From: Hydrogenophaga taeniospiralis | GTDB lineage: Bacteria > Pseudomonadota > Gammaproteobacteria > Burkholderiales > Burkholderiaceae_C | Direction: 5' to 3' | Assembly (NCBI RefSeq): GCF_020510445.1 | Contig: NZ_JAHBAG010000001.1 | Coordinates: 3,634,501 to 3,698,500, forward strand | DNA: 64,000 bases | Shown here: one piece after another, positions 1-64,000 of the stretch | Layout of the letters: every line of letters starts with the position of its first letter | Position numbering within the stretch: the stretch's first letter is position 1 | Made by a program: the position numbers and the translations under genes | The notes under the pieces: model-generated | Told to the model about the DNA's origin: nothing | The model's database searches: none | What the model saw: only the letters and a program-made list of their open reading frames with translations

Positions 1-1162
1 CGCGCGATTGGACCTCGGGCCAGAGGTAACTCGCATCCAGATCATTGAAGTTTCGGCAACCGATCTGCGCCATCACCATGTCCACCTCGTTGCGCACGAT
101 CTGAAGCACGCGGGCCACGCCGGCCTGCGCGCCGGCGGCCACACCGTACAGCGTCGGCCGACCGAAGATCACGGAGTGCGCGCCCAGGCAACGCGCCATC
201 ACCACGTCCGAGCCTCGGCGCACGCCGCTGTCGAGGATGAGGGTCACCCGCTCCCCCACCGCGTGCCGGATCAGAGGCAGCACCTCCAGCGGCGAAGGTG
301 CGGCGTCAAGCTGGCGCCCGCCGTGGTTGGACACCACCAGTCCGTTGACGCCCAGGCCAACCGCCTCGCGTGCGTCGTCTGGATGCATCAGGCCCTTGAT
401 CACCAGCGTCCCCTTCCACGCGTCGCGGATGCGGCGGATGTGTTCCCAGTTCACCATCGGCGCCGGTGTCAAGGTGCCGTACATGTCGGCCACCTGGCTC
501 GCGCTGGCACCTTCGGTGGCATAAGGCATCCAGTTGCGCATCATCGGAATGCCCCCGGTGCGCAGGTAACGCAGCACCCAGGCCGGGTGGCCCATGGCAT
601 TGAGCACCACCGCCGGCGTCATGCGCAGGGGCCTTGAAAAACCGTTGCGTCGGTTGCGCTCCCGGTTGGAGTTCACCGGCACGTCCACCGAGATCACCAA
701 CACACCCACCTGCGACCGGATGGCCCGCTGCACCAGGTCTTCGTTGATCTGCTCGTTGCTCGTGCAGTACATCTGAAACCAGACGTGCTCGGGCGCCACC
801 CGCATACCGTCTTCGAGCGAAGCGTTGGCGGCGCTGGACAACAGGAAGGGCACGTTGGCATCGCGCGCGGCGGCGGCCAGCATCAGATCGGCGTCGGGCC
901 GCCACAGACCGGCCAGGCCCGTGGGCGAGATGCCCATGGGGCTGTTGTAGCGGCGACCGAACAGCTCGACCGACTGGTCGCGCTGGCTCACGTCGCGCAA
1001 ATAGCGCGGCAACAGCCGGTATTGCCCGAAAGCCTCGCGGTTGCGCTGCAGGCAGCGCTCGTCGTCGGCGCCGCCATCTATGAAGTCGAAGGCGATGCGC
1101 GGCAACTTGCGCCGGGCCAGCAGGCGCATGTCTTCGAGGTTGACAGCAGATTGGATGTTCAT
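1..1162 (-). CDS. FMN-dependent alpha-hydroxyacid dehydrogenase (3' end cut by window edge)
   Basis: The frame opens with ATG at 1162 and stays open to base 1, giving about 387 residues, close to the usual family length of 380-400, so only the extreme C-terminus is missing. Visible motifs are ISPTGLAG (flavin contact) in the N-terminal half and SNHGGRQLD near the C-terminus, whose His is the catalytic base in the lactate dehydrogenase/glycolate oxidase family. The expected role is oxidation of an L-2-hydroxyacid to the 2-oxoacid with FMN. Substrate is not readable; lactate and mandelate dehydrogenases are the nearest named relatives. It lies 150 bases downstream of an iclR gene but has its own candidate operator at 1236-1251. 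Confidence 0.9.
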   Translation of the reverse strand, partial: MNIQSAVNLEDMRLLARRKLPRIAFDFIDGGADDERCLQRNREAFGQYRLLPRYLRDVSQRDQSVELFGRRYNSPMGISPTGLAGLWRPDADLMLAAAARDANVPFLLSSAANASLEDGMRVAPEHVWFQMYCTSNEQINEDLVQRAIRSQVGVLVISVDVPVNSNRERNRRNGFSRPLRMTPAVVLNAMGHPAWVLRYLRTGGIPMMRNWMPYATEGASASQVADMYGTLTPAPMVNWEHIRRIRDAWKGTLVIKGLMHPDDAREAVGLGVNGLVVSNHGGRQLDAAPSPLEVLPLIRHAVGERVTLILDSGVRRGSDVVMARCLGAHSVIFGRPTLYGVAAGAQAGVARVLQIVRNEVDMVMAQIGCRNFNDLDASYLWPEVQSR

Positions 1163-1235
1163 GGCGCGGCGTTTTGTCTCTCTGCCGCCACCATAAGCGC
1201 GCACCTCGCTGGCGCGAAGTGCCCGCGCGTCGGTC

Positions 1236-1251
1236 GTTTCACATATTGAAC
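1236..1251. promoter_or_regulatory. Candidate IclR operator upstream of the hydroxyacid dehydrogenase
   Basis: The sequence GTTTCACATATTGAAC is an imperfect inverted repeat (GTTTCA...TTGAAC) ending 74 bases upstream of the dehydrogenase ATG. The same 18 bases including the next TT recur at 6116-6133 upstream of the TRAP operon. An exact repeat placed in front of two transcription units, with an iclR gene between them, suggests a shared regulator site. This is inference from position and symmetry. Confidence 0.55.
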
Positions 1252-1311
1252 TTGTGCTCGGCCCGGTGGCGCAGGTGCGGCCCGGACACTGCGCGCACGC
1301 GCGCCGCCGCT

Positions 1312-2124
1312 TCAGAGGTTGAAGGTCGCGGCCTCGGTCGATAGCTTGCCCGCAACGGCCTGCAATTCGTCGCGCAACAAGGCCAGGCGGTCTTCGCCAT
1401 ACAGCTCGGCCGTACCCATCAGGCACAGCGCGGCGAAGGCTTCACCGCGACCGTCGCGCACCGGCACCGAAAACGCGTGCAGGCCCGGCACCACGTCACC
1501 GAGATTGACACCAAATCCGTGACGGTCCGATCGCTCGCGCATTTTCTGCAGCGCTTCCAGCCGCCCGGCACCACGGCGCGCGACCTCCTGGGCGACGTTG
1601 TCCAGCAGCACCTCGCGCACCTCACGCTCGGGCAATGTCTGCAGGATCGCGACACCGCCCACCGACGTGAACAGGGGCCGGCGGGTGCCCGGGTGCACCA
1701 TCAGGCCCGAAAGCGGCAAGCTGCCCGCACGCACGCTGCAGACGTATTCGTTCCCACTGCGCAGCAACAACAAGGAAATGCCCGCCATGCGCCGGGCAAA
1801 CGCCTGCACCGCCACCTCGGCCTTGAGATGAAACTGGGTGCGCTCGGGCAGCGCCAGACCCAGTTCGTACATCAAGGGGCCCGGCAAGTAGTGCCGATCG
1901 CTGGCGCGCTGCTCGACCAGGCGCTCGTCCACCATGCAGGCCAGCATGCGGTGCACCGTGGCCTTGTCCTGGTGGCATGCGGCGGCAAGGTCGGAGAGGC
2001 GCCAACCGAACTCCGGCCGCGCGGCGATCATGCGCATGAGCTTGATGCCCCGTCCCAGGCTCTGTGTACCGGCGCGATCGGAGCCGGAGGCCGGTTGCTC
2101 CAGCGCAAGAAGTGCAAGGTTCAT
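1312..2124 (-). CDS. IclR-family transcriptional regulator
   Basis: 270 residues, normal for IclR. An N-terminal winged helix-turn-helix (about residues 20-85, with WRLSDLAAACHQDKATVHRM as the helix-turn-helix core) precedes the effector-binding domain. The effector domain carries typical pieces such as PLFTSVGGVAIL and a late VNLGDVVPGLHAFSVPV. IclR proteins usually sense a small carboxylate and control an adjacent catabolic operon. The gene lies 75 bases downstream of the SMP-30-like gene and upstream of the FMN dehydrogenase. Its likely targets are the paired operators at 1236 and 6116-6172. The effector is unknown. Confidence 0.93.
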   Translation of the reverse strand: MNLALLALEQPASGSDRAGTQSLGRGIKLMRMIAARPEFGWRLSDLAAACHQDKATVHRMLACMVDERLVEQRASDRHYLPGPLMYELGLALPERTQFHLKAEVAVQAFARRMAGISLLLLRSGNEYVCSVRAGSLPLSGLMVHPGTRRPLFTSVGGVAILQTLPEREVREVLLDNVAQEVARRGAGRLEALQKMRERSDRHGFGVNLGDVVPGLHAFSVPVRDGRGEAFAALCLMGTAELYGEDRLALLRDELQAVAGKLSTEAATFNL

Positions 2125-2199
2125 GGTGCTGGCATTGTCTTACCGGCGCCTACCGAGCGCCATACAGGTTTGCACCAAGGCCGCGCGGTGTTCGCTGCG

Positions 2200-3120
2200 T
2201 CAGCGCACCACGTGCGAGTGCATCGGCCGTCCGGCCACCGGCACGCGTGTGGTGAACACGCAGCCGCTACGCGACTCCAGCATGTACAGCGTGCGGCCGT
2301 CGCTGCCGCCATAGGCGCAATTGGTGGTGTAGATCCCCTCGGGCGAGTCGATGCGGTACAGCGGCTCGCCACGCGGGCTGAACAGCCACACCGCACCGAA
2401 CCCGACGTGGCACACGGCCAGGCCTCCTTGTTCGTCCAGCGCGATGCCGTCCGGCCCACCACCGCCAGACATCTGGATGTACACACCGACCTTGGTGGCG
2501 GTGCCGTCGGCCATCAGCGGCACGCGCCAGATGGCGTTGTCGCGCGTGGCGGCCAGGTAGATCGCGGTCTCGTCCAGGTTCAACACCAGTCCGTTGGGAC
2601 TGGGTATGCCCTGCAACACCACGTCGAGCTGCCCCGACGGGCGCAGGCGGAACAGTCGGCCGCTCGGGTCGTTCAGGCCGGTCTGTCCCTGGTCGGTGAA
2701 GTAGAGATCGCCGTTGGAGGCAAAGAACAGATCGTTGCAGCCCTTGAACCGTTCCAGCCGGGCTCGCTCAAGGTGGGGTTCGACACGGCCGGTGCGGGGG
2801 TCGAGCACCATGATGCCGTGGCGGTAGTCGGCAATGAATGCGCGACCGTCGGGGTGGAACTTCAGGCCATTGGGTTCGCCGTCGTACTCCGCCGCCAGTT
2901 CGACGCCGCCTTGTGGATCGATGCGGAAGATGCGCCCCCAGGGAATGTCCACGACCCACAGGTTGCCGTCCCGGTCGAACGAAGGGCCTTCCAGAAACAC
3001 CGGCGCTGCAGCGCCGTGCAGCTGGGTGCGGGCCCATTCGCTTTCACGGGAGTGGAAGCGGAAGCGCTCGGGGATGCGGGTGAAAACCTCGGCCTTCAGT
3101 CTTTCGGGGGGAGCAAACAT
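2200..3120 (-). CDS. SMP-30/gluconolactonase family protein
   Basis: 306 residues forming a six-bladed beta-propeller of the SMP-30/gluconolactonase/luciferin-regenerating family. Conserved metal-site contexts are visible: FLEGPSFDRDGNLW (Glu), KGCNDLFF (Asn), PSPNGLVL (Asn) and GGPDGIALDEQGG (Asp). Members hydrolyse sugar or hydroxyacid lactones using a divalent metal. It sits 22 bases behind dctM and is probably the last gene of the dctP-Q-M operon, so a lactone form of the transported acid is a plausible substrate. No signal peptide is seen, so it should be cytoplasmic. The exact lactone cannot be deduced. Confidence 0.88.
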   Translation of the reverse strand: MFAPPERLKAEVFTRIPERFRFHSRESEWARTQLHGAAAPVFLEGPSFDRDGNLWVVDIPWGRIFRIDPQGGVELAAEYDGEPNGLKFHPDGRAFIADYRHGIMVLDPRTGRVEPHLERARLERFKGCNDLFFASNGDLYFTDQGQTGLNDPSGRLFRLRPSGQLDVVLQGIPSPNGLVLNLDETAIYLAATRDNAIWRVPLMADGTATKVGVYIQMSGGGGPDGIALDEQGGLAVCHVGFGAVWLFSPRGEPLYRIDSPEGIYTTNCAYGGSDGRTLYMLESRSGCVFTTRVPVAGRPMHSHVVR

Positions 3121-3142
3121 GGGATGCCTTCCGGGTGTGTCG

Positions 3143-4447
3143 TCAGCCGCCAGAAACCTGGCTGGGCAGCCAGAGCGCCAGCTCAGGCCAGGCCACCAGC
3201 ATCAGCAACAAGAGGAACATCAGCAGGTGAAACGGTACCGTGCCCATCACCACGTCGGACAGGTTCCCGCATGAGATGCTCTGGATCACAAACAGGTTGA
3301 TGCCAATCGGCGGTGTGATCTGGCCCATCTCGATGAACAGCACCACGATGATGCCGAACCAGACCGGATCAATTCCATAGTTGTGCAGCAGCGGGTAGAG
3401 CAGCGGAACGGTGATGACAATCATGCCCAGGCTCTCGACCAGCGCCCCCAGAACCGTGAACAGGATCAACAGCGCCACGAAGAACTCAAACTTGTTAAGT
3501 TTCATTCCGATGATGAAACTGGTGACCTCTTCACCCACGCCCGCATAGCTCATGGCGTAAGAAAAGATGAAAGCTGCATAGGTGATGAACAGGATGTTGC
3601 TCACCGCCAGGGTCGAGCGCTTCAGGCACGCCTTGAACTCGTGCCATGGCAGTTCGCCAAACAGCTTCGCAATCAGCAAGGCAAAGATGCAACCCGCCGC
3701 AGCGGCCTCGGTCGGGGTGGCAATGCCGGTGTAGATGGCACCCATGATGCCGACGATCAGCAACATGAAAGGCACAACATCGATCAGCGCACGCAGCACG
3801 ACCTGCCGAGACAGCGCACCCTCCTCACGCGGGGCGATACCAGGGCGCAGCACAGCTGCCACGGCGATGTACGCCATGAACAACAAGGTCAGCACGATGC
3901 CCGGCACGATGCCTGCCATGAACAGCTTGGCGACCGAGGTTTCGGTGAAGGTGGCGTACACGATCATCGCGATCGATGGCGGGATCAGGATGCCCAGCGT
4001 GCCACCGGCCGCGAGAGAACCAGTCGACAGACGGGCGTCGTAGCCACGCGCATGTAACTGCGGCAACGCCACTTTGCCGATGGCCGCCGCCGTGGCGATG
4101 CTCGATCCGCTGACCGCTGCAAAAACGGCACACCCCGCCACATTGGTCTGCAACAGACCGCCCGGCACCTTGCGCACCAATTGCGACAGTCCGCCGTACA
4201 CCCGCAGGCCCAGGCCACTGCCTTGCAGAATTTCTGCCATCAGCACAAACAGCGGAATCGAGGTCAGTGTGTAGGCGTCCATGCTGCCCCAGCTGGTCAG
4301 GCCCAGGCCCCGCAAGGCGCCGATGCCGCCCTGCAGGTAGAGATAAACCAGGCCTGGCAGCAAGATGGCGAACGGCACCGCCATGCCCACCCCCAGCAGG
4401 CCGATGAACAACACGAAGATGAAAACAATCTGGTATTCGCCAAACAT
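3143..4447 (-). CDS. dctM: TRAP transporter large permease (DctM type), set 1
   Basis: 434 residues, highly hydrophobic, with about 12 membrane segments, which is the standard DctM size. Motifs include SGSSIATAAAIGKVALPQL and the GTLGILIPPSIAMIVYA region typical of the family. DctM forms the ion-coupled channel that moves a carboxylate delivered by DctP. I chose ATG 4447 because it overlaps the dctQ stop as ATGA and gives the standard N-terminus; the frame is open further upstream but only inside dctQ. It is encoded with dctQ and dctP of set 1. Confidence 0.93.
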   Translation of the reverse strand: MFGEYQIVFIFVLFIGLLGVGMAVPFAILLPGLVYLYLQGGIGALRGLGLTSWGSMDAYTLTSIPLFVLMAEILQGSGLGLRVYGGLSQLVRKVPGGLLQTNVAGCAVFAAVSGSSIATAAAIGKVALPQLHARGYDARLSTGSLAAGGTLGILIPPSIAMIVYATFTETSVAKLFMAGIVPGIVLTLLFMAYIAVAAVLRPGIAPREEGALSRQVVLRALIDVVPFMLLIVGIMGAIYTGIATPTEAAAAGCIFALLIAKLFGELPWHEFKACLKRSTLAVSNILFITYAAFIFSYAMSYAGVGEEVTSFIIGMKLNKFEFFVALLILFTVLGALVESLGMIVITVPLLYPLLHNYGIDPVWFGIIVVLFIEMGQITPPIGINLFVIQSISCGNLSDVVMGTVPFHLLMFLLLLMLVAWPELALWLPSQVSGG

Positions 4448-5013
4448 CACACGCCCTTGTTGCCGGAGACCGCGCGCAGGCGCCTCCAGTCTGCTGCCAC
4501 GGTGCGCAGCAGCGCCCAGGTGAGCACCAGCGCACCGACCGGCATCGCCAGGCGCGGCACCCACAGCGGCGTCATCAGGCTGGTGGCCGCCACGTCTTCC
4601 GATTTCCAGGTGATCCATTCGAAACGCGCGAACTCGCCGAACAGCACCAGGGCAACCACTAGGGCCGCCAGATCGAAACCCAGCCGGAGCCGGGCGCGCC
4701 CGGCCGGCGACAGCCGGTTCTCGACAAAGTGCACCCGGTGGTAGGCGTGCATCAACTGCCCCGATCCCAGCGAGAGAAAGGCGATGGCCACCAGGGCGTA
4801 GCCACCGACCTCGTTGCTGAACTGGATAGACCAGCCGAACGCGCTACGAACCAGCATCTCGGCACCCATCATCACCACCAGACCGACCACGATCCACTGG
4901 CTGATCCAGCGGCACACGGTGGCCGCAAGGCCTTCATCCGGGCTGAAGGCGTCTGCGTCGGCGCTGTCAAAGTCCAGGTTTTCGAAGGCCTCGACACGGG
5001 AGGGGGCCCCCAT
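4447..5013 (-). CDS. dctQ: TRAP transporter small permease (DctQ type), set 1
   Basis: 188 residues with four predicted membrane segments. A hydrophilic N-terminal stretch of about 30 residues precedes the first segment, starting near WISQWIVVGLVVMMG. SIQFSNEVGGYALVAIAFLS matches the DctQ core. The start ATG at 5013 lies 1 base after the dctP stop. The frame continues upstream into dctP, but those residues do not look like DctQ. The stop overlaps the dctM start. DctQ pairs with DctM in the inner membrane. Confidence 0.9.
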   Translation of the reverse strand: MGAPSRVEAFENLDFDSADADAFSPDEGLAATVCRWISQWIVVGLVVMMGAEMLVRSAFGWSIQFSNEVGGYALVAIAFLSLGSGQLMHAYHRVHFVENRLSPAGRARLRLGFDLAALVVALVLFGEFARFEWITWKSEDVAATSLMTPLWVPRLAMPVGALVLTWALLRTVAADWRRLRAVSGNKGV

Positions 5014-5014
5014 T

Positions 5015-6013
5015 TCAGCGGCCCACGGCGGTGCGCACCTTCTGCAAGGCCTCGGCGGCCGCCGGACGCTTCTCGCCCCACTCTTTCCAGTACGGTGCGA
5101 TGCGGCGCTCGGCATCGGCCAGTTCGGCCTTGCTGGGTTCGGTGATGACCATGCCTCCCTCAGCCAACTTCTTGGTGAGATCCTGGTCCTCGGCGGCCAT
5201 GGCCGCAGAGATCTTGGCCGTGTGTTCGGTCACCAGGGCTTGCACTTTGGTGCGTGTATCGGGCGAGAGTTTGTCCCAGGCATCCTTGTTCACCAGGATC
5301 AGCGAATCCACGAAGCTCACGTTGAGGCGGTAGCTGTACTTCAGCAGGTCGCGCCAGACGTAGCCGTAGCCCGAGCTGGCGGTCAACGCGCCATCAATGA
5401 CGCCGCGGTCAATGCCCGCAGCCACCTCAGAGGTGCCCAGAGTCACGGGAATGCCCCCCAACACCTTGATGAACTCGGCCTGCTCGGGCGAGATCACGCG
5501 GATCTTCTGCCCGGCAATGTCGGCCAGCGAGGTGAGCTTCTTCTTCGACCACATCACGTTCTCAGGAAAGATGTAGCGTCCGAGCAGCACGATGTTGCGT
5601 TTGTTGAACTCCGCCCGCAGGTAGGTGGACTCGATGTCCCAGGCCTTTTCGAATTCACTGCGCGCCGGCAGAAACATGGGCAGCCGCACGATGCCACCCA
5701 CGGGCACACTGCCGACAAAAAATGCGTCATCGCCCATCTGCACCACATTGTCGCCCACAGCCTGCGTGATGTTGGTCGCGGCGATGGGCAAGGTGCCCCC
5801 CAGGTTCAGGCGGACGGCGAGCTGGCCCTGCGTTTCCTTCTGGACCGCCTCCAGCATGGCATTGAGCCCCTTCACCGAGGTGACCGTGGCCACGGCGTTG
5901 TAGGTGTACGCGCGCCAGTTGTCGGCGGCGGCTACAGGTCCTGCTGCCATCAGTGCCGTCGCCAGCAAGCAGGCGGCGCTGACGCGCCGGGTGATTCGTG
6001 TGCTCAATGCCAT
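5015..6013 (-). CDS. dctP: TRAP transporter periplasmic solute-binding protein (DctP type), set 1
   Basis: 332 residues beginning with a Sec signal peptide (positively charged start, hydrophobic core, AVAAAD-like cleavage region near residue 30). The segment AGQKIRVISPE contains the conserved Arg that pairs with the ligand carboxylate in TRAP binding proteins. It captures an organic acid in the periplasm for DctQM. As the first gene of its operon it follows a 230-base region holding two palindromic candidate operators. The substrate cannot be read; the neighbouring hydroxyacid dehydrogenase and lactonase suggest a hydroxy or aldonic acid. Confidence 0.92.
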   Translation of the reverse strand: MALSTRITRRVSAACLLATALMAAGPVAAADNWRAYTYNAVATVTSVKGLNAMLEAVQKETQGQLAVRLNLGGTLPIAATNITQAVGDNVVQMGDDAFFVGSVPVGGIVRLPMFLPARSEFEKAWDIESTYLRAEFNKRNIVLLGRYIFPENVMWSKKKLTSLADIAGQKIRVISPEQAEFIKVLGGIPVTLGTSEVAAGIDRGVIDGALTASSGYGYVWRDLLKYSYRLNVSFVDSLILVNKDAWDKLSPDTRTKVQALVTEHTAKISAAMAAEDQDLTKKLAEGGMVITEPSKAELADAERRIAPYWKEWGEKRPAAAEALQKVRTAVGR

Positions 6014-6115
6014 GTCTGTCTCCTGGTTGGTAATTCCCCCCCCGGTGCAAGCCGAGGACAGGTGGCGCTACGTTAGCCCCACGTCACCCGCACAGGGATG
6101 CCCACGCCCATTTCA

Positions 6116-6172
6116 GTTTCACATATTGAACTTTTCAGAAGCTGTGCCTGCATAGTTTCAACCGTTGAAAAC
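6116..6172. promoter_or_regulatory. Two palindromic candidate operators upstream of the TRAP set 1 operon
   Basis: At 6116-6131 is GTTTCACATATTGAAC, identical to the sequence at 1236-1251. At 6155-6172 is GTTTCAACCGTTGAAAAC, a near-perfect inverted repeat with the same GTTTCA half-site. They lie 103-159 bases upstream of the dctP ATG and also between dctP and the divergent small ORF at 6247. Binding by the local IclR protein is inferred. Confidence 0.6.
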
Positions 6173-6246
6173 TTCGGTCTGCGCCAGCGCCTGGGCGGCA
6201 CGCGCTGGGACAAACTGGCACCTGTTCCGAGAGCTTACCAACGACC

Positions 6247-6558
6247 ATGAAACGAGACGCCGTCCGATCCCTCAAACGCGATCTGCGCAAGGGCTTGCAC
6301 TCGGGTGCGAGCGATGCTGCTCGCACCCGCACCCAGGAGTCCGCACTAATGCTGCTGACCCGCAGCATCGCCTTCGGCCATGGCCGGCTGGCCTTGCTGC
6401 GGCTGGATCTGGCGGTGGCGGCGGGCGCGCTGGTGGCACACGAACAATGGGCGTATTGCTCGCGCGTCGCATTGGCCAGCCAGGACATCAAGCTTCAGGA
6501 TCTGTACCGGTTGGCGGCCGTGAGGGCCTCGCAACAACGACACCTGCCCACGGCATGA
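6247..6558 (+). CDS. Small hypothetical protein
   Basis: A 103-residue frame, divergent from dctP and convergent with the FAD oxidase gene. The start MKRDAVRSLKRDLRKGLHSG is basic, followed by a helical Ala/Leu-rich middle; no membrane segment or recognised domain is seen. The coding-strand composition looks plausible and no other gene occupies the space, but the ribosome site upstream of ATG 6247 is weak. The function is unknown, and it may not be a real gene. If expressed, it would share the operator region at 6116-6172. Confidence 0.4.
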   Translation: MKRDAVRSLKRDLRKGLHSGASDAARTRTQESALMLLTRSIAFGHGRLALLRLDLAVAAGALVAHEQWAYCSRVALASQDIKLQDLYRLAAVRASQQRHLPTA

Positions 6559-6600
6559 GGGCGTTTCGCCAGACTTGCCGTCCTACCCCGACGGCGGTCG

Positions 6601-8016
6601 TCATTGGGGCGAGATCACCTTGCCCGGATTCATCAGGCCCAGCGGATCGAGCGCCTGCTTGACCGCCTGCATGAGCGCGAGTTCAAGCTCACTTTTGTAG
6701 CGGGCATTTTCGTCGCGGCGCAGTTGCCCCAGGCCGTGTTCTGCGCTGATCGAGCCTTGAAAGGCGACGACCTGGTCGTGGACCAGCCGGTTGATTTCGG
6801 GCTGCCGCTCGGCAAACGCCGCCGCATTACTGCCCGGCGGCGCGAGCACGTTGAAGTGCAGGTTGCCGTCCCCCAGGTGCCCGAACCAGGCGACCCGGGC
6901 GCCCGGCGCGGCGCGGGCCACCAAAACCTCGGCGTCGCCCACGAACGCGGCTACGTGAGACGCCGGCAGTGAAATGTCGTGTTTGATGTGCGGCCCATCC
7001 AGCCCCTGTGCCTCCGAGATGTGTTCACGCAGCGCCCACAACTGCCGGGACTGAGACAGCGACTCGGCCACCACCCCGTCCACCACCGTGCCCACGTCCA
7101 TGGCAAGACCCAGCACCCGCTCCAGGGCATCCCGGGCACCGGCTTCGCCATGGTGATCCGACACCTCCAGCAGCACAGCAAGAGGATGATTCGTGGCGAA
7201 CGGCCAGCGCAGAGCGGGAAAGTGCCTCGCCAGCAAGGGCACGCAGGCGTTCGATATGACCTCGAACGCCGTGAGTGCCGGGCCCAGCTCCAGGCGCGCC
7301 TGGGTCAGCAGCGTCACCGCGTCGGTCAGCGACGGCAGCGCCATCATCGCGGTCAGCGTGGCCCTGGGCGGCGCGAACAGCTTGAGTGCCGCCGCCGTGA
7401 TCACGCCCAGCGAGCCTTCCGAACCAATGTAGAGCTGCTTCAGGTCGTAGCCAGTGTTGTCCTTGCGCAAGGCGCGCAAGCCATTCCAGACCTGTCCATC
7501 CGGCGTCACCACTTCGAGGCCCAGGGTCAGCTCGCGCATGTTGCCGTAGCGCAGCACCGCCGTTCCACCCGCGTTGGTGGCCAGGTTGCCACCCACCGTG
7601 CAGCTGCCCTGCGCGGCCAGCGACAGCGGAAACAGGCGCCCTGCCCCGCGCGCGGCATCCTGCAGCGCCTGCAGCGTCACCCCGGCCTCCACCACCACGG
7701 TGTCGTTGGCTGCGTCGATGTGGCGGATGCGGTTCAGGCGGCACAGGTTCAGCACGAGCTGCTGCCCGTAGGCGTCGGGCGTGGCACCACCCGACAGACC
7801 GGTGTTGCCACCCTGCGGCACCACGGCGACACCCCGGTCATGGGCCAGCGCCATCACGGCCGCCACCTCGGCGGTGCTACCGGGCCGCACCACCGCCCTG
7901 GCCCGTCCAAGGTACTTGCGGCGCCAGTCCGTGTTGTAGGCCGCCATATCGTCGGGCAGCGTCAGCACATGGGCGTCGCCCACCAGCGCGCGCAGCGCCG
8001 CTACCAGATCCGTCAT
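6601..8016 (-). CDS. FAD-linked 2-hydroxyacid oxidase (GlcD / D-lactate dehydrogenase type)
   Basis: 471 residues with the vanillyl-alcohol-oxidase fold. An N-terminal FAD domain (VVRPGSTAEVAAVMALAH, VPQGGNTGLSGGATP, GSEGSLGVITAA) is followed by a C-terminal cap with WFGHLGDGNLHFNVL and SISAEHGLGQLRR, the motifs for metal/substrate and catalytic His in GlcD, D-lactate and D-2-hydroxyglutarate dehydrogenases. It should oxidise a D-2-hydroxyacid. ATG 8016 is chosen because the first 20 residues of the longer frame lie in the gap to dctM and look non-coding. It follows dctM of set 2 by 25 bases and is probably the last gene of that operon. Confidence 0.9.
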   Translation of the reverse strand: MTDLVAALRALVGDAHVLTLPDDMAAYNTDWRRKYLGRARAVVRPGSTAEVAAVMALAHDRGVAVVPQGGNTGLSGGATPDAYGQQLVLNLCRLNRIRHIDAANDTVVVEAGVTLQALQDAARGAGRLFPLSLAAQGSCTVGGNLATNAGGTAVLRYGNMRELTLGLEVVTPDGQVWNGLRALRKDNTGYDLKQLYIGSEGSLGVITAAALKLFAPPRATLTAMMALPSLTDAVTLLTQARLELGPALTAFEVISNACVPLLARHFPALRWPFATNHPLAVLLEVSDHHGEAGARDALERVLGLAMDVGTVVDGVVAESLSQSRQLWALREHISEAQGLDGPHIKHDISLPASHVAAFVGDAEVLVARAAPGARVAWFGHLGDGNLHFNVLAPPGSNAAAFAERQPEINRLVHDQVVAFQGSISAEHGLGQLRRDENARYKSELELALMQAVKQALDPLGLMNPGKVISPQ

Positions 8017-8041
8017 ACTGTGTGTCCAGGCGAAGAGAGTG

Positions 8042-9313
8042 TCACTTGACCAGTGCCAGAGCGAAGGTCGGCACATAGGTGACGACCGCCAGCACCACCA
8101 GCATCATCAGCACAAAGGGCGTGATGGCCCGCGCAACAGGCCAGAGCTTGACCCCGCTGATGGCCATGCCCACAAAAAGGCAATACCCTATGGGTGGCGC
8201 CGCCATGCCGATGGCCACGTTGGTGACCATCATGGCGCCGAAGTGGATCGGATCAACACCGAACTGGTTGGCGATGCTGATCAGCATCGGCCCCAGGATG
8301 ACCATGATCGCGATCTCGTCCATCACGGCGGCAAGAAGGAAGAAGCCGATGTTCAGCGCCAACAGCATCATCCATTTCTCATGGACATGCTGCGCCAGCC
8401 AGCTGGCCAGCTGGTTGGCCAGCTGCTCCTGCGCGACCAGAAAGCCAAAGCCGCTGGAGACCACGATGATGGCCATCACGATGGCACTGATGGCCATGGC
8501 ACGAGACACCACCTGTGGCAGCTGGCTCCAACTCAACCGGCGCTCGATCACAACACCGACAAACAGCGCGTAAAGGCAGGCGACGACCGCAGCTTCCGTC
8601 GGCGTGAAGGCCCCGCCGTAGATCCCCCCCAGCACCACCACCGGCGCGAGCAACGCCCACATACCCTCGCGCAAGGCCGCCACCGCCTCCGGCCAGGTCG
8701 CCCGTGGCTCCCTGGGTTGCGGACTGCGCAGCGCATGGGCCACGACAATGACCGCCATGCCCAGCGCCATCAGCAGGCCGGGCAGCACACCCGAGAGAAA
8801 CAGCTTCGCGATCGACTGTTCCGCGATCACCCCCCAGATCACGAATGCGATGGAAGGCGGGATCAGCGGCGCCAGCACACCCGCGCTCACCACGAGCGCG
8901 GTGGCGTAGGCCCGGCTGTACCCGCGCTCGGTCATGGCCGGGATCATCACGGCACCGATGGCCGCCGTGGTGGCCGGCGCCGAACCGCTGACGGCCGCAA
9001 AGATGAGCGCGGCCACGATCACCACCAGACCCAGGCCCCCGGGCAGGTGGCGCACGAAGACCTCGGCCACCCGCACCAGGCGTTGCGACAAACCGCCCGC
9101 GCTCATGAGCTCACCCGCCAGCATGAAGAAGGGAATGGCCAACAGCGTGAAGCTCTGCGTGCCCGCCACGATGGTCTGGGGCAGCAGCATGGGCTCGATG
9201 CCCACGGTGAGCAGGACCGCGATCACGCTGAGGGCGATCGCAAACGCGAAGGGCACCCCGAGCAGCACCAGGCCGGTGAAGCCCGCTGTGAGAATCCAGG
9301 CGGTGATGGACAT
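8042..9313 (-). CDS. dctM: TRAP transporter large permease (DctM type), set 2
   Basis: 423 residues, about 12 hydrophobic segments. DctM signatures are visible: FFMLAGELMSAGGLSQRLVR, AAVSGSAPATTAAIGAVMIP, GVLAPLIPPSIAFVIWG and APPIGYCLFVGMAI. It is the channel subunit of the second TRAP system and lies 3 bases after dctQ. It is clearly distinct from set 1, so the two systems are unlikely to be a recent duplication and probably carry different acids. Confidence 0.93.
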   Translation of the reverse strand: MSITAWILTAGFTGLVLLGVPFAFAIALSVIAVLLTVGIEPMLLPQTIVAGTQSFTLLAIPFFMLAGELMSAGGLSQRLVRVAEVFVRHLPGGLGLVVIVAALIFAAVSGSAPATTAAIGAVMIPAMTERGYSRAYATALVVSAGVLAPLIPPSIAFVIWGVIAEQSIAKLFLSGVLPGLLMALGMAVIVVAHALRSPQPREPRATWPEAVAALREGMWALLAPVVVLGGIYGGAFTPTEAAVVACLYALFVGVVIERRLSWSQLPQVVSRAMAISAIVMAIIVVSSGFGFLVAQEQLANQLASWLAQHVHEKWMMLLALNIGFFLLAAVMDEIAIMVILGPMLISIANQFGVDPIHFGAMMVTNVAIGMAAPPIGYCLFVGMAISGVKLWPVARAITPFVLMMLVVLAVVTYVPTFALALVK

Positions 9314-9316
9314 GGT

Positions 9317-9850
9317 TCAGTTGGTGGGAGTTGTTGAAGCGTCCGGCCTGGCGCCAGGCCCCAGCAGGGCATGTTCGAGGGCAAACACCGCGACGAGCAC
9401 GCCGCACACCGGTGCAGCGGCGTAGAGACCGGTCAGGGGGTAACCGATGGCGGCCGAGGTGAACCCCGTTGAATCCGCCACGTAGCGCACCCCCGACCAG
9501 GCGGTGAACACCCCGGTGAACGCGATGGCCAGCGAGACCAGCCGTTCCATGCCCGTTCGCAGCGGTTCGGGCAGGCGGTCCACCAGCAGGTCCATGCGAA
9601 CATGGATGGCGTCGCGCACGCCGGCCGCAATCGCCAGCAGCGTGCCCCAGGTGAAGCAGGCCAGCGCCAGCTCTTCGGTCCAGCTGGCGGCATGCCCGAA
9701 CACGTAGCGCATCACCACCTGCAGCGACAGCGACACGAGCATGACCCCTGTGAGACCCAGCACGGCCCAGCGAACCAGGCGCAACAGATGATCACAGGTG
9801 CCGTGCACAAAGGGCGCCAGTGCAGTGCCCTGCTTCATGAACAGCGCCAT
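9317..9850 (-). CDS. dctQ: TRAP transporter small permease (DctQ type), set 2
   Basis: 177 residues with four membrane segments. VMRYVFGHAASWTEELALAC is a classic DctQ second-segment motif, with Glu-Glu after the Trp. It begins directly next to the dctP stop with no gap and is followed by dctM after 3 bases, the normal P-Q-M order. It works with DctM in the inner membrane. Confidence 0.92.
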   Translation of the reverse strand: MALFMKQGTALAPFVHGTCDHLLRLVRWAVLGLTGVMLVSLSLQVVMRYVFGHAASWTEELALACFTWGTLLAIAAGVRDAIHVRMDLLVDRLPEPLRTGMERLVSLAIAFTGVFTAWSGVRYVADSTGFTSAAIGYPLTGLYAAAPVCGVLVAVFALEHALLGPGARPDASTTPTN

Positions 9851-10855
9851 TCACTTCACCTGTTCAAGGGCCATGGTCATCAGGTCGGCGCCGATGCCTG
9901 GCTTGAATTTTTCGTACATCGGTGCCACCGCCTTGCGGAAGGCAGCCGGGTCGGAAACCGTGTTGACCTTCATGCCCTTGCTCTGCAACACATCAACCAT
10001 CTGGAGACCATGCTCAAAGTTGGCCTTGCGCTGCTCGGCCACGGCCACCCTGGCGGCATCGGTCACGGCCTTGCGCTGCTCAGCCGACAGCTTGCCCAGG
10101 GTGCGGTTGCCAATCAGCAGTTCCAGGGCCGTGTAGGTGTGGTTGGTCTGTGAGAGGTACTTGGTCACCTCGTAGACCTTCAGCGAGTCGATGAAGGCCA
10201 GCGGCAGCTCAAGACCATCCACCATGCCCTGCTGTACGGCGGTGTAGGTCTCGCCCCAGGCCATGGGCACGGCCGAGCCACCGAGCGAGGTGAACATGTC
10301 GATGAACACCGGGTTCTGCATGACGCGGTACTTGACCCCGATCACGTCGGCCGGCGTCTGAACGGGCTTCTTGTTGTTGATCATGTGGCGAAAGCCGGCT
10401 TCCATGTAGCCGAGCACGGTGATGCCCTTGGCCTCCAGGCGCTTGGACAGCTCTTTGCCCACGTTGCCGTCCAGCACGGTGCGGGCCTGGACCTCACTGG
10501 CGTACAGGAAAGGCAGATCGTTGAGCTGGAACCCGGGTTCCATCTGCGCCACCACCGCGTTGGTGATGATGGCGGCGTCCACGGTGCCGAAGCGCATGCC
10601 CTCCATCATGGGCTTCTCGTCCCCGAGTTGCCGGTTGGGAAACAGCTGCACCTCGATCGTGCCTTTGCTCGATGCTTCAAGCGCCGTCTTGAAGGCGCGC
10701 GCACCGATGGCCGACGGGTCCTGCGGTCCATCCGCCGTGGCCCAGCCCAGCTTGATGACGGTTTTGGCCGGTTGAGCAAGGGCCGTGGGCACAGCCAGAA
10801 CCATGGCCAAAGTGGCCAGACAAACGGACATGAAAGTTTTGCGGAAGGTCACCAT
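9851..10855 (-). CDS. dctP: TRAP transporter periplasmic solute-binding protein (DctP type), set 2
   Basis: 334 residues. The signal peptide ends near LAVPTALAQPAK, cleaving around residue 27. DVIGVKYRVMQNPVF holds the conserved ligand-binding Arg and GSAVPMAWGETYTAVQQGMV is a standard DctP motif. It delivers an organic acid to the DctQM of set 2. The gene follows the amidohydrolase by 30 bases and is probably co-transcribed with it. ATG 10855 has AAGGAGACA shortly upstream. Confidence 0.93.
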   Translation of the reverse strand: MVTFRKTFMSVCLATLAMVLAVPTALAQPAKTVIKLGWATADGPQDPSAIGARAFKTALEASSKGTIEVQLFPNRQLGDEKPMMEGMRFGTVDAAIITNAVVAQMEPGFQLNDLPFLYASEVQARTVLDGNVGKELSKRLEAKGITVLGYMEAGFRHMINNKKPVQTPADVIGVKYRVMQNPVFIDMFTSLGGSAVPMAWGETYTAVQQGMVDGLELPLAFIDSLKVYEVTKYLSQTNHTYTALELLIGNRTLGKLSAEQRKAVTDAARVAVAEQRKANFEHGLQMVDVLQSKGMKVNTVSDPAAFRKAVAPMYEKFKPGIGADLMTMALEQVK

Positions 10856-10885
10856 TGTCTCCTTGTGTTGAAGGGAAAAAGCTCA

Positions 10886-11758
10886 TCACCCTTGTGAGGG
10901 TTCTTGCCAGTACAGGTGCGTGGGGTTGTGCACCAGCACCGTTTCGCGCACACGGTCGTCCGGCAGCCAGTCGGGCACCAGCGACACCAGTTGCTCATCG
11001 TCCGGCACCGCATGCGGGCTGGAAGGGTGGGGCCAGTCCGTTCCCCACAGCAGGCGCTGTGGGTTGGTCCTGACGTACCGTTCGGCGAGACGCCGCACGT
11101 CGGCATCGGCATGGCATTGCGGCGACACACGGTAGGGGGCCGACAGTTTGACCCATGCCGTCCCCTCGGCAAGCTGTGCGAGCAGGTTGGCAAAGCCCGC
11201 GCTCTGGCCAATGGCTGCTGCCGCGTGGTGCCCCATGTGGTCCACAACCACAGTCACGCCCATGGCCTGCACCTGCGCGACCAGGTCGGGCTGCTGCACC
11301 ACATCGACCAGCAGCTGGACATGCCAGCCGAACGGCCTGACCTTGGCCACGATCCCCTCCACCGTCTGCATGTCTGGTGGGGCGGAGAACATGGTGGTGA
11401 TGCGGGTGCCACGCGCGCCCAGGCGGTGCCAGCGCTCGATGTCGGCCTCGGGCGTGGTGGGCGCCACGACCGCAATACCCCGCATGTGCCCCCCGTGTTG
11501 CCGCAGGATGTCTTCGAAGCTCTGGTGATCGGCGCCGAACACGGTCGGGTGGATCAGAACGCTGCGCTCAATGCCGAAGCGCTCACACAAGGCCAGGTAG
11601 CTCGACAAGGTCGCGTCGGGCGGCGTGTAATGCCGCTGCGGCGCATAGGGGTAGCGCGCAGCATCGAAAACATGAAAATGGCAGTCGCACGCACCCGCAG
11701 GCAGTCGAAACGCCGCTGGGCGCGCTGTCGGCGCGGAAGCCAGGTGCGCGGCGCTCAT
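10886..11758 (-). CDS. LigI-like amidohydrolase (pyrone-dicarboxylate lactonase family)
   Basis: 290 residues, a TIM-barrel amidohydrolase of the 2-pyrone-4,6-dicarboxylate hydrolase (LigI) subgroup. ACDCHFHVFDAARYPYAP carries the HxH strand-1 motif, VVVDHMGHH the later His, and LLWGTDWPHPS the catalytic Asp. Members hydrolyse lactones of dicarboxylic acids. It shares an ATGA overlap with the upstream ketopantoate reductase-like gene and precedes dctP of set 2. A second family member lies at 60640-61506. The substrate is unknown. Confidence 0.85.
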   Translation of the reverse strand: MSAAHLASAPTARPAAFRLPAGACDCHFHVFDAARYPYAPQRHYTPPDATLSSYLALCERFGIERSVLIHPTVFGADHQSFEDILRQHGGHMRGIAVVAPTTPEADIERWHRLGARGTRITTMFSAPPDMQTVEGIVAKVRPFGWHVQLLVDVVQQPDLVAQVQAMGVTVVVDHMGHHAAAAIGQSAGFANLLAQLAEGTAWVKLSAPYRVSPQCHADADVRRLAERYVRTNPQRLLWGTDWPHPSSPHAVPDDEQLVSLVPDWLPDDRVRETVLVHNPTHLYWQEPSQG

Positions 11759-12807
11759 GCCACGATCGCCTTCAACAGGTCCGGGCTGGGCGTCAGTTCG
11801 CCGCGCTCGATTCTCTGAATGGTTTCGTTCACACGCTGGTGCAGCGTGACGTCGATGCCGACCTCGCCACCACGTCGCGCCACCAGGCCATTGATGTCAT
11901 TGGTCTCGGTGCGGCGACCCTTGCCGATGTCCTGCCCCATCGAGGGGCGTTGCGCATCGCTGCGCGAGTTGGCCACGGCCATAATCATCTCGGTGATGGC
12001 GTCGAACGCGGCCGGGTCGTCGTCAGAGCGCGCCAGCAGGTCGAGATCCAGCCCGCCCACGGGCTCCAGCGCCAGACCGAGCGCCCGCCCGACGCGGATG
12101 CAGGAGCTGCCCAGCCGGATGCTGAGGTTCCTCGCCACGTCGTTGTTGTCGCGTTGTTTGCCGGTGAGACCGGTCAGTGCGCACACACCGTTGCGCATGG
12201 CGTTGATGGTGAGCTTGGACCAGCGCTCGCCCCAGAGGTTGTGGGTCACCTTGCAGCTGTCGCCGTGCGCGAGCAAGCCACCGATCAGCTCGGCCCTCGG
12301 CGTCACCCGTCCATGCACTTCGCCGATGCGCATGCCCGGCTTCTTCTCGTCGCCCAGCGGCGAATTGCGCACGATGTGGCCCGGCGCCACCAGTTCAGCT
12401 GCCAGCGCGCTGACGGAGCAGCCCAGGGTGCGGCCCCAACCCGCCACGCTGGCGATGGCGTCTTCGTTGATGCCGTTCTGCAGCGAGACCAAGCAGCCGT
12501 TGGGCGCCAGGTAGGGCAGAACGAGCTGAGTCGCCCACAGTGTGTCGTACGACTTCACTGCGATAAAGGCCACGTCGATGGGCCGCTCTCGCACCAACTG
12601 GTGTATGTCGCCGATGTGCAGCGCCCGCACCGGTATATCCACCGAGCCCGCGCCGTTCATGCCGCTCACTGAAATTCCCTGGCGGCGCAGGGTCTCCACA
12701 TGCTCAGGCCATGCGTCCACCAGGACCGTGTCCACGCCCGCCCTGGAGAGATGCGCCCCCACATAGCCGCCCACCGCGCCGGCTCCCACAATGCATACCC
12801 GTGTCAT
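11755..12807 (-). CDS. Ketopantoate reductase family oxidoreductase (ApbA/PanE)
   Basis: 350 residues. The N-terminal Rossmann motif is VGAGAVGGYVGAHLSRAG; the C-terminal helical domain has LWGERWSKLTINAM, whose Lys corresponds to the PanE catalytic Lys. It should reduce or oxidise a 2-oxo/2-hydroxy acid with NADP(H). It is longer than housekeeping PanE (about 300) and sits in a catabolic operon, overlapping the amidohydrolase, so a role in hydroxyacid metabolism is more likely than in pantothenate synthesis; that is inference. Confidence 0.85.
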   Translation of the reverse strand: MTRVCIVGAGAVGGYVGAHLSRAGVDTVLVDAWPEHVETLRRQGISVSGMNGAGSVDIPVRALHIGDIHQLVRERPIDVAFIAVKSYDTLWATQLVLPYLAPNGCLVSLQNGINEDAIASVAGWGRTLGCSVSALAAELVAPGHIVRNSPLGDEKKPGMRIGEVHGRVTPRAELIGGLLAHGDSCKVTHNLWGERWSKLTINAMRNGVCALTGLTGKQRDNNDVARNLSIRLGSSCIRVGRALGLALEPVGGLDLDLLARSDDDPAAFDAITEMIMAVANSRSDAQRPSMGQDIGKGRRTETNDINGLVARRGGEVGIDVTLHQRVNETIQRIERGELTPSPDLLKAIVA

Positions 12808-12838
12808 GTCTTGGCTCCTGTGTGGTTTCTGCCCGGGC

Positions 12839-13717
12839 TCAAGCGTGAGGAGTGCAGTAATCGGCGGCTGCCAGGCGGAAGGTGGTGCGCTTCATCAGAC
12901 GCGGCTGGTCCAGCTTCATCGGGTCTCGCCGATGCATCGTGCAGCCGTTGTCCCACATCATCAGATCGCCGTTGTGCACCTTGTGCCGGTACGCCAGCGA
13001 CGGGTGCCCCCCCGCCTCGAACAGGATCGGCAGCACTCGCGCGTTCTCTTCTTCCGACAGCCCCTCGATCCCGATCAGCGTGGTCGGGTCCGCGTACAGC
13101 GCCTTGCGCCCGGTGTGCGGGTGCCTCAGCACCAGCGGGTGCGTCGCGTCCGGCAGGCTCAGCATCGCGTTGGCCTTGGCCTTGTCCTGCAGCTCCAGCG
13201 TGTTGAGCAGCGCATAGCGCTTGGCGTAGCGGTAGGTGCCGTTGCGCCCTTCGATCAGTTGCTGGATGTCTTGAGGCAACCGTTGCCAGGCTCCGTATTC
13301 GTCGGCCCAGTAGATGTCGCCGCCGTCGCGCGGCACCTCGGTGCCGTACAGGATGGCGCCGGTGGCCGGTCGAACCTGGAAGGTCTGATCGGAGTGCCAG
13401 TCCACGTCTTCTCCACCCGCGAAGCCACCCACGAAGCGCCCGTCCGAGTACTTCAATGTGCTGAAGTAGATGATCTGCTCGTGGTACGGCGACTGGATGT
13501 CTTTGCGCCCGGAGGTCTCGCACTTGCCGAAGTGCTCGGTGAAGCGCACCAGCTCGGCCTCGTCCAGCGCCTGGCGCCGGAAGATCATCACCGGTGACTT
13601 CTGCCAGATCGCCTTGAGTTCGGCGATGGCCGCCGGATCGTCCACGATGTCCTGGATGGCCACGTGCACCTGCACGGCAAAGTCGGAATGCAGCGGGCTG
13701 GTCTGAATGGATTTCAT
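12839..13717 (-). CDS. TauD/TfdA-family Fe(II)/2-oxoglutarate dioxygenase
   Basis: 292 residues with the jelly-roll fold of alpha-ketoglutarate dioxygenases. The iron ligands are visible as DWHSDQTF (H108, D110) and NGCTMHRRDPM (H262), with the following MKRTTF Arg region for 2-oxoglutarate. TauD/TfdA enzymes hydroxylate sulfonates, aryloxyacetates or other acids to unstable products. It lies between the TctC gene and the ketopantoate reductase-like gene on the same strand, 31 bases from the latter. The substrate is not predictable. Confidence 0.9.
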   Translation of the reverse strand: MKSIQTSPLHSDFAVQVHVAIQDIVDDPAAIAELKAIWQKSPVMIFRRQALDEAELVRFTEHFGKCETSGRKDIQSPYHEQIIYFSTLKYSDGRFVGGFAGGEDVDWHSDQTFQVRPATGAILYGTEVPRDGGDIYWADEYGAWQRLPQDIQQLIEGRNGTYRYAKRYALLNTLELQDKAKANAMLSLPDATHPLVLRHPHTGRKALYADPTTLIGIEGLSEEENARVLPILFEAGGHPSLAYRHKVHNGDLMMWDNGCTMHRRDPMKLDQPRLMKRTTFRLAAADYCTPHA

Positions 13718-13762
13718 CTTCGTTGTCTCCTGTGTCGTTGGGTCTTGATGTCCACCCGCGAG

Positions 13763-14740
13763 TCAGTCGGGCTTCATGTGGGCAGCCTGGATCACCTGGG
13801 CGTAGTTGCGCCGCTCTTCTCGCAGCCAGGCGGTGAGTTCGGTGGGGTTGAGCGCAGGGGCGCGCTCAAAGCCCAGGTCCCCCAGGGCTTTCTGGGTCTC
13901 GGGCAGCTCCAGAATCTTGCGCATCTCTGTGGCCAGCTTGAGCTGGATCTCGGCGGGCACGCCCTTGGGCACCATGAGCGCGTTCCACGCGGCGATGGTG
14001 AAGTTGGGCAGGCCTTGTTCGCTGGCAGTCTTCACCCCGGGCATGGAGGCCATGGACGTGGTGGTGGTCACTGCAAGCACCTTGACCTTGCCCAACTGGG
14101 TGCGGGTGGCCGCCACGGTGTCGATGAGCACCGGCACGTGCCCGCCCAGTGTGGCGGTCATGGCGTCGGCCGAGCCTTTGAAGCGGATGCCAAAGAGCGG
14201 CACGTCGCGCTGCTTGAGCATCTCCAGCACCAGTTGCCCGGTGACGCTGGGGATGGCCGCGTCCACCGTGCCGGGCTTGCTCCTGGTCAGTGCGATGAGT
14301 TCGGTGAGGGAGTTGACGGGCGCACCGGCGCCGGCCGAGATGGCGAAGGGGATCAGGGCGGTGAGCGCGATGGCGTCGAAGTCTTTGTCGGCGTCAAACC
14401 CGGGGTTGGGGAACAGCGCGGGGTTCATGGCGTGGGTGCCGGAGGCGCCCATGACCAGTGTGTAGCCGTCGGGGGTGGCGCGCGCGGCGGCTGCGGTGCC
14501 GATGTTGCCGGAGGCGCCGGGACGGTTGTCCACGACGAAGCCCTGGCCGAGCGCTCGTGAGAGCTTCTCGGCGAAGTAGCGTGTGGCAATGTCCGTGCTT
14601 TGTCCCGCCGGGTACGCCACGATGATCTTCACCGCCCGGTTCGGCCAGTCAGCGTGGCTTTGCACCTGCGCAAAGCCCAGGGTGGGGCACAGCGCAACCA
14701 CCGCAAGGCCACGTGTCCAAGTTTTCCATTGGTTCATCAT
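13763..14740 (-). CDS. Bug/TctC-family tripartite tricarboxylate transporter binding protein
   Basis: 325 residues with an N-terminal signal peptide (cleavage near GFAQVQ). AVKIIVAYPAGQSTDIATRY and VVDNRPGASGNIGTAAAA are the diagnostic Bug-family ligand-loop motifs. It binds a carboxylate in the periplasm. No TctA/TctB membrane genes occur in the window, which is common for the many orphan Bug proteins of Burkholderiales. It directly follows meaB (21 bases), linking it to the mutase operon. Confidence 0.92.
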   Translation of the reverse strand: MMNQWKTWTRGLAVVALCPTLGFAQVQSHADWPNRAVKIIVAYPAGQSTDIATRYFAEKLSRALGQGFVVDNRPGASGNIGTAAAARATPDGYTLVMGASGTHAMNPALFPNPGFDADKDFDAIALTALIPFAISAGAGAPVNSLTELIALTRSKPGTVDAAIPSVTGQLVLEMLKQRDVPLFGIRFKGSADAMTATLGGHVPVLIDTVAATRTQLGKVKVLAVTTTTSMASMPGVKTASEQGLPNFTIAAWNALMVPKGVPAEIQLKLATEMRKILELPETQKALGDLGFERAPALNPTELTAWLREERRNYAQVIQAAHMKPD

Positions 14741-14761
14741 GTTGTTGTCTCCTGGTTCAAA

Positions 14762-15676
14762 TTAAAGCGACCGAAAACTGGCGAAAGCCGCCAGCACCGC
14801 GTCCATCTGCTGCGCCATCGGGGCACGCAGCAACTGGGCATCCAGTTCGTTGACCGCTTCGCTCAGGCGGCGCTCGATGAGTCGGCGCAAGCGGTAGCGG
14901 CTGCGGCTGTCCAGCAGCGACGTGCGACGGTGCGCCTGGCCAAGCCACTGCTGATGCCGGTCGATGGTGTCGGACAGCGCCGCTACCGAATCGGGCTGGC
15001 GGGCCGAAGCCAGCAGCACCGGCGGGCGCCAGCGGTCTGCGGCGATCCGTGACACCGCGGCGATGCGCTGGATGTCGGCCGCCATGCGCTGGGCACCAGA
15101 CAGGTCGGATTTGTTGACCACAAAGATGTCGGCCATCTCCATGATCCCGGCCTTCATCGCCTGCACCACGTCGCCGCTGTCGGGCAGCAGCACCAGCACC
15201 AGGGTGTCCACCTGCACGCGCGCCGCGTACTCGGCCTGGCCCACGCCCACGGTTTCGAGCAGCACCTCGTCGAAGCCGTGTTGATCCATCAGGTCCAGCA
15301 TCTCGGGCAGGTTGTCCGACAGGCCGTCGGACGTGGATCGCGAACCGATGGACCGGATGTAGAGATCGCCGCTGCCTTGCAGCTCGTCCATGCGGATGCG
15401 GTCACCGAGGATCGCGCCGCCCGAGCGGGGACTGCTGGGGTCAATGGCCAGCACGCCGATGCGGCGCTCGCTGTCCAGATGCGTTGCCCGGTGCATCGCC
15501 AGGAGGCCCGCCAGCGTGCTCTTGCCGGCACCGGGCGCACCGGTCAGCCCGATGCGACGCGCAAGCTGGGCCGGCGCCTGCGACGGGCTGCGGTGCAGCA
15601 GGTCGGTGGCGCAGGCATTGGCCAGCGTGGTCAGTGCCCGGCCGAGTGTGTGGCGGTCCAGCGGTGGGCGTGTCAC
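14762..15676 (-). CDS. meaB: MeaB/ArgK-type G-protein chaperone for the B12 mutase
   Basis: 304 residues of the MeaB/ArgK SIMIBI GTPase family. The Walker A loop GLTGAPGAGKST is at about residues 43-54, followed by VLAIDPSSPRSGGAILGDR, LLETVGVGQ and the guanine motif NKSD. Such proteins load and protect the adenosylcobalamin mutase. The start is GTG at 15676, overlapping the CaiB stop as GTGA. Co-encoding with mutase subunits supports assignment as its dedicated chaperone. Confidence 0.93.
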   Translation of the reverse strand: MTRPPLDRHTLGRALTTLANACATDLLHRSPSQAPAQLARRIGLTGAPGAGKSTLAGLLAMHRATHLDSERRIGVLAIDPSSPRSGGAILGDRIRMDELQGSGDLYIRSIGSRSTSDGLSDNLPEMLDLMDQHGFDEVLLETVGVGQAEYAARVQVDTLVLVLLPDSGDVVQAMKAGIMEMADIFVVNKSDLSGAQRMAADIQRIAAVSRIAADRWRPPVLLASARQPDSVAALSDTIDRHQQWLGQAHRRTSLLDSRSRYRLRRLIERRLSEAVNELDAQLLRAPMAQQMDAVLAAFASFRSL

Positions 15677-16800
15677 GCGCGGACTCCACCCAACACGTCG
15701 GCGTGGTGCTGGTCCAGCAACGGCGGCAGACCGTAGCTGGGCACATGGCCGTTGAATTTCAGCGGGCTGGCCACGGCACGCAGAGGATGGCTGCCATCAC
15801 CGAGCGCCACCACCATCTGGCGCGAGCGCGCCAGATCGCTGTCCAGCGCCTGCGCCAGCGTGCCGATTTCCGACGCCACCACGCCGAGCGGCACCAGGCG
15901 GCGCACCCACTCGGCGGCCGGTGCCTGCATCAGGACCTCGCCAATGGCCGTCAGCACGTGGCTGCGGTTCTCGCGCCGGCTGGCCATGGTGGCGAACACC
16001 GGGTCGGTGATCCAGCCGGTCTGGCCGACCTCGTTGCAGAAAGTCCGCCAGAACTTGTCGTGCGTGATGAACAGCGTGAGCCAGCCGTCGGCGGTGGGGA
16101 ATATCTGGGCCGGCACCATGTAGGGGTGCGACGAATTCGCCAGGCGCTCCACCACCTCGCCCGTGTTGAGCGCAGCGCCGGCCAGGTAGTTCAGCTGCGA
16201 CAGCATCACGTCGTACATGGCCACATCGACCTGCCCACCCTCGCCCTCCACCAGCTTGGCCAGCAGCCCCATGGCCGCCACGATGCCGGCGGAATTGTCC
16301 ACCGCCGAATAGCCCGCCTTGGTGGGTGGCGACGTGGGCTCGCCGGTGAGCGACATCACGCCGGTGATCGCCTGGATCACGTAGTCGTAGGCAGGGCTCT
16401 CGGCATAGGGGCCTTCCAGGCCGTAGCCGGTGAGCGCAACGCAAACAAGGGACGGGTTGCAGGTGCGCAGCGCGTCGTAGGTCAGCCCCAGTTTCTTGAT
16501 GGCCGAGGGCCGCAGGTTGGTCACCAGCGCATGGGCACTTGCGGCAATGCTTTCCAGCTCGGCGCGGCCGTCCGGTGAGGCCAGGTCCAGCACCACGCTT
16601 TTCTTGTTGCGGTTGAGGCTGGTGAAGTAAGCGTTGTGGGGGCCGATGAAATGCGGGCTCACCTTGCGCGCGATGTCGCCCTCGGGGGGTTCGATTTTGA
16701 TCACCTCGGCACCCATGTCGGCCAGCAGCAGGCCGCAATAGGGGCCGGCCAGCATGTGGCCGACCTCGATGATGCGCACACCGGCGAGCGGGCCGCTCAT
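15673..16800 (-). CDS. CaiB/BaiF family III CoA-transferase
   Basis: 375 residues, full length for family III CoA-transferases. The N-terminal IIEVGHMLAGPYCGLLLADMG and KIEPPEGD segments and the central SPAYDYVIQAITGVMSLTGE are typical; D139 matches the catalytic Asp that forms the acyl anhydride. It would activate a carboxylic acid using another CoA ester. It overlaps the B12-binding subunit gene (ATGA) and meaB (GTGA). The likely job is making the CoA ester that the mutase rearranges, or passing CoA from its product. Confidence 0.93.
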   Translation of the reverse strand: MSGPLAGVRIIEVGHMLAGPYCGLLLADMGAEVIKIEPPEGDIARKVSPHFIGPHNAYFTSLNRNKKSVVLDLASPDGRAELESIAASAHALVTNLRPSAIKKLGLTYDALRTCNPSLVCVALTGYGLEGPYAESPAYDYVIQAITGVMSLTGEPTSPPTKAGYSAVDNSAGIVAAMGLLAKLVEGEGGQVDVAMYDVMLSQLNYLAGAALNTGEVVERLANSSHPYMVPAQIFPTADGWLTLFITHDKFWRTFCNEVGQTGWITDPVFATMASRRENRSHVLTAIGEVLMQAPAAEWVRRLVPLGVVASEIGTLAQALDSDLARSRQMVVALGDGSHPLRAVASPLKFNGHVPSYGLPPLLDQHHADVLGGVRA

Positions 16801-17213
16801 GAGAAGCTCGCCGCCAGTTTCGCCACCACGGTGTCCAGTGGCATATCGGCGGTGAAAACGGCCGCCACGCCCAGTTCGTGCAGGAAGGCCTGGTCTTCGG
16901 CCGGGATGGTGCCGCCGACAAACACCTTCACGTCATGGGCCTTGGCGTCGCGCAAGGCGGCGATCACGTCACCCACCAACTCCTTGTGGCTGCCCGACAG
17001 GATGCTCAGGCCCACGGCGTCGACGCCCTCGTCCACCGCCACCTGGGCAATCTGAGCGGGGCTGCGGCGCAGACCGGTGTAGATCACCTCGGCGCCGGCG
17101 TCGCGCAGCGTGAGCGCCACGATCTTGGCGCCGATGTCGTGGCCGTCGAGGCCGGGCTTGCCAATCAGGATGCGGCGTCCCGCGAGCGGACGCGCTTCTT
17201 TGATTTGTGTCAT
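16797..17213 (-). CDS. Cobalamin-binding subunit of acyl-CoA mutase
   Basis: 138 residues, the size of a stand-alone B12-binding small subunit as in isobutyryl- or 2-hydroxyisobutyryl-CoA mutases. The base-off/His-on signature DGHDIG lies at residues 23-28, with the SIL segment at 70-72 and FVGGTIP at 98-104. The His coordinates cobalt. ATG 17213 is chosen from the ATGA overlap with the large subunit; upstream residues in frame belong to that gene's other reading frame. It pairs with the large subunit encoded just before it. Confidence 0.95.
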   Translation of the reverse strand: MTQIKEARPLAGRRILIGKPGLDGHDIGAKIVALTLRDAGAEVIYTGLRRSPAQIAQVAVDEGVDAVGLSILSGSHKELVGDVIAALRDAKAHDVKVFVGGTIPAEDQAFLHELGVAAVFTADMPLDTVVAKLAASFS

Positions 17214-18835
17214 AGGTTCACCGGCTCCTTGAATTCGCCCCATTCCTTTTTCAGACAGGCCACCATCTCGCCCACGGTGGCGTAGGCGTGGCAACAGTCC
17301 ACCAGGTAGGGCATGACGTTTTCGCTGTCATTGGCCGCAGCCTGGGACAGGCGGGCCAGCGCGGCATCGACGGCGCTTTGGCTGCGGGTGTCGAGCACAC
17401 GCTGAAACTTGTCGAGCGCGCGCTGTGCGATGGTGGAATCGAGCTTGAAGACCTCGCCCACCTTGATTTCTTCGTCGGTCTTGCGAAAGTGGTTCTGCCC
17501 GACGATGACGTGGTGCCCGCTGTCGGTGTCGAGCTTGCGCTCCAGCCCGCGCTCGGCCAGACGCATCTGGATCCAGCCGTCTTCGATGGCCTTCTCGACA
17601 CCTCCGTAGGTATCAATTTCACCCATCACCTTGAGGATCATCTCTTCCATGCGGTCGGTGTGCTGCTCCAGAAAGTAGCTGCCGCCCAGCGGGTCCACGG
17701 TGCGGGCGATGCCGCTCTCGAAGGCGATCATCTGCTGGGTGCGAACCGCCAGTTCGGCCGAAAACTCGGTCGGAATCTGGAAGGCTTCGTCAAACGCGCA
17801 GGTAAAGATCGACTGGGCGCCGCCGAACACCGCCGCCATGGTTTCCACCGCCACCCGCACTACGTTGTTGTAGGGCTGAGGCGCGACCAGCGATGAGCCG
17901 CCGCACACCACACCGAAGCGCAGGTGCTGGGCCTTGGGGTCCTTCACGCCATAGCGCTCCTTCATGAAGCGGGCCCACAGCCGCCGCCCGGCCCGGAACT
18001 TCGCGATCTCCTCGAAGAAGTCCATGTGCACATAGAAGAAAAATGACAGGCGTTTGGCAAACTTCTCCACGTCACCGCCGCGCGCCTGAAGCTCGTCCAC
18101 ATAGGCCAACCCGTTGGCCAGCGTGTAGGCCATCTCCTCGGCGGCGGTGGCACCAGCGTCGCGCACGTGCGCCCCGGCGATGCTGATGGGGTTGAAGCGC
18201 GGCGTGACCTCGTTCGAGTAAAGGATGGAGTCGGCGATCAGCCGCATGGAGGGCCGCACCGGAAAGATCCAGGTGCCCCGCGCCACGTACTCCTTGAGGA
18301 TGTCGTTCTGGATCGTGCCGGTGAGTTTGCTGCGCGGCACACCCTGCTTGTCGGCCACCGCCAGGTACATGGCGTAGATGATGGCGGCGGTGCCGTTGAT
18401 GGTGAACGAGGTCGAGATCTTCGACAGGTCGAGGTCCTTGAACAGGATCTCGGCTTCGCTCAGGTTGGACAGCGAAACTCCGACCTTGCCGATCTCAGGG
18501 CGGGCCATGGGGTGGGTCGGGTCGTAGCCGCACTGGGTGGGCAAATCGAGCGCGACCGACAGGCCGGTCTGACCCTGGTCCAGCAAAAACTTGTAGCGCT
18601 CATTGGATTCTTCGGCGGTGCCAAAGCCCGAGTACTGGCGGATCGTCCACAGGCGGCCCTGGTAGCCATCGGGGAAGATGCCCCGGGTGAACGGGTACTC
18701 GCCGGGGTTGCCGATGCGCTCGGCTTGCACGGCGCTGGCGTCCACGCTGGGCGGCACCGGAATGCCGCTGCGGTTGACCGGGCTGAGCACCGGCTCGGCC
18801 AGGGGAACAGCGGGTTTCTGGTCTCTCATGTTCAT
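17210..18835 (-). CDS. Acyl-CoA mutase large subunit, divergent (methylmalonyl-CoA mutase family)
   Basis: 541 residues: the substrate-binding TIM barrel without the B12 domain. It shows family segments such as [27 protein letters not shown] and [11 protein letters not shown]68, R186 and H223 align by eye with Tyr89, Arg207 and His244 of methylmalonyl-CoA mutase. However, the segment that reads HCQT followed by a TSGWSLT-like stretch in known mutases is replaced here by residues 308-317 ([10 protein letters not shown]), and the usual LHTN before the DEA motif is IFTC (343-346). The reaction therefore should not be called methylmalonyl-CoA mutase without evidence. The start overlaps the crotonase stop as TGATG. 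Confidence 0.88.
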
Positions 18836-19629
18836 CACGCGCCTTTGGAAAGAAGCTTTTCGGAAGCCGACCAGTGGTCGTCGTGCAACCAGGTCTGGGT
18901 CAGGTGCTGCTGTTCGACACGGCGGTGCTGCTGCCAGCCCTGGCCCTGCCTGGCAGCGATGGCTTGCGCCTTGATGCCGCGCAGCACCTGCGCCGGGCAG
19001 GCGTCGAGGGGTTTCGTGAATGCCGCGATGTCGGAGCCGCTGGGTCCGTCGGCGATGACCGCATCGGCAAGGCCCCAGGCCAGCGCCTGCTCGGCGCCCA
19101 CCAGTTCGCAGCGGCTCATCATTCGCATGGCGCGCGCCGGGCCGACCAGCCCGAACAGGTCGGGGCCGCCGCCCCAAGCCGAGGTGATGGCCAGCTTGGC
19201 CTGGATGTAGCCGATGCGCGCATGGCTGGCCTGCAGGCGCATGTCGCAGGCCAGCGCAAGTTCCGCGCCGCCGCCGATGGCGTCACCGTTCAGGTAGGCC
19301 AGCACCGGCACCGGGCAATGGCGGATGGCATCCAGGGCGGCGCAGGCGTCGTCCATCATGGCCACCACGGCGGGTTCGTCGCGCACGTTGGCCAAGTCCC
19401 GCAGATCGCCACCGGCGGCGAAGTAGCGGTCGCCGGCGCCGGTCACGACGATGTAGCGGACGTCGGCACGCAGACCGGCCTCCCGGACGGCGGTGGCCAG
19501 GTCGGCCAGCACCGGGCGGGCCAGTGCGTTGTGTTTGTGGGCGCGGTTCACGGTCACCCAGACCGCGCCATAAGGATGCTCGATGACGCGCACCTGAGTG
19601 TCGGTTGTTTCTGTGGTTTGGGTTGGCAT
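18835..19629 (-). CDS. Enoyl-CoA hydratase/isomerase family protein, first gene of mutase operon
   Basis: 264 residues from ATG 19629 (ATG 19638 also possible; neither has a strong ribosome site). Crotonase motifs are YFAAGGDLRDLANV (oxyanion hole) and AIGGGAELALACDMRLQ, with the first catalytic Glu position kept. The second Glu position appears altered in the IGYIQAKLAITSAWGG segment, where hydratases have a Glu-containing PE motif. It may therefore be an isomerase or hydrolase rather than a hydratase. It is divergent from the iclR gene at 19716 and is the promoter-proximal gene of the five-gene set. Confidence 0.85.
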   Translation of the reverse strand: MPTQTTETTDTQVRVIEHPYGAVWVTVNRAHKHNALARPVLADLATAVREAGLRADVRYIVVTGAGDRYFAAGGDLRDLANVRDEPAVVAMMDDACAALDAIRHCPVPVLAYLNGDAIGGGAELALACDMRLQASHARIGYIQAKLAITSAWGGGPDLFGLVGPARAMRMMSRCELVGAEQALAWGLADAVIADGPSGSDIAAFTKPLDACPAQVLRGIKAQAIAARQGQGWQQHRRVEQQHLTQTWLHDDHWSASEKLLSKGA

Positions 19630-19680
19630 GGGGCGCATGTTAGGTTTGCAACTGTTCTTGTGGAAGAATATAAATTCGAC

Positions 19681-19730
19681 ATTTCGAACAAACTTCCACC
19701 TCAAAGGAGAAAACCTTGGATTTCGAACAA
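19681..19730. promoter_or_regulatory. Direct repeats at the divergent crotonase/iclR promoter
   Basis: ATTTCGAACAA occurs at 19681-19691 and again at 19720-19730, 39 bases apart. The first copy extends to an inverted element (TTCGACATTTCGAA). The second overlaps the first codons of the iclR gene. This placement fits autoregulation of iclR and control of the divergent mutase operon, but binding is inferred. Confidence 0.45.
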
Positions 19731-20537
19731 CTTGTTCAGCCAGCTGAACATACCAAGGCTGATGGATCTGCTGTACCTGGCCCTTCCGGTGGCGTGGCGG
19801 TCACTGCTGTGGGTCGGGTGCTGAACATCTTTGAGGCCTTCCAGAAGGTGCAGAAACCCATGTCACTGACCGATCTGGCCGACATCACCGGCATTCCCAA
19901 GAGCAGCTGCCATGCGATCGTTGCCACGCTCACGGCGCGCGGCTACCTGTACTCGCTCAGCCGCCCCCGAGCGCTCTACCCCACCCGGCGCTTCTTCGAC
20001 ATCGCCAGCGAAATCCACCACCACGACCCGTTTGTCGAGCACGTGATGCCCTTGCTGGAGCGGCTGCGCGACACCTCGCGGGAGACCGTGATCCTGGGCA
20101 AACGCCAGGGCGACGCGGTGATCTACCTGCAGGTGGTCGAGAGCCCGCATTCGATCCGCTACTCGTCCAAACCAGGCGAGTTCAAACCACTGCATTCCAG
20201 CTCCATTGGCAAGGCTTTGCTGGGCAGCCTCAAGGAATCCGAGCTGCGAACACAGATGGCCGAGCGCCCACTGCCCGCCGTGACGGCCGCGACCATCACC
20301 GACAACGACCTGCTCATCAACGACATCCTGGAGAGCCGGCGGCGCGGCTACTTCGTCACCCGGGGCGAAAACGTGCCCGACGTGTGGGCCGTGTCGGCCT
20401 TCCTCAACGTGCATTCCGAGACACTGGCCGTGGCGATCGCCGGGCCAAGGCACCGCATGGAAAACAACGTGGTGGAATGCGCGCAACTGTTGCTGGCGAC
20501 CTGCAGCTTCATTTCCCGGCAATGGGCCCGGGCATGA
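19716..20537 (+). CDS. IclR-family transcriptional regulator of the mutase operon
   Basis: 273 residues with a TTG start at 19716 supported by AAAGGAG eight bases upstream. The helix-turn-helix region (PMSLTDLADITGIPKSSCHA) is followed by the IclR effector domain ending near the stop with an AQLLLATCSFISRQWARA tail. It is transcribed away from the crotonase-mutase-CaiB-MeaB operon. It overlaps the following hydrolase gene by ATGA. The likely ligand is the operon's substrate or its CoA ester. Confidence 0.93.
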   Translation: MDFEQLVQPAEHTKADGSAVPGPSGGVAVTAVGRVLNIFEAFQKVQKPMSLTDLADITGIPKSSCHAIVATLTARGYLYSLSRPRALYPTRRFFDIASEIHHHDPFVEHVMPLLERLRDTSRETVILGKRQGDAVIYLQVVESPHSIRYSSKPGEFKPLHSSSIGKALLGSLKESELRTQMAERPLPAVTAATITDNDLLINDILESRRRGYFVTRGENVPDVWAVSAFLNVHSETLAVAIAGPRHRMENNVVECAQLLLATCSFISRQWARA

Positions 20538-21394
20538 GTGCCGCTCCGGAATGGGCAACAGGCGCTCTGCCCGCCGCTGCGCAGGAACTGCTGGCACGGT
20601 CGCGCACCACAACGACACCTTGCGGCGACGGTGTCATGGTGTGGCGCTGCTGGGGCGAGGGCCAACCGGTGGTGCTGCTGCACGGCGGCAGCGGCAGCTG
20701 GACGCACTGGGTCCGAAACATCCCGGCGCTGCTGTTGGCCGGCCGCCAGGTCTGGGCGCCCGACCTGCCCGGGTTCGGAGACTCAGCGTCCCCTCACGGT
20801 GGGTTCGATGCAGACGCGGTGTTGCCCCCGCTGGCGCTCGGGCTGGGCGAGGTGCTAGGGCCAGGACCCCACGAGATCGTGGCGTTTTCCTTCGGGTCAC
20901 TCGTGGCCACGCTACTCGCAGCAGAACAACCCGGTCTTGTTTCCCGCCTGCTGCTCGTGGGATTGCCGGTGCTACCGCTGGTCCACGGGCGTGGCATTCC
21001 ACTGCCCTCGATGCGCACAACCTTCTCTCCCGAAGTACGCGCCGCAGCACACCGCGCCAACCTCGCGGCGATCATGATCCATGAACCAGCGCAGATCAAC
21101 GACGACACCATCGCCCTTCAAATGACCAATGCCGCGCGCGACCGCATGCGCTCCCGCAGGCTCGTGACCACCGACGCATGCGCCACCGCCGTGCGCGCAC
21201 TTCAGTGTGATTTCGAGTGCATCTGGGGCGAGCAGGATGTGCTGTGCCGAGATCGATGGGCCGAGGTCCGTGCGGCTTGCAACGACAACACCTTGTGCGC
21301 GCGCCAGACATTGATCCCGGACTGCGGGCACTGGGTGCAGTATGAGAATGCCGATGCCTTCAACCACTTGCTGACCACCTGGGCCGGTCGCTGA
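20534..21394 (+). CDS. Alpha/beta hydrolase
   Basis: 286 residues from ATG 20534 (ATG 20522 is an alternative). The oxyanion motif VVLLHGGSGSWTHWVRNIPA and WAPDLPGFGDS are clear. The nucleophile elbow reads VAFSFGSL, with Ser in the usual Gly-x-Ser-x-Gly-like position but Phe flanking, and a late DCGHWVQYENADAFN supplies the catalytic His. It could cleave an ester, lactone or C-C bond in the mutase pathway. It is translationally coupled to the IclR gene through the ATGA overlap. Confidence 0.85.
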   Translation: MSAAPEWATGALPAAAQELLARSRTTTTPCGDGVMVWRCWGEGQPVVLLHGGSGSWTHWVRNIPALLLAGRQVWAPDLPGFGDSASPHGGFDADAVLPPLALGLGEVLGPGPHEIVAFSFGSLVATLLAAEQPGLVSRLLLVGLPVLPLVHGRGIPLPSMRTTFSPEVRAAAHRANLAAIMIHEPAQINDDTIALQMTNAARDRMRSRRLVTTDACATAVRALQCDFECIWGEQDVLCRDRWAEVRAACNDNTLCARQTLIPDCGHWVQYENADAFNHLLTTWAGR

Positions 21395-21534
21395 ATCACG
21401 CGCCAGTCAAGAGCCACACTGGACGATCCCAGGCAGAATTCGCCAGCAGTTGTCATTGAAGCCATTGAACCCGTCAAAGCTACGGGCCAAGGTGGGCGAG
21501 TGCTCATGACCATTTCTGCCTCGACTGCGCGTTT

Positions 21535-21741
21535 TCAAGTCGATGGAGATGTGACGGCCTCTTTGTTTCCAGCCTGTCCGCGGAGCCTGAACTTCCGAAT
21601 CTTTCCGCTCGCGGTCTTCAGCTCCTCGGCGAAAACTACCCTGCACGGACATTTGTAGTGAACCAGGTGCTCGCGGCAGAAGGACACCATCTCAACCTCG
21701 AATGGTACGACTCCATCCCACCTCGCGGCGCCGCCCGACAT
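21535..21741 (-). pseudogene. C-terminal remnant of an acyl-CoA synthetase
   Basis: The translated stretch contains FCREHLVHYKCPCRVVF, ELKTASGKIRKF and RLRGQAG, the characteristic last 50 residues of AMP-forming acyl-CoA ligases, including the C-terminal catalytic Lys motif GKIRKF. The remaining 450 or so residues are absent upstream. It is a decayed 3' fragment. The rest of the 409-base gap between the hydrolase and the YbaK gene (21395-21803) shows nothing I can assign. Confidence 0.75.
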
Positions 21742-21803
21742 AGGGAATCACCCATTCTTTCGAGTAGTACTGATACGGCTGACCTGTTGACCTGAAGAAC
21801 GCC

Positions 21804-22292
21804 TCAACCGGCCAGCGATTCAGCAGCATTCTCATGCTGCATGACGTCCACCCAACGTGCGTTGACCAGTTGGGCCATCCGCTCAGGCACTACCCTGACA
21901 CCTGCATTGCTTGCGCCGGCGGCGGGAAGCACTTCGCTGAAGCGCCGCAGCGAGACATCGCAATACACATCCAGTTGACTTGCAAGCCCGAAGGGCCCGA
22001 CGCCTCCTATGGGGTGGCCCGTTACCTTTTCCACCTCGCTCGCCGCCAGGAAGCGGGCCTTTGCCCCAAACTGATCTTTGTACTTTCTGTTATCGAGTCG
22101 AGCATCGCCTCGGGCGACGAGCAAGATCACTTGCTCGCCTACGCACAGAGACAACGTCTTGGCAATCTGTCCTGGAGCGACACCGAACGCCGTGGCCGCC
22201 ATCGCGACGGTAGCGCCACTTGTTTCCACTTCAATGATTGAAAGATCCGGGGCGTGCTCGGCAATAAACTGTTTGACGGAGTCGAGGCTCAT
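21804..22292 (-). CDS. YbaK/EbsC-type aminoacyl-tRNA deacylase domain protein
   Basis: 162 residues from ATG 22292, the size of stand-alone YbaK/ProX editing proteins. Typical features include a late GGVGPFGL motif after TGHPI, QIAKTLSLCVGEQVILLVA and LDNRKYKDQFGAKARFLAAS. Family members hydrolyse mischarged aminoacyl-tRNA such as Cys- or Ala-tRNA(Pro). It stands alone between a ligase remnant and the rraA-like gene, with no operon partner. The ribosome site is weak and the longer upstream frame looks non-coding. Confidence 0.85.
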   Translation of the reverse strand: MSLDSVKQFIAEHAPDLSIIEVETSGATVAMAATAFGVAPGQIAKTLSLCVGEQVILLVARGDARLDNRKYKDQFGAKARFLAASEVEKVTGHPIGGVGPFGLASQLDVYCDVSLRRFSEVLPAAGASNAGVRVVPERMAQLVNARWVDVMQHENAAESLAG

Positions 22293-22712
22293 GATGAAAG
22301 TTGAAAATGAAGACCATGAATGGTCGTTGGACAGACACTTTGGCGAGTGCGGCACCCACGCTCCATGTGGGGCACTTTGCGCTCTCAGTGTTGCGCCTCG
22401 CAGCCCCGGCGTACATTGGCTGAAACGCCATATTGTTGGCCGTTTCCGACATTCGATGTACCACGCCGCTGATTTCGGGCAAACAGAAGAGGACACCGGT
22501 TTGATTGCTGGGATAGATATGCCTGGGAACTGCTATTGAGCAGACGGGTACCCAGGCCCTACCAAGCGTGCTGTTCGTCGTTTTGGAACGAACCGTCCTT
22601 AACTGACGCGACGTAGGCTACAAAGGCGACATCGACGGCCGACGCATCGCTTATGAGGTTTTCGCCACGAACTTCGCCTCCGGCTGTTCCTCGACGCTTC
22701 AGCGAGACAGGC
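22293..22712. other. Intergenic stretch without an assignable gene
   Basis: About 420 bases between the YbaK gene and the end of the rraA-like gene. Short frames on both strands lack family motifs and ribosome sites. It borders gene debris to the left, so it may be decayed DNA, but I recognise no element in it. Confidence 0.5.
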
Positions 22713-23420
22713 TCACTCCTCGATCGCACCACCAATCGAGCGCAGATGTTGCCGGAACGTCACGCCCGCGTCTGCCTTTCGAGCAGCCAGAAACTCATCG
22801 AAGCGGGCCTGCTGTCTGAAGGTAGTACCAAGATGCATACGCGCTGCTTGACTGCGCTCAGTGTCCCGAATCGTGGTTGCCAGTTCGGCCACCTCTTGGG
22901 CGTGGCTCAGGGGGACAAAGATCACGCCATCATCATCACCAAGCACGAAGTCGTCGGTGGTGATTGCATGCTCACCGCAGCTGGCAGATGAGAGTGCGGC
23001 CGCCTCCTGTGGTTCCAGACGCTGTGGCCCAGCGGGCAAAGTACCCAGACTGAAGATCGGCAGCCGAATGGTTCGCAGTTCAGCCGAGTCGCGATGCAAA
23101 CCCCAGATGACAATGCCGCGCAAGCCCGCACGCGCCGTTTCCAGCGTCACCAGGTCGCCAACACAGGCTTCATCCAAGCGCCCCTCGTTGTCGACCACCA
23201 ACACGTCTCCAGGCGCAGATCGATCGATGGCTTCGAGAAAGACGTCGACACTGCCATAGTGCCGCGAAGGGCGTGCACGGCCAACAACATGCGTACCGCT
23301 CCAGAGTGGTCGCATTCCCGCCGGAGCACAGCGAACCGCGATTCCCAGGCGCATGCAGGCATCCGCGACGTGGGGCGTTGTGAGGTCCAGGTAGGTGCGT
23401 TGAAGCTTTACGGTGTCCAT
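22713..23420 (-). CDS. RraA-like protein (aldolase/demethylmenaquinone methyltransferase superfamily), copy A
   Basis: 235 residues. The RraA fold is indicated by VVDNEGRLDEACVGDLVTLE, GLRGIVIWGLHRD and DDFVLGDDDGVIFVPL. Catalytic relatives are 4-hydroxy-4-methyl-2-oxoglutarate aldolases and oxaloacetate decarboxylases; others bind RNase E. ATG 23420 has AGGAG eight bases upstream and starts one base after the decarboxylase-like stop, so the two genes are coupled. A second, damaged copy lies at 59124. It is the last gene of the operon headed by the branched-chain aminotransferase. Confidence 0.85.
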   Translation of the reverse strand: MDTVKLQRTYLDLTTPHVADACMRLGIAVRCAPAGMRPLWSGTHVVGRARPSRHYGSVDVFLEAIDRSAPGDVLVVDNEGRLDEACVGDLVTLETARAGLRGIVIWGLHRDSAELRTIRLPIFSLGTLPAGPQRLEPQEAAALSSASCGEHAITTDDFVLGDDDGVIFVPLSHAQEVAELATTIRDTERSQAARMHLGTTFRQQARFDEFLAARKADAGVTFRQHLRSIGGAIEE

Positions 23421-23421
23421 G

Positions 23422-24273
23422 TCATTTCTCCTCGGATGAATCAAGTTCTGTGGGGCTGCGAAGGTCCCGCAGCAGATGATTGTTTCGGTTTGTCATGGCG
23501 ATCGAATATCGCCATCCGCGACCGACCCGGGTGGGACGCAAGGCAGCCAGCGGCTCCGTCGGAGAGTCAAAGACCGTTAGTTCCGCCTCCCCTGTCCAGA
23601 CGGGGCTTGCCTGCACGTTCTCGGCTTGCAGGCGGACCAGTTCGTACACCGCTGGCTGATCGTGCTGCCCCTCGAACAGCGAGGGAAAGTGTCGAAGGGC
23701 CACGATAGGCCGGCTTCCGAATGTGACCGCCGAGTTGTCTGCAAGGCCGGAGAGCTTCACGTGACCTTCCGCGAGACGCCGGTCTTTGAGTGCCACCGTC
23801 CCTGCAAAGATCGCACCGGGCTCCAACTTGGGAGACGCGATCGAAGGTACGCCCATCGATCGCGTGATCCACACCGAGCCGATCTTCTTCGGGTAGCCTA
23901 GGGCCCAGCCACGAGCCAGCGAGGTATCTTGATCGACCACGATATAGGGGCAGTACTGCATCAACTTCCCCTCGTACTGAACGCTCGCCAGCACGATGCA
24001 CTCGCGGTACTGCGCCCGGATGGGATCAAGCAGCTCACCGCCCGTGTCCGTGCAGGCTTGCCAGTCGACGAAAGAGACCGTCATCAGGCCGCGTTCGTCA
24101 GGGTGGAGACTCAGACCAGGCGGCAGCAGCGCCTCAATGGCCGAGGGCTCCGCCCAGCACTCGACCGTGACGAAGTCGGCCGCGTAATGCCACGGTGGAT
24201 TAGGGGCGATGCTGGCTCTTCCGTCATGGGAAAAAGGCCCCATGAAGCCCTGAGCGGCGGCGAAATGTGTCAT
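23422..24273 (-). CDS. Acetoacetate decarboxylase-like protein, copy A
   Basis: 283 residues from ATG 24273 (AGGAG upstream). The acetoacetate decarboxylase superfamily is indicated by WALGYPKKIGSVWI, which holds the Lys-Lys pair equivalent to the Schiff-base Lys, and by the preceding YCPYIVVDQDTSLARG. The superfamily also includes lyases and hydratase-like enzymes acting on oxoacids through a Schiff base. It is encoded between the gamma-glutamyltransferase and rraA-like genes. Copy B at 58269 is interrupted by a stop codon, so this copy is probably the working one. Confidence 0.85.
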   Translation of the reverse strand: MTHFAAAQGFMGPFSHDGRASIAPNPPWHYAADFVTVECWAEPSAIEALLPPGLSLHPDERGLMTVSFVDWQACTDTGGELLDPIRAQYRECIVLASVQYEGKLMQYCPYIVVDQDTSLARGWALGYPKKIGSVWITRSMGVPSIASPKLEPGAIFAGTVALKDRRLAEGHVKLSGLADNSAVTFGSRPIVALRHFPSLFEGQHDQPAVYELVRLQAENVQASPVWTGEAELTVFDSPTEPLAALRPTRVGRGWRYSIAMTNRNNHLLRDLRSPTELDSSEEK

Positions 24274-24366
24274 ATAGAACTCCTGTTTTAAAAAATGAGC
24301 GAACATCCCGGCGCTTGCGTAGCGTCCGGGTATGGGCTGAATTGGTTGAATGCTGGGTGCATGCCG

Positions 24367-26163
24367 TCAGTCCCCCATGACCACGCCCTCGCGGCGCGGA
24401 TCGGCGCCACCGAAATAACCGCCCGGCACACGTTGGATGGCCTGCAGACCACTGGTCATGTTCATCTCCCGGACCTCGTGGCCCCGAACCTTGAGTGACT
24501 CGACGGTGGCTGCCGGGAAGCGTTTTTCTTCGAGCAGCGTGGGACCGTTGGCCGAGCCGAAGTTGGGCAGGTTGATGGCTTGCTGCGCGTTCAGGCCCCA
24601 GTGCAGAGTGCCCCACAAGGTCTTTGCCGTGTAGTGAATGATCAACGCGCCGCCGGGGCTGCCGCCGCTCATGACCAATTGGCCGGTGGTTTTGTCGAAT
24701 ACCAGTGTGGGTGACATAGACGAGCGCGGGCGCTTGCCCGGTTGCACGCGGTTGGCGATAGCGTTGCCCTGCGTGTCACGCGGTGCGAAGCTGAAGTCGG
24801 TCAATTCGTTGTTGAGCAGGAAGCCCTTGACCATCTGCCGCGCACCGAAGACGTCCTCGATGGTGGTGGTCATGGCCACAGCACGTCCTTGGACATCGAC
24901 GATGCTGATGTGGCTCGTTCCGTACTCTGGCTGATCGGGCATGGGGGCGAAGCTGGTCTGCGTGCCTCCCGGGTGGCCGGGCTGGGCAACCTTCATAGAC
25001 TGGTTGCCAATGAGCCGCGCGCGATCTGCCAGGTAGTCTGGCGACAGCAGACTCATCCACGAACCAGCGGGCGGGGCCACGAAATCGGGATCGGCCACGT
25101 ACAGTGCGCGGTCGGCGAATGCCAGCCTGGCGGCTTCGGTGTAGAAGTGAAGCCAATCGGCGGTGGGCAGGCCGTCTTGCCCCAAGGGAAGCGCGGCACC
25201 CGCTGTGTTCTGCAGGACGCCCAGCATCTGGCCGATGGCGATGGCGCCCGAACTGGGCGGTGGGAATCCGCACAGCCGGTACACCTTCTGCGGTGGCACG
25301 GCGTGGTCGTGGCACAGCGGTTCGCGCTTGCGCGACTGGTAGCCGGACAGGTCGGCCAGGGTCATCCGGCCGGGGTTGGACGGATGGGAGCGTACCTTGT
25401 CCACGATAGCCTGGGCCACAGGGCCTTCGAGCAGCGCCTTGGAACCCCCTGCCGCGATGTCCCGAAGCACCTGGGCCAACTCTGGGTTTTTCAGGACATG
25501 TCCCACGGGCCAGGGCTGGCCGCTGGCGTCGTAGAAGTAGGCGGCTGCAACTGGATCTTTCTTGAGGTGCTGTTCAGCCGCCAGCAGCGTGTTCAGTCGG
25601 GCGCTGACCTTGAAGCCTTGTTCGGCCAAGGTGATGGCGGGCTGGAAAAGGCTGGCCCAGGGCAGCTTGCCGTGCTGCTGGTGGGCCAGTTCCAGCATGC
25701 GCACGGTGCCTGGCACACCCACCGAGCGCCCGCCCACGACGCCTTCAATGAAGGCCATGGGCTTTCCGTCGGATTTGAGGAATAGGTTTTCGTCGGCAGC
25801 AGCAGGGGCGGTCTCGCGGCCGTCGTAGGCCTCGACCGACTTGCCATCGAAATGCATGAGAAACGCGCCGCCGCCGATTCCGCTGGACTGTGGTTCCACC
25901 AGCGTGAGCACCATTTGCACGGCGATGGCCGCGTCCACGGCGCTGCCACCGGCCTTGAGGACCTGGAAACCAGCGTCGGTGGCCAGTGGGTTGGCCGCCG
26001 CGACGGCAAACTTAGCTGTTTGCCAGCCTGGTTTCTCGGTGTAGCCGGACGAGCCTTCAGGCTGCGTGGGCACGGTGTAGTTGAGCGCGGGCGCTGTGGT
26101 GCCGCAGCCAGCCAGCATGACGGCTGCGAGCAAAGCGCTCAGTTTTACCTGGGAAATTCGCAT
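24367..26163 (-). CDS. ggt: Gamma-glutamyltransferase, predicted lipoprotein
   Basis: 598 residues from ATG 26163 with GGAG upstream. The N-terminus has a lipobox (AVMLAGC), so the precursor should be lipidated on Cys and face the periplasm. GGT motifs are GGSAVDAAIAVQMVL, SSGIGGGAFLMHFDG and the self-processing site EYGTSHISIVD, whose Thr is the nucleophile, followed by LLNNELTDFSF. It cleaves gamma-glutamyl amides such as glutathione. It lies 16 bases after the branched-chain aminotransferase in an amino-acid-like operon, suggesting release of amino acids from gamma-glutamyl compounds. Confidence 0.93.
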   Translation of the reverse strand: MRISQVKLSALLAAVMLAGCGTTAPALNYTVPTQPEGSSGYTEKPGWQTAKFAVAAANPLATDAGFQVLKAGGSAVDAAIAVQMVLTLVEPQSSGIGGGAFLMHFDGKSVEAYDGRETAPAAADENLFLKSDGKPMAFIEGVVGGRSVGVPGTVRMLELAHQQHGKLPWASLFQPAITLAEQGFKVSARLNTLLAAEQHLKKDPVAAAYFYDASGQPWPVGHVLKNPELAQVLRDIAAGGSKALLEGPVAQAIVDKVRSHPSNPGRMTLADLSGYQSRKREPLCHDHAVPPQKVYRLCGFPPPSSGAIAIGQMLGVLQNTAGAALPLGQDGLPTADWLHFYTEAARLAFADRALYVADPDFVAPPAGSWMSLLSPDYLADRARLIGNQSMKVAQPGHPGGTQTSFAPMPDQPEYGTSHISIVDVQGRAVAMTTTIEDVFGARQMVKGFLLNNELTDFSFAPRDTQGNAIANRVQPGKRPRSSMSPTLVFDKTTGQLVMSGGSPGGALIIHYTAKTLWGTLHWGLNAQQAINLPNFGSANGPTLLEEKRFPAATVESLKVRGHEVREMNMTSGLQAIQRVPGGYFGGADPRREGVVMGD

Positions 26164-26179
26164 GATGCTCCGTTCTTGT

Positions 26180-27277
26180 TTATGCCAGCCGGTCCAGCCA
26201 GCTATGCGTGTCAGGGGCACGCCCCAATTGAATGTCCGTCAGTGCGGATTTCAGTCGCTCGGTGATGGGGCCTGGGCCACCGTCACCGATGATGAAGCGA
26301 TGTTTGCGTCCCTTGACTTCTCCAATTGGCGCAACCACTGCTGCCGTGCCGCAAGCGAAAGACTCCAGCAGTCGGCCGCTCTTGGCATCGTCTTGCCACT
26401 GGTCAATGGCGTAAGGCTCTTCACGAGCAACCAGTCCCATGTCGCGGGCCAATGTGATCAGCGATTCGCGGGTGATGCCTGCCAGGATCGTGCCGCTCAA
26501 AGGAGGCGTCTGGATCGATCCATCAGCGAACACGAAGAAGACATTCATCCCGCCGAGTTCTTCGATCCAGCGGCGCTCCACAGCGTCAAGGAAAATCACC
26601 TGGTCACATTGCTCGCGGATTGCTTCGGCCTGCGCCGCTAGACTGGCCGCATAGTTGCCGCCGCATTTGGCGTCACCCGTTCCACCGAGCGCGGCGCGCG
26701 TGAAGTTGTCCGACACCCAAAGCGTCACTGCGGCAGCTCCACGTCTGAAATATGGCCCAACCGGCGATGCCACGACGCAGTAGAGATAGTCGGCCGACGC
26801 TCTGACCCCGAGAACGGATTCGGTTGCGATCATGAACGGCCGCAGGTACAGCGCGAAGCCTTGAGTAGAAGGAATCCAAGCGTTGTCCACACGCACCAGT
26901 GCACGCACCGATTCAATGAACATCTCCTCGGGCAACGGCGGCATGGCGAGACGGGCGGCTGAACGGCGAAAACGGCGCGCATTCGCCTCGGGACGGAACA
27001 GCCCCGTTCCACCTCCATCCAGGCGATAGGCTTTCATGCCTTCGTAGATCTCTTGCGCGTAATGAAACACCAGCGCTGCCGGGTCGAGGCTCAATGCCTG
27101 GCGAGGGCCGATCTTTGCGTCATACCAGCCTTGATTCTTAGAGTATCTGATGGTGGCCATGTGATCGGTGAAAACCTGGCCAAAACCTGGTGCTTGAAGC
27201 AGCGCCTCCCTCTGATCCTCACCCACCGGACATAGATGGCTCTCCACAGGAAAGTGCAGCGATGAACTTGACGTCAC
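26180..27277 (-). CDS. ilvE: Branched-chain amino acid aminotransferase
   Basis: 365 residues, the larger bacterial BCAT form of fold type IV. YAQEIYEGMKAYR, GGTGDAKCGGNYAASLA (with the PLP Lys) and WIEELGGMNVFFVF are visible. It transfers the amino group of valine, leucine or isoleucine to 2-oxoglutarate. The gene is divergent from an lrp-type gene and heads the ggt/decarboxylase-like/rraA-like operon. A catabolic role is likely because the valine degradation genes follow at 28-37 kb. Confidence 0.92.
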   Translation of the reverse strand: MTSSSSLHFPVESHLCPVGEDQREALLQAPGFGQVFTDHMATIRYSKNQGWYDAKIGPRQALSLDPAALVFHYAQEIYEGMKAYRLDGGGTGLFRPEANARRFRRSAARLAMPPLPEEMFIESVRALVRVDNAWIPSTQGFALYLRPFMIATESVLGVRASADYLYCVVASPVGPYFRRGAAAVTLWVSDNFTRAALGGTGDAKCGGNYAASLAAQAEAIREQCDQVIFLDAVERRWIEELGGMNVFFVFADGSIQTPPLSGTILAGITRESLITLARDMGLVAREEPYAIDQWQDDAKSGRLLESFACGTAAVVAPIGEVKGRKHRFIIGDGGPGPITERLKSALTDIQLGRAPDTHSWLDRLA

Positions 27278-27429
27278 TCCTCAACTCCTTGATTCAGGGC
27301 GCACCACAATGGCAAGCACAAAAGCAATATTAGTCCAATCTTCATAGAATTTTGTTGCGTTTATGCCTTTTATATATAATATTCCGGTACAATGTGCTTC
27401 AATAATTTATTTTTATGAAAGTTAATGCC
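27278..27429. promoter_or_regulatory. AT-rich divergent promoter region between ilvE and lrp-type gene
   Basis: This 150-base gap is far more AT-rich than its surroundings, with TTTTATATATAATATT at about 27367-27382 and further T and A runs. AT-rich, bent DNA upstream of both genes is typical of Lrp/AsnC target regions. No exact palindrome was found, so specific sites are not called. Confidence 0.5.
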
Positions 27430-27906
27430 ATGCAAAATGATGCCATCAAAAATCTAGACGCAATTGACCGTCGAATACTTCAGGCTCTTCAAGAAGACGG
27501 GCGGATCCAGAACGTGGACCTAGCGGAGAAGGTGGGGCTGTCGCCGTCTCCGTGCTTACGTCGCGTCAAGATCCTTGAGGAATGCGGCGCCATCGAGCGG
27601 TACGTCGCACTGTTGAACCCGTCAAAACTCGGCATCGGATTGACTGTCTTTGTCCGCATCTGGCTAACAAGCCAGGATGCGCGAACCATCGATGGATTTA
27701 CGACTGAGGTTCAGCGGTTCCCCGAGATCGTTGAATGCCATCTCATGGCGGGCGACTGTGACTTCTTGCTTCGCGTTGTTGCGGCTGACCTCGATGCCTA
27801 CAGACGCTTCCAGGGTGAGCACCTGACGCGCATAAAAGGAGTTCAAAGTGTCAAGACAGAGATCCCCATGCAAAAGATCAAGCTGACGTCTCAACTCCCA
27901 CTCTGA
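27430..27906 (+). CDS. Lrp/AsnC-family transcriptional regulator, copy A
   Basis: 158 residues. An N-terminal helix-turn-helix (VDLAEKVGLSPSPCLRRVK) is followed by the RAM ligand domain with VECHLMAGDCDFLLRVVA. ATG 27430 is chosen over 27415 because it aligns end to end with copy B at 57495; by my count 136 of 158 residues match. It is divergent from the aminotransferase-led operon and probably senses an amino acid. Confidence 0.93.
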   Translation: MQNDAIKNLDAIDRRILQALQEDGRIQNVDLAEKVGLSPSPCLRRVKILEECGAIERYVALLNPSKLGIGLTVFVRIWLTSQDARTIDGFTTEVQRFPEIVECHLMAGDCDFLLRVVAADLDAYRRFQGEHLTRIKGVQSVKTEIPMQKIKLTSQLPL

Positions 27907-27985
27907 ACAGAATTTCGCCGCCATGAACAGCGCGCCGATTGCCGAGCCGGCCGCCCCCGCTTCAGCAGTGCTTCAGCAATCCCGC

Positions 27986-28111
27986 TCAGAAAAAGGACAC
28001 TGCCCGCATCTCAAGCCTTTCCCGCAAGGGCGCAAGCTTGTGGTGATGCAGGTACGAGAACCGCGACACGAGGTCAAAGAACCACAGAGCCTGTTCCATG
28101 TCGAGCCCCAT
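27986..28111 (-). pseudogene. N-terminal fragment of a 2-hydroxychromene-2-carboxylate isomerase-like gene
   Basis: ATG at 28111 opens 41 codons ending in TGA. The peptide contains ALWFFDLVSRFSYLHHHKLA and LEMRAVSFF, matching the first strand and helix of HCCA isomerase/DsbA-type proteins, which are about 200 residues. It is a truncated relic within the 329-base gap between the lrp-type and aminotransferase genes. It is not a close copy of the intact HCCA isomerase at 54862. The rest of the gap shows nothing assignable. Confidence 0.6.
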
Positions 28112-28235
28112 TGAAAGCAGTTGAGAAACCTATGTCATCGCCGATTTTTGGGGTGAATCGTGCGCGGGCGTGGATCGACTGGACTGCCGCTGGATGGATT
28201 GTGACGCGTACCAAGCTGCCCGCCGCTGTTCAGCG

Positions 28236-29420
28236 TCACGGACGCAGAACAGCAAACCTTGCCGCAGCCTCCTGCAACTGCTCCATCGAGTTTGCCGTCG
28301 AGAATCGAACGAACCTCGCCGACTCGGCCGTGCCGAAATCTCGTCCGGGTGAGATCGCGACGTGGGCTCTCTTCATGGCCTCGAACGCGAAATCCCAGCT
28401 GTTCGAAACGTTCCAGGCATCGAACCACGACGAGCAATCCGCCCATGCGTAGAACGCGCCATCAGGCACCACCGGAACCTTGAACCCTATCTTCTCCAGC
28501 GCCGGGATGAACCAGTCGCGGCGCGCCTTGAACTGCGCGCGGCGGCGCTCGTACTCAGCGATGCTGTCGGGCTCGAAGCAAGCCAGCGCGGCATGCTGGG
28601 CGACGGTACTGGGGCAGAGGAAAAAGTTCTGCGCGAGACGCTCGATCACCGGGATGAGAGGTTCAGGAGCCACCACCCAGCCCAGGCGCCACCCGGTCAT
28701 GCAGAAGTATTTCGAAAAGCTGTTGATGCTGATCAGATTCTCGTCAAGGGCCAGGCCGGTTTGGCCGAAAGCGTCGTCATGACTCAGCCCGAGGTAGATT
28801 TCGTCGAGCAACGTGACGCCTCCTTTGGCCTGGACGCAGGCATGGATGCGGCGCAGCTCGTCCGGATGAATGGATGTCCCCGTGGGGTTGGACGGCGAAG
28901 CGAGAAGCACTCCACGCGTCTTGTCACCCCAGTGCGCTTCTACCTTCTCCGCACTCAGTTGGTATCGCTCGGCTGCCGTGGTGGGCACCATGACAGGCTG
29001 GCCTTCGGCGGCGATCACGAAATGCCGATTGCACGGATAGCTCGGGTCGGGCATCAGGACTTCATCGCCGGCCTCGATCAAGGCTTGGCAAACGAGTTGC
29101 AGCGCGGCCGAAGCGCCCGCGGTCACCGCGATCCGGCGTGCTGGGACTTTCACGCCGAAGCGCTGCCTGTACCAGTCGCTGATGCGCTCGCGCAAAGACT
29201 CTAGCCCGATAGCCGGTGTGTACTGCGTCGTGCCATTCCGCACAGCGCGCACGGCAGCCTCCTGAACCAGAGGCGGCGCAGTGAAGTCCGGCTCGCCAAT
29301 CGTCAGGTAGACCATGGGCTTGTCGCCATGAGCGACCTCACGCGCCAACTGCGAGGCTGCCTTGGCCACCTCCATCACGTAAAAAGGCTCGATGCGCTCA
29401 GCGCGCTTGGAAATTCTCAT
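28236..29420 (-). CDS. Class I/II PLP-dependent aminotransferase
   Basis: 394 residues from ATG 29420. Fold type I motifs are LTIGEPDFTAPPLVQEA, SPSNPTGTSI, LLDEIYLGL and SINSFSKYFCMTGWRLGW, where the Lys binds PLP. It probably transaminates an aromatic or branched amino acid. It is the last gene of the valine-type cluster and could supply the oxoacid used by the indolepyruvate oxidoreductase at 44402, which is inference. Confidence 0.9.
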   Translation of the reverse strand: MRISKRAERIEPFYVMEVAKAASQLAREVAHGDKPMVYLTIGEPDFTAPPLVQEAAVRAVRNGTTQYTPAIGLESLRERISDWYRQRFGVKVPARRIAVTAGASAALQLVCQALIEAGDEVLMPDPSYPCNRHFVIAAEGQPVMVPTTAAERYQLSAEKVEAHWGDKTRGVLLASPSNPTGTSIHPDELRRIHACVQAKGGVTLLDEIYLGLSHDDAFGQTGLALDENLISINSFSKYFCMTGWRLGWVVAPEPLIPVIERLAQNFFLCPSTVAQHAALACFEPDSIAEYERRRAQFKARRDWFIPALEKIGFKVPVVPDGAFYAWADCSSWFDAWNVSNSWDFAFEAMKRAHVAISPGRDFGTAESARFVRFSTANSMEQLQEAAARFAVLRP

Positions 29421-29491
29421 GATTCGACCCCGATCAAAAAGCTCTGGAAGAGGATTGAGGCTCTGTGCTGCGCCTCCAACCCTCGAATTTT

Positions 29492-30349
29492 TCAACGCCC
29501 GCCGTAGGAGTAGAAGCCCTGGCCAGTCTTGCGTCCCAGGCGGCCGGCATCCACCATTTCCTTGAGCAGGGGCGCCGGCCGGTACTTCGGATCGCCGAAT
29601 CCTTCATGGAACACCTGCATCACAGCCAGCATCGTGTCCAGGCCGATCAGGTCACTCAACGCCAAAGGCCCGATCGGATGATTGCAGCCGAGCTTCATGC
29701 CGACGTCGATCTCCTCGGCACTGGCGAGCCCTTCCTGCAAGACGTAGATGGCCTCGTTGATCATCGGGCAGAGAATGCGGTTCACCACGAACCCGGGGCT
29801 GTTCCTGACCGTGATCGCGGTCTTGCCGATCGCCTGGGCAATGGCCAAGGCCTGGTCGTGTGCCAGATCCGAGGTTTGCAAGCCGCGAATCAATTCCAGC
29901 AGTTCCATCATAGGAACTGGGTTGAAAAAGTGCATACCGATGCAACGATCCGGCCGATTCAGGACGGCAGCCAACTGCGTGATGGAGATAGACGAGGTGT
30001 TGGTCGCAATCACCGCATCGTCACTGACCACTGCTTCGATGTCGCGCAGGATGCGCAGCTTGATGTCGAGCCTCTCTGTGGCCGCCTCTATTACCAGGCT
30101 GGCACCGCGCAGATCCGGGTAGGAGACCGTCGGACGGATCCTGGCAAGCACAAGATCCTTGTCCTCGGCACGCAGCTTTTCCTTCTTCACCAACCGCTCC
30201 AGACTGGCAGTGATTGCTGAAATACCTCGCCCGAGCGCCTCTTGGGAGACGTCGAGCATCGTGACATCGAGTCCGGCAAGTGCGCACACCTGCGCAATGC
30301 CGTTTCCCATGGTTCCGGCGCCGATCACGCCAACGTGCTGTCTGTTCAT
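29492..30349 (-). CDS. 3-hydroxyacyl-CoA (3-hydroxybutyryl-CoA) dehydrogenase
   Basis: 285 residues, the size of single-domain hydroxybutyryl-CoA dehydrogenases. [15 protein letters not shown] binds [14 protein letters not shown] and [15 protein letters not shown] carry the active-site residues, including the catalytic His in [24 protein letters not shown] begins the dimer domain. It oxidises a 3-hydroxyacyl-CoA to the 3-oxoacyl-CoA, which the thiolase at 36454 could cleave. Confidence 0.93.
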
Positions 30350-30739
30350 GATGAATTCGGAGGAGTAAGAATCATCAGTATCCGGTGGCTTTCTCTTGAA
30401 AGCCATTGGCAAATATGACACATTCAATGCCGTATTCGCCACGCACACCATGACTTCAGGAATTCGCAACTCGGTGATGGATCTCGATCCGTTTCAACTT
30501 CAACACCATAGATTGCGCGGGCGCTTGCAGCCGTATGTAGGCCTGTCTGCCGCATGCCATGTGCACCGGCGTAGCACATCCCATGCGCCCTACAGCAATT
30601 GCGTGGGACGTGGATCATCGGCCCGCGGATTGGGATCCGATGCCACGGTGGCGTTTACCATCCAGTTTTTCGTCCAATTGCCGAACAGGCGTTGCCAGTG
30701 TTCGGTGAGCATGCTGTTTGTCTTTAGGGAGCGGACACG
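30350..30739. other. Intergenic stretch without an assignable gene
   Basis: 390 bases between the hydroxyacyl-CoA dehydrogenase and the hydroxyisobutyryl-CoA hydrolase. A 40-codon minus-strand frame near 30600-30720 encodes a tryptophan-rich peptide (LFGNWTKNWM) that I cannot place and that may be a relic. No convincing promoter or repeat was recognised. Confidence 0.4.
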
Positions 30740-31840
30740 TCACGCCAGATCGGCCAGCGGGTGCGGTGAGGAGATGAAGGACTGCATGTAGATCGGCGTA
30801 ACCTCGGCGAGCGTGGCGGGCTTCCAACGCGGGTTGCGATCCTTGTCGATTATCAAGGCGCGTATGCCCTCGGCGAAGTCGCCGAAACGCGCGCAGGCCA
30901 CAGACACGTGGTACTCCAGACGCAAGACGTCGGCCAGCGACAGGTGCAACACACGCTGCCACAGCGCAAACGACAGTGCCGCCGAGGTCGGTGAGCCGCG
31001 CATGAAGGTTTCGGCACCCTTGGCCAGCCAGGGGTCCTCGTGTTCCGCCAGCCGCTGCAGTCGCCCGGCGATGTCGGCCAGACTGTCATGGCCAATGGTC
31101 TGGTCGATCAAGTCGTAATGCTGGCGCAGCTTCGACTGCGCCTCGCCCTCGCACAATGCATGCTCGCGCAGCAAGTGGCTGAGCCGGGCAGCATTCTGCT
31201 CGCCCTCATCGAGCCAGTGGCCGGCGGCAATGGCAGCCAGCACCGCGCCGTGCTGCTCGTGCGGCAGCACGAAATCTGCCAGGCCCACGAACCGCGCATC
31301 GGTACCGTTGAACGAGGCCCCGGTGAGCGCCAGGAACAGGCCAATCTTGCCAGGCGCGCGCCGCAGGAACCAGCTGCCGCCAACGTCCGGGTACAGCCCG
31401 ATGGAAATCTCTGGCATGGCCAGCCGCGTGCTCGGCGTGACCACGCGGTGCGAGGCGCCAGCCAGCAGCCCGATGCCGCCGCCCATCACGATGCCGTTCC
31501 CCCAGCACAGGATCGGCTTTGGGTAGGTGTGGATCTGGTAGTCGAGCCGGTACTCGCGCTCGAAGAAGGAAGCGGCTTGGCTCGGCACCTCATCCGTCGG
31601 CGTACTGCGCATTGAGGCGTAGAGCTGCTGCAGGTCGCCGCCTGCGCAGAAAGCACGATCGCCCTCGGCGTCTAACACTACCAAGGCGATACGCGGATCG
31701 TTCGCCCACTGCGTCAGCTGCGGCGCCAACCGATCGATCATGTCGAGCGACAGCGCGTTCAAGGTGCCTGGCGAACTCAGCGTGGCACGGCCAAAACGCC
31801 GCCCGCACCCAGTGGGGATTTCCTCGAAGCGGACGCTCAT
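30740..31840 (-). CDS. 3-hydroxyisobutyryl-CoA hydrolase
   Basis: 366 residues, the length typical of HIBCH rather than of hydratases (about 260). RAFCAGGDLQQLYASM, GNGIVMGGGIGLLAGASHRV and MPEISIGLYPDVGGSWFL are diagnostic; the Glu and Asp of the last segment correspond to HIBCH catalytic residues. It hydrolyses 3-hydroxyisobutyryl-CoA to the free acid in valine degradation, releasing CoA. It overlaps the upstream hydratase gene by ATGA. Confidence 0.92.
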   Translation of the reverse strand: MSVRFEEIPTGCGRRFGRATLSSPGTLNALSLDMIDRLAPQLTQWANDPRIALVVLDAEGDRAFCAGGDLQQLYASMRSTPTDEVPSQAASFFEREYRLDYQIHTYPKPILCWGNGIVMGGGIGLLAGASHRVVTPSTRLAMPEISIGLYPDVGGSWFLRRAPGKIGLFLALTGASFNGTDARFVGLADFVLPHEQHGAVLAAIAAGHWLDEGEQNAARLSHLLREHALCEGEAQSKLRQHYDLIDQTIGHDSLADIAGRLQRLAEHEDPWLAKGAETFMRGSPTSAALSFALWQRVLHLSLADVLRLEYHVSVACARFGDFAEGIRALIIDKDRNPRWKPATLAEVTPIYMQSFISSPHPLADLA

Positions 31841-32619
31841 GCATTGCTCCATTGCGGTGCGCGCTTGGCAAGGAAGGCACTGACACCTTCTCGCTGGTCT
31901 TGAGTGTCGAAGAGATCCACGAATGCCTCGCGCTCCGCCACCAGGGTGGCAGTCGGCGACTGCGTGCGTGCACCATGGATCAGTTGCTTGCAAGCCGCGA
32001 CACTGGTTGGGCTTTGTCGTTCCACTGACTTGGCCAACGCCAGTGCGCGCTCAAGCACTTGGCCACGCGGAACCACCTCCTGCACCAATCCAATGCGCAG
32101 CGCAGTGTCGGCATTGACACGCTCACCACACAAGATCAGGCGCTTGGCCCAAGCCTCGCCAATCTGCCAAGAAAGCCACTGCGATCCGCCTGCGCAGGGC
32201 AGCAGGCCGACTGCCGCCTCGGGGAGTGCCATCTGAGCATGCTCCTCGGCAATGCGCAGGTCGCAGGCCAGCGCACATTCCAGTCCGCCCCCCATCGCGA
32301 AACCATTGATGGCAGCCACGCTCAGCCCCCGAAAACCCGCAAGCGCCTCAAAGGCCTCGCCGAAGCGGCGTGCCATCGCACGCGCTATCGCCTTGTCCCC
32401 GTCGGCGAAAACCTTGAGGTCTGCACCAGCCGAAAAGAACTTCTCTCCCGCGCCGGTGAGCACGAGGCTGTAGATCTCGCGGTCGGCATTCAAGTCAGCC
32501 ACGAGCCGGGTCAGTGCTGCGAGGCTTTCCAGCGTCCAGGTATGGGCGGGAGGGTTATCGAGAGTGACCAGTGCGATGTGATCGCGCTTTTCGAGCTTGA
32601 GTCCAGGGTAGTCAGCCAT
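31837..32619 (-). CDS. Enoyl-CoA hydratase of the valine cluster
   Basis: 260 residues from ATG 32619, which has AAGGA at good spacing; ATG 32625 is too close to that site. KFFSAGADLKVF, MGGGLECALACDLRIA and LPEAAVGLLPCAGGSQWLSW show the oxyanion hole and both catalytic Glu positions. It probably hydrates methacrylyl-CoA to 3-hydroxyisobutyryl-CoA, the substrate of the hydrolase encoded directly after it. Confidence 0.9.
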   Translation of the reverse strand: MADYPGLKLEKRDHIALVTLDNPPAHTWTLESLAALTRLVADLNADREIYSLVLTGAGEKFFSAGADLKVFADGDKAIARAMARRFGEAFEALAGFRGLSVAAINGFAMGGGLECALACDLRIAEEHAQMALPEAAVGLLPCAGGSQWLSWQIGEAWAKRLILCGERVNADTALRIGLVQEVVPRGQVLERALALAKSVERQSPTSVAACKQLIHGARTQSPTATLVAEREAFVDLFDTQDQREGVSAFLAKRAPQWSNA

Positions 32620-32661
32620 TTCCATGTCCTTTCCTTACGATTTCTGTTGCAGCGCCGTGCG

Positions 32662-33558
32662 TCAGCGTTGCGTTTGCAGCATCTTGATCACGCTGGAGAA
32701 GTCTTCCCCTCCATGCCCCGCGATGCTGTGCGCCGCATAGATCGCGCGCGCCAAGCCGCCCAGCGGGGTGCTGGCCTTGGTGGCCATGGCGTTTTCCTGC
32801 GCCAGGCCCAGGTCCTTGAGCATGAGGTCGGTGCCGAAGCCCCCTGCGTAGCCCTTGCTGGCCGGGGCGTTCTCGTGCACACCGGGGAAGGGGTTGTATT
32901 TTTCGAGCGCCCAGTTACCGCCCGAGCTGCGGCGCATGATTTCGCTCAGCACCTTGGGATCCAGCCCATTGGCCACGCCCAGGGCGATGGCCTCGCTGGT
33001 GCCCACCATCAGGATGCCCAGCAGCATGTTGTTGCAGATCTTGGCGGTCTGGCCCGCGCCCACGCTGCCGGCGTGGAAGATGTTGGCGCCCATCTTTTCG
33101 AGCAGGGGGCGGGCGCGCTCCAGGTGGGCGTCGCTGCCGCCCACCATGAAGGTGAGGGTGCCTGCGATGGCGCCGCCGGTGCCACCCGAGACGGGCGCGT
33201 CGATGAAGGCGATACCCGCCGCCTCGGCGGCCTTGGCCACCTTCTGGCTGGTGGCTGCGGCAATGGTGGAACTGTCGATCACCAGCGCACCCTTGGCGAT
33301 GGAAGCCAGCAGGCCCGGGCCATTGCCGTTGCCCAGGAACAGGCCTTCCACGTGCTGGCTGGCAGGCAGCATGGTCACGATGGCTTCCGCGCCCTGCACG
33401 GCGTCCTGCGCGCTGGCGGCCACGGCCACGCCCTCGGCCTGCAGCTTGGCGCAGGCGTCCTTGTTCAGGTCGAACGCGATGACGGTGTGGCCCGCCTTGT
33501 GCAGGTTCGCGGCCATGGGGCCACCCATGTTGCCTAGGCCGATGAAGGCGACTTTCAT
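32662..33558 (-). CDS. mmsB: 3-hydroxyisobutyrate dehydrogenase
   Basis: 298 residues. FIGLGNMGGPMAANLHKAGH binds NAD. DAPVSGGTGGAIAGTLTFMV is the substrate-binding signature and GAGQTAKICNNMLLG contains the catalytic Lys. It oxidises 3-hydroxyisobutyrate to methylmalonate semialdehyde. ATG 33558 has AGGAG upstream. Flanked by the acyl-CoA dehydrogenase and hydratase genes, it fits the valine pathway well. Confidence 0.95.
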   Translation of the reverse strand: MKVAFIGLGNMGGPMAANLHKAGHTVIAFDLNKDACAKLQAEGVAVAASAQDAVQGAEAIVTMLPASQHVEGLFLGNGNGPGLLASIAKGALVIDSSTIAAATSQKVAKAAEAAGIAFIDAPVSGGTGGAIAGTLTFMVGGSDAHLERARPLLEKMGANIFHAGSVGAGQTAKICNNMLLGILMVGTSEAIALGVANGLDPKVLSEIMRRSSGGNWALEKYNPFPGVHENAPASKGYAGGFGTDLMLKDLGLAQENAMATKASTPLGGLARAIYAAHSIAGHGGEDFSSVIKMLQTQR

Positions 33559-33608
33559 GTGTATCTCCTGGGAATGCTGGAATGGGGTCAATGCGGGGAA
33601 TTCAAGAT

Positions 33609-34775
33609 CTAGCGAATCACGTCCGGCGCGTCGCCTTCGAGCATGCGCCTGCCGATGATCACTCGCATGATCTCGTTCGTGCCTTCAAGGATCTGGTGCA
33701 CGCGCGCGTCGCGCATCAGGCGCTCCAGCGGGTATTCGCGGATGTAGCCGTAGCCGCCGTGCAGCTGCAGCGCCTCGTTCACAACGGTGAAGCCCGCGTC
33801 TGTGGCGAAGCGCTTGGCCATGGCGCAGTAGGTGCTGGCGTTGGGGTCGCCCGCGTCGAGCTTGCTCGCGGCCAGGCGCACCATCTGCCGCGCGGCGACG
33901 AGTTCTGTCGCCATGTCGGCTAGCTTGAACTGCAGTGCCTGGAAGCTCGCGATGGGCTTGCCGAACTGCTTGCGGTCCTGCATGTACTGCTGCGCCTGCG
34001 CGAGCCCGCCCTGGGCCGCGCCCACCGAGCAGGTGGCGATGTTGATGCGCCCGCCGTCCAGGCCCTTCATGGCGATCTTGAAGCCATCGCCCTCGCGGCC
34101 CAGCAGGTGGTCGGCCGGGATGCGCACGTTGTCGAAGCTGATGGTGCGCGTGGGCTGGCTGTTCCAGCCCATCTTCTCTTCCTTCTTGCCATAGCTGATG
34201 CCCTCCGCATCGGCCGGCACTGCAAAGGCGCTGATTCCGCTCGCGCCTGAGTTGGCATCACCCGTGCGGGCCATGAGCACCAGCACGTCGGTGCTGCCCG
34301 CGCCGCTGATGAAGGCCTTGGCGCCATTGATCACGTATTCGTTGCCGGACAGTTCGGCCCGGGTTTTGAGCGAGGCGGCGTCAGAGCCTGCGCCGGGCTC
34401 GGTCAGGCAATAGCTGGCGAGCTTTTGTCCACTTGTAAGGGCTTCGCCCCACTCGGCACGCACCCCGTCAGCACCCCAAGTGCCCAGCATCCAGGTGGCC
34501 ATGTTGTGGATGGTGATGAAGGCCGTGGTGCTGGGGTCAACTGCAGCCATTTCCTCGAAGACCATCGTGGCGTCGAGCCTGGGCAGTTGAAGGCCACCGA
34601 TGCTCTCGGGCGCATATAGGCCACAGAAACCCAGTCCGCCGGCTTTGGCGATCGCCTCGCGGGGAAAGTGGTGCTTGCTATCCCACTCTGCTGCATAAGG
34701 TTCCAACTCGGCTTGAGCAAATGCGCGCGCCGTGTCGGCGAAGGCGCTTTGCTCTTCGGTCAATTCAAAGTCCAT
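33609..34775 (-). CDS. Acyl-CoA dehydrogenase (isobutyryl-CoA type)
   Basis: 388 residues, full length. YCLTEPGAGSDAASLKTRAE and SFDNVRIPADHLLGREGDGF mark the FAD/acyl-CoA domains. LHGGYGYIREYPLERLMRDA and ILEGTNEIMRVIIGRRML carry the C-terminal signature with the Glu of EGTNEI. Context points to isobutyryl-CoA as substrate, giving methacrylyl-CoA. Electrons would go to ETF, which is not encoded here. Confidence 0.92.
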   Translation of the reverse strand: MDFELTEEQSAFADTARAFAQAELEPYAAEWDSKHHFPREAIAKAGGLGFCGLYAPESIGGLQLPRLDATMVFEEMAAVDPSTTAFITIHNMATWMLGTWGADGVRAEWGEALTSGQKLASYCLTEPGAGSDAASLKTRAELSGNEYVINGAKAFISGAGSTDVLVLMARTGDANSGASGISAFAVPADAEGISYGKKEEKMGWNSQPTRTISFDNVRIPADHLLGREGDGFKIAMKGLDGGRINIATCSVGAAQGGLAQAQQYMQDRKQFGKPIASFQALQFKLADMATELVAARQMVRLAASKLDAGDPNASTYCAMAKRFATDAGFTVVNEALQLHGGYGYIREYPLERLMRDARVHQILEGTNEIMRVIIGRRMLEGDAPDVIR

Positions 34776-34851
34776 GTACGACGGTCTCCTCGCGTTTGCC
34801 TCTTCTCAGATAGCTGCCAGCCCTCACTGACAAGGTGCTGGCGGCCACGCA

Positions 34852-36357
34852 TTACTTCAGGCTGATGGTGGTGTTGACGCCGTGGCTCGTGGTGCTGTCG
34901 TCGAACCATCGCTCGGTCACCGTCTTGGTCTGCGTGTAGAACATCACGACTTGCTTGCCGTACGGGCCCAGGTCGCCGAGCTTCGACGCGCGCGAACCGG
35001 TGAACGAGAACATCGGGACCGGCACGGGGATCGGCACGTTGATGCCGACCTGGCCCACGTCGATCTCTTCCTGGAACTTGCGCGCTGCTGCACCCGACTG
35101 GGTGAAGATGGCGGTGCCGTTGCCGTTGGGGTTGCTGTTGATGAATTCGATGGCTTCGTCGATGTCAGCGGCGGGCACCAGAGCCAGTACCGGGCCAAAG
35201 ATTTCCTGGTCGTAGATGGCCATGCCGGGCTTCACGTTCGAGAAAATCGTCGGGCCCACGAAGTTGCCCTTTTCATAGCCGGGCACCACAGGCTTGCGGC
35301 CGTCCAGCTCCAGCGTGGCGCCATCCGCAATGCCGCGTTCGATCAGGCCTTCCACACGCGAGAGCGCCGCGCAGGACACCAGCGGGCCCACGTCCGTGCC
35401 CTTTTCGGTACCGCCGTTCACCTTGAGCGTCTTGGCCTTGGCCACCAGCTCGGGAATCCACTTTTGCGCTTCGCCCACCAGCACCACCACGGGCAGGGCC
35501 ATGCAGCGCTGGCCGGCCGCGCCAAATGCGGCACCGGCAATGGCGTTGAGCGACTGTTCCTTGTTCGCGTCGGGCAGGATGATGGCGTGGTTCTTGGCAC
35601 CCATCATGCATTGCGCACGCTTGCCGGCCAGGGTGGCACGGTTGTACACATGGGTGCCCACCTTGGTGGAACCCACGAAGGACACGGCCTTGATGTCCTT
35701 GTGGTCGCAGATCGCGTTGACGGCCATTTCACCGCCGTGGATCACGTTGAGCACGCCGGGCGGGACGCCCGCTTCGAGCGCCAGCTCCACCAGGCGCATG
35801 GTCACCATGGGGTCTTGCTCGGAGGGCTTGAGCACGAAGGTGTTGCCCGTGGCAATCGCCATGGGGAACATCCACAGCGGGATCATGGCCGGGAAGTTGA
35901 AGGGGGTGATGCCTGCGCACACACCCAGCGGCTGCAGCAGGGTGTAGGTATCCACGCCACCGGCCACGTTGTTGGCCAGCTCGCCCAGTTGCAGGTTGCC
36001 GATGCTCGCGGCGTGCTCAACCACTTCGAGGCCACGGAACACGTCACCTTCGGCATCGGGCAGGGTCTTGCCTTGTTCTGCCGTGAGGATGGCGGCCAGC
36101 TCGGCCATGTTTTCACGGATGAGCTGCTGGTACTTGAGGAAGATGCGGGCGCGCGTGCCGATGGGCGTCTTCTTCCAGGTCTTGAACGCTTCCTTGGCCG
36201 AGGCCACGGCGGCATTGATCTCTTCGGCCGTGGCAAACGGCACACGGGCCAGAACCTGCTGCGTGGCGGGGTTCACCACGTCGCGCCATTCGGTGGTCTT
36301 GGATTCGACGAACTGGCCGCCGATCAGCAGCTTGACGGTGGGGATTGGATTAGGCAC
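34852..36357 (-). CDS. mmsA: CoA-acylating methylmalonate-semialdehyde dehydrogenase
   Basis: 501 residues, GTG start at 36357 with AAAGGA upstream. ALDH features include [33 protein letters not shown] and [14 protein letters not shown] with the catalytic Cys. The family converts methylmalonate semialdehyde to propionyl-CoA with NAD and CoA. It follows the thiolase gene and completes the distal valine pathway. Confidence 0.95.
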
Positions 36358-36453
36358 GAGGGTTCCTTTACATGATTCGACATCGAACTCGATGCCTGGA
36401 TTTCAGAGAGTTCCCGCTGCGGCACGACGCCGCATGCGAGAAGTGACACACGG

Positions 36454-37638
36454 TCAAACACGTTCGAAGATGGCGGAGATGCCCTGCCCTCCACCGATGC
36501 ACAGCGTCACCAGCGCATAGCGCCCACCAGTGCGGTGCAATTCAGCGATCGCCTTCGTCGTGATGATTGCTCCCGTCGCGCCGACGGGGTGCCCCAGCGA
36601 GATGCCGGAGCCGTTCGGATTCACCTTGTCCGGATCAAAGCCAAGCTCCTGAATCACTGCGCAAGCCTGTGCCGCGAACGCCTCGTTCGACTCGATCACA
36701 TCCAGGTCCTGGACTTTCAGGCCCGTGCGCGCCAGCACTTTTCGCGTAGCCGGGATGGGGCCGATACCCATATAGGCAGGCTCCACACCCGCGTGCGCAT
36801 AGCCCACCAAGCGGGCCAGCGGCTTGAGGCCCAGCGCTTTCACACGTCCGCCCTCCGCCAGCACCACGGCACCCGCGCCATCGTTGATACCCGACGCATT
36901 GCCAGCAGTGACCAGACCATTCTTCTTGAAGGCGGGTTTCATTGCGGAAAGGGATTCGAGCGTCGTGTCACCCCGCACGTGCTCGTCGGTATCGAACAGC
37001 ACCAAGCCCTTGCGGGTCTTCACCTCCACCGGAACGATCTGTTCCTTAAAGCGGCCAGTCGCGATGGCCGCGGCCGCGCGTTGCTGGCTGAGAACCGCCA
37101 GTTCATCCTGCTGCTTGCGCGAGATCTTGAAGCGCTCCGCCACATTCTCCGCAGTAATGCCCATGTGGATCTTGTCCCAGGGGTCATGCAGGATGCCGAG
37201 CATGTAGTCAACGAGCGTCGCATCACCCATGCGGGCCCCATAGCGCGCCGAAGTGTCGATGTATGGTCCGCGGCTCATCGACTCCGAGCCCCCTCCGATG
37301 GCAATCTCGCAGTCGCCCTGCGCGATGGCCTGCGCAGCTGAGACAATGGCCTGGAGCCCAGAGCCGCACAGGCGATTGACGTTGAATGCCGGGGTCTCTA
37401 TCGGTATGCCCGCATCGATGGCGGCGATGCGACTGAGGTACGCATCCTTCGGATCGGTGGGAATCACATTCCCGATGACGACATGCCCGATGGCGTCGGG
37501 CGCAACACCGCTACGTTCCAAGGCAGCCTTGACTACAGTGGTTGCCAACTGGGTGTTTGGCACATCCTTCAGCGCACCGCCAAAGGTGCCGATGGCTGTA
37601 CGAGCGGTGGCGACAACAAAGATTTCGCGAGCATTCAT
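36454..37638 (-). CDS. Acetyl-CoA C-acyltransferase (thiolase)
   Basis: 394 residues. The nucleophilic Cys lies in FNVNRLCGSGLQAIV; the other active-site residues are in NPNGSGISLGHPVGATGA (His) and TLCIGGGQG (second Cys). It cleaves a 3-oxoacyl-CoA or condenses acetyl-CoA. ATG 37638 is the first good family-like start. Together with the hydroxyacyl-CoA dehydrogenase at 29492 it could finish isoleucine-type or straight-chain beta-oxidation. Confidence 0.94.
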   Translation of the reverse strand: MNAREIFVVATARTAIGTFGGALKDVPNTQLATTVVKAALERSGVAPDAIGHVVIGNVIPTDPKDAYLSRIAAIDAGIPIETPAFNVNRLCGSGLQAIVSAAQAIAQGDCEIAIGGGSESMSRGPYIDTSARYGARMGDATLVDYMLGILHDPWDKIHMGITAENVAERFKISRKQQDELAVLSQQRAAAAIATGRFKEQIVPVEVKTRKGLVLFDTDEHVRGDTTLESLSAMKPAFKKNGLVTAGNASGINDGAGAVVLAEGGRVKALGLKPLARLVGYAHAGVEPAYMGIGPIPATRKVLARTGLKVQDLDVIESNEAFAAQACAVIQELGFDPDKVNPNGSGISLGHPVGATGAIITTKAIAELHRTGGRYALVTLCIGGGQGISAIFERV

Positions 37639-37889
37639 AAAAGGCCTGTGAGAAGCTGAAGAAATGGTCGGATTACGCCGATGCATGAAGACGGAATGGC
37701 ACCCGATGGCAAGTACTTTAGAAACTTCAGCCTCTGCCGGACAGTGGCTAAATTGACTGTTTCTATGCGTATTCCGTCAATCCGAAATCGCAAGGATGCG
37801 CGCCAGCATCCGCTTCTGGAGTCCAGAAAGAGCAAGAGCGCCTTGCACCCCTTCCAGGCGCTCAGGTCGAGAGATATCTCAGTCGCGAC

Positions 37890-39584
37890 TCACGCAGACG
37901 CCGCGTCATTGAGACGTAGTTCTTCCTTCATCATCTCCCGCATCACGAACTTCTGGATCTTTCCCGTGACCGTCATCGGAAAGCTCTCAACGAATCGGAT
38001 GTATCGAGGGATCTTGTAGTGGGCAATCTGCCCTTTGCAAAACGCCCGCAACTCATCTTCACTGAGCGTGGCACCGTCGCGAAGGACAACCCATGCGCAC
38101 AGTTCCTCGCCGTATTTCTGGTCCGGCACTCCAATCACCTGCACGTCCTGGATGGCGGAATGGCGATAGAGAAACTCTTCGACCTCCCGCGGGTAGACGT
38201 TCTCGCCGCCTCGAATCACCAGATCCTTGATGCGGCCCGCGATGTTGACGTAGCCGTCCTCATCAATCGTGGCGAGATCCCCGGAGTGCATCCAACCTTC
38301 TGCATCGATGGCCTCGGCGGTCTTCGCGGCGTCCTTCCAATATCCGCGCATCACGGAATAACCGCGAGTGCAAAGCTCGCCCACGGCCCCCACAGGAAGA
38401 ATCCCCCCGGACTCCGGAGATATGACTTTCAACTCCAGGTGAGGCAGCACTTTCCCGATGGTGGAAACACGTTTCTCCAAGGGGGTGTCCGTGGTGCTTT
38501 GGCAGCTTGCCGGACTGGTTTCGGTCATGCCGTAAGCGATCGTCACCTCGCCCATGTGCATCTCGCTCACGACACGCTTCATCACTTCAATGGGACAGGG
38601 CGAGCCGGCCATCACCCCCGTGCGTAGCGTCGAGAGGTCAAACTCCTTGAAGCGCGGGTGGTCGAGTTCGGCAATGAACATGGTTGGCACACCATGAAGC
38701 GCCGTGCACCGCTCGTCTTGCACCGCCCGCAGCACCGACACGGGCTCGAACGCATCGTTCGGGTACACGATGGTTGCGCCGTGTGTCAGAGCGGCAAGGT
38801 TTCCGACCACCATTCCGAAGCAGTGGTACAGCGGCACCGGAATGCACAGACGGTCATCCGGGGACAGCCGCATGGCTTCGCCAATGAAGAACCCGTTGTT
38901 CAGTACGTTGCGATGGGTCAGGGTCGCACCCTTGGGAGAACCCGTGGTGCCACTCGTGAACTGAATGTTGATGGCATCGGTGTTCCGCAGTCGCGCGCCG
39001 TAGGAGCGGACAGCTTGATCGGCCGGATCGCCCATCGCGAGCAGATCCGAGAAGAGCATGAAACCAGGAACCGTATCGCTTCCGATCTGGATGACCGTTT
39101 TCAGTGACGGCAGTTTGGCGGACTCAAGGCGTCCAGGCACTGCACCGCTCAGCTCCGGTGCGATGCTTCGGATCATCTCCAGATAGTCGGTCGTCTTGAA
39201 GCTCGGCATCACGATCAACGCCTTGCATTCGACCTTGTTCAGCGCGTACTCCAGCTCCGCCACCCGATACGCCGGATTGATGTTGACGAGGACGACCCCG
39301 GCTTTGGCCGTCGCGAACTGGGTGACGAGCCATTCGACATTGTTGTGCGACCAGATCCCGATCCTGTCGCCGGGCTCGAGCCCCATCCGAAGCAAAGCGC
39401 TCGCTATCCGATCGACTTTGCTCTGCAACTCGAGATAGGTGTACCGGATGCCTTGGTGACACGAGACCACCGCTTCCTTGTCGGGGAACCTTCCGACCAT
39501 CTCGTCGAAGAAGGCGCCGATTGTGTGCTCGATCAGTGGCCTGTCCGTCGCTCCACGCGAATAGCTCGTTTCTAACTTGGTCAT
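37890..39584 (-). CDS. AMP-forming acyl-CoA synthetase
   Basis: 564 residues from ATG 39584 (GGAG upstream). [18 protein letters not shown] is the ATP loop, [15 protein letters not shown] the acyl motif, [15 protein letters not shown] the hinge and [15 protein letters not shown] the catalytic Lys. It activates a fatty or branched acid to its CoA ester. A 250-base gap separates it from the thiolase, so it may be a separate unit. It is intact, unlike the ligase remnant at 21535. Confidence 0.93.
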
Positions 39585-39760
39585 CGATTCAGTCTCCAAT
39601 ACAAGCCCCACGCGCCTGAAAGCCGTGCATAGCGCCAACGTCACCCGTCTCAATGAATGGATGCCTTCGTGTGACAGTGCCTGGCCGCCTTTCTCAAGAG
39701 CACGGCAATGTTCTGGTAAACCACGTTTCACCCGCTCGATATCAGTAGTTCACCAACGGC

Positions 39761-41116
39761 TCATGAAGCACGTGCGGGGGCGGCGATGCACTCCTTCGCC
39801 ACATCCGCGCCTCGGGCAGACGCGGCGCGGCGATGGTCGATCAAAGCCACCGCGACGACGCCGACGACTCCCGCCAATGCGATCGCGATGAAGTTCTGCT
39901 CCAGCGGCAGTTGCATGGACATGAGCATGCCGATACCGATCGGCGCCGCAATCCCCCCGGCCCGCCCCACGCCCGAAGAAAAACCCACCCCAGTGGAGCG
40001 GACGGCAGCCGGATAGAACTGAGCGGCATAGGCATAGACCAGAATCCCAGTGCCCAGCGTAGAGGCGCCGACGACAGCGACAACCACAGCCAGCGGCTGC
40101 ACGCCATAGCCCAGCAGCGTCAACGAAACCACGGATGCGGCGAAGAAAGTGCACAGGACCCACTTGATGTTCAGCTTGTCGCCAAGCCAGCCACCAAGCA
40201 CAGCTCCAACAATGGCACCGCCGTTGTAGATCAACAGGAAGTTCAGCGCGGAGCCGACGCTGTGGCCTACCATGGCCATCAGCTTGACGAGCCAGGTGCT
40301 CAGTGCGTACATCATGAACAACGCCGTGAAGAATGCCGCCGAGAACATGACCGTACTGCAGCCGCGCCCCTCCTGGAACAACTTGCCTACAGGCACGCCA
40401 TCAGCCTTGCCATCCACCGGCATCTGAAAACGTGCATCGGCAGGAAGGAAATGGCCCGGCGCGATGCGGGCGACGATCTGCCGAAGCCTTGCATCGTCAT
40501 TGCGCTTCATCAAGAAGGACATCGACTCAGGCATGTATCTCAGAATGAACGGGATCAGCACGACCGGCGCACCCGCGGCGAAGAACACCGACTGCCACCC
40601 ATAGATCTCCAGGAACTGCTTGCCAATCAGCGTGGCAAGCACACTCCCCACCGCATGGCCGCACAGCATCGCTGTCGCCAGCACTCCTCGCAGCTTCTCG
40701 GGTGCGTACTCGGTCATATGCGCCGTCGTACAAGGCAATGCGCCACCAATGCCGAGCCCCGCAATGAAGCGCAGTGCGCTGAAAGTGACGGGGTCGCTTG
40801 CCAGGGCGGCTGCCGCAGTGAAGGCGCTGAAAAGAAGTACCGAGATGGAAAGCGCCCAGCGACGGCCAATCTTGTCGGCGAGCATGCCCAGGCCCATTGC
40901 GCCAAACATCATGCCGAACAGTGCCGAACTCGTCATGAACCCGGCCGTTGTCGGGTCGACGTTCATGTCCTTCATGATGACCGGGAGCGCGATTCCTGCA
41001 ACGGCCAGGTCGTAGCCGTCGGCGACGATGATCACGCCACACAAGAAGAGAACAACAAAGTGGAAACCGTTGAATCTGGCTTCGTCTACAAGCTTTTGAA
41101 TGTCTATGTGATGCAT
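39761..41116 (-). CDS. MFS transporter, aromatic acid:H+ symporter (AAHS) type
   Basis: 451 residues with 12 membrane segments. ADGYDLAVAGIALP on helix 1 matches the DGxD motif of AAHS carriers such as PcaK/BenK, and MLADKIGRRWALS is the MFS loop 2-3 motif. It would take up an aromatic or similar acid with protons. It lies downstream of the crotonase at 41281, separated by a hairpin, which may tune its expression. ATG 41116 gives the family N-terminus. Confidence 0.9.
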   Translation of the reverse strand: MHHIDIQKLVDEARFNGFHFVVLFLCGVIIVADGYDLAVAGIALPVIMKDMNVDPTTAGFMTSSALFGMMFGAMGLGMLADKIGRRWALSISVLLFSAFTAAAALASDPVTFSALRFIAGLGIGGALPCTTAHMTEYAPEKLRGVLATAMLCGHAVGSVLATLIGKQFLEIYGWQSVFFAAGAPVVLIPFILRYMPESMSFLMKRNDDARLRQIVARIAPGHFLPADARFQMPVDGKADGVPVGKLFQEGRGCSTVMFSAAFFTALFMMYALSTWLVKLMAMVGHSVGSALNFLLIYNGGAIVGAVLGGWLGDKLNIKWVLCTFFAASVVSLTLLGYGVQPLAVVVAVVGASTLGTGILVYAYAAQFYPAAVRSTGVGFSSGVGRAGGIAAPIGIGMLMSMQLPLEQNFIAIALAGVVGVVAVALIDHRRAASARGADVAKECIAAPARAS

Positions 41117-41259
41117 ACGGTCCACTCCATCGCAAGTTGAAACGCTGTCAATGGTCTTGACACAGAGATCTGTTCTGAAAACCATGGCAAAGTGACCTCC
41201 TCCCTCAGTGAAGGGGCGGAGGTAAAACGGTCTGCCAGATGAGATGCGCGTTGAAGGTA

Positions 41260-41278
41260 CGACGCGCATTGCGCGTCG
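41260..41278 (-). terminator. Hairpin between crotonase and MFS genes
   Basis: CGACGCGCATTGCGCGTCG forms a perfect 8-base-pair stem with a three-base loop just after the crotonase stop. No T-run follows on the minus strand, so it may be an RNA-stability or processing hairpin rather than an intrinsic terminator. Confidence 0.4.
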
Positions 41279-41280
41279 CT

Positions 41281-42057
41281 CTATTTGCGCTTGTGCATGA
41301 TCTCGAGCCGACGGCGATCCTGGGCCTGTCGGTTGCCAGGGTCGCTCATACCGTTCGGCAGCAAGGCGTCGAGAGCAACAGTGCGCTCATCGATCTGCTT
41401 GTTCGTCGCATCCTGCAGCGCCTTCTTGGACATCGCATAGGCGACGTTGCAGTCGGGAGTGATGCAGCGCGCATAGCGAATGGCCGTGGACAACAGCTGG
41501 TCCGGCTCCACCACCTCATGGAAGAACCCCAGGCGCTCGGCCTCTTCCTGACCGTACAACTCGCCCCGCAAGGTGGTCAGCGCACCCACCTTGTCGCCCA
41601 AGGCGTACTTGATGATCTCCACGTAGGCGGCCGGCATGGGGATGCCGATGGGGACTTCGTTGAGTCCGAACTTCGCGGTCTTGCGGGCCGCAACGCGGAA
41701 ATCACAATCCAGGGCAGTGATCAGGCCGCCCGCGATGGCATGGCCGTTGATGGCCGCCACCGTGGGCCGGGGGTACCGGAAGATGCGCAGATTGGTTTCG
41801 CGGTAGGCCTTGTACCAGTCGCGGATCTTGTCGAGGCTGCCGCTCCCGAAGATCTCGAAGCTGTACTGGAAATCGATACCCGCCGAGAACGCATCGCCCT
41901 GGCCCGTCAGGACGACTGGCAGCTCGCTGAACTCGCGTTCGAGGCGATCGAATGCTGCGTGCAGGTCGGCGAAGAACTGGTCGTTCTGGACGTTGACCTT
42001 GTTGGTGTTCATGCGCACGACGGCGCATTCATCAATGATTTCGATATCCCATGCCAT
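41281..42057 (-). CDS. Enoyl-CoA hydratase/isomerase family protein, copy A
   Basis: 258 residues, AAAGGAG before ATG 42057. AFSAGIDFQYSFEIF is the oxyanion-hole region. IAGGLITALDCDFRVA lacks the first catalytic Glu of hydratases, while FGLNEVPIGIPMPAAY keeps the second, so isomerase or another crotonase chemistry is more likely than hydration. A close paralogue lies at 53393. It follows the amidohydrolase gene by 45 bases in the operon led by the indolepyruvate oxidoreductase. Confidence 0.88.
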   Translation of the reverse strand: MAWDIEIIDECAVVRMNTNKVNVQNDQFFADLHAAFDRLEREFSELPVVLTGQGDAFSAGIDFQYSFEIFGSGSLDKIRDWYKAYRETNLRIFRYPRPTVAAINGHAIAGGLITALDCDFRVAARKTAKFGLNEVPIGIPMPAAYVEIIKYALGDKVGALTTLRGELYGQEEAERLGFFHEVVEPDQLLSTAIRYARCITPDCNVAYAMSKKALQDATNKQIDERTVALDALLPNGMSDPGNRQAQDRRRLEIMHKRK

Positions 42058-42102
42058 GTGGCGTCTCCTTTAGTTAAAAAATCGAAACAGCGACCGGTGG
42101 AT

Positions 42103-42936
42103 TCACTCTTCCAGTTTGAACGCGTGACGTGCGTTACCCGCGAGGAACCGGGGGAGCACATCGTCTCCGAGCTCCAGCGCCTGGATGTGCTTCAAGCATT
42201 CTGCGGGGGTCAGCATCGGAAAGTTGGTGCCGAACATCACCTTGTTCTTTCCCGGTCCGCGCATGTAGGCCACCAGCTCCGGTGGAAACCGGGAAGTCTT
42301 GTAGGCAGAGGTGTCGACGTAGACATTCGGGTGTTTCATCATGAGCGAGATCATCTCGCTCACCCAGGGGATGCCGATGTGCCCGCCGACGATGCGCAGT
42401 TCTGGAAACTCGTGCGCGACGTTGTCCAGGTAGGGGATTGGCCGCCCAGGCTCCGAAGGCCGCATCGGGCCGGCATGGCCCACCTGCAGGCAGAACGTGA
42501 TGTCGAGCTCGACGCATTCGGCATAGAGGGGGTAGTACCTGCGGTCGTCGGGAGGGAGCCCCCACAGCCAGGGCAGGACCCGCAGGCCCTTGAAGCCGAA
42601 CTCCTTCACGCATCGGCGCAGTTCCCTCACCGCGTCCATTGGCCTGTTGATATCGACGGACGCAACGCCGACCACATATCCGCCGTGCGCCTTGACCGCG
42701 GCAGCCACTTCGTCGTTCGTGATCATCGGCCCCGCGGGCCCCCACCACGCGCTCGCGATCGTCCGCGAGACACCTTGCTCGCGGAATGTCTTGAGCGCCT
42801 CGTCGTGCGAGATGTCCGGGTTGTCCTGCGCCAACGTCCGCCAAGCCGTCGGCCATCGACGCAAAGAATCGAACATAGGGTCCAGCAAGTACGCCTTGTT
42901 CGGAAGCTGCATCCATGCATCGATGATTTCGGTCAT
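42103..42936 (-). CDS. Amidohydrolase family protein (ACMSD/resorcylate decarboxylase-like)
   Basis: 277 residues of the amidohydrolase-2 group. LRIVGGHIGIPWVSEM and NVYVDTSAYKTSRFPPEL are typical, ending with VMFGTNFPMLTPAECL. The strand-1 HxH metal motif is replaced by IDAWMQ, as in a subset of this group, so metal dependence is uncertain. It may be a hydrolase or decarboxylase of a ring-derived acid. It lies 15 bases after the flavodoxin-fold reductase. Confidence 0.82.
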   Translation of the reverse strand: MTEIIDAWMQLPNKAYLLDPMFDSLRRWPTAWRTLAQDNPDISHDEALKTFREQGVSRTIASAWWGPAGPMITNDEVAAAVKAHGGYVVGVASVDINRPMDAVRELRRCVKEFGFKGLRVLPWLWGLPPDDRRYYPLYAECVELDITFCLQVGHAGPMRPSEPGRPIPYLDNVAHEFPELRIVGGHIGIPWVSEMISLMMKHPNVYVDTSAYKTSRFPPELVAYMRGPGKNKVMFGTNFPMLTPAECLKHIQALELGDDVLPRFLAGNARHAFKLEE

Positions 42937-42951
42937 CTCACTGCTCTTGAG

Positions 42952-43674
42952 TCAGGTTGATGAAGTTTGCGCCACCTTGGGCCGGAACTGGTCGTCGAAA
43001 TCATCCAGGCTGGGCATGGGCAGTACCGGCCGGCTGTCGATGTTCTCCACGGCGTGGAAAAGCTTCATGAGCATGCCGGTACGCTCCGTGTTGTCCACGT
43101 AGGGGACGTGGTACGCAAAGAACGGCTCATGGACGGAATAGCCTACATACCCCAACGTGCCTTGCAGGAGGTGCTTGAGCATGTCCTTCAGGTCACCATG
43201 GATCGAGTCGGGGCCAAACATGTAGTCCCGCCCACCCAGAGACGCTACGACCATCGCGCGTTTGCCGCGCATGCCGCCTTGGTCGTACACCCGCGTTCCA
43301 CCGTAAAAGACACCGGACAGGAACACCCGGTCGATCCAACCCTTGAGTTGAGCCGGTACCGAGTACCAGAAGATGGGGAATACCAGCACGAGCAGATCAG
43401 CATTGCGCACGGCCTCGACCTCGGCGGCAATCTGCGGGTCGATGGTCTGGTTTTGCCAGGCATGACGCTGCTCTAGTGGGTAGACCAGGTAGTCCTCGCG
43501 TGACCTGGCACCAAAATCATCTGCACTGGCCACAGCATTGAAGTTGATAGCCTGCAGATCGGTCACGCTCGTCTGCCAGCCATCTTTCTCCAAGGCCTCC
43601 TTGGTCATGTCGCGCATGGCTGCGACGAACGAATTCGGTTCGGGGTGCGCGTAAACGATATGTGCGCGTTTCAT
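42952..43674 (-). CDS. NAD(P)H-dependent flavodoxin-fold oxidoreductase
   Basis: 240 residues from ATG 43674, which overlaps the upstream crotonase stop as ATGA. HIVYAHPEPNSFVAAMRDMT is the flavin phosphate region and LLVLVFPIFWYSVPAQLKGW is the signature of the NQO1/KefF/MdaB quinone-reductase family. It performs two-electron reduction of quinones or similar compounds with FMN or FAD. Its role in the operon is not obvious; electron balance or a quinonoid intermediate are possibilities. Confidence 0.88.
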   Translation of the reverse strand: MKRAHIVYAHPEPNSFVAAMRDMTKEALEKDGWQTSVTDLQAINFNAVASADDFGARSREDYLVYPLEQRHAWQNQTIDPQIAAEVEAVRNADLLVLVFPIFWYSVPAQLKGWIDRVFLSGVFYGGTRVYDQGGMRGKRAMVVASLGGRDYMFGPDSIHGDLKDMLKHLLQGTLGYVGYSVHEPFFAYHVPYVDNTERTGMLMKLFHAVENIDSRPVLPMPSLDDFDDQFRPKVAQTSST

Positions 43675-44405
43675 TGCGTGCTCTCCATTGCCTTTCGACG
43701 GCGGCCGACGGCCGCGTTGATTTCGATCACCTCTTCGTCTATGCGTTGGTGATACTCGCTGCTGGGATGCAGCCAGTCCTTGATGCGCCGAAGAATCGTG
43801 GGATCCTTCGAAGCGAGAAGCTTTGCACGCTCCCAGCCTCGTGCATGAATCTCCGCCGCGGGCGAGACCTCTGCGACAAGTCCCCACTCGCATGCCTCGG
43901 CGCCCGTGAACTTCTCGCCGCCGAGGAGCAGGCGCTTGGCCCGCGGCAGGCCAACGGCCCGCTGCAACAGCAGCGTGCTGGCTGCCTCCGGGCAAATACC
44001 CAGGTCGATGAAGGGAAGCCGCAAGACCGCGTCGGCACTCGTCACCACCCAGTCGGCATGCAGCAACCAAGTCACGCCGATCCCGGTGGCCGAGCCATGC
44101 ACCGCGATCACGACGGGTTTCCTCACGTCGGCGATGGCGTGCAGGAAGGTTGGCACGGCATCCTGCGGCTGCTGAGGCCATTCGTCGAAGGCCTTCAAGT
44201 CATGCCCGGCGCAGAACACGTCGCCCGCCCCCGTCACCAGAATGCAGCGCACGTCGTCTCTTTCGTCGGCAGCTCTCAGGGCCTCGGCGATGGCCACGAA
44301 CATGGGCATGGTGAGCGCGTTGCGCTTTTCAGGCCGGGCTATGCAGAGATGCCATACCCCGTCCTGCACACTGCACTGGATGGATTCAATGCTCTCCATA
44401 CTCAC
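43671..44405 (-). CDS. Enoyl-CoA hydratase/isomerase family protein
   Basis: 244 residues. GTG 44405 overlaps the indolepyruvate oxidoreductase stop; ATG 44399 is an alternative. VFCAGHDLKAFDEW is the oxyanion-hole segment, and GSATGIGVTWLLHADWVV replaces the usual GGG-E motif, so the first catalytic Glu is absent. LPFIDLGICPEAASTLLLQR has Asp at the second position followed by Glu four residues later, a pattern seen in enoyl-CoA isomerases. Isomerase activity is a reasonable guess. Confidence 0.85.
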   Translation of the reverse strand: MSMESIESIQCSVQDGVWHLCIARPEKRNALTMPMFVAIAEALRAADERDDVRCILVTGAGDVFCAGHDLKAFDEWPQQPQDAVPTFLHAIADVRKPVVIAVHGSATGIGVTWLLHADWVVTSADAVLRLPFIDLGICPEAASTLLLQRAVGLPRAKRLLLGGEKFTGAEACEWGLVAEVSPAAEIHARGWERAKLLASKDPTILRRIKDWLHPSSEYHQRIDEEVIEINAAVGRRRKAMESTQ

Positions 44406-47400
44406 GACGAGGCTCCTTGCAAACGGTGTCCATGGGTCATCGGCGGAATGTCCTTGCCGGTAATCTCGCCCAGCAAGGCACGCTGGCGTTCACGCGCCTC
44501 CTCGATGGCTTTCAATTTCACGTGCCCGAACCCACGGATCTGCTCAGGAATGCGTGCCAGCTCCAGACACTTCTTCGGCTGGGCTGCGATGAAAGGCAGC
44601 GTGGACTGGATACCCTGCTTGTATTCGTCGATGAGCGCGCGCTCCGTCCTGCGCTCGTGCGTGTACCCGAACGGATCGAACAGCGTGCCCCGCAGGAACT
44701 TCAGCTTCGCAAGGACCGTGAACGCCGACGCCATCCAGCCGCCGTACAGCCGCTTGCGCGGCAAGCCGTCCGAGCCGCGCCGGGCGAAGAGTGGCGGCGC
44801 CAGGGAGAACCCAACTTTGTATTCGCCATCGAACTGGCTTTCGATCAGCTTGCGCAGCTCCGCGGACGAATGCAGGCGCGCCACCTCGTACTCGTCCTTG
44901 TAAGCCATCAGCTTGAAGAGATTCCTGGCGACGGACTGTTCGTAGCCGTCGGGCATCGCAGCACCGGACGAACGTACCTTCCGCAGAAAGCCTTCGTACT
45001 GCTGGGCATAGCTGCTGCCCTGGTAGGCCACCAGCCGGTCGCGGCGGTCTTGCACCAGTTGCGGCACGTCTTCCTTGCCGGCCCTGGGGATCCATTGCAC
45101 GACCGCAGCGGGCTTCGCCACCAGCCGCTCTGGCGACGCCACGTACTGCCGGCCGATCTTGAACGCGCGCAAGTTGGCATCCACCGCCTGCCCGTTCAGC
45201 TCGATCGCGCGGCGCAGCGCATCGTGCGACAGCGGCACCTGCCCCGCCTGCCAGGCCGCACCCAGCAAGATCATGTTGGCGTAGACGCTATCTCCGCAGT
45301 AGCGCACCGCGATGTCATGGGCCGGGATCTTGGCCAGTCTTTTCTCTGCGCACGCCTGCTCGATGGTGGCCCACAGCGCCTCGTTCGGCATGCTGAAGTC
45401 GCGGTTGCGCTGGAAGTCGGAGGTAGGCGATACATTGGTATTCACCATGGCGCGGCAGTCGGACTTCAGCCGGCTGATGGAGTCCGGATGCGCGCTCACC
45501 ACCAGATCTCCCCCGATGAGCGCATCGGCAGCGGCGTCCGGTATGCGTGGCGCATGGACGTCGTCGGCCGTTGCCGCGATGCGCACATGGCTCCACACCG
45601 CGCCGCCCTTCTGGGCCAGGCCGGCCATGTCCATCACGGAGCAATGCAGGCCCTGCAGGTGCGCCGCCATGCCCAGGATGTTGCCGATCGTCAGCACGCC
45701 CGTGCCGCCGATGCCGTTAACCAGCACAGCGTAGCTGGTGACCAGCGCGGGCAACTGGGGATGGGCCGGCTCGGGCCAGGCTGCCGGATCGCCTTCGGAG
45801 CCGGCACCGGAGTCGACCGGCTTCTTGCGCAAGGCCCCGCCCTCCACGGCCACGAAGCTCGGGCAAAAGCCGTCGGCACAGGAGTAGTCCTTGTTGCAGG
45901 AGGACTGGTTGATCTGGCGCTTGCGACCCAGCGGCGTCTCCAGCGGCTCGATGGAGACGCAGTTGCTCTTGACGGTGCAGTCGCCGCAGCCTTCGCACAC
46001 TTCCGGATTGATGACGTAGCGGACCGGAGGATCCGGGTACTTGTTGCGCTTGCGCCGGCGGCGCTTCTCGGCGGCACAGGTCTGGTCGTAGACCAAAGCG
46101 GTCACGAAAGGCAATTCGCGCAGTTCGCGCTGGACGGCGTCCAGATCGCGCCGGTGATGGAAGGTCGTGCCAGGCGCAAACGCGGATTCGTGCCCCTTGT
46201 ATTTCTCGACGTCGTCACTGACGACCACGACGCGTGCCACGCCTTCGGCATGCAGCAGTTGCGTCAGCATCGGTGCCGTGAGCGGTCCGTCGTGCGGCTG
46301 CCCACCTGTAAGCGCCGTAGCGTCGTTGAACAGGACCTTGAACGTCATCGGCGTCTTGGCCGCCACGGCCTGACGGATGGAGAGCGAGCCCGAATGGAAG
46401 AACGTGCCGTCGCCCATGTTGGCGAACATGTGCGGCCGCTTGGAGAAGCGGCTTTGCCCCACCCACGGAGCACCCTCGCCGCCCATGTGCGTATAGCTTT
46501 CGGTACGGCGATCCATCCAGTTGGCCATGTAGTGACAGCCGATCCCGGCCGTGGCGCGCGAACCCTCCGGTACCTTGGTAGAGCTGTTGTGCGGGCAGCC
46601 AGAACAGAAGTACGGCGTGCGCATGAGGGGCGCCAGGAGCTTTCCCTTTTCTGGCGTGTAGGGGAGCGCCTGGCATGCGTCCATGCCTGCGGCATGCAGC
46701 CGCGCCTGCAACGCCGCCGCGATGTCCACGGGCCCGAGTTCGGCATCTCCGCGCAAGAGGCGCTGCCCATGCGGAATCTCGAATTCCGCGCATTGGAGGC
46801 CGCCACTGGACTTGCCCACGACCTGGGGCGCTTTCTCTCCGCTTGCGGCAAGCGGGTAAAGGATGTCCTTGACCTGCTGCTCGATCAGCGCCCTCTTCTC
46901 TTCGACCACGAAGATCTCGTCGAGGCCCTGTGCGAACTCGCGGATGATCTGCGGCTCCAGGGGCCAGACCATGCCGAGCTTCAAAAGGGCAATACCCCTC
47001 GCGGCCAGATCCTGCTCGCCGATGCCGAGCAGCCTGAGTGCTTCGCGCACGTCGTTGTAGGGCTTGCCGCCCGCAATGATGCCGATGCGGGAACCTGCGC
47101 CCTTGGCCACGATGCGGTTCAACGCGTTCGCACGACAGTAGGACAGCGCCAGGGGCAGCTTGGTGCGCACGATCCGCGGCTCCTGCGTCGCCCACACGTC
47201 GGGCCAACGGATGTGGACGTCTTCCGTCGCCTTGAAATCCTCGGGCGGCCGGCATTCGACCCGGAACGGATCAACGTCCGCGATCGATGTAGTCTCGACG
47301 ATATCCCCCACGCACTTGAGCCCCACCCACAGGCCCGCCGCGCGGCTCATTGCCCAGCCATGAATCCCGTAGTCGAGGTATTCCTGCACGTTGCTCGGGT

Positions 47401-47944
47401 ACAGAATGGGGATGAACGACGCAACCAGCAACTGTTCGCTCTGATGCGCGAACGAGGATGACTTGGCCGTGTGGTCGTCGGCGGCCAGCACGAGCGCACC
47501 GCCATGCGGTGAAGTTCCAGCCGCATTGGCATGCTTGAGGGCGTCCGCGCTTCTGTCGACGCCGGGCCCCTTGCCGTACCACATAGCAAACACGCCATCG
47601 ACCGTAGCCTCCTCCGGGTGCTGCATCAATTGCTGGGTTCCCCAGCAGGCGGTCGCAGCCAGGTCTTCGTTGAGACCCGGGATGAACTCAATCTGCTTTT
47701 CCTTGAGCAGTTTCTGGATCCCCCAAAGCACTTGGTCCAGACCCGACAGCGGCGACCCGCGGTAGCCACTGACGAACCCGGCGGTGTTCAACCCTGCCGC
47801 GCGGTCGCGAGCGCTCTGGTTGAGCAGCAGCCGGACCAGCGCCTGCGAACCACTGATGTAGGCGGGGCCGCGGTCCAGCTGATAGCGGTCCTCAAGCTTC
47901 GCAGGACGCAGCAATGCTCCGGGCGGAGGCGTTACCTCAGACAT
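44402..47944 (-). CDS. Indolepyruvate ferredoxin oxidoreductase, fused IorA-IorB type
   Basis: 1180 residues, the length of the fused proteobacterial enzyme. The N-terminal domain has GFVSGYRGSPLSGLDQVLWG and the TPP-binding part has GIGCHYMANWMDRRTESYTH and MGDGTFFHSGSLSIRQAV. The ferredoxin-like cluster region EVCEGCGDCTVKSNC is followed by SSCNKDYSCADGFCPSF. The gamma-domain starts near VNGIGGTGVLTIGNIL. It oxidatively decarboxylates aryl or branched 2-oxoacids to acyl-CoA, reducing ferredoxin. It leads the operon running to about 41.3 kb. Confidence 0.94.
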   Translation of the reverse strand: MSEVTPPPGALLRPAKLEDRYQLDRGPAYISGSQALVRLLLNQSARDRAAGLNTAGFVSGYRGSPLSGLDQVLWGIQKLLKEKQIEFIPGLNEDLAATACWGTQQLMQHPEEATVDGVFAMWYGKGPGVDRSADALKHANAAGTSPHGGALVLAADDHTAKSSSFAHQSEQLLVASFIPILYPSNVQEYLDYGIHGWAMSRAAGLWVGLKCVGDIVETTSIADVDPFRVECRPPEDFKATEDVHIRWPDVWATQEPRIVRTKLPLALSYCRANALNRIVAKGAGSRIGIIAGGKPYNDVREALRLLGIGEQDLAARGIALLKLGMVWPLEPQIIREFAQGLDEIFVVEEKRALIEQQVKDILYPLAASGEKAPQVVGKSSGGLQCAEFEIPHGQRLLRGDAELGPVDIAAALQARLHAAGMDACQALPYTPEKGKLLAPLMRTPYFCSGCPHNSSTKVPEGSRATAGIGCHYMANWMDRRTESYTHMGGEGAPWVGQSRFSKRPHMFANMGDGTFFHSGSLSIRQAVAAKTPMTFKVLFNDATALTGGQPHDGPLTAPMLTQLLHAEGVARVVVVSDDVEKYKGHESAFAPGTTFHHRRDLDAVQRELRELPFVTALVYDQTCAAEKRRRRKRNKYPDPPVRYVINPEVCEGCGDCTVKSNCVSIEPLETPLGRKRQINQSSCNKDYSCADGFCPSFVAVEGGALRKKPVDSGAGSEGDPAAWPEPAHPQLPALVTSYAVLVNGIGGTGVLTIGNILGMAAHLQGLHCSVMDMAGLAQKGGAVWSHVRIAATADDVHAPRIPDAAADALIGGDLVVSAHPDSISRLKSDCRAMVNTNVSPTSDFQRNRDFSMPNEALWATIEQACAEKRLAKIPAHDIAVRYCGDSVYANMILLGAAWQAGQVPLSHDALRRAIELNGQAVDANLRAFKIGRQYVASPERLVAKPAAVVQWIPRAGKEDVPQLVQDRRDRLVAYQGSSYAQQYEGFLRKVRSSGAAMPDGYEQSVARNLFKLMAYKDEYEVARLHSSAELRKLIESQFDGEYKVGFSLAPPLFARRGSDGLPRKRLYGGWMASAFTVLAKLKFLRGTLFDPFGYTHERRTERALIDEYKQGIQSTLPFIAAQPKKCLELARIPEQIRGFGHVKLKAIEEARERQRALLGEITGKDIPPMTHGHRLQGASS

Positions 47945-48107
47945 GCCGCACCCCCGCATGTTGGACGCAGGCGGCAAAAACATCACTGAAATATGTCTCG
48001 CGCGAGGCAGCTGCACGCGGTGAAAGACTCATGGGGAACTCCTTGTATTTGTTGCTCGGTCGGGATGCCACCCCTCTATTAACCGACACGCAGCCCTATT
48101 CGTACAT

Positions 48108-48132
48108 TGGCGAAATTGACTTTGTTTGTGCC
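48108..48132. promoter_or_regulatory. Candidate regulator site upstream of the indolepyruvate oxidoreductase operon
   Basis: The 25 bases beginning TGGCGAAATTGACTTTG match the element at 48540-48564 at 19 positions in the same orientation. It lies 164 bases upstream of the oxidoreductase ATG and just downstream of the small membrane protein gene. It is a candidate binding site for the GlxA-like regulator encoded nearby. Confidence 0.4.
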
Positions 48133-48173
48133 AAATCCGCCATCGCACACCAAGGTACAGACGGTGGAGGCAC

Positions 48174-48461
48174 TCAGAACGAAAGTCCAAAAACGAAATA
48201 TGCGATGCTGGCCACGGCTACCATCGCGATGGCGGGAACGGCCACCAACGCATACCCACGATAAAAATCCAGCGCTTGGCTGGCGGGGAAGACAGCGAAT
48301 CCGTGGCAGCTTCCCTGTACGGCGATTCGGTCGCAGCAGTCACAAGCGGGATAGGGTTCTCCGTCGACGACCTGGCGAGAGTTCGCCTTCATCTGGGGCT
48401 GCAAGGCTTGATCGCAGCTGGGGACGTCGCTGCACAATGACTCAAGGGGTATGTCGCTCAT
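48174..48461 (-). CDS. Small Cys-rich membrane protein of unknown function
   Basis: 95 residues with a strong ribosome site (AAAAGGAG, then ATG 48461). The N-terminal half is soluble and has six Cys (10, 16, 40, 42, 43, 52), including a CDCC cluster. A single membrane segment spans about residues 70-92, and the last residues are FGLSF. I recognise no family. The Cys pattern could bind a metal or cluster, and its position before the ferredoxin-dependent oxidoreductase suggests an accessory role in electron transfer or anchoring; this is speculative. Confidence 0.7.
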   Translation of the reverse strand: MSDIPLESLCSDVPSCDQALQPQMKANSRQVVDGEPYPACDCCDRIAVQGSCHGFAVFPASQALDFYRGYALVAVPAIAMVAVASIAYFVFGLSF

Positions 48462-48539
48462 CTCCGTGCTCCTTTTCGTAGTCGCTGGTCTAGAGGCCAG
48501 CAGGGCTCATTAGGCGGATTTCCACGCCTTGGTGTAAAT

Positions 48540-48564
48540 TGTCGAAACTGACATGTTTTATGCC
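48540..48564. promoter_or_regulatory. Candidate operator between the small membrane protein and glxA-like gene
   Basis: TGTCGAAACTGACA (48540-48553) is an inverted repeat with TGTC/GACA arms. The whole 25-base element resembles 48108-48132. It ends 11 bases before the AraC-type start codon and sits in the divergent promoter, fitting autoregulation. Confidence 0.45.
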
Positions 48565-48575
48565 GTTTACGACCA

Positions 48576-49568
48576 ATGCCACGTGCCGCCATCCTCACCT
48601 TCGACGGCTGCTACGCCTCCAGCGTGGCAGGATTTGCCGACATCCTTCAGATCGCGAATTCGCATCTAAGGCTCGAACAAGCGCCGGCGTCGGCTCTATT
48701 CGAGTGGCGTTTCGTGTCGCCGTCGGGCGAAGCGGCGATTGCCAGCAATGGCCTGCCTCTGCAAACCCACAAGTTGGGGCCGCGAGAACGGTATGACTTG
48801 GTGTTTGTTCCCAGCTTTCACTATGGTGGGCACCGACAGTTCGACCAGTTCCTCGACCGGCAGACCGATGCCTGTGTCTGGCTGACGGCGCAATGGCGCG
48901 CAGGATCGTGGGTCGCCGCAAACTGCACGGGTACCTTTATCCTGGCCCAGACAGGCTTGCTCGATGAGCGCGTTGCAACGACGACGTGGTGGCTTGAACG
49001 GCAGTTCAGGGAGAAGTTTCCACGTGTCGACCTGCAACTGCGTCCTGTGATCACCGAGATTGACCGCCTGATGTGCGCGGGCGCGTCAGCGTCGTATCTG
49101 ATTCAGACCATTCGTGTCATTGAGCGCTTCTCGGGGCCGGTCATTGCGTCGCAGTGCGCGAAGGCCATGCTGATTGACGTGAGTCAAACCAGCCAGATTC
49201 CCTATCTTCCATTGCTCGCCCAAAAGAACCACTCCGACGCGCTGGTGCATCGAGCCCAGCGCTGGCTCCAGGGCAACATGACCAAGGATCTGAGGATCAC
49301 CGAGCTCGCCGATACGCTCGCGGTCAGTGACAGAACCCTCATCCGGCGCTTCCGCAGCGTGCTGGATCAAACGCCGCTGGCCTATCTCCAAGATCTTCGA
49401 CTAGAAGCTGCGCGCGCGCTGCTCGAGACCAGTTCGCATAGCGTCGAAGAAGTGGCGAGCCAGGTCGGATACAGCGACACCAGTTCCTTTTCCAGACTCT
49501 TCCGTCAACGCATCGGAATGAGTCCGAGAGCCTACCGCGGCCGCTTCCAGATGGACTCCTCGCTCTAA
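48576..49568 (+). CDS. GlxA-like AraC-family transcriptional regulator
   Basis: 330 residues. An N-terminal DJ-1/PfpI-type domain (AAILTFDGCYASSVAGFADI; AANCTGTFILAQTGLL with the nucleophile-elbow Cys) is joined to a C-terminal double helix-turn-helix (LRITELADTLAVSDRTLIRR and VASQVGYSDTSSFSRLFRQR). This architecture matches GlxA/FtrA regulators that sense small metabolites. It is divergent from the small membrane protein and indolepyruvate oxidoreductase genes, its likely targets. Confidence 0.92.
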   Translation: MPRAAILTFDGCYASSVAGFADILQIANSHLRLEQAPASALFEWRFVSPSGEAAIASNGLPLQTHKLGPRERYDLVFVPSFHYGGHRQFDQFLDRQTDACVWLTAQWRAGSWVAANCTGTFILAQTGLLDERVATTTWWLERQFREKFPRVDLQLRPVITEIDRLMCAGASASYLIQTIRVIERFSGPVIASQCAKAMLIDVSQTSQIPYLPLLAQKNHSDALVHRAQRWLQGNMTKDLRITELADTLAVSDRTLIRRFRSVLDQTPLAYLQDLRLEAARALLETSSHSVEEVASQVGYSDTSSFSRLFRQRIGMSPRAYRGRFQMDSSL

Positions 49569-49679
49569 GGAAGATCTGCACACCTGTCGGCTGAGCACGC
49601 AAGCTGAATACACGTGTGCAGACGGTTGATCGTCAAAAAATCTTGAAAGAGGCGTCGGGTCCATACATCGATAAAGCAA

Positions 49680-49870
49680 CTATGCAGCATGGTCTCGACT
49701 GCAAACTGCGGGCGTCCACCCCTGCCGCCGGGCGCCGGGACACGCATTGCGATCAGCTAAACCGGCTCGGCCCAAGGCACCACCAGGTTCATCTCGTCCA
49801 GGAACTCGCGCTTGCGCGTTCTCTTGGAATTGCGCTCGAATCCGCTCTCGCTCAGGCTCATTTGCTTCAT
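49680..49870 (-). mobile_element. IS5-family transposase N-terminal remnant
   Basis: From ATG 49870 the frame reads residues such as SGFERNSKRTRKREFLDEMN and LVVPWAEPV, then a TAG, then in the same frame GGRGGRPQFAVETML. This is the start of an IS5-type transposase. The match ends after about 63 codons, so it is a dead fragment with an internal stop. It fills most of the 350-base gap between the AraC and GntR genes. Confidence 0.75.
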
Positions 49871-49921
49871 GCCTTCACTATCTCATATCGCGCGATCAGC
49901 GCTGGCTTGTGCAGACCTTAC

Positions 49922-50623
49922 CTAGAGGACTTTGCGCAGAGGCGGCCGCGTCAACCGAGAAAGCGCCGCGCGCAGCCGTTCGTTGGAGGGTGTGGCGTCG
50001 GGCGCTGACGAGCCCAGTGCGGCTTCGACGCTGCCGATGTGCTCAAGCATGCGCTGGCGAGCCAGTTCTAACTGGCCTTTCTCGAGTGCGGCCACGATGC
50101 CCGCATGTTCGGCGCAGGACTGTCCAGCATCATGTTTTGATTGGTACAACGACGCGGCCAAGGTGGTGCGCGCGGTCAGGTCGCGCAGGACATCGCACAG
50201 AAGTCGGTGGCCCAGGCATTCGGCCAAGCAGACATGGAAATCGGCCAGCAGGAAGGCCCGGGTTGCGGCATCGGCCTCTTCGATGGCCTGTTCTTCCTGG
50301 GCGATATGCTGGCGCAACCGGCGCAGCACAGACTGCAGCGGCCGTCCGGCCTCGCGCAGGATGCCGGTCTCGATGATGCGCCGGGCCGAAAAGGCATCGC
50401 GCGCCTCCTCGATGGAAGGCTCCACGACATACCAACCTTTGCGGGTACGCACCTCCACGAAGCCCCGTGCCTGCAACTGCATCAGCGCTTCGCGGACCAG
50501 AGTGCGGCTGACGCCGAACAGTTCAGCCAATTCCTGCTCGCCCAAGCGCTCTCCGGGAGCGAGTTTTTGCGCGAGGATGGACTCGACGACCTGTTGGGCG
50601 ATCTGGACTTGGTTGGAGCTCAT
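49922..50623 (-). CDS. GntR-family regulator (FadR/FCD subfamily)
   Basis: 233 residues from ATG 50623. The winged helix-turn-helix contains GERLGEQELAELFGVSRTLV and EALMQLQARGFVEVRTRKGW; the C-terminal all-helical FCD domain has DFHVCLAECLGHRLLCDVLR and HAGIVAALEKGQLELARQRM with the metal-ligand Asp/His pattern. FCD proteins respond to organic acids. It lies near a broken binding-protein gene and dctA, either of which it may once have controlled. Confidence 0.92.
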   Translation of the reverse strand: MSSNQVQIAQQVVESILAQKLAPGERLGEQELAELFGVSRTLVREALMQLQARGFVEVRTRKGWYVVEPSIEEARDAFSARRIIETGILREAGRPLQSVLRRLRQHIAQEEQAIEEADAATRAFLLADFHVCLAECLGHRLLCDVLRDLTARTTLAASLYQSKHDAGQSCAEHAGIVAALEKGQLELARQRMLEHIGSVEAALGSSAPDATPSNERLRAALSRLTRPPLRKVL

Positions 50624-50743
50624 GTACGGTGACGAGTGTAGCCACCTGCCCACTCAGGACCCGGCACGTTTAAAGAAGTTCGAAGGCAGCGTCGTCTTGA
50701 ACCAGACCATGGCGCTGATAGTCGGCGCCTGTGACTCACCAGC

Positions 50744-51321
50744 CTACTGCTGGAACTTGTTGACCCGGGCGAGCAACCTGTCCTCGTCTTTGCATACGCC
50801 GATGTGGCAGGGGCTTTCGCTGAGCATCATTCCTCGAGACTCCCCTTGATAGCGCCGACGCGCCGCGCCTTGAAGTGGGAGGGCTCCGGGACACCGCCGG
50901 CCGGGAGACCGAATACGCCGTTGTCAAGGGGCGCGTCGGCGATGGTGAAATCGATCACCTCATCCCGTTCGGCCGTTTTGCCCAGACTGGCAATGATGAG
51001 GTCTACCCTGCCATCACGCAGGTAGGGCAGATGGTCCGCGCTCTGCACCGGAACCAGTTCAAGCTTGACCTTCATGCCGATGGCGGGCATGTGCGCAATG
51101 GCGATGTCGTATCCCTCGGTTTTGCCGTTCTTGATGAAAGCACAAGGAGGAAACTCCTTGGGCTCCACCACTCGCAGCAGGCGCTGGGTCATGATCTGAT
51201 CCAGCGCGTCGCCCGCTCTAGAGGGCACAGGCTGCGCCAACAGGGTCTTTGTAAACAGCAAGCCGAGGCCCACCACCGTGCCTGAGATGAGCCGGCGGTG
51301 GCAAGGACTTGGGATGGTCAT
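50744..51321 (-). pseudogene. Internally deleted amino-acid ABC transporter binding protein
   Basis: From ATG 51321 a signal peptide and the first half of a family 3 solute-binding protein are intact (EPKEFPPCAFIKNGKTEGYD, YLRDGRVDLIIASLGKTAER), stopping at 50827 after 164 residues. In another frame, 50744-50825 encodes a typical C-terminal tail (ESPCHIGVCKDEDRLLARVN). About 80 residues between are missing and the halves are out of frame. Intact members have about 270 residues. No permease or ATPase genes adjoin. Confidence 0.8.
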
Positions 51322-51344
51322 GATGGACTTTCGGCCGGGACACG

Positions 51345-52664
<1,320 letters not shown>

Positions 52665-53071
52665 GGAAGTCTCCGGTAGTAGCAATAATTGTTGGCAGCG
52701 AGTTTTCTTGCACGCAAATCTTGCATACAAGGAATGTAGACAAACTTGAAAACTGCTGTCACAGGGTTATCCCGATGTGCCACCCAAGACTGTTTTCAAG
52801 GTGGCGCGCGTGATCGCTGTGCGCACCCGGTGGATCGGCCCGGAAGCGCACGCCGACAACCTGATCCAGTCGCGGCTGGATTTCCTGGAGACAAAAGACC
52901 GGCGATTGCAGCGCACCGTTTCCACACCGACAGTAAGCAATTGGATGGACGCCCCACCCGTGCCGGCACCAACGTGAATACCAAGGGACATCCCACTTTC
53001 GGGTAACGGCATCGAGTGCCAAGATTGACGTTGCTTGGAAGTGAATCTGCACCTTTGAACGGAGCAGTCCC
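52665..53071. other. Gap upstream of the IS110 remnant
   Basis: About 400 bases with no gene that I can name. A 66-codon plus-strand frame (52777-52977) and overlapping minus-strand frames lack recognisable motifs. Given the transposase fragment that follows, part of this may be the left non-coding end of the former IS110 element. Confidence 0.4.
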
Positions 53072-53206
53072 TTGAGCAAGATTGCACGTGTCGTCGTTGA
53101 TTTGGCCAAGAATCATATTCAGAGGCATACCGTGGATGAGACCGGCAAGGTGGTAAGCACCCGGGCGCTCAAACGCGAAAGGTTCATAGCTTGGTGCGTC
53201 ATGTTT
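53072..53206 (+). mobile_element. IS110-family transposase N-terminal remnant
   Basis: From TTG 53072 the peptide reads KIARVVVDLAKNHIQRHTV and DETGKVVSTRALKRE, matching the first 40 or so residues of IS110/IS1111 transposases, including the first DEDD-type Asp in VDLAKN. The match ends near 53206. The frame stays open into the crotonase gene at 53393, but that junction looks accidental because the crotonase has its own ribosome site. Confidence 0.75.
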
Positions 53207-53303
53207 GAAGTCCCCTTTAAAAACATGAACCACCCGGAAGTAGAGAATTCCCCCAGGGCGTCCATGTGCGGATGTCTGAAGCGACCAACTGATCAAGAGT
53301 GGA

Positions 53304-53323
53304 GTTGTCGTCGCAATGACAAC
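53304..53323. promoter_or_regulatory. Inverted repeat upstream of crotonase copy B
   Basis: GTTGTCGTCGCAATGACAAC has perfect six-base arms (GTTGTC/GACAAC) separated by eight bases. It ends 69 bases before the crotonase ATG. It could be an operator, for example for the Crp-type regulator at 55464, but nothing links them directly. Confidence 0.35.
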
Positions 53324-53392
53324 ATGCTTCTTTTGCCACCCCTAGACTGCAGTGAAGTCAATCAAGACGAGCAGCTTTCAAGGAAAAACGAC

Positions 53393-54166
53393 ATGGCATG
53401 GGACATCGAAGTCATTCAAGAGTGCGCCGTGGTGCGCATGAACACCAACAAGGTGAACGTTCAGAACGACCAGTTCTTCAGCGATCTGCACGGCGCTTTT
53501 GATCGACTGGAGAAGGAGTTCAGTGAACTGCCGGTGGTGCTGACGGGTCAAGGCAATGCGTTCTCCGCGGGGATCGACTTCCAGTACAGCTTCGACATCT
53601 TCGGCAGCGGCGACCCGGACAAGATTCGAGATTGGTACCGGACCTACCGCGAGACCAACCTGCGCATCTTCACCTACCCCCGCCCCACCGTCGCAGCGGT
53701 GAACGGCCATGCCATCGCCGGTGGACTCATCACGGCGCTGGACTGCGACTTCCGGGTGGCGGCCCGAAAGACAGCCAAGTTCGGCCTCAACGAAGTGCCC
53801 ATTGGCATCCCGATGCCGGCTGCCTACGTGGAGATCATCAAGTACGCCCTGGGGGATCAGGTCGGCGCATTGACCACGCTGCGCGGCAAGCTCTACGACT
53901 TCGATGAGGCCGAAAAATTGGGCTTCTTCCACGAGGTCGTGACAGAGGATCAGCTCATCGACACCGCCATCGGCTACGCACGCTGCATCACCCCCGATTG
54001 CAACACCGCCTACGCAATGTCCAAGAAGGCATTGCAGGACGGGGTCATGCGTCAGATTCAGGAACGAACTGTGGCGCTGGATGCCCAGTTGCCCGCAGGC
54101 ATGAGCGACGAAGGCAATCGCCATGCACAGGACCATCGCCGCCAAGAAATCATGCACAAACGCTGA
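53393..54166 (+). CDS. Enoyl-CoA hydratase/isomerase family protein, copy B
   Basis: 257 residues from ATG 53393 (AAGGA upstream). It is closely similar to the crotonase at 41281 along its whole length, for example sharing the block NTNKVNVQNDQFF and the C-terminal IMHKR. As in copy A, AGGLITALDCDF lacks the first catalytic Glu and GLNEVPIGIPMP keeps the second. It leads a plus-strand set with GST and HCCA isomerase genes. The duplicate suggests a parallel pathway for a related substrate. Confidence 0.88.
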   Translation: MAWDIEVIQECAVVRMNTNKVNVQNDQFFSDLHGAFDRLEKEFSELPVVLTGQGNAFSAGIDFQYSFDIFGSGDPDKIRDWYRTYRETNLRIFTYPRPTVAAVNGHAIAGGLITALDCDFRVAARKTAKFGLNEVPIGIPMPAAYVEIIKYALGDQVGALTTLRGKLYDFDEAEKLGFFHEVVTEDQLIDTAIGYARCITPDCNTAYAMSKKALQDGVMRQIQERTVALDAQLPAGMSDEGNRHAQDHRRQEIMHKR

Positions 54167-54174
54167 TCACAACC

Positions 54175-54855
54175 ATGATTGACCTCTACAGCTGGTCTGC
54201 GCCCAATGGCCACAAGGTACACATCCTGATTGAAGAGCTGGGTATTCCTTACCGGATCGTCCCGATCAACATCACGACCGGTGCGCAGCACGAGGACACC
54301 TACCGGGCCATCAACCCGAACGGAAAAATTCCGGCCATCGTCGATCACGCCCCGCTGGGTGGAGGACCGTGCCACACGGTGTTTGAGACCGGCGCGATCC
54401 TGTTGTATCTCGCGGAGAAAGAAAAGCGGTTCTTGCCAGAAGACATGCGAGAGCGCAGCGACGTGATGCAGTGGCTGTTCTGGCAAGTCGGCGGCCTGGG
54501 CCCCATGATGGGACAGGCTCAACACTTCTTCCGGTATGCCTCCGAACAGGTGCCCTACGGCATCGCCCGGTACCAGAAGGAAACCCGGCGCCTGCTCAAG
54601 GTCATGGATGACAGGCTGCAGCACCACGAATACCTGGGCGGTGCGTACTCCATCGCCGACATGGCCTGCTTTCCCTGGATCAGGATCCACAAGTTGACCG
54701 GTATCGATCTGGACGAATTTCCCAACATCCAGGCCTGGTACAGCCGGATTCGCGCCCGGCCTGCGCTGGACCGTGCCCTCAACCTTCTGCGTGAGCAATG
54801 GGTGGACGTTTCGAAATCCGATGAGGCCAAGCGCAACCTGTTTCAGAAGGGGTGA
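54175..54855 (+). CDS. Glutathione S-transferase (YfcG/Nu-like)
   Basis: 226 residues from ATG 54175. The thioredoxin-like N-domain has LYSWSAPNGHKVHILIEELG and INPNGKIPAIVDH with the cis-Pro; FETGAILLYLAEKEKRFLP binds the gamma-Glu of glutathione. The C-domain has GGAYSIADMACFPWI. These features match the Nu/YfcG/YghU group, which has disulfide reductase or peroxidase activity. It begins 8 bases after the crotonase and is followed by a glutathione-dependent-type isomerase gene. Confidence 0.92.
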   Translation: MIDLYSWSAPNGHKVHILIEELGIPYRIVPINITTGAQHEDTYRAINPNGKIPAIVDHAPLGGGPCHTVFETGAILLYLAEKEKRFLPEDMRERSDVMQWLFWQVGGLGPMMGQAQHFFRYASEQVPYGIARYQKETRRLLKVMDDRLQHHEYLGGAYSIADMACFPWIRIHKLTGIDLDEFPNIQAWYSRIRARPALDRALNLLREQWVDVSKSDEAKRNLFQKG

Positions 54856-54861
54856 CCGGAG

Positions 54862-55488
54862 ATGCCCGAGCCAAGCGACCGCACCGTTGATGTCTTCATC
54901 GACCTGCGCAGCCCTTACTCCTACCTGGCCATCCAGCCAGCCCGCGATCTGGAAAAATCAAGCGGTATTCAGCTCGATTGGTGGCCATTCATCACCGACT
55001 TTCAGTCGGCCTATGGCGGGGAGATCGAAGAACGCAGCCCCAGGGATGTGGCGAAGCTGAAGTACCTCTACATGGACTGTCGGCGCCTGGCCAAGGCACA
55101 AGGCCTCACCATTCGAGCCACCACCAAGCTGTGGGACGCCACCCTGGCGAGCCAAGCCATGCTGTTTGCCAAATCACAGCATCGACTGTGGGAGCTTTGC
55201 GACCCGTTGCTGGCCGCTTTCTGGCGCAGGGAGTTTGATCTTGAGTCACCCGAGCAGCTGACAACGGCGCTGGTGACAGCGGGATTGCGTGCGGACGACT
55301 GGGCGGCATACCAAGAGAGCCGTGCCGCCAGCGACCTGGAAACGGCATTGGCTCGCGCAGAGCAGCTGGGTGTGTTTGGTGCCCCTACCTTCGTGTGGCA
55401 AGGCGAACTGTTCTGGGGTGGTGACCGGCTGCCATTGCTCAAAGCCGCACTGGCGTCGAGTTTTCAGCTGGACTCGAACCCCGCCTGA
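54862..55488 (+). CDS. 2-hydroxychromene-2-carboxylate isomerase-like (DsbA family) protein
   Basis: 208 residues. VDVFIDLRSPYSYLAIQPAR has Ser in place of the DsbA CxxC, as in glutathione-dependent HCCA isomerases. GVFGAPTFVWQGELFWGGDR and the final LPLLKAAL complete the kappa-GST/HCCA pattern. It probably isomerises an unsaturated or ring-opened acid with glutathione. It lies 6 bases after the GST gene. Its 3' end overlaps the convergent regulator gene by 25 bases. Confidence 0.88.
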   Translation: MPEPSDRTVDVFIDLRSPYSYLAIQPARDLEKSSGIQLDWWPFITDFQSAYGGEIEERSPRDVAKLKYLYMDCRRLAKAQGLTIRATTKLWDATLASQAMLFAKSQHRLWELCDPLLAAFWRREFDLESPEQLTTALVTAGLRADDWAAYQESRAASDLETALARAEQLGVFGAPTFVWQGELFWGGDRLPLLKAALASSFQLDSNPA

Positions 55489-56192
55489 CCCTCGGTCAGG
55501 ACATACACGCGCAACCTTTGCACGTCGACAAACAGCATGCCTTTGTTGGGCTCAATGCTGACGAGTCCCAGGCGCTTGAATTTCCCCAGCGCCACGTTGA
55601 CCCGCTGCCGCGACAGCCCACAGATCAATGACAGCTCGTGCTGCGAAACAGCCAGTGCCTGGAGGCCCTCGTGCCGGTCCTTAGCCACCATCAGCAACCC
55701 GCGAGCCACACGAACTTCGGGCTTGAGCAACCTAGACGCCACCAGCATGGTCACAAAGGCCCCCATTCGGGCATTCATGATCTCCGTCAGGTAGTGGTTG
55801 AACGGGATCGACGCATGGCGCAGCGTGTCGAAGGTTTGAATCGGAATACAGCAGATGTGGACCGCAGTGAGTGCGCGCAGGTCGTAGCGCCGCATTTCCT
55901 TTTTGAGCAGGGACCCATCGCCGCCCCATTCGCCTTCCCGCAGGCAATAGAGGGTGGTCTCTGAGCCGTCGGACCCCACCACGTACATCTGCAGATACCC
56001 TTTCAGCAGCCCATACCAATGCGTGCTGGGCATGCCCTCACGTGCAATGTAGTCACCGGGCTCAGCGTGCTGCTCTACCGCAGTTTCCAGCGTCAGCGAG
56101 CGAAGCTCGGCTGGCAAGGCGCGGTACCACGCCCAACCCTCCAGAAACTGGACGACGCTGTCGCTCACTCGTGCACCCATATTGTTGTTCAT
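55464..56192 (-). CDS. Crp/Fnr-family transcriptional regulator
   Basis: 242 residues from ATG 56192 (56180 is an alternative; the frame is open well upstream but not family-like). The cyclic-nucleotide-binding-like domain includes MPSTHWYGLLKGYLQMYVV and LREGEWGGDGSLLKKE. The C-terminal helix-turn-helix reads LSLICGLSRQRVNVALGKFK. No FNR-type Cys cluster is seen. It is convergent with the crotonase-GST-isomerase set and may regulate it. Confidence 0.9.
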   Translation of the reverse strand: MNNNMGARVSDSVVQFLEGWAWYRALPAELRSLTLETAVEQHAEPGDYIAREGMPSTHWYGLLKGYLQMYVVGSDGSETTLYCLREGEWGGDGSLLKKEMRRYDLRALTAVHICCIPIQTFDTLRHASIPFNHYLTEIMNARMGAFVTMLVASRLLKPEVRVARGLLMVAKDRHEGLQALAVSQHELSLICGLSRQRVNVALGKFKRLGLVSIEPNKGMLFVDVQRLRVYVLTEGQAGFESS

Positions 56193-56266
56193 CCAATGTC
56201 CATATCGAGTGAATAGTAGTGAACATCTCATCAAGTGGATAGGCCATGGACTCCACGAGGGGTTGA

Positions 56267-57256
56267 CTACACAACGAGTGAACCGGAGGTGTGATCCCCA
56301 AGGCCGCCGTGATCCGGAACCGCCCAACCGATCGACCGCCAGGACTTGACCACGCGCTGCCGGCGCGCCTCCCGCCCAAGGGACAACAGCGGCAGGTCCC
56401 GGTGCCACCGCGCCAACTTGTCCGAGGCGCTGCGCCCCCACAAGAACTCAGCATCGTGAATGACTTCACCCGCTCCAGAAAGAACGCCAGCCGTCAGAAC
56501 ATGCGTCTCAGCGAGGTGCGGGTCCAGCGTTGAGCATCCGTGAAGGCCTGCGATAGCTGCGATGCACTGTTGCGCCCAAGTGGTGGGCCATGATGCCAAC
56601 CGTCCTTCGCCCAACAGGTAGGCCAGGGTGCAGCCCGTCACGAAGATATCTTCTCTGAGCCTGAAGGGCTTGGCATAGTCTGAATAGCCGTCGCCGGGAA
56701 GAACGTGAGAAGACGGAATCCCGACATCGCCAAACGTGACTTCAGCGTGGGTCAGCTCAGGAACCGATCCTTGATGTTGTCGGCGCGCCAAGGCAATGCC
56801 AGGGGTGTGAAGCGGGACTCGAACGCAGGCCAGGCTGCCGGGGCCTTTGGTCAGACCGGCCCCGTTGCGCGCCAAGACGAACAGTTGCAGTTCTTCAGGT
56901 CCGTCAAGGGTCCACCCTTTTTTCCCATGAAGCGACAGAGCGCCGTTGGAATCGATGACCACCGTCTCGATGTCGGTGATCTTCCGGCCGGACTCGTTGA
57001 CGCAAAAGGCGCTCACTGCCCCATGGCGGGCCTGGGCCGGAAACGTGGTCTGAATGGCGCCCTGGTAGCCACTGAAGAAGGCCCAAGCCAGGCGATCGGC
57101 GCGAACCGCCGCAGCGGCGGCTGCCACGAAGGGTCCGTGTACAGCCAGAGCGATCTGCTTTTTGCGCCAGGACGGCAGCCAAGTCGAGAGGTCCTCACAT
57201 TCGATCGGCCGCTCATCTGCGACCAACAGATTTTCAAGCAGAACGTTCAACGACAT
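56267..57256 (-). CDS. Divergent acyl-CoA dehydrogenase-like protein
   Basis: 329 residues from ATG 57256 with AAGGA upstream. The middle-domain pattern is visible (LSLHGKKGWTLDGPEELQLF; LTHAEVTFGDVGIPSSHVLP), as in acyl-CoA dehydrogenases. It is about 50 residues shorter than usual and lacks the C-terminal EGTxEI signature and a recognisable catalytic Glu. It may be an inactive partner subunit or perform other flavin chemistry. It lies upstream of the Crp-type gene on the same strand. Confidence 0.75.
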   Translation of the reverse strand: MSLNVLLENLLVADERPIECEDLSTWLPSWRKKQIALAVHGPFVAAAAAAVRADRLAWAFFSGYQGAIQTTFPAQARHGAVSAFCVNESGRKITDIETVVIDSNGALSLHGKKGWTLDGPEELQLFVLARNGAGLTKGPGSLACVRVPLHTPGIALARRQHQGSVPELTHAEVTFGDVGIPSSHVLPGDGYSDYAKPFRLREDIFVTGCTLAYLLGEGRLASWPTTWAQQCIAAIAGLHGCSTLDPHLAETHVLTAGVLSGAGEVIHDAEFLWGRSASDKLARWHRDLPLLSLGREARRQRVVKSWRSIGWAVPDHGGLGDHTSGSLVV

Positions 57257-57494
57257 CGGCGGTCCTTGGCTGAAGGTTTGTGGCAGGCTTGGCAAACTGG
57301 TCGAGTGCACCGGAAAACCGCCTCTCGATTGTTTCTGCCACGGCCGCGCTGGCTTGTCATTCCGACGACAAGACGATGGGGTTCGTTGAATCGCATCGGT
57401 GCCTGAGGCGTCGGAGAACATCCAGCAAGCGTCCAGACCGCCCGTTCGAGATATGCCTCAACGCGCTGCCCAGCCCCCTTCCGACGCACGCCGC

Positions 57495-57971
57495 TCAAAT
57501 GGGCAGCGCCGACGTCGATTTGATTTTTTGCATCGGGATCTCGGTCTTGACACTCTGGACGCCCGCGATCCTCGTCAGGTGCTCGCCTTGAAACCTTCTG
57601 TAGGCATCAAGGTCGGCCGCGACAACACGCAGCAGGAAATCGCAGTCACCGGCCATGAGGTGGCACTCGACGACTTCAGCGAACCTTTGAACCTCGGTCG
57701 TGAACCCGTCAATGGTTTTGGCGTCCTGACTCTTGAGCCATATCCGGACGAACACGGTGAGGCCGATGCCCAGCTTCGACGGACTCAATTGCGCCGCATA
57801 ACGCTCGATCACACCCGACTCTTCAAGAACTTTGACCCGCCGCAAGCATGGTGAGGGAGAAAGGCCCACCCGTTCGGCCAGGTCCACGTTCTGTATGCGT
57901 CCCTCCTCCTGGAGGATCCGAAGAATTCTTCGGTCAATGGCATCGAGAGTTTTTTGAGCGTCTGTATTCAT
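57495..57971 (-). CDS. Lrp/AsnC-family transcriptional regulator, copy B
   Basis: 158 residues, aligning without gaps to copy A at 27430 (136 identities by my count). It has the same helix-turn-helix (VDLAERVGLSPSPCLRRVK) and RAM domain (VECHLMAGDCDFLLRVVA). It is divergent from the decarboxylase-like/rraA-like copy B pair, just as copy A is divergent from the operon containing copy A, so regulator and targets appear to have been duplicated together. Confidence 0.93.
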   Translation of the reverse strand: MNTDAQKTLDAIDRRILRILQEEGRIQNVDLAERVGLSPSPCLRRVKVLEESGVIERYAAQLSPSKLGIGLTVFVRIWLKSQDAKTIDGFTTEVQRFAEVVECHLMAGDCDFLLRVVAADLDAYRRFQGEHLTRIAGVQSVKTEIPMQKIKSTSALPI

Positions 57972-57994
57972 GTTACGCGGGATGTGTCATTGAT

Positions 57995-58041
57995 TTGGCA
58001 TAGCACTTCAATTGATTTGATGATATTGGCATATGATGCCA
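57995..58041. promoter_or_regulatory. Phased TTGGCATA repeats and palindrome in the lrp copy B divergent region
   Basis: TTGGCATA occurs at 57995-58002 and 58026-58033, 31 bases apart, about three helical turns. The second is part of the perfect palindrome TGGCATATGATGCCA (58027-58041). The surrounding 297-base gap to 58268 is AT-rich on its left side. Such phased sites fit Lrp-type octamer binding; the assignment is inference. Confidence 0.5.
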
Positions 58042-58268
58042 TAATTAGTTCAACACTGAGCACAAAACGCAACCAAATTTCCATCGATTAGCCATATATC
58101 TCTTCACAGAATCAAGCACTAGTTGCGCTGTGGCTGACCACTCGCGCAAGCGCTCGATCAATCAGCCGCTGACCTTCACCGCAGTGAGCCATCGCCAGTC
58201 GCAGCAGAGGCCGTTAGCTGCGGTGTAGATGGATCACACGGCCGCCAGACACACAACAGGAAAAAGAG

Positions 58269-59102
58269 ATGACACGATTCGCCACCGCCCGAGGCTTCAC
58301 GGGCCCGTTCTCTCGTGACGGTGCTGCCAGCATTGCCTCAACACCCCCGTGGCACTACTCGGCAGACTTCTCCACCATTGAGTGCTGGGCGGATCCAGCC
58401 GCCGTCGAGGCGCTGCTCCCTCCAGAACTCAGTCTTCACCCCGATGAGCGTGGGCACACCACCGTTTCTTTTGTCGACTGGCAGGCGTGCACGGACACAG
58501 GGGGCGAACTGCTCGACCCCATCCGTGCCCAGTACCGGGAATGCATCGTGCTGGTCAGTGTGCAGTACGAAGGTCAGCAGATGCAGTACTGCCCCTACAT
58601 CGTGGTTGACCAGGACACCTCGCTGGCACGTGGATAGGCGCTGGGCTACCCAAAGAAGATGGGCTCGGTGTGGGTGACCCGATCCATGGGGGTGAAGTCC
58701 ATCGCTTCACCGGGCATCGAAGCCGGTGCATCGTTCGCCGGCACGGTGACCGTCAAGGACCGATGGGTTGCCGAGGGCCACGTGACGCTGACTCGGCCTG
58801 CAGACGGTCCTGCAGCGACCTTTGGCAGCCGGCCCATCGTGGCGCTGCGACACTTTCCGTCGATGTTCGAGGGTCAACTCGATCAACCTGCGGTGTACGA
58901 GCTCGTCAGATTGCAGGCTGAGAACGCACAGGCAGGCCTCGTGTGGGAAGGAACGGCATCGCTCAACATTTTCGACAACCCCATCGAACCTCTCAGTACG
59001 CTGCGTCCGACCCGCATCGGCCGCGGCTGGCGCTACTCCCTCGCCATGACCAACCGCTCAAACCACTTGCTTCGTGACTTGCGCGAAGCCACCCAAAACT
59101 GA
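58269..59102 (+). pseudogene. Acetoacetate decarboxylase-like gene, copy B, interrupted by TAG
   Basis: From ATG 58269 the frame matches copy A (23422) to LARG, then a TAG at 58635-58637 replaces the TGG (Trp) of copy A. The same frame continues after it with ALGYPKKMGSVWVTRSMG to a normal end at 59102. The stop lies directly before the Schiff-base Lys, so the 122-residue product would lack the active site. A single G-to-A change explains it. It could instead be a sequencing error. Confidence 0.85.
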
Positions 59103-59123
59103 ATCCATCAAGGAGACACCACC

Positions 59124-59808
59124 ATGGACGCCGTGCGCCTTCAAAGAACCTACCTCGATCTCACAACCCCGCACGTCGCGGACGCCTGTCTGCGGCTGGG
59201 CATACCGGTCAGGTGCGCGCCCATGGAAATGCGACCCGTCTGGAGAGGCACTCATATGGTGGGCCGGGTGTGCCCTGCACGGTACTACGGCAGCGTGGAC
59301 GTCTTCCTGGAGGCGATCAAGCGTTCATCCCCAGGGGATGTGATAGTCGTTGACAACGGCGGGCGAAAGGACGAAGCCTGTGTCGGTGACCTTGTGACGC
59401 TGGAGACAGCACACGCAGGCTTGCGTGGCATCGTGATCTGGGGCCTGCACCGCGACACCAAGGAGCTTGAAACCATTCGCTTGCCCGTGTTCAGCCTGGG
59501 CACCCTGCCGACCGGCCCCCAGCGACTGGACACACAAGAAGCACAGGCGCTCACTTCCGCCATCTGCGGCACCCATACCGTCAGTGCAGAGGACTTCGTG
59601 CTGGGCGACGACGACGGTCTCATCTTCATTCCGCTGGATCGGGCAACCGATGTTGCTGAACTTGCTGCCAGCATCCGCGACACCGAACGCTACCAAGCCG
59701 CCCGCATGCAACAAGGCACGACCTTCAGGGCACAAGCCCGATTCGATGAGTTTCTTGCTGGCCGGGAGGCCGAGGGGGTGCGCCAGGGGGCCTCAGATCT
59801 GCGACTAA
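59124..59808 (+). pseudogene. RraA-like gene, copy B, with apparent 3' frameshift
   Basis: ATG 59124 follows AAGGAGA and the protein matches copy A (22713) to RFDEFLAGREAEG. After a GGGGG run at 59774-59778 similarity ends and the frame stays open to 60671, antisense through the isomerase gene. Dropping one G leads to a TAA at 59806-59808, overlapping the isomerase stop tail to tail. The core motifs (EDFVLGDDDGLIFIPL) are intact, so the protein may still fold. Annotated here to the frameshifted stop. Confidence 0.7.
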
Positions 59809-60593
59809 GCCCCGGGGTCAAGCACAGGCAGAACGCCGGGCACACGCGACATCCAACCCAGTCCCGCCTCAGTGCCTTGCGCGGGCAGGTATTCACAACC
59901 GAACCAGCCGTCATAGCCCACAGAAGTCAGGGCGTGCAAAGTAGCCGAAAAATCTATGGATCCGGTGCCGGGTTCGTGCCGTCCCGGGTGATCTGCCAGC
60001 TGCACATGGGCGATGTGCCGCCCCAGGGCTTGTGCCACAGACGCGGGGTCTCCTGTCAGACAGGCCGCATGAAAGGTGTCAAACACCAAACCCAGCCGAG
60101 GCAGTTCCTCGATCAGTTTGTAGAAGCGCTTGTAGTCCGAGAGAACATACCCGGGAATCGAAGCCTCGCTGATGACTTCAATGGCAACGCCCAATCCATG
60201 GCGCCCAGCCACGTGCAGACTCAGCCACAAGCTCTCCAGGTAAGTGGCCATCACGCGCGGGTCGTCCAAGTCCACACCCGCCATCGGGCTGATCCACCGG
60301 ATCCCCAGTCGCTGGGCGCAGGCCACGGCCTGGTCCAGTCCGTCGCGGAACTCCGCCTGGCGCCCGGGCAAAGCGGCCAACCCCTTCTCTTTCCCGTGCG
60401 CCTGCCCTTGCGGCAACACCACGATGGGCCAATGCAGGCCGAGCTCGGCGCTCAGTTGCGCAATCTCGTCCAGCGGTTCCTGGTAGAGGTTGGGCCATTC
60501 GATGCCAGAAAAGCCTGCCGCCGCCGCGCGACGGATGCGCTCAAGCGGCGAGTATTCGGTGAACAGGAATCCGATGTGCGCGCTGAATTTCAT
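59805..60593 (-). CDS. Sugar phosphate isomerase/epimerase, hydroxypyruvate isomerase-like
   Basis: 262 residues, TIM-barrel AP-endonuclease-2 fold. FSAHIGFLFTEYSPLERIRR, GFSGIEWPNLY, GLVFDTFHAACLTGD and GYDGWFGCEYLP match the Hyi/OtnI group, with metal-binding Glu/Asp/His positions present. It probably interconverts 2-oxo and aldehyde forms of a short hydroxyacid. It lies 133 bases upstream (on the + axis) of, and is transcribed after, the LigI-like gene at 60640. Confidence 0.87.
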   Translation of the reverse strand: MKFSAHIGFLFTEYSPLERIRRAAAAGFSGIEWPNLYQEPLDEIAQLSAELGLHWPIVVLPQGQAHGKEKGLAALPGRQAEFRDGLDQAVACAQRLGIRWISPMAGVDLDDPRVMATYLESLWLSLHVAGRHGLGVAIEVISEASIPGYVLSDYKRFYKLIEELPRLGLVFDTFHAACLTGDPASVAQALGRHIAHVQLADHPGRHEPGTGSIDFSATLHALTSVGYDGWFGCEYLPAQGTEAGLGWMSRVPGVLPVLDPGA

Positions 60594-60639
60594 GCAATGG
60601 CAGGCAGCGCATGGCGAAGGCCGAAACGCTGCTCAGTCG

Positions 60640-61506
60640 TCAGAACCCAAAAACCTGCGCCGGGCTGGTGACCATGAGACGGTGCCAAGCCTGCGCAGAT
60701 CCGATGCGGAATTGCGTCAAGGCGAGCGTGTGGGCATCGTCTTCGTAGCGGAAGGGTTCAATGTCCCCTGCCTTGTGGCCCACATCGCGTGCGTGGCCGC
60801 TCGTGTGGGGCCAGTTGCTGCCCCACATCAGCTGGTCCGGACCGGACGCAACGAGGGTGCGCACCACCGGGGCGAGGTCGGCGTAGTCGGGCGTCAGGGC
60901 CGACACCTGGTAGGGAGCGGACAGCTTCAGGTACACACTGGGCGTGAAGTCCAGCAGCCTGGCCAGTGACAGGAGATCGCCCGGATCATCACCAGGCTTG
61001 ACCAGTGCGAAGTGGTCCAGCACCACTCTGCGCTTGAGCCGTGCAAGATCGGGAGCGATGTCCAGGATGTCTTTCAATCGGGCAAACAGCTCGATGCTCC
61101 AGTCCATCGCCCCGAGTTGATCGTCCAGCGCTTGCAGCTGCTGAACAAGCGCGTCGGGACCATTGGACCGACCGGGCTCTTGCACCACCCAGTTGACACG
61201 CACAGCCCTTACGCCAGCCTCGTGCATGGCCTCCAGCTGGCCGAGGGTGACCGAGCGATCGAGCACCACCGAGCCACGGGCCTGTACGCCCGCCTGACTC
61301 AGCGAGGCCAGCGCATCCAGCAGGCACGCGTTATTGGTCCCGTAGACGCTGGGTTGCACACACACCACGCGACCACAACCGATGCGCTCCAGGTGTCGCA
61401 AAAGGTCGGCTGTGGTCGCAGCTGCCGGCGTGTAGGCGCGGTGCGACACGTAGGGAAACCGCCAGGGGTCGAACACATGGACGTGCGTGTCGGTCAGCTC
61501 GGACAT
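60640..61506 (-). CDS. LigI-like amidohydrolase, second member
   Basis: 288 residues. TDTHVHVFDPWRFPYVSHRA carries the HxH motif, RVVLDHFALVKPG the later His, and LMWGSNWPHTSGH has Asn where LigI-type enzymes and the gene at 10886 have the catalytic Asp (GTDWPH). That substitution may change or abolish hydrolysis. It follows the TctC-type gene and precedes the isomerase on the minus strand. Confidence 0.85.
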   Translation of the reverse strand: MSELTDTHVHVFDPWRFPYVSHRAYTPAAATTADLLRHLERIGCGRVVCVQPSVYGTNNACLLDALASLSQAGVQARGSVVLDRSVTLGQLEAMHEAGVRAVRVNWVVQEPGRSNGPDALVQQLQALDDQLGAMDWSIELFARLKDILDIAPDLARLKRRVVLDHFALVKPGDDPGDLLSLARLLDFTPSVYLKLSAPYQVSALTPDYADLAPVVRTLVASGPDQLMWGSNWPHTSGHARDVGHKAGDIEPFRYEDDAHTLALTQFRIGSAQAWHRLMVTSPAQVFGF

Positions 61507-61556
61507 GGAATGTCGGTTTCTCGAAGTGCGAGGGCGCGTGGACAGGACAAACGGGA

Positions 61557-62555
61557 TCAGTCGGCCTGGATGTTGGCTTTCTTGATGACCTCGGTCCAGG
61601 TCTTGACTTCCTGTGCCAGGAAGCTGTTGAAAGCATCGCGGGATGCCAGGATCGGCGTGGCGCCCAGCTGATCAAATCGGGCGCGCAGCTCGGGAGTGCC
61701 CATGGCCTTGATGGTTTCCTTGTGCAGTCGATCCAGGATGTCCTTGGGTGTCTGCGCGGGTGCGGCCAGACCAACCCAGTGGGTCATCTCGTATTTCGGG
61801 AAACCCGCTTCGGCGAAGGTCGGTACGTTCGGCAGCTTGGGCGACCGCTTCTCGCCCGTCACCGCCAACGCGGTCACGCGGCCACCGGATACCTGCGGAC
61901 CCGCCGTGGTCACGCTGTCTAGCAGCATGTTGATCTCCCCACCTGCCAGCGCCTGCATGGCAGGACCGCCGCCCCGGTAGGGCACATGCTGGAACTGGGC
62001 GCCGGTGCTCACTTCCAGCAATGAAGTCGCCAGGTGTGGGGTACTGGCCACGCCGCCGCTGCCGTAGTTCAACGCATTGGGCTTGCTCTTGCCTGTATTC
62101 ACCAGCTCCTGCAGGGACTTGTACGGGGAGGCGAGCGGCACCATCATCACCAAGGGGGATTCCGCGACTTTCGCAATGCCAGTGATGTCTTTGAGCGTGT
62201 CGTATTTGAGGCGGGCGCCGTAGAGCGCAGGCGCGGTCACGAACGGGGCACTGGGGAACAGCAGCGTGTAGCCGTCCGCCGGTGACTTGGCAACCAGTTC
62301 GGAGCCAATGGTGCCGCCCGCACCGGGCTTGTTTTCCACGATAACGGGCTGCCCCAGCTGTGACTGAAGGCGCTCAGCCAGGATGCGGGCCATCACGTCG
62401 TTGGGGCCACCAGCGGCGAAGGCCACCACGATTTTGATCGGACGACTCGGATAGCCCGACTGCGCGAATGCGCTACCAGAAATGGCCGCACCGACGGCCA
62501 AGCCGATAACGACAGCACGGCGCGCGGGAGTGAAGGGGGTGCTTGAACGCTGCAT
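61557..62555 (-). CDS. Bug/TctC-family binding protein
   Basis: 332 residues from ATG 62555 with AGGAG upstream. The signal peptide ends near SGSAFAQS. PIKIVVAFAAGGPNDVMARI and VVENKPGAGGTIGSELVAKS are the Bug ligand-loop motifs, and FQHVPYRGGGPAMQALAGGE is the central signature. It binds a carboxylate in the periplasm and, as at 13763, has no adjacent TctAB. It probably heads the operon with the amidohydrolase and isomerase genes. Confidence 0.93.
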   Translation of the reverse strand: MQRSSTPFTPARRAVVIGLAVGAAISGSAFAQSGYPSRPIKIVVAFAAGGPNDVMARILAERLQSQLGQPVIVENKPGAGGTIGSELVAKSPADGYTLLFPSAPFVTAPALYGARLKYDTLKDITGIAKVAESPLVMMVPLASPYKSLQELVNTGKSKPNALNYGSGGVASTPHLATSLLEVSTGAQFQHVPYRGGGPAMQALAGGEINMLLDSVTTAGPQVSGGRVTALAVTGEKRSPKLPNVPTFAEAGFPKYEMTHWVGLAAPAQTPKDILDRLHKETIKAMGTPELRARFDQLGATPILASRDAFNSFLAQEVKTWTEVIKKANIQAD

Positions 62556-62800
62556 GTCTTGTCTCCTAGCAAGTGAACACGGTTGGAAGTACCAATGGGA
62601 CACGGTCCCCACTGTCTGGTCTTATTGTATTCACGTATTATTTGATGCAATACTAGTGTTTGCTCCATCAGTAAAAACCACACCTAGGGGGGTGTGGCTC
62701 CAGCAATGAAGCGAACCTCAACTAGAGAACTGGGCACCCGCGACAGGTTTGGTATGTGGCACATATTGCATTATGTTGACTTCAAATGCAAAATTGCACG
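62556..62800. promoter_or_regulatory. Divergent promoter region between tctC-type gene and aconitase
   Basis: 245 bases, clearly more AT-rich than the flanking genes, with TATTGTATTCACGTATTA at about 62623-62640 and ATTGCATTATGTTGACTTC near 62766-62784. ATGCAA and TTGCAT elements occur near the aconitase start. Promoters for both directions must lie here, but I cannot place -35/-10 pairs with confidence. Confidence 0.45.
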
Positions 62801-64000
62801 ATGACCAACACCCCCCTCACAGACATACCCAGCGCCACCATGACGGTGCATGGCGCCTCCTACCGACACGTCAACCTGTCAGCGCTGCTGGGCCCCACAC
62901 TGACACGACTGCCCCATGTTCTGCGCGTCTTGCTCGAGAACGTGGTGCGCACCACACAAGGAACTGAACAGCAGGCGCACGTGGCACACCTGCTCCAGTG
63001 GCTGGATCACGCCAGCAGCGAAGCCGAGATCCCGTTCCAGCCGGGCCGGGTGCTGATGCACGACACCACCAGTACCCCCGCACTGGTGGACATCGCGGGG
63101 ATGCGAGATGCGCTGGCCGAAGCCGGCGTGGACCCGGCGGTGCTGAGCCCCACCCTGCCGGTGGATGTTTCGGTCGACCATTCGCTGGCGGTCGAGGTCT
63201 ATGGCCGACCCGACGCGATCACGCTGAACATGGAGCACGAAATCCGCCGCAACCGTGAGCGCTACCGCTTCCTGCGCTGGGCCTCGAAGGCACTAGACGG
63301 CGTACGCATCAACCCGCCCGGCACGGGCATCATGCACACCATCAACCTGGAACAGTTGGCCACCGTCAGCTGCGTCGAACAACGCGACGGCCAGGCCTGG
63401 CTGATCCCCGACGTGATGCTGGGCACCGACAGCCACACCCCGATGGTCAACGGCCTGGGTGTGCTGGGCTGGGGCGTCGGCGGACTGGAAGCGCAGACCG
63501 TCATGTTCGGCATGCCGACCATGTTGCGCATCCCGGACGTGGTGGGCGTGCGATTGGTGGGCCGGTTGGCAGCACCTGCACAGGCCACCGACCTGGCCCT
63601 GACCGTGACCCAGCGCTTGCGTGCGCTGGATGTGACAGGCGAGTTTGTCGAGTTCTTCGGGCCTGGTGTGTCTACCCTCTCGGCCAACGAGCGGGCGGTG
63701 GTGGCCAACATGGCTCCGGAATATGGCGCCACCACCGGCTACTTTCCGGTGGACGAAGCCACCCTGAGCTATCTGGCGGCCACTGGCCGGAGCCCGGCAC
63801 ACATCGAGCTGGTGCGCGCTCACCAGCAAGCGTCTGGACTGTGGTTCGACCCACTCGCCACCCCCGTCTATTCCAAATCCATCGAAATCGACCTGGGCCA
63901 GATTGGTGTGCACATCGCGGGTCCGACCCGGCCGCAGGACCTGCTGTCGCTGCAGGACGCGGGCCGGGCGCTGGACGCGGTCGGTTTTCAGCCCAAGGCC
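62801..64000 (+). CDS. acnA: Aconitate hydratase, AcnA/IRP1 type (cut by window edge)
   Basis: ATG 62801 opens 400 codons without a stop to the end of the window; the family is about 880-900 residues, so under half is present. PVDVSVDHSLAVEVYG, GIMHTINLEQLATV and MLGTDSHTPMVNGLGVLGWG are classic aconitase motifs, including substrate and catalytic residues. The cluster Cys positions lie beyond the edge. It interconverts citrate and isocitrate; given the neighbours it might instead serve 2-methylaconitate from propionyl-CoA, which cannot be judged here. Confidence 0.93.
   Translation, partial: MTNTPLTDIPSATMTVHGASYRHVNLSALLGPTLTRLPHVLRVLLENVVRTTQGTEQQAHVAHLLQWLDHASSEAEIPFQPGRVLMHDTTSTPALVDIAGMRDALAEAGVDPAVLSPTLPVDVSVDHSLAVEVYGRPDAITLNMEHEIRRNRERYRFLRWASKALDGVRINPPGTGIMHTINLEQLATVSCVEQRDGQAWLIPDVMLGTDSHTPMVNGLGVLGWGVGGLEAQTVMFGMPTMLRIPDVVGVRLVGRLAAPAQATDLALTVTQRLRALDVTGEFVEFFGPGVSTLSANERAVVANMAPEYGATTGYFPVDEATLSYLAATGRSPAHIELVRAHQQASGLWFDPLATPVYSKSIEIDLGQIGVHIAGPTRPQDLLSLQDAGRALDAVGFQPKA

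Follow-up and report, generated by a model that had tools for sequence, protein, structure and literature searches.

Which reaction is catalysed by the B12-dependent acyl-CoA mutase encoded in a compact operon of Hydrogenophaga taeniospiralis, and which substrate does that operon serve? To our knowledge, few reactions of B12-dependent acyl-CoA mutases are known, and the finding of another tends to reveal a new pathway. The operon was analysed here within its window, a stretch of 64,000 nucleotides from a soil-and-water bacterium; the compact gene set probably imports an unusual two-acid molecule, reshapes its carbon skeleton with vitamin B12 and takes off one of the acid groups. The reading that we favour, and to which we give a little less than an even chance, is that the operon encodes a decarboxylating cycle, similar to that of the Escherichia coli sbm operon, for an alkyl- or aryl-succinate, in which succinate carries a bulky substituent. 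A dicarboxylate substrate, a crotonase-type decarboxylase and an IclR regulon together make a concrete prediction, which renders the substrate testable.

Organization of the operon

The operon spans 14762–19629. All five genes are read from the minus strand, the crotonase first and then the mutase large subunit, the B12-binding subunit, CaiB and MeaB, with overlaps of TGATG, ATGA, ATGA and GTGA at the successive junctions. A first-pass annotation of the same DNA had described these genes and overlaps correctly, as well as the divergent IclR gene beside the crotonase, but its range of 15673–19629 left the last gene, meaB, outside. The features are as follows.

18835–19629, minus strand: crotonase-fold protein, predicted decarboxylase of substituted malonyl-CoA (PF00378)
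17210–18835, minus strand: AdoCbl-dependent acyl-CoA mutase large subunit (PF01642, 633 bits; own clade)
16797–17213, minus strand: cobalamin-binding small subunit (PF02310, 81 bits; TIGR00640, 129.5 bits against a cut-off of 57.45)
15673–16800, minus strand: class III (CaiB/Frc) CoA transferase (PF02515, 361.6 bits)
14762–15676, minus strand: MeaB-type G-protein chaperone of the mutase (PF03308, 229.7 bits)
19716–20537, plus strand: divergent IclR-family regulator (PF01614/PF09339)
19672–19691, no strand assigned: predicted IclR operator 1, a palindrome of the TTGTTCGA-N4-TCGAACAA type (25.2 bits)
19732–19751, no strand assigned: predicted IclR operator 2 (19.7 bits; 60 bp from operator 1)

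The family assignments of the five genes were confirmed with Pfam and NCBIfam profiles, using queries whose ends went a few bases beyond these coordinates for the crotonase and the B12-binding subunit, whereas the mutase query was three bases shorter. Judged by fold and gene content, all four components of an Sbm-type operon are there: a mutase, a MeaB, a CoA transferase and a protein of the crotonase fold. The earlier idea of a self-contained module that would activate, rearrange and process an acid looks sound.

Class III CoA transferases are marked by a conserved Asp motif, and the CaiB protein has both the CoA_transf_3 domain and this residue, within PAYDYVIQA or PAFDYVIQA among the alignment rows listed. 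Its best NCBIfam models, for succinate-glutarate (237 bits, cut-off 750) and mesaconate (220 bits, cut-off 700), both fell far short of the threshold. The likely role of the enzyme is to transfer CoA to a dicarboxylate, or from one of its carboxyls to the other. The MeaB protein contains the GAPGAGKST, ETVGVGQ and NKSD motifs of a P-loop GTPase and just misses the TIGR00750 equivalog cut-off (230.8 against 240.75 bits).

Conservation and distribution of the locus

The same five-gene order, a search for which the first-pass annotation had proposed, is indeed present in other genomes, with conserved synteny among proteobacterial loci. The crotonase and the two mutase subunit genes were contiguous in all 21 distinct proteobacterial loci with flanking DNA, and were followed next by CaiB in 19 and accompanied by MeaB in 20. 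The arrangement is not due to chance, since other families and classes have the full gene order with mutases of 70–73% identity, and portions of the order were found at 54–57%. The mutase clade spans Proteobacteria and Actinobacteria. Of 24 actinobacterial loci, 22 contained a CaiB match, and at least 12 had a gene for an LLM-type oxidoreductase between the small subunit and CaiB. CaiB was missing from L029 and L032. No small subunit, CaiB or MeaB was seen in the locus DNA examined for L057 and L059.

The mutase was carried by six of 60 same-genus genomes (G000, G025, G033, G037, G038 and G047), and by two of 399 genomes of the order and four of 399 of the family in evenly drawn samples, tallies that include the window's own genome. 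The best 120 listed mutase relatives were at least 87% identical and came from many metagenomes. Among the matches listed in an open-licence literature search there was no paper describing the operon, and no known substrate was found for the branch that holds the mutase.

The mutase

The two subunits have the domains of the AdoCbl-dependent acyl-CoA mutase superfamily, namely MM_CoA_mutase and a B12-binding domain whose DxHxxG motif reads LDGHDIG (KPGLDGHDIG). Numbered as in Propionibacterium shermanii methylmalonyl-CoA mutase (MCM), from an alignment with 1req, the large subunit keeps Y89, Q197, R207, H244, S285 and E370 and has the replacements Y243A, H328G, Q330V, S332G, H364F and N366C. 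Tyr89 and Arg207, which bind the substrate acid in MCM and were here derived as alignment positions only, were found in 28 of 28 clade rows of our residue table and in 120 of 120 listed homologues. Twelve rows resembling isobutyryl-CoA mutase (ICM), IcmF or 2-hydroxyisobutyryl-CoA mutase (HCM) had Gln207 with Phe89, Ile89 or Val89, the ICM-like group of the table comprising nine rows; in place of that signature, which in HCM includes Asp116, all 28 clade rows had Arg207, Tyr89 and Ala116.

The pocket positions set the clade apart from MCM as well. At 243, 328, 330, 364 and 366 all 28 rows had A/S, G, V, F and C/A, respectively, instead of the canonical Tyr243, His328, Gln330, His364 and Asn366 of the three MCM rows. 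Of the 29 other rows, 27 retain His328, Gln330 and His364, so that among the classes compared these changes were shared only by an IaaG-like mutase (L123) and by L124, which has similar positions changed but Asn89, and which is without known substrate. Elsewhere in the table position 366 varies, being Ser in L061 and Asp in the class that has Q243, as does 332, with Ala or Ile in many rows. We infer that the replacements make room for a bulky group.

Phylogenetically the clade was separate (support 100/99), with 41–43% identity to MCM, an ordinary copy of which the Hydrogenophaga genome itself also carries. A first tree placed L123 and L124 next to the family (99/93), a grouping that the program flagged as possible long-branch attraction; a second tree excluded seven rows that were long or divergent (L003, L124, L125–L128 and L106b). 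In the tree test one clade with L123, which is IaaG by synteny only, was not rejected (AU p 0.31), and grouping the family with MCM instead gave p 0.074. Orthology to IaaG is possible, but is not supported by these trees. The structure model of the mutase had a pLDDT of 73.8. The identities of ordinary MCM, ICM and HCM were rejected on residues and tree, in agreement with the first-pass view of an uncharacterised mutase; that view would have been contradicted by conserved synteny pointing to ordinary activity, and this was not what emerged, for the synteny is conserved but the residues differ from those of both MCM and ICM.

The crotonase-fold protein

In the crotonase the equivalent of E144 is kept, whereas Gln replaces that of E164 and a conserved Trp comes after it (E124, Q144 and W153 in the 265-residue query, which starts one codon early). 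All 120 homologues listed had this E/Q/W combination, with E and Q where enoyl-CoA hydratases have both glutamates, and it occurred in none of the 27 other PF00378 matches of the same genome. In searches of 12 whole genomes, with matches at E ≤ 1e-20, an E/Q/W crotonase was found in all six genomes that have the mutase and in none of the six same-genus genomes without it. Two of the six carriers were mycobacterial genomes in which the E/Q/W crotonase is unlinked, and all three actinobacterial genomes tested by whole-genome search had one. No E/Q/W crotonase was found in the DNA around 20 of the 24 actinobacterial loci; the other four had one at 34–36% identity, divergent and adjoining the mutase in L036 and within 5–9 kb in L037, L041 and L048. 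In L059 an E/Q/W crotonase at 28% identity lies directly upstream of the mutase. The whole-genome co-occurrence therefore makes for a stronger link between crotonase and mutase, and not for the decarboxylase reading as such.

With E...Q replacing E...E, the protein is most likely a decarboxylase, judging from its residues, and the product-processing step left general in the first-pass annotation can to that extent be made more definite. It may resemble the animal ethylmalonyl-CoA decarboxylase ECHDC1. The structure model had a mean pLDDT of 82 and was poor at residues 141–150, the loop of interest; its fold matches were generic crotonases, mostly hydratases. The E. coli methylmalonyl-CoA decarboxylase was absent among the 50 fold matches listed, an absence that excludes nothing.

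The regulator and the downstream genes

Operator 2 lies inside the IclR open reading frame as listed, and the true start is therefore perhaps the in-frame GTG at 19794. The operator matrix was trained without the window sequence. A lone operator-like site of 19.6 bits occurs elsewhere in the window, at 63503; it is therefore the pair of operators, and not operator 2 alone, that carries weight. Downstream of meaB, the following genes continue on that strand, separated by −35 to 45 bp when DctQ (9317–9850) is included as a gene.

13763–14740, minus strand: TctC-type solute-binding protein (PF03401; 21 bp after meaB)
12839–13717, minus strand: TauD/TfdA-family Fe(II)/2-oxoglutarate dioxygenase (PF02668)
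11755–12807, minus strand: PanE-like NAD(P) oxidoreductase (PF02558/PF08546)
10886–11758, minus strand: LigI-like amidohydrolase, lactonase-type (PF04909)
9851–10855, minus strand: TRAP substrate-binding protein DctP (TIGR00787, 226 bits)
9317–9850, minus strand: open reading frame of 177 amino acids, TRAP small permease in DctQ position, assigned from position
8042–9313, minus strand: TRAP large permease DctM (TIGR00786, 410 bits)
6601–8076, minus strand: GlcD-type FAD hydroxyacid dehydrogenase (GlcD model, 241 bits, under the cut-off of 568)

In relatives, TauD-, LigI- and PanE-like genes as well as TRAP genes are found under the same paired IclR operators, which ties them to the operon. Copies of the TauD-like gene (79–83%) were seen in L024/L115, L114, L120 and L121, those of the PanE-like gene beside iclR in L114 (87%) and in L024 (79%), and those of the LigI-like gene in L024, L114 and L120. 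Solved relatives of the TauD-like protein are taurine and (R)-phenoxypropionate dioxygenases, and the nearest one of the LigI-like protein is 2-pyrone-4,6-dicarboxylate hydrolase. A transporter gene comes next after meaB in L106, L107 and L108, and a TctC match in L024, L027, L114 and L121. Of the downstream genes that had been thought to feed or drain the route, several thus belong to it by strand and by the operator pairs of relatives; the link of the GlcD-type gene, found among the loci scanned only in L024 and its copy L115, is weak.

Comparison with known systems

The first-pass annotation could match the gene set to no named pathway; two named analogues do exist, the E. coli sbm operon and IaaL/IaaGH. 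The sbm operon (scpA, argK, scpB and scpC) has the same four roles as that of Hydrogenophaga: a B12 mutase, a MeaB-type GTPase, a crotonase-fold enzyme without the second Glu and a CoA transferase. Its mutase keeps Y243, H328, Q330, H364 and N366, however, all replaced in Hydrogenophaga. ScpB, annotated as methylmalonyl-CoA decarboxylase, has kept the first Glu and lost the second, as has the Hydrogenophaga crotonase, but the two are 18–25% identical and ScpB has Pro at the Gln position and no Trp. ScpC is annotated as propionyl-CoA:succinate CoA transferase whereas the Hydrogenophaga enzyme is of class III, so the two transferases appear to come from different families.

Hydantoinase-type genes belong to iaa clusters, and the Pfam profiles of the Hydrogenophaga operon included neither a hydantoinase nor an acyl-CoA dehydrogenase gene. 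L123, named IaaG-like (phenylsuccinyl/benzylmalonyl-CoA mutase) by synteny, keeps Y89 and R207 and is changed at 328, 330, 332, 364 and 366, like the Hydrogenophaga mutase, but keeps Y243, which the latter replaces; between the two systems the mutases were 41% and the CaiB proteins 25% identical. In indoleacetate degradation by Aromatoleum aromaticum, IaaL/IaaGH/IaaF combine a CoA transferase with a mutase acting on phenylsuccinyl-CoA/benzylmalonyl-CoA (PMC8360864), and an acyl-CoA dehydrogenase decarboxylates oxidatively, whereas the Hydrogenophaga operon has a crotonase and no such dehydrogenase.

HcmAB resembles the Hydrogenophaga mutase in its separate large and small subunits with MeaB nearby, as seen in L130 of Methylibium PM1, which we take to be HCM, as its residues also indicate. 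It differs in having Ile89, Gln207 and Asp116 with an AMP ligase, against Tyr, Arg and Ala with CaiB. A precedent for bulky substrates in the mutase superfamily is given by MatB and ActD (matlystatin and actinonin), for which conversion of hexylmalonyl-CoA to 2-pentylsuccinyl-CoA has been proposed; these are biosynthetic, with CCR and an epimerase in the cluster (PMC5719088), and we liken them by description.

Proposed pathway and alternatives

Gene content, gene order and their conservation, the co-occurrence of mutase and crotonase, the residues and the operator pairs are established, and on these we base the following proposal. Because of Tyr89/Arg207, a CoA transferase of class III and transporters of the TRAP and TTT types, a dicarboxylate with a bulky substituent would be the substrate, instead of the branched and hydroxy carboxylic acids suggested earlier. 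A TRAP or TTT system would import the diacid, onto which the CaiB-type transferase would load CoA from succinyl-CoA or from the product acyl-CoA of the pathway; it may also swap CoA between the two carboxyls. In the AdoCbl mutase, for whose loading and repair MeaB would be responsible, a radical would form at the carbon bearing the free carboxylate, held by Tyr89/Arg207, and CO-SCoA would migrate to give a substituted malonyl-CoA. The crotonase-fold protein might then, with less certainty, decarboxylate this malonyl-type thioester in its oxyanion hole to a 3-substituted propionyl-CoA destined for beta-oxidation, and the cycle would close by CoA recycling. The IclR regulator would govern the whole set through the paired operators, and the 2-oxoglutarate dioxygenase, the LigI-like hydrolase and the PanE-like oxidoreductase may prepare the diacid or trim its substituent, the precursor perhaps being a larger compound that differs between lineages. 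If true, this would be an ATP-free removal of a carboxyl from branched diacids. The wider claim, possible though less likely than not, is of an undescribed B12-dependent cycle of Proteobacteria and Actinobacteria that would convert bulky aryl- or alkyl-succinates to propionyl-type CoA esters through a class III CoA transferase, a radical rearrangement and a crotonase that decarboxylates without oxidation, with a mutase pocket rebuilt at the IaaG positions and a new E...Q...WGG family of decarboxylating crotonases travelling with the mutase.

It is somewhat unlikely that the mutase step is as proposed and the crotonase acts as a hydratase/lyase, isomerase or thioesterase on another intermediate. 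Crotonases with one of the two glutamates catalyse many reactions, and hydratases make up most of the solved structures that come closest in sequence, profile and fold; the change from E to Q at the second catalytic Glu is invariant, however, and common to distant partners of the mutase, and ScpB shows a comparable loss. A mutase for small substrates, either methylsuccinyl-CoA/ethylmalonyl-CoA or succinyl-/methylmalonyl-CoA, with conversion of methylsuccinate to butyryl-CoA and CO2, is unlikely. It would agree with the Tyr89/Arg207 pair kept as in MCM and would need no further catabolic genes, a situation seen in L107 and L108, whose next genes are mainly for transporters. Yet Y243, H328, Q330, S332, H364 and N366 of the three MCM rows are all replaced (the sequences compared include no verified ethylmalonyl-CoA mutase), the ordinary MCM is already present in the genome, and the dioxygenase and lactonase genes linked to the operon hint at a compound of greater complexity.

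Compared with these readings, a mutase for monocarboxylic acids, like 2-hydroxyisobutyryl- or isobutyryl-CoA mutase, is very unlikely: the best solved relative is HCM (4r3u) and the subunits are separate as in HCM, but Arg207/Tyr89 stand against Gln and Ile/Phe/Val, Ala against the HCM-specific Asp (rows L130 and L131), and the operon has no AMP ligase. An ordinary MCM operon duplicating the housekeeping enzyme seems extremely improbable. MeaB and the B12 subunit would fit it, and listed homologues, where named by their source, are mostly labelled methylmalonyl-CoA mutase; against it stand the low identity to MCM, the separate clade, the replaced pocket residues and the CaiB and IclR partners.

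Operon organization

The first-pass annotation had described a five-gene overlapping operon, and its open reading frames and overlaps were borne out by the sequence, with junctions, in order, of TGATG, ATGA, ATGA and GTGA. The range it had given, 15673–19629, holds four of the genes, while MeaB falls outside.

Core operon and divergent regulator (core families assigned by Pfam and NCBIfam)
18835–19629, minus strand, crotonase
17210–18835, minus strand, mutase large subunit (mutL)
16797–17213, minus strand, B12-binding subunit (mutS)
15673–16800, minus strand, CaiB
14762–15676, minus strand, MeaB
Start TTG 19716, divergent IclR, with an alternative in-frame GTG at 19794

After MeaB, genes for TctC, TauD, PanE-like, LigI-like, DctP, DctQ, DctM and GlcD proteins follow on the same strand, and the intervals between them range from −35 to 45 bp; the transcription unit may therefore extend from 19629 to 6601.

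Mutase phylogeny and active-site residues

In a tree of 50 rows, the 28 rows of the operon's mutase family (Proteobacteria, Actinobacteria and the loci L057 and L059) were split off by a branch with support 100/99. With P. shermanii numbering, obtained by alignment to 1req (chain index + 1), all 28 rows of this clade keep Tyr89, Gln197, Arg207, His244, Ser285 and Glu370, and carry replacements of Tyr243 by Ala (27) or Ser (1), His328 by Gly, Gln330 by Val, Ser332 by Gly, His364 by Phe, and Asn366 by Cys (19) or Ala (9). The 120 homologues among the protein matches listed agree at the positions examined (89, 197, 207, 243, 244, 364 and 366). In a 57-row table, His328, Gln330 and His364 were intact in 27 of the 29 non-clade rows, the exceptions being L123, an IaaG-like mutase, and L124, a divergent one. 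Positions 366 and 332 are less telling because both vary outside the clade, with Ser (L061) or Asp (five Q243-class rows) at 366, and Ala or Ile in many rows at 332.

The twelve ICM-, IcmF- and HCM-like rows have Gln207 together with Phe, Ile or Val at position 89. Identification of the clade mutase as an MCM, or as an ICM or HCM, failed the residue tests, and a housekeeping role is unlikely since MCM-like and IcmF-like genes are present separately in the genome. Mainly because the acid-binding pair (Tyr89/Arg207) is kept and the pocket is changed, we infer a bulky dicarboxylyl-CoA as the probable substrate.

The crotonase as partner of the mutase

Hydratases rank first in sequence, profile and fold searches with the crotonase; as an enoyl-CoA hydratase, it failed the residue test. 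The E144-equivalent Glu is kept, the E164-equivalent is Gln and a Trp follows (E/Q/W) in all 120 homologues among the matches listed, and this combination was found in none of the 27 other PF00378 matches of the same genome, L133 and L155 included. The deep-branching locus L059 also has an E/Q/W crotonase, 27–28% identical, directly upstream of its mutase. Eight of the 24 actinobacterial loci gave a crotonase match, four being E/Q/W (divergent and adjoining the mutase in L036, at 5–9 kb in L037, L041 and L048) and four S/H/D, another type located 6–7 kb downstream.

The window crotonase was searched against twelve genomes, and the residues of each of the 25 matches at E ≤ 1e-20 were examined. 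E/Q/W occurred in six of six mutase carriers (G025, G841–G845), unlinked to the mutase in G844 and G845, and in none of six same-genus genomes in which only MCM-like genes had been detected (G001, G005, G007, G022, G024, G029), in a test that is small and whose positives were selected for carrying the mutase. It is thus well supported that the crotonase is not a standard hydratase and is a partner of the clade mutase. Two genomes without the mutase, G001 (L169) and G022 (L165), have an E/H/W crotonase, perhaps another non-hydratase type.

Proposed pathway and known systems

Operon logic and the analogy to scpB, annotated as methylmalonyl-CoA decarboxylase in the E. coli sbm operon, suggest that the crotonase is a decarboxylase. 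ScpB likewise keeps the first Glu and has lost the second (to Pro), although its identity to the crotonase is just 18–25%. The operon could work in the manner of both the sbm operon and IaaL/IaaGH of indoleacetate degradation; the published account (PMC8360864) describes a benzylmalonyl-CoA mutase, IaaGH, and a phenylsuccinyl-CoA transferase, IaaL. We took L123 as IaaG by synteny, because of its iaa-type neighbourhood (hydantoinase A/B, acyl-CoA dehydrogenase, molybdenum enzyme, CaiB and an oxidoreductase with POR and TPP domains).

In the proposed route, a diacid would be taken up and receive CoA through CaiB, from succinyl-CoA or from the product; an AdoCbl-dependent radical shift of the thioester group would then yield a substituted malonyl-CoA, which the crotonase would decarboxylate, with the product entering beta-oxidation or returning to CoA transfer. 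The net effect would be removal of CO2 from an R-succinate without ATP. Phenyl-, alkyl- and carboxymethyl-substituted succinates are all compatible as the diacid, the main small-substrate rival being methylsuccinate.

Distribution and synteny

A 94% homologue (P0006) comes from a named Hydrogenophaga MAG, and the source genome is therefore Hydrogenophaga-like. Of 60 same-genus genomes, 6 (its own included) carry a close orthologue (≥87%). In evenly drawn samples in which up to three candidates were scored for each genome, orthologues (≥79%) were present in 4 of 399 genomes from the family and in 2 of 399 from the order. With so few carriers, the module is patchy, like catabolic islands. In Billgrantia pellis (L030, G841) the clade mutase was the only acyl-CoA mutase detected at E ≤ 1e-60 (three candidates scored).

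The first-pass annotation had proposed seeking the same gene order in other genomes, and gene order was compared at 21 distinct proteobacterial places that include flanking DNA (L024, L026–L034, L106–L110, L114, L116, L118–L121). This count leaves out the window, L025 (cut), the short loci L002 and L004–L009, L105, L111–L113, and L115, L117 and L122 as copies of counted places; it includes near-copies from Paraburkholderia (L107 and L110). Crotonase, mutL and mutS are contiguous in 21 of 21, CaiB comes next in 19 (exceptions L029 and L032) and MeaB is present in 20, L119 being the one where it was not found. In 17 loci there is an IclR-type match; contig ends truncate L028 and L032, and L029 and L109 gave none. 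Named carriers are Diaphorobacter, Paraburkholderia, Sulfitobacter and Marinobacter plasmids. A TTT-type, TRAP or TAXI-TRAP gene lies 3' of meaB in the first three; in Marinobacter an adenosyltransferase gene takes this position. Among 24 actinobacterial clade loci (54–57% mutase identity), mutS is present in all and CaiB in 22; an LLM-type oxidoreductase gene, clustered from crude ORF calling with one member identified, lies between them in at least 12.

IclR operators and linked genes

Two palindromic predicted operators lie 60 bp apart in the iclR/crotonase region, at 19672 (25.2 bits) and 19732 (19.7 bits), scored with a matrix trained on twelve sites chosen by visual inspection of relatives, to which the window itself contributed nothing. 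In ten Markov shuffles of the window, a total of two sites exceeded 13 bits. The further window sites above 11 bits, at 63503 (19.6), 1234 (15.2) and 45381 (12.6 bits), are all unpaired, so that the pair rather than a lone site carries weight. Because the second operator falls within the longer IclR reading frame, GTG 19794 may be a better start than TTG 19716.

Pairs 60–61 bp apart were found in 10 of 11 Burkholderiales places scanned (the window, L026, L027, L028, L114, L115, L116, L118, L120 and L121), seven of which gave training sites; this leaves as independent instances the window, L118, L028 and, in L114, the second pair. L106 has a single site, and no 60-bp pair was detected in L030, L031, L033, L034 and L107–L109. 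In L118:12130–14740 the operator pair and iclR/crotonase start are present in two tandem copies, which looks like a partial duplication of the module.

L114 has one pair at 16664/16725, in the iclR/panE divergent promoter, and another a short way upstream of the crotonase gene, at 11705/11766. In L120 the pair at 15892/15952 sits at the iclR/tauD divergent promoter, preceding the same-strand run tauD-ligI-dctP-dctM-crotonase-mutL-mutS-caiB-meaB. These pairs tie the downstream genes named in the earlier reading to the module. A second lineage (L106, L116, L117/L028, L118) instead carries genes for an ABC binding protein, an isopenicillin-N-synthase-like oxygenase, an aldehyde dehydrogenase and an SDR; the front end thus varies and the core is constant.

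Other mutase modules and neighbouring genes

The divergent mutase of L124:5173–9521 (Asn89, Arg207, Cys243) lies with MeaB, CaiB (41%), DctP and IclR (51%) genes, possibly a second diacid mutase module. Another uncharacterised class (Leu89, Asn or Leu207, Gln243, Asp366) is encoded in L125–L128 and at L106:1313–2995, where B12 subunit, MeaB, AMP-binding and ABC transporter genes accompany it, at a distance of about 10 kb from the clade module. A Shinella plasmid (L131) carries a run of aminotransferase, B12 subunit, MeaB, HCM-like mutase (Val89, Asp116), crotonase, with Glu at the second position, and AMP-binding protein genes. Deep clade members are followed by a 622-aa reading frame (L059:11638–13506, L057:1775–3643) that looks like a putative aldehyde:ferredoxin oxidoreductase.

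Elsewhere in the window, 1312–6013 holds a second TRAP system along with an IclR gene and weakly matches ScyD/ScyE, and at 22713–24306 an RraA-like protein adjoins an acetoacetate-decarboxylase-like protein (PF06314). The aminotransferase, 3-hydroxyacyl-CoA dehydrogenase, ECH_2 protein and enoyl-CoA hydratase genes at 28236–32625 appear to form a cluster of their own, of beta-oxidation or valine type.
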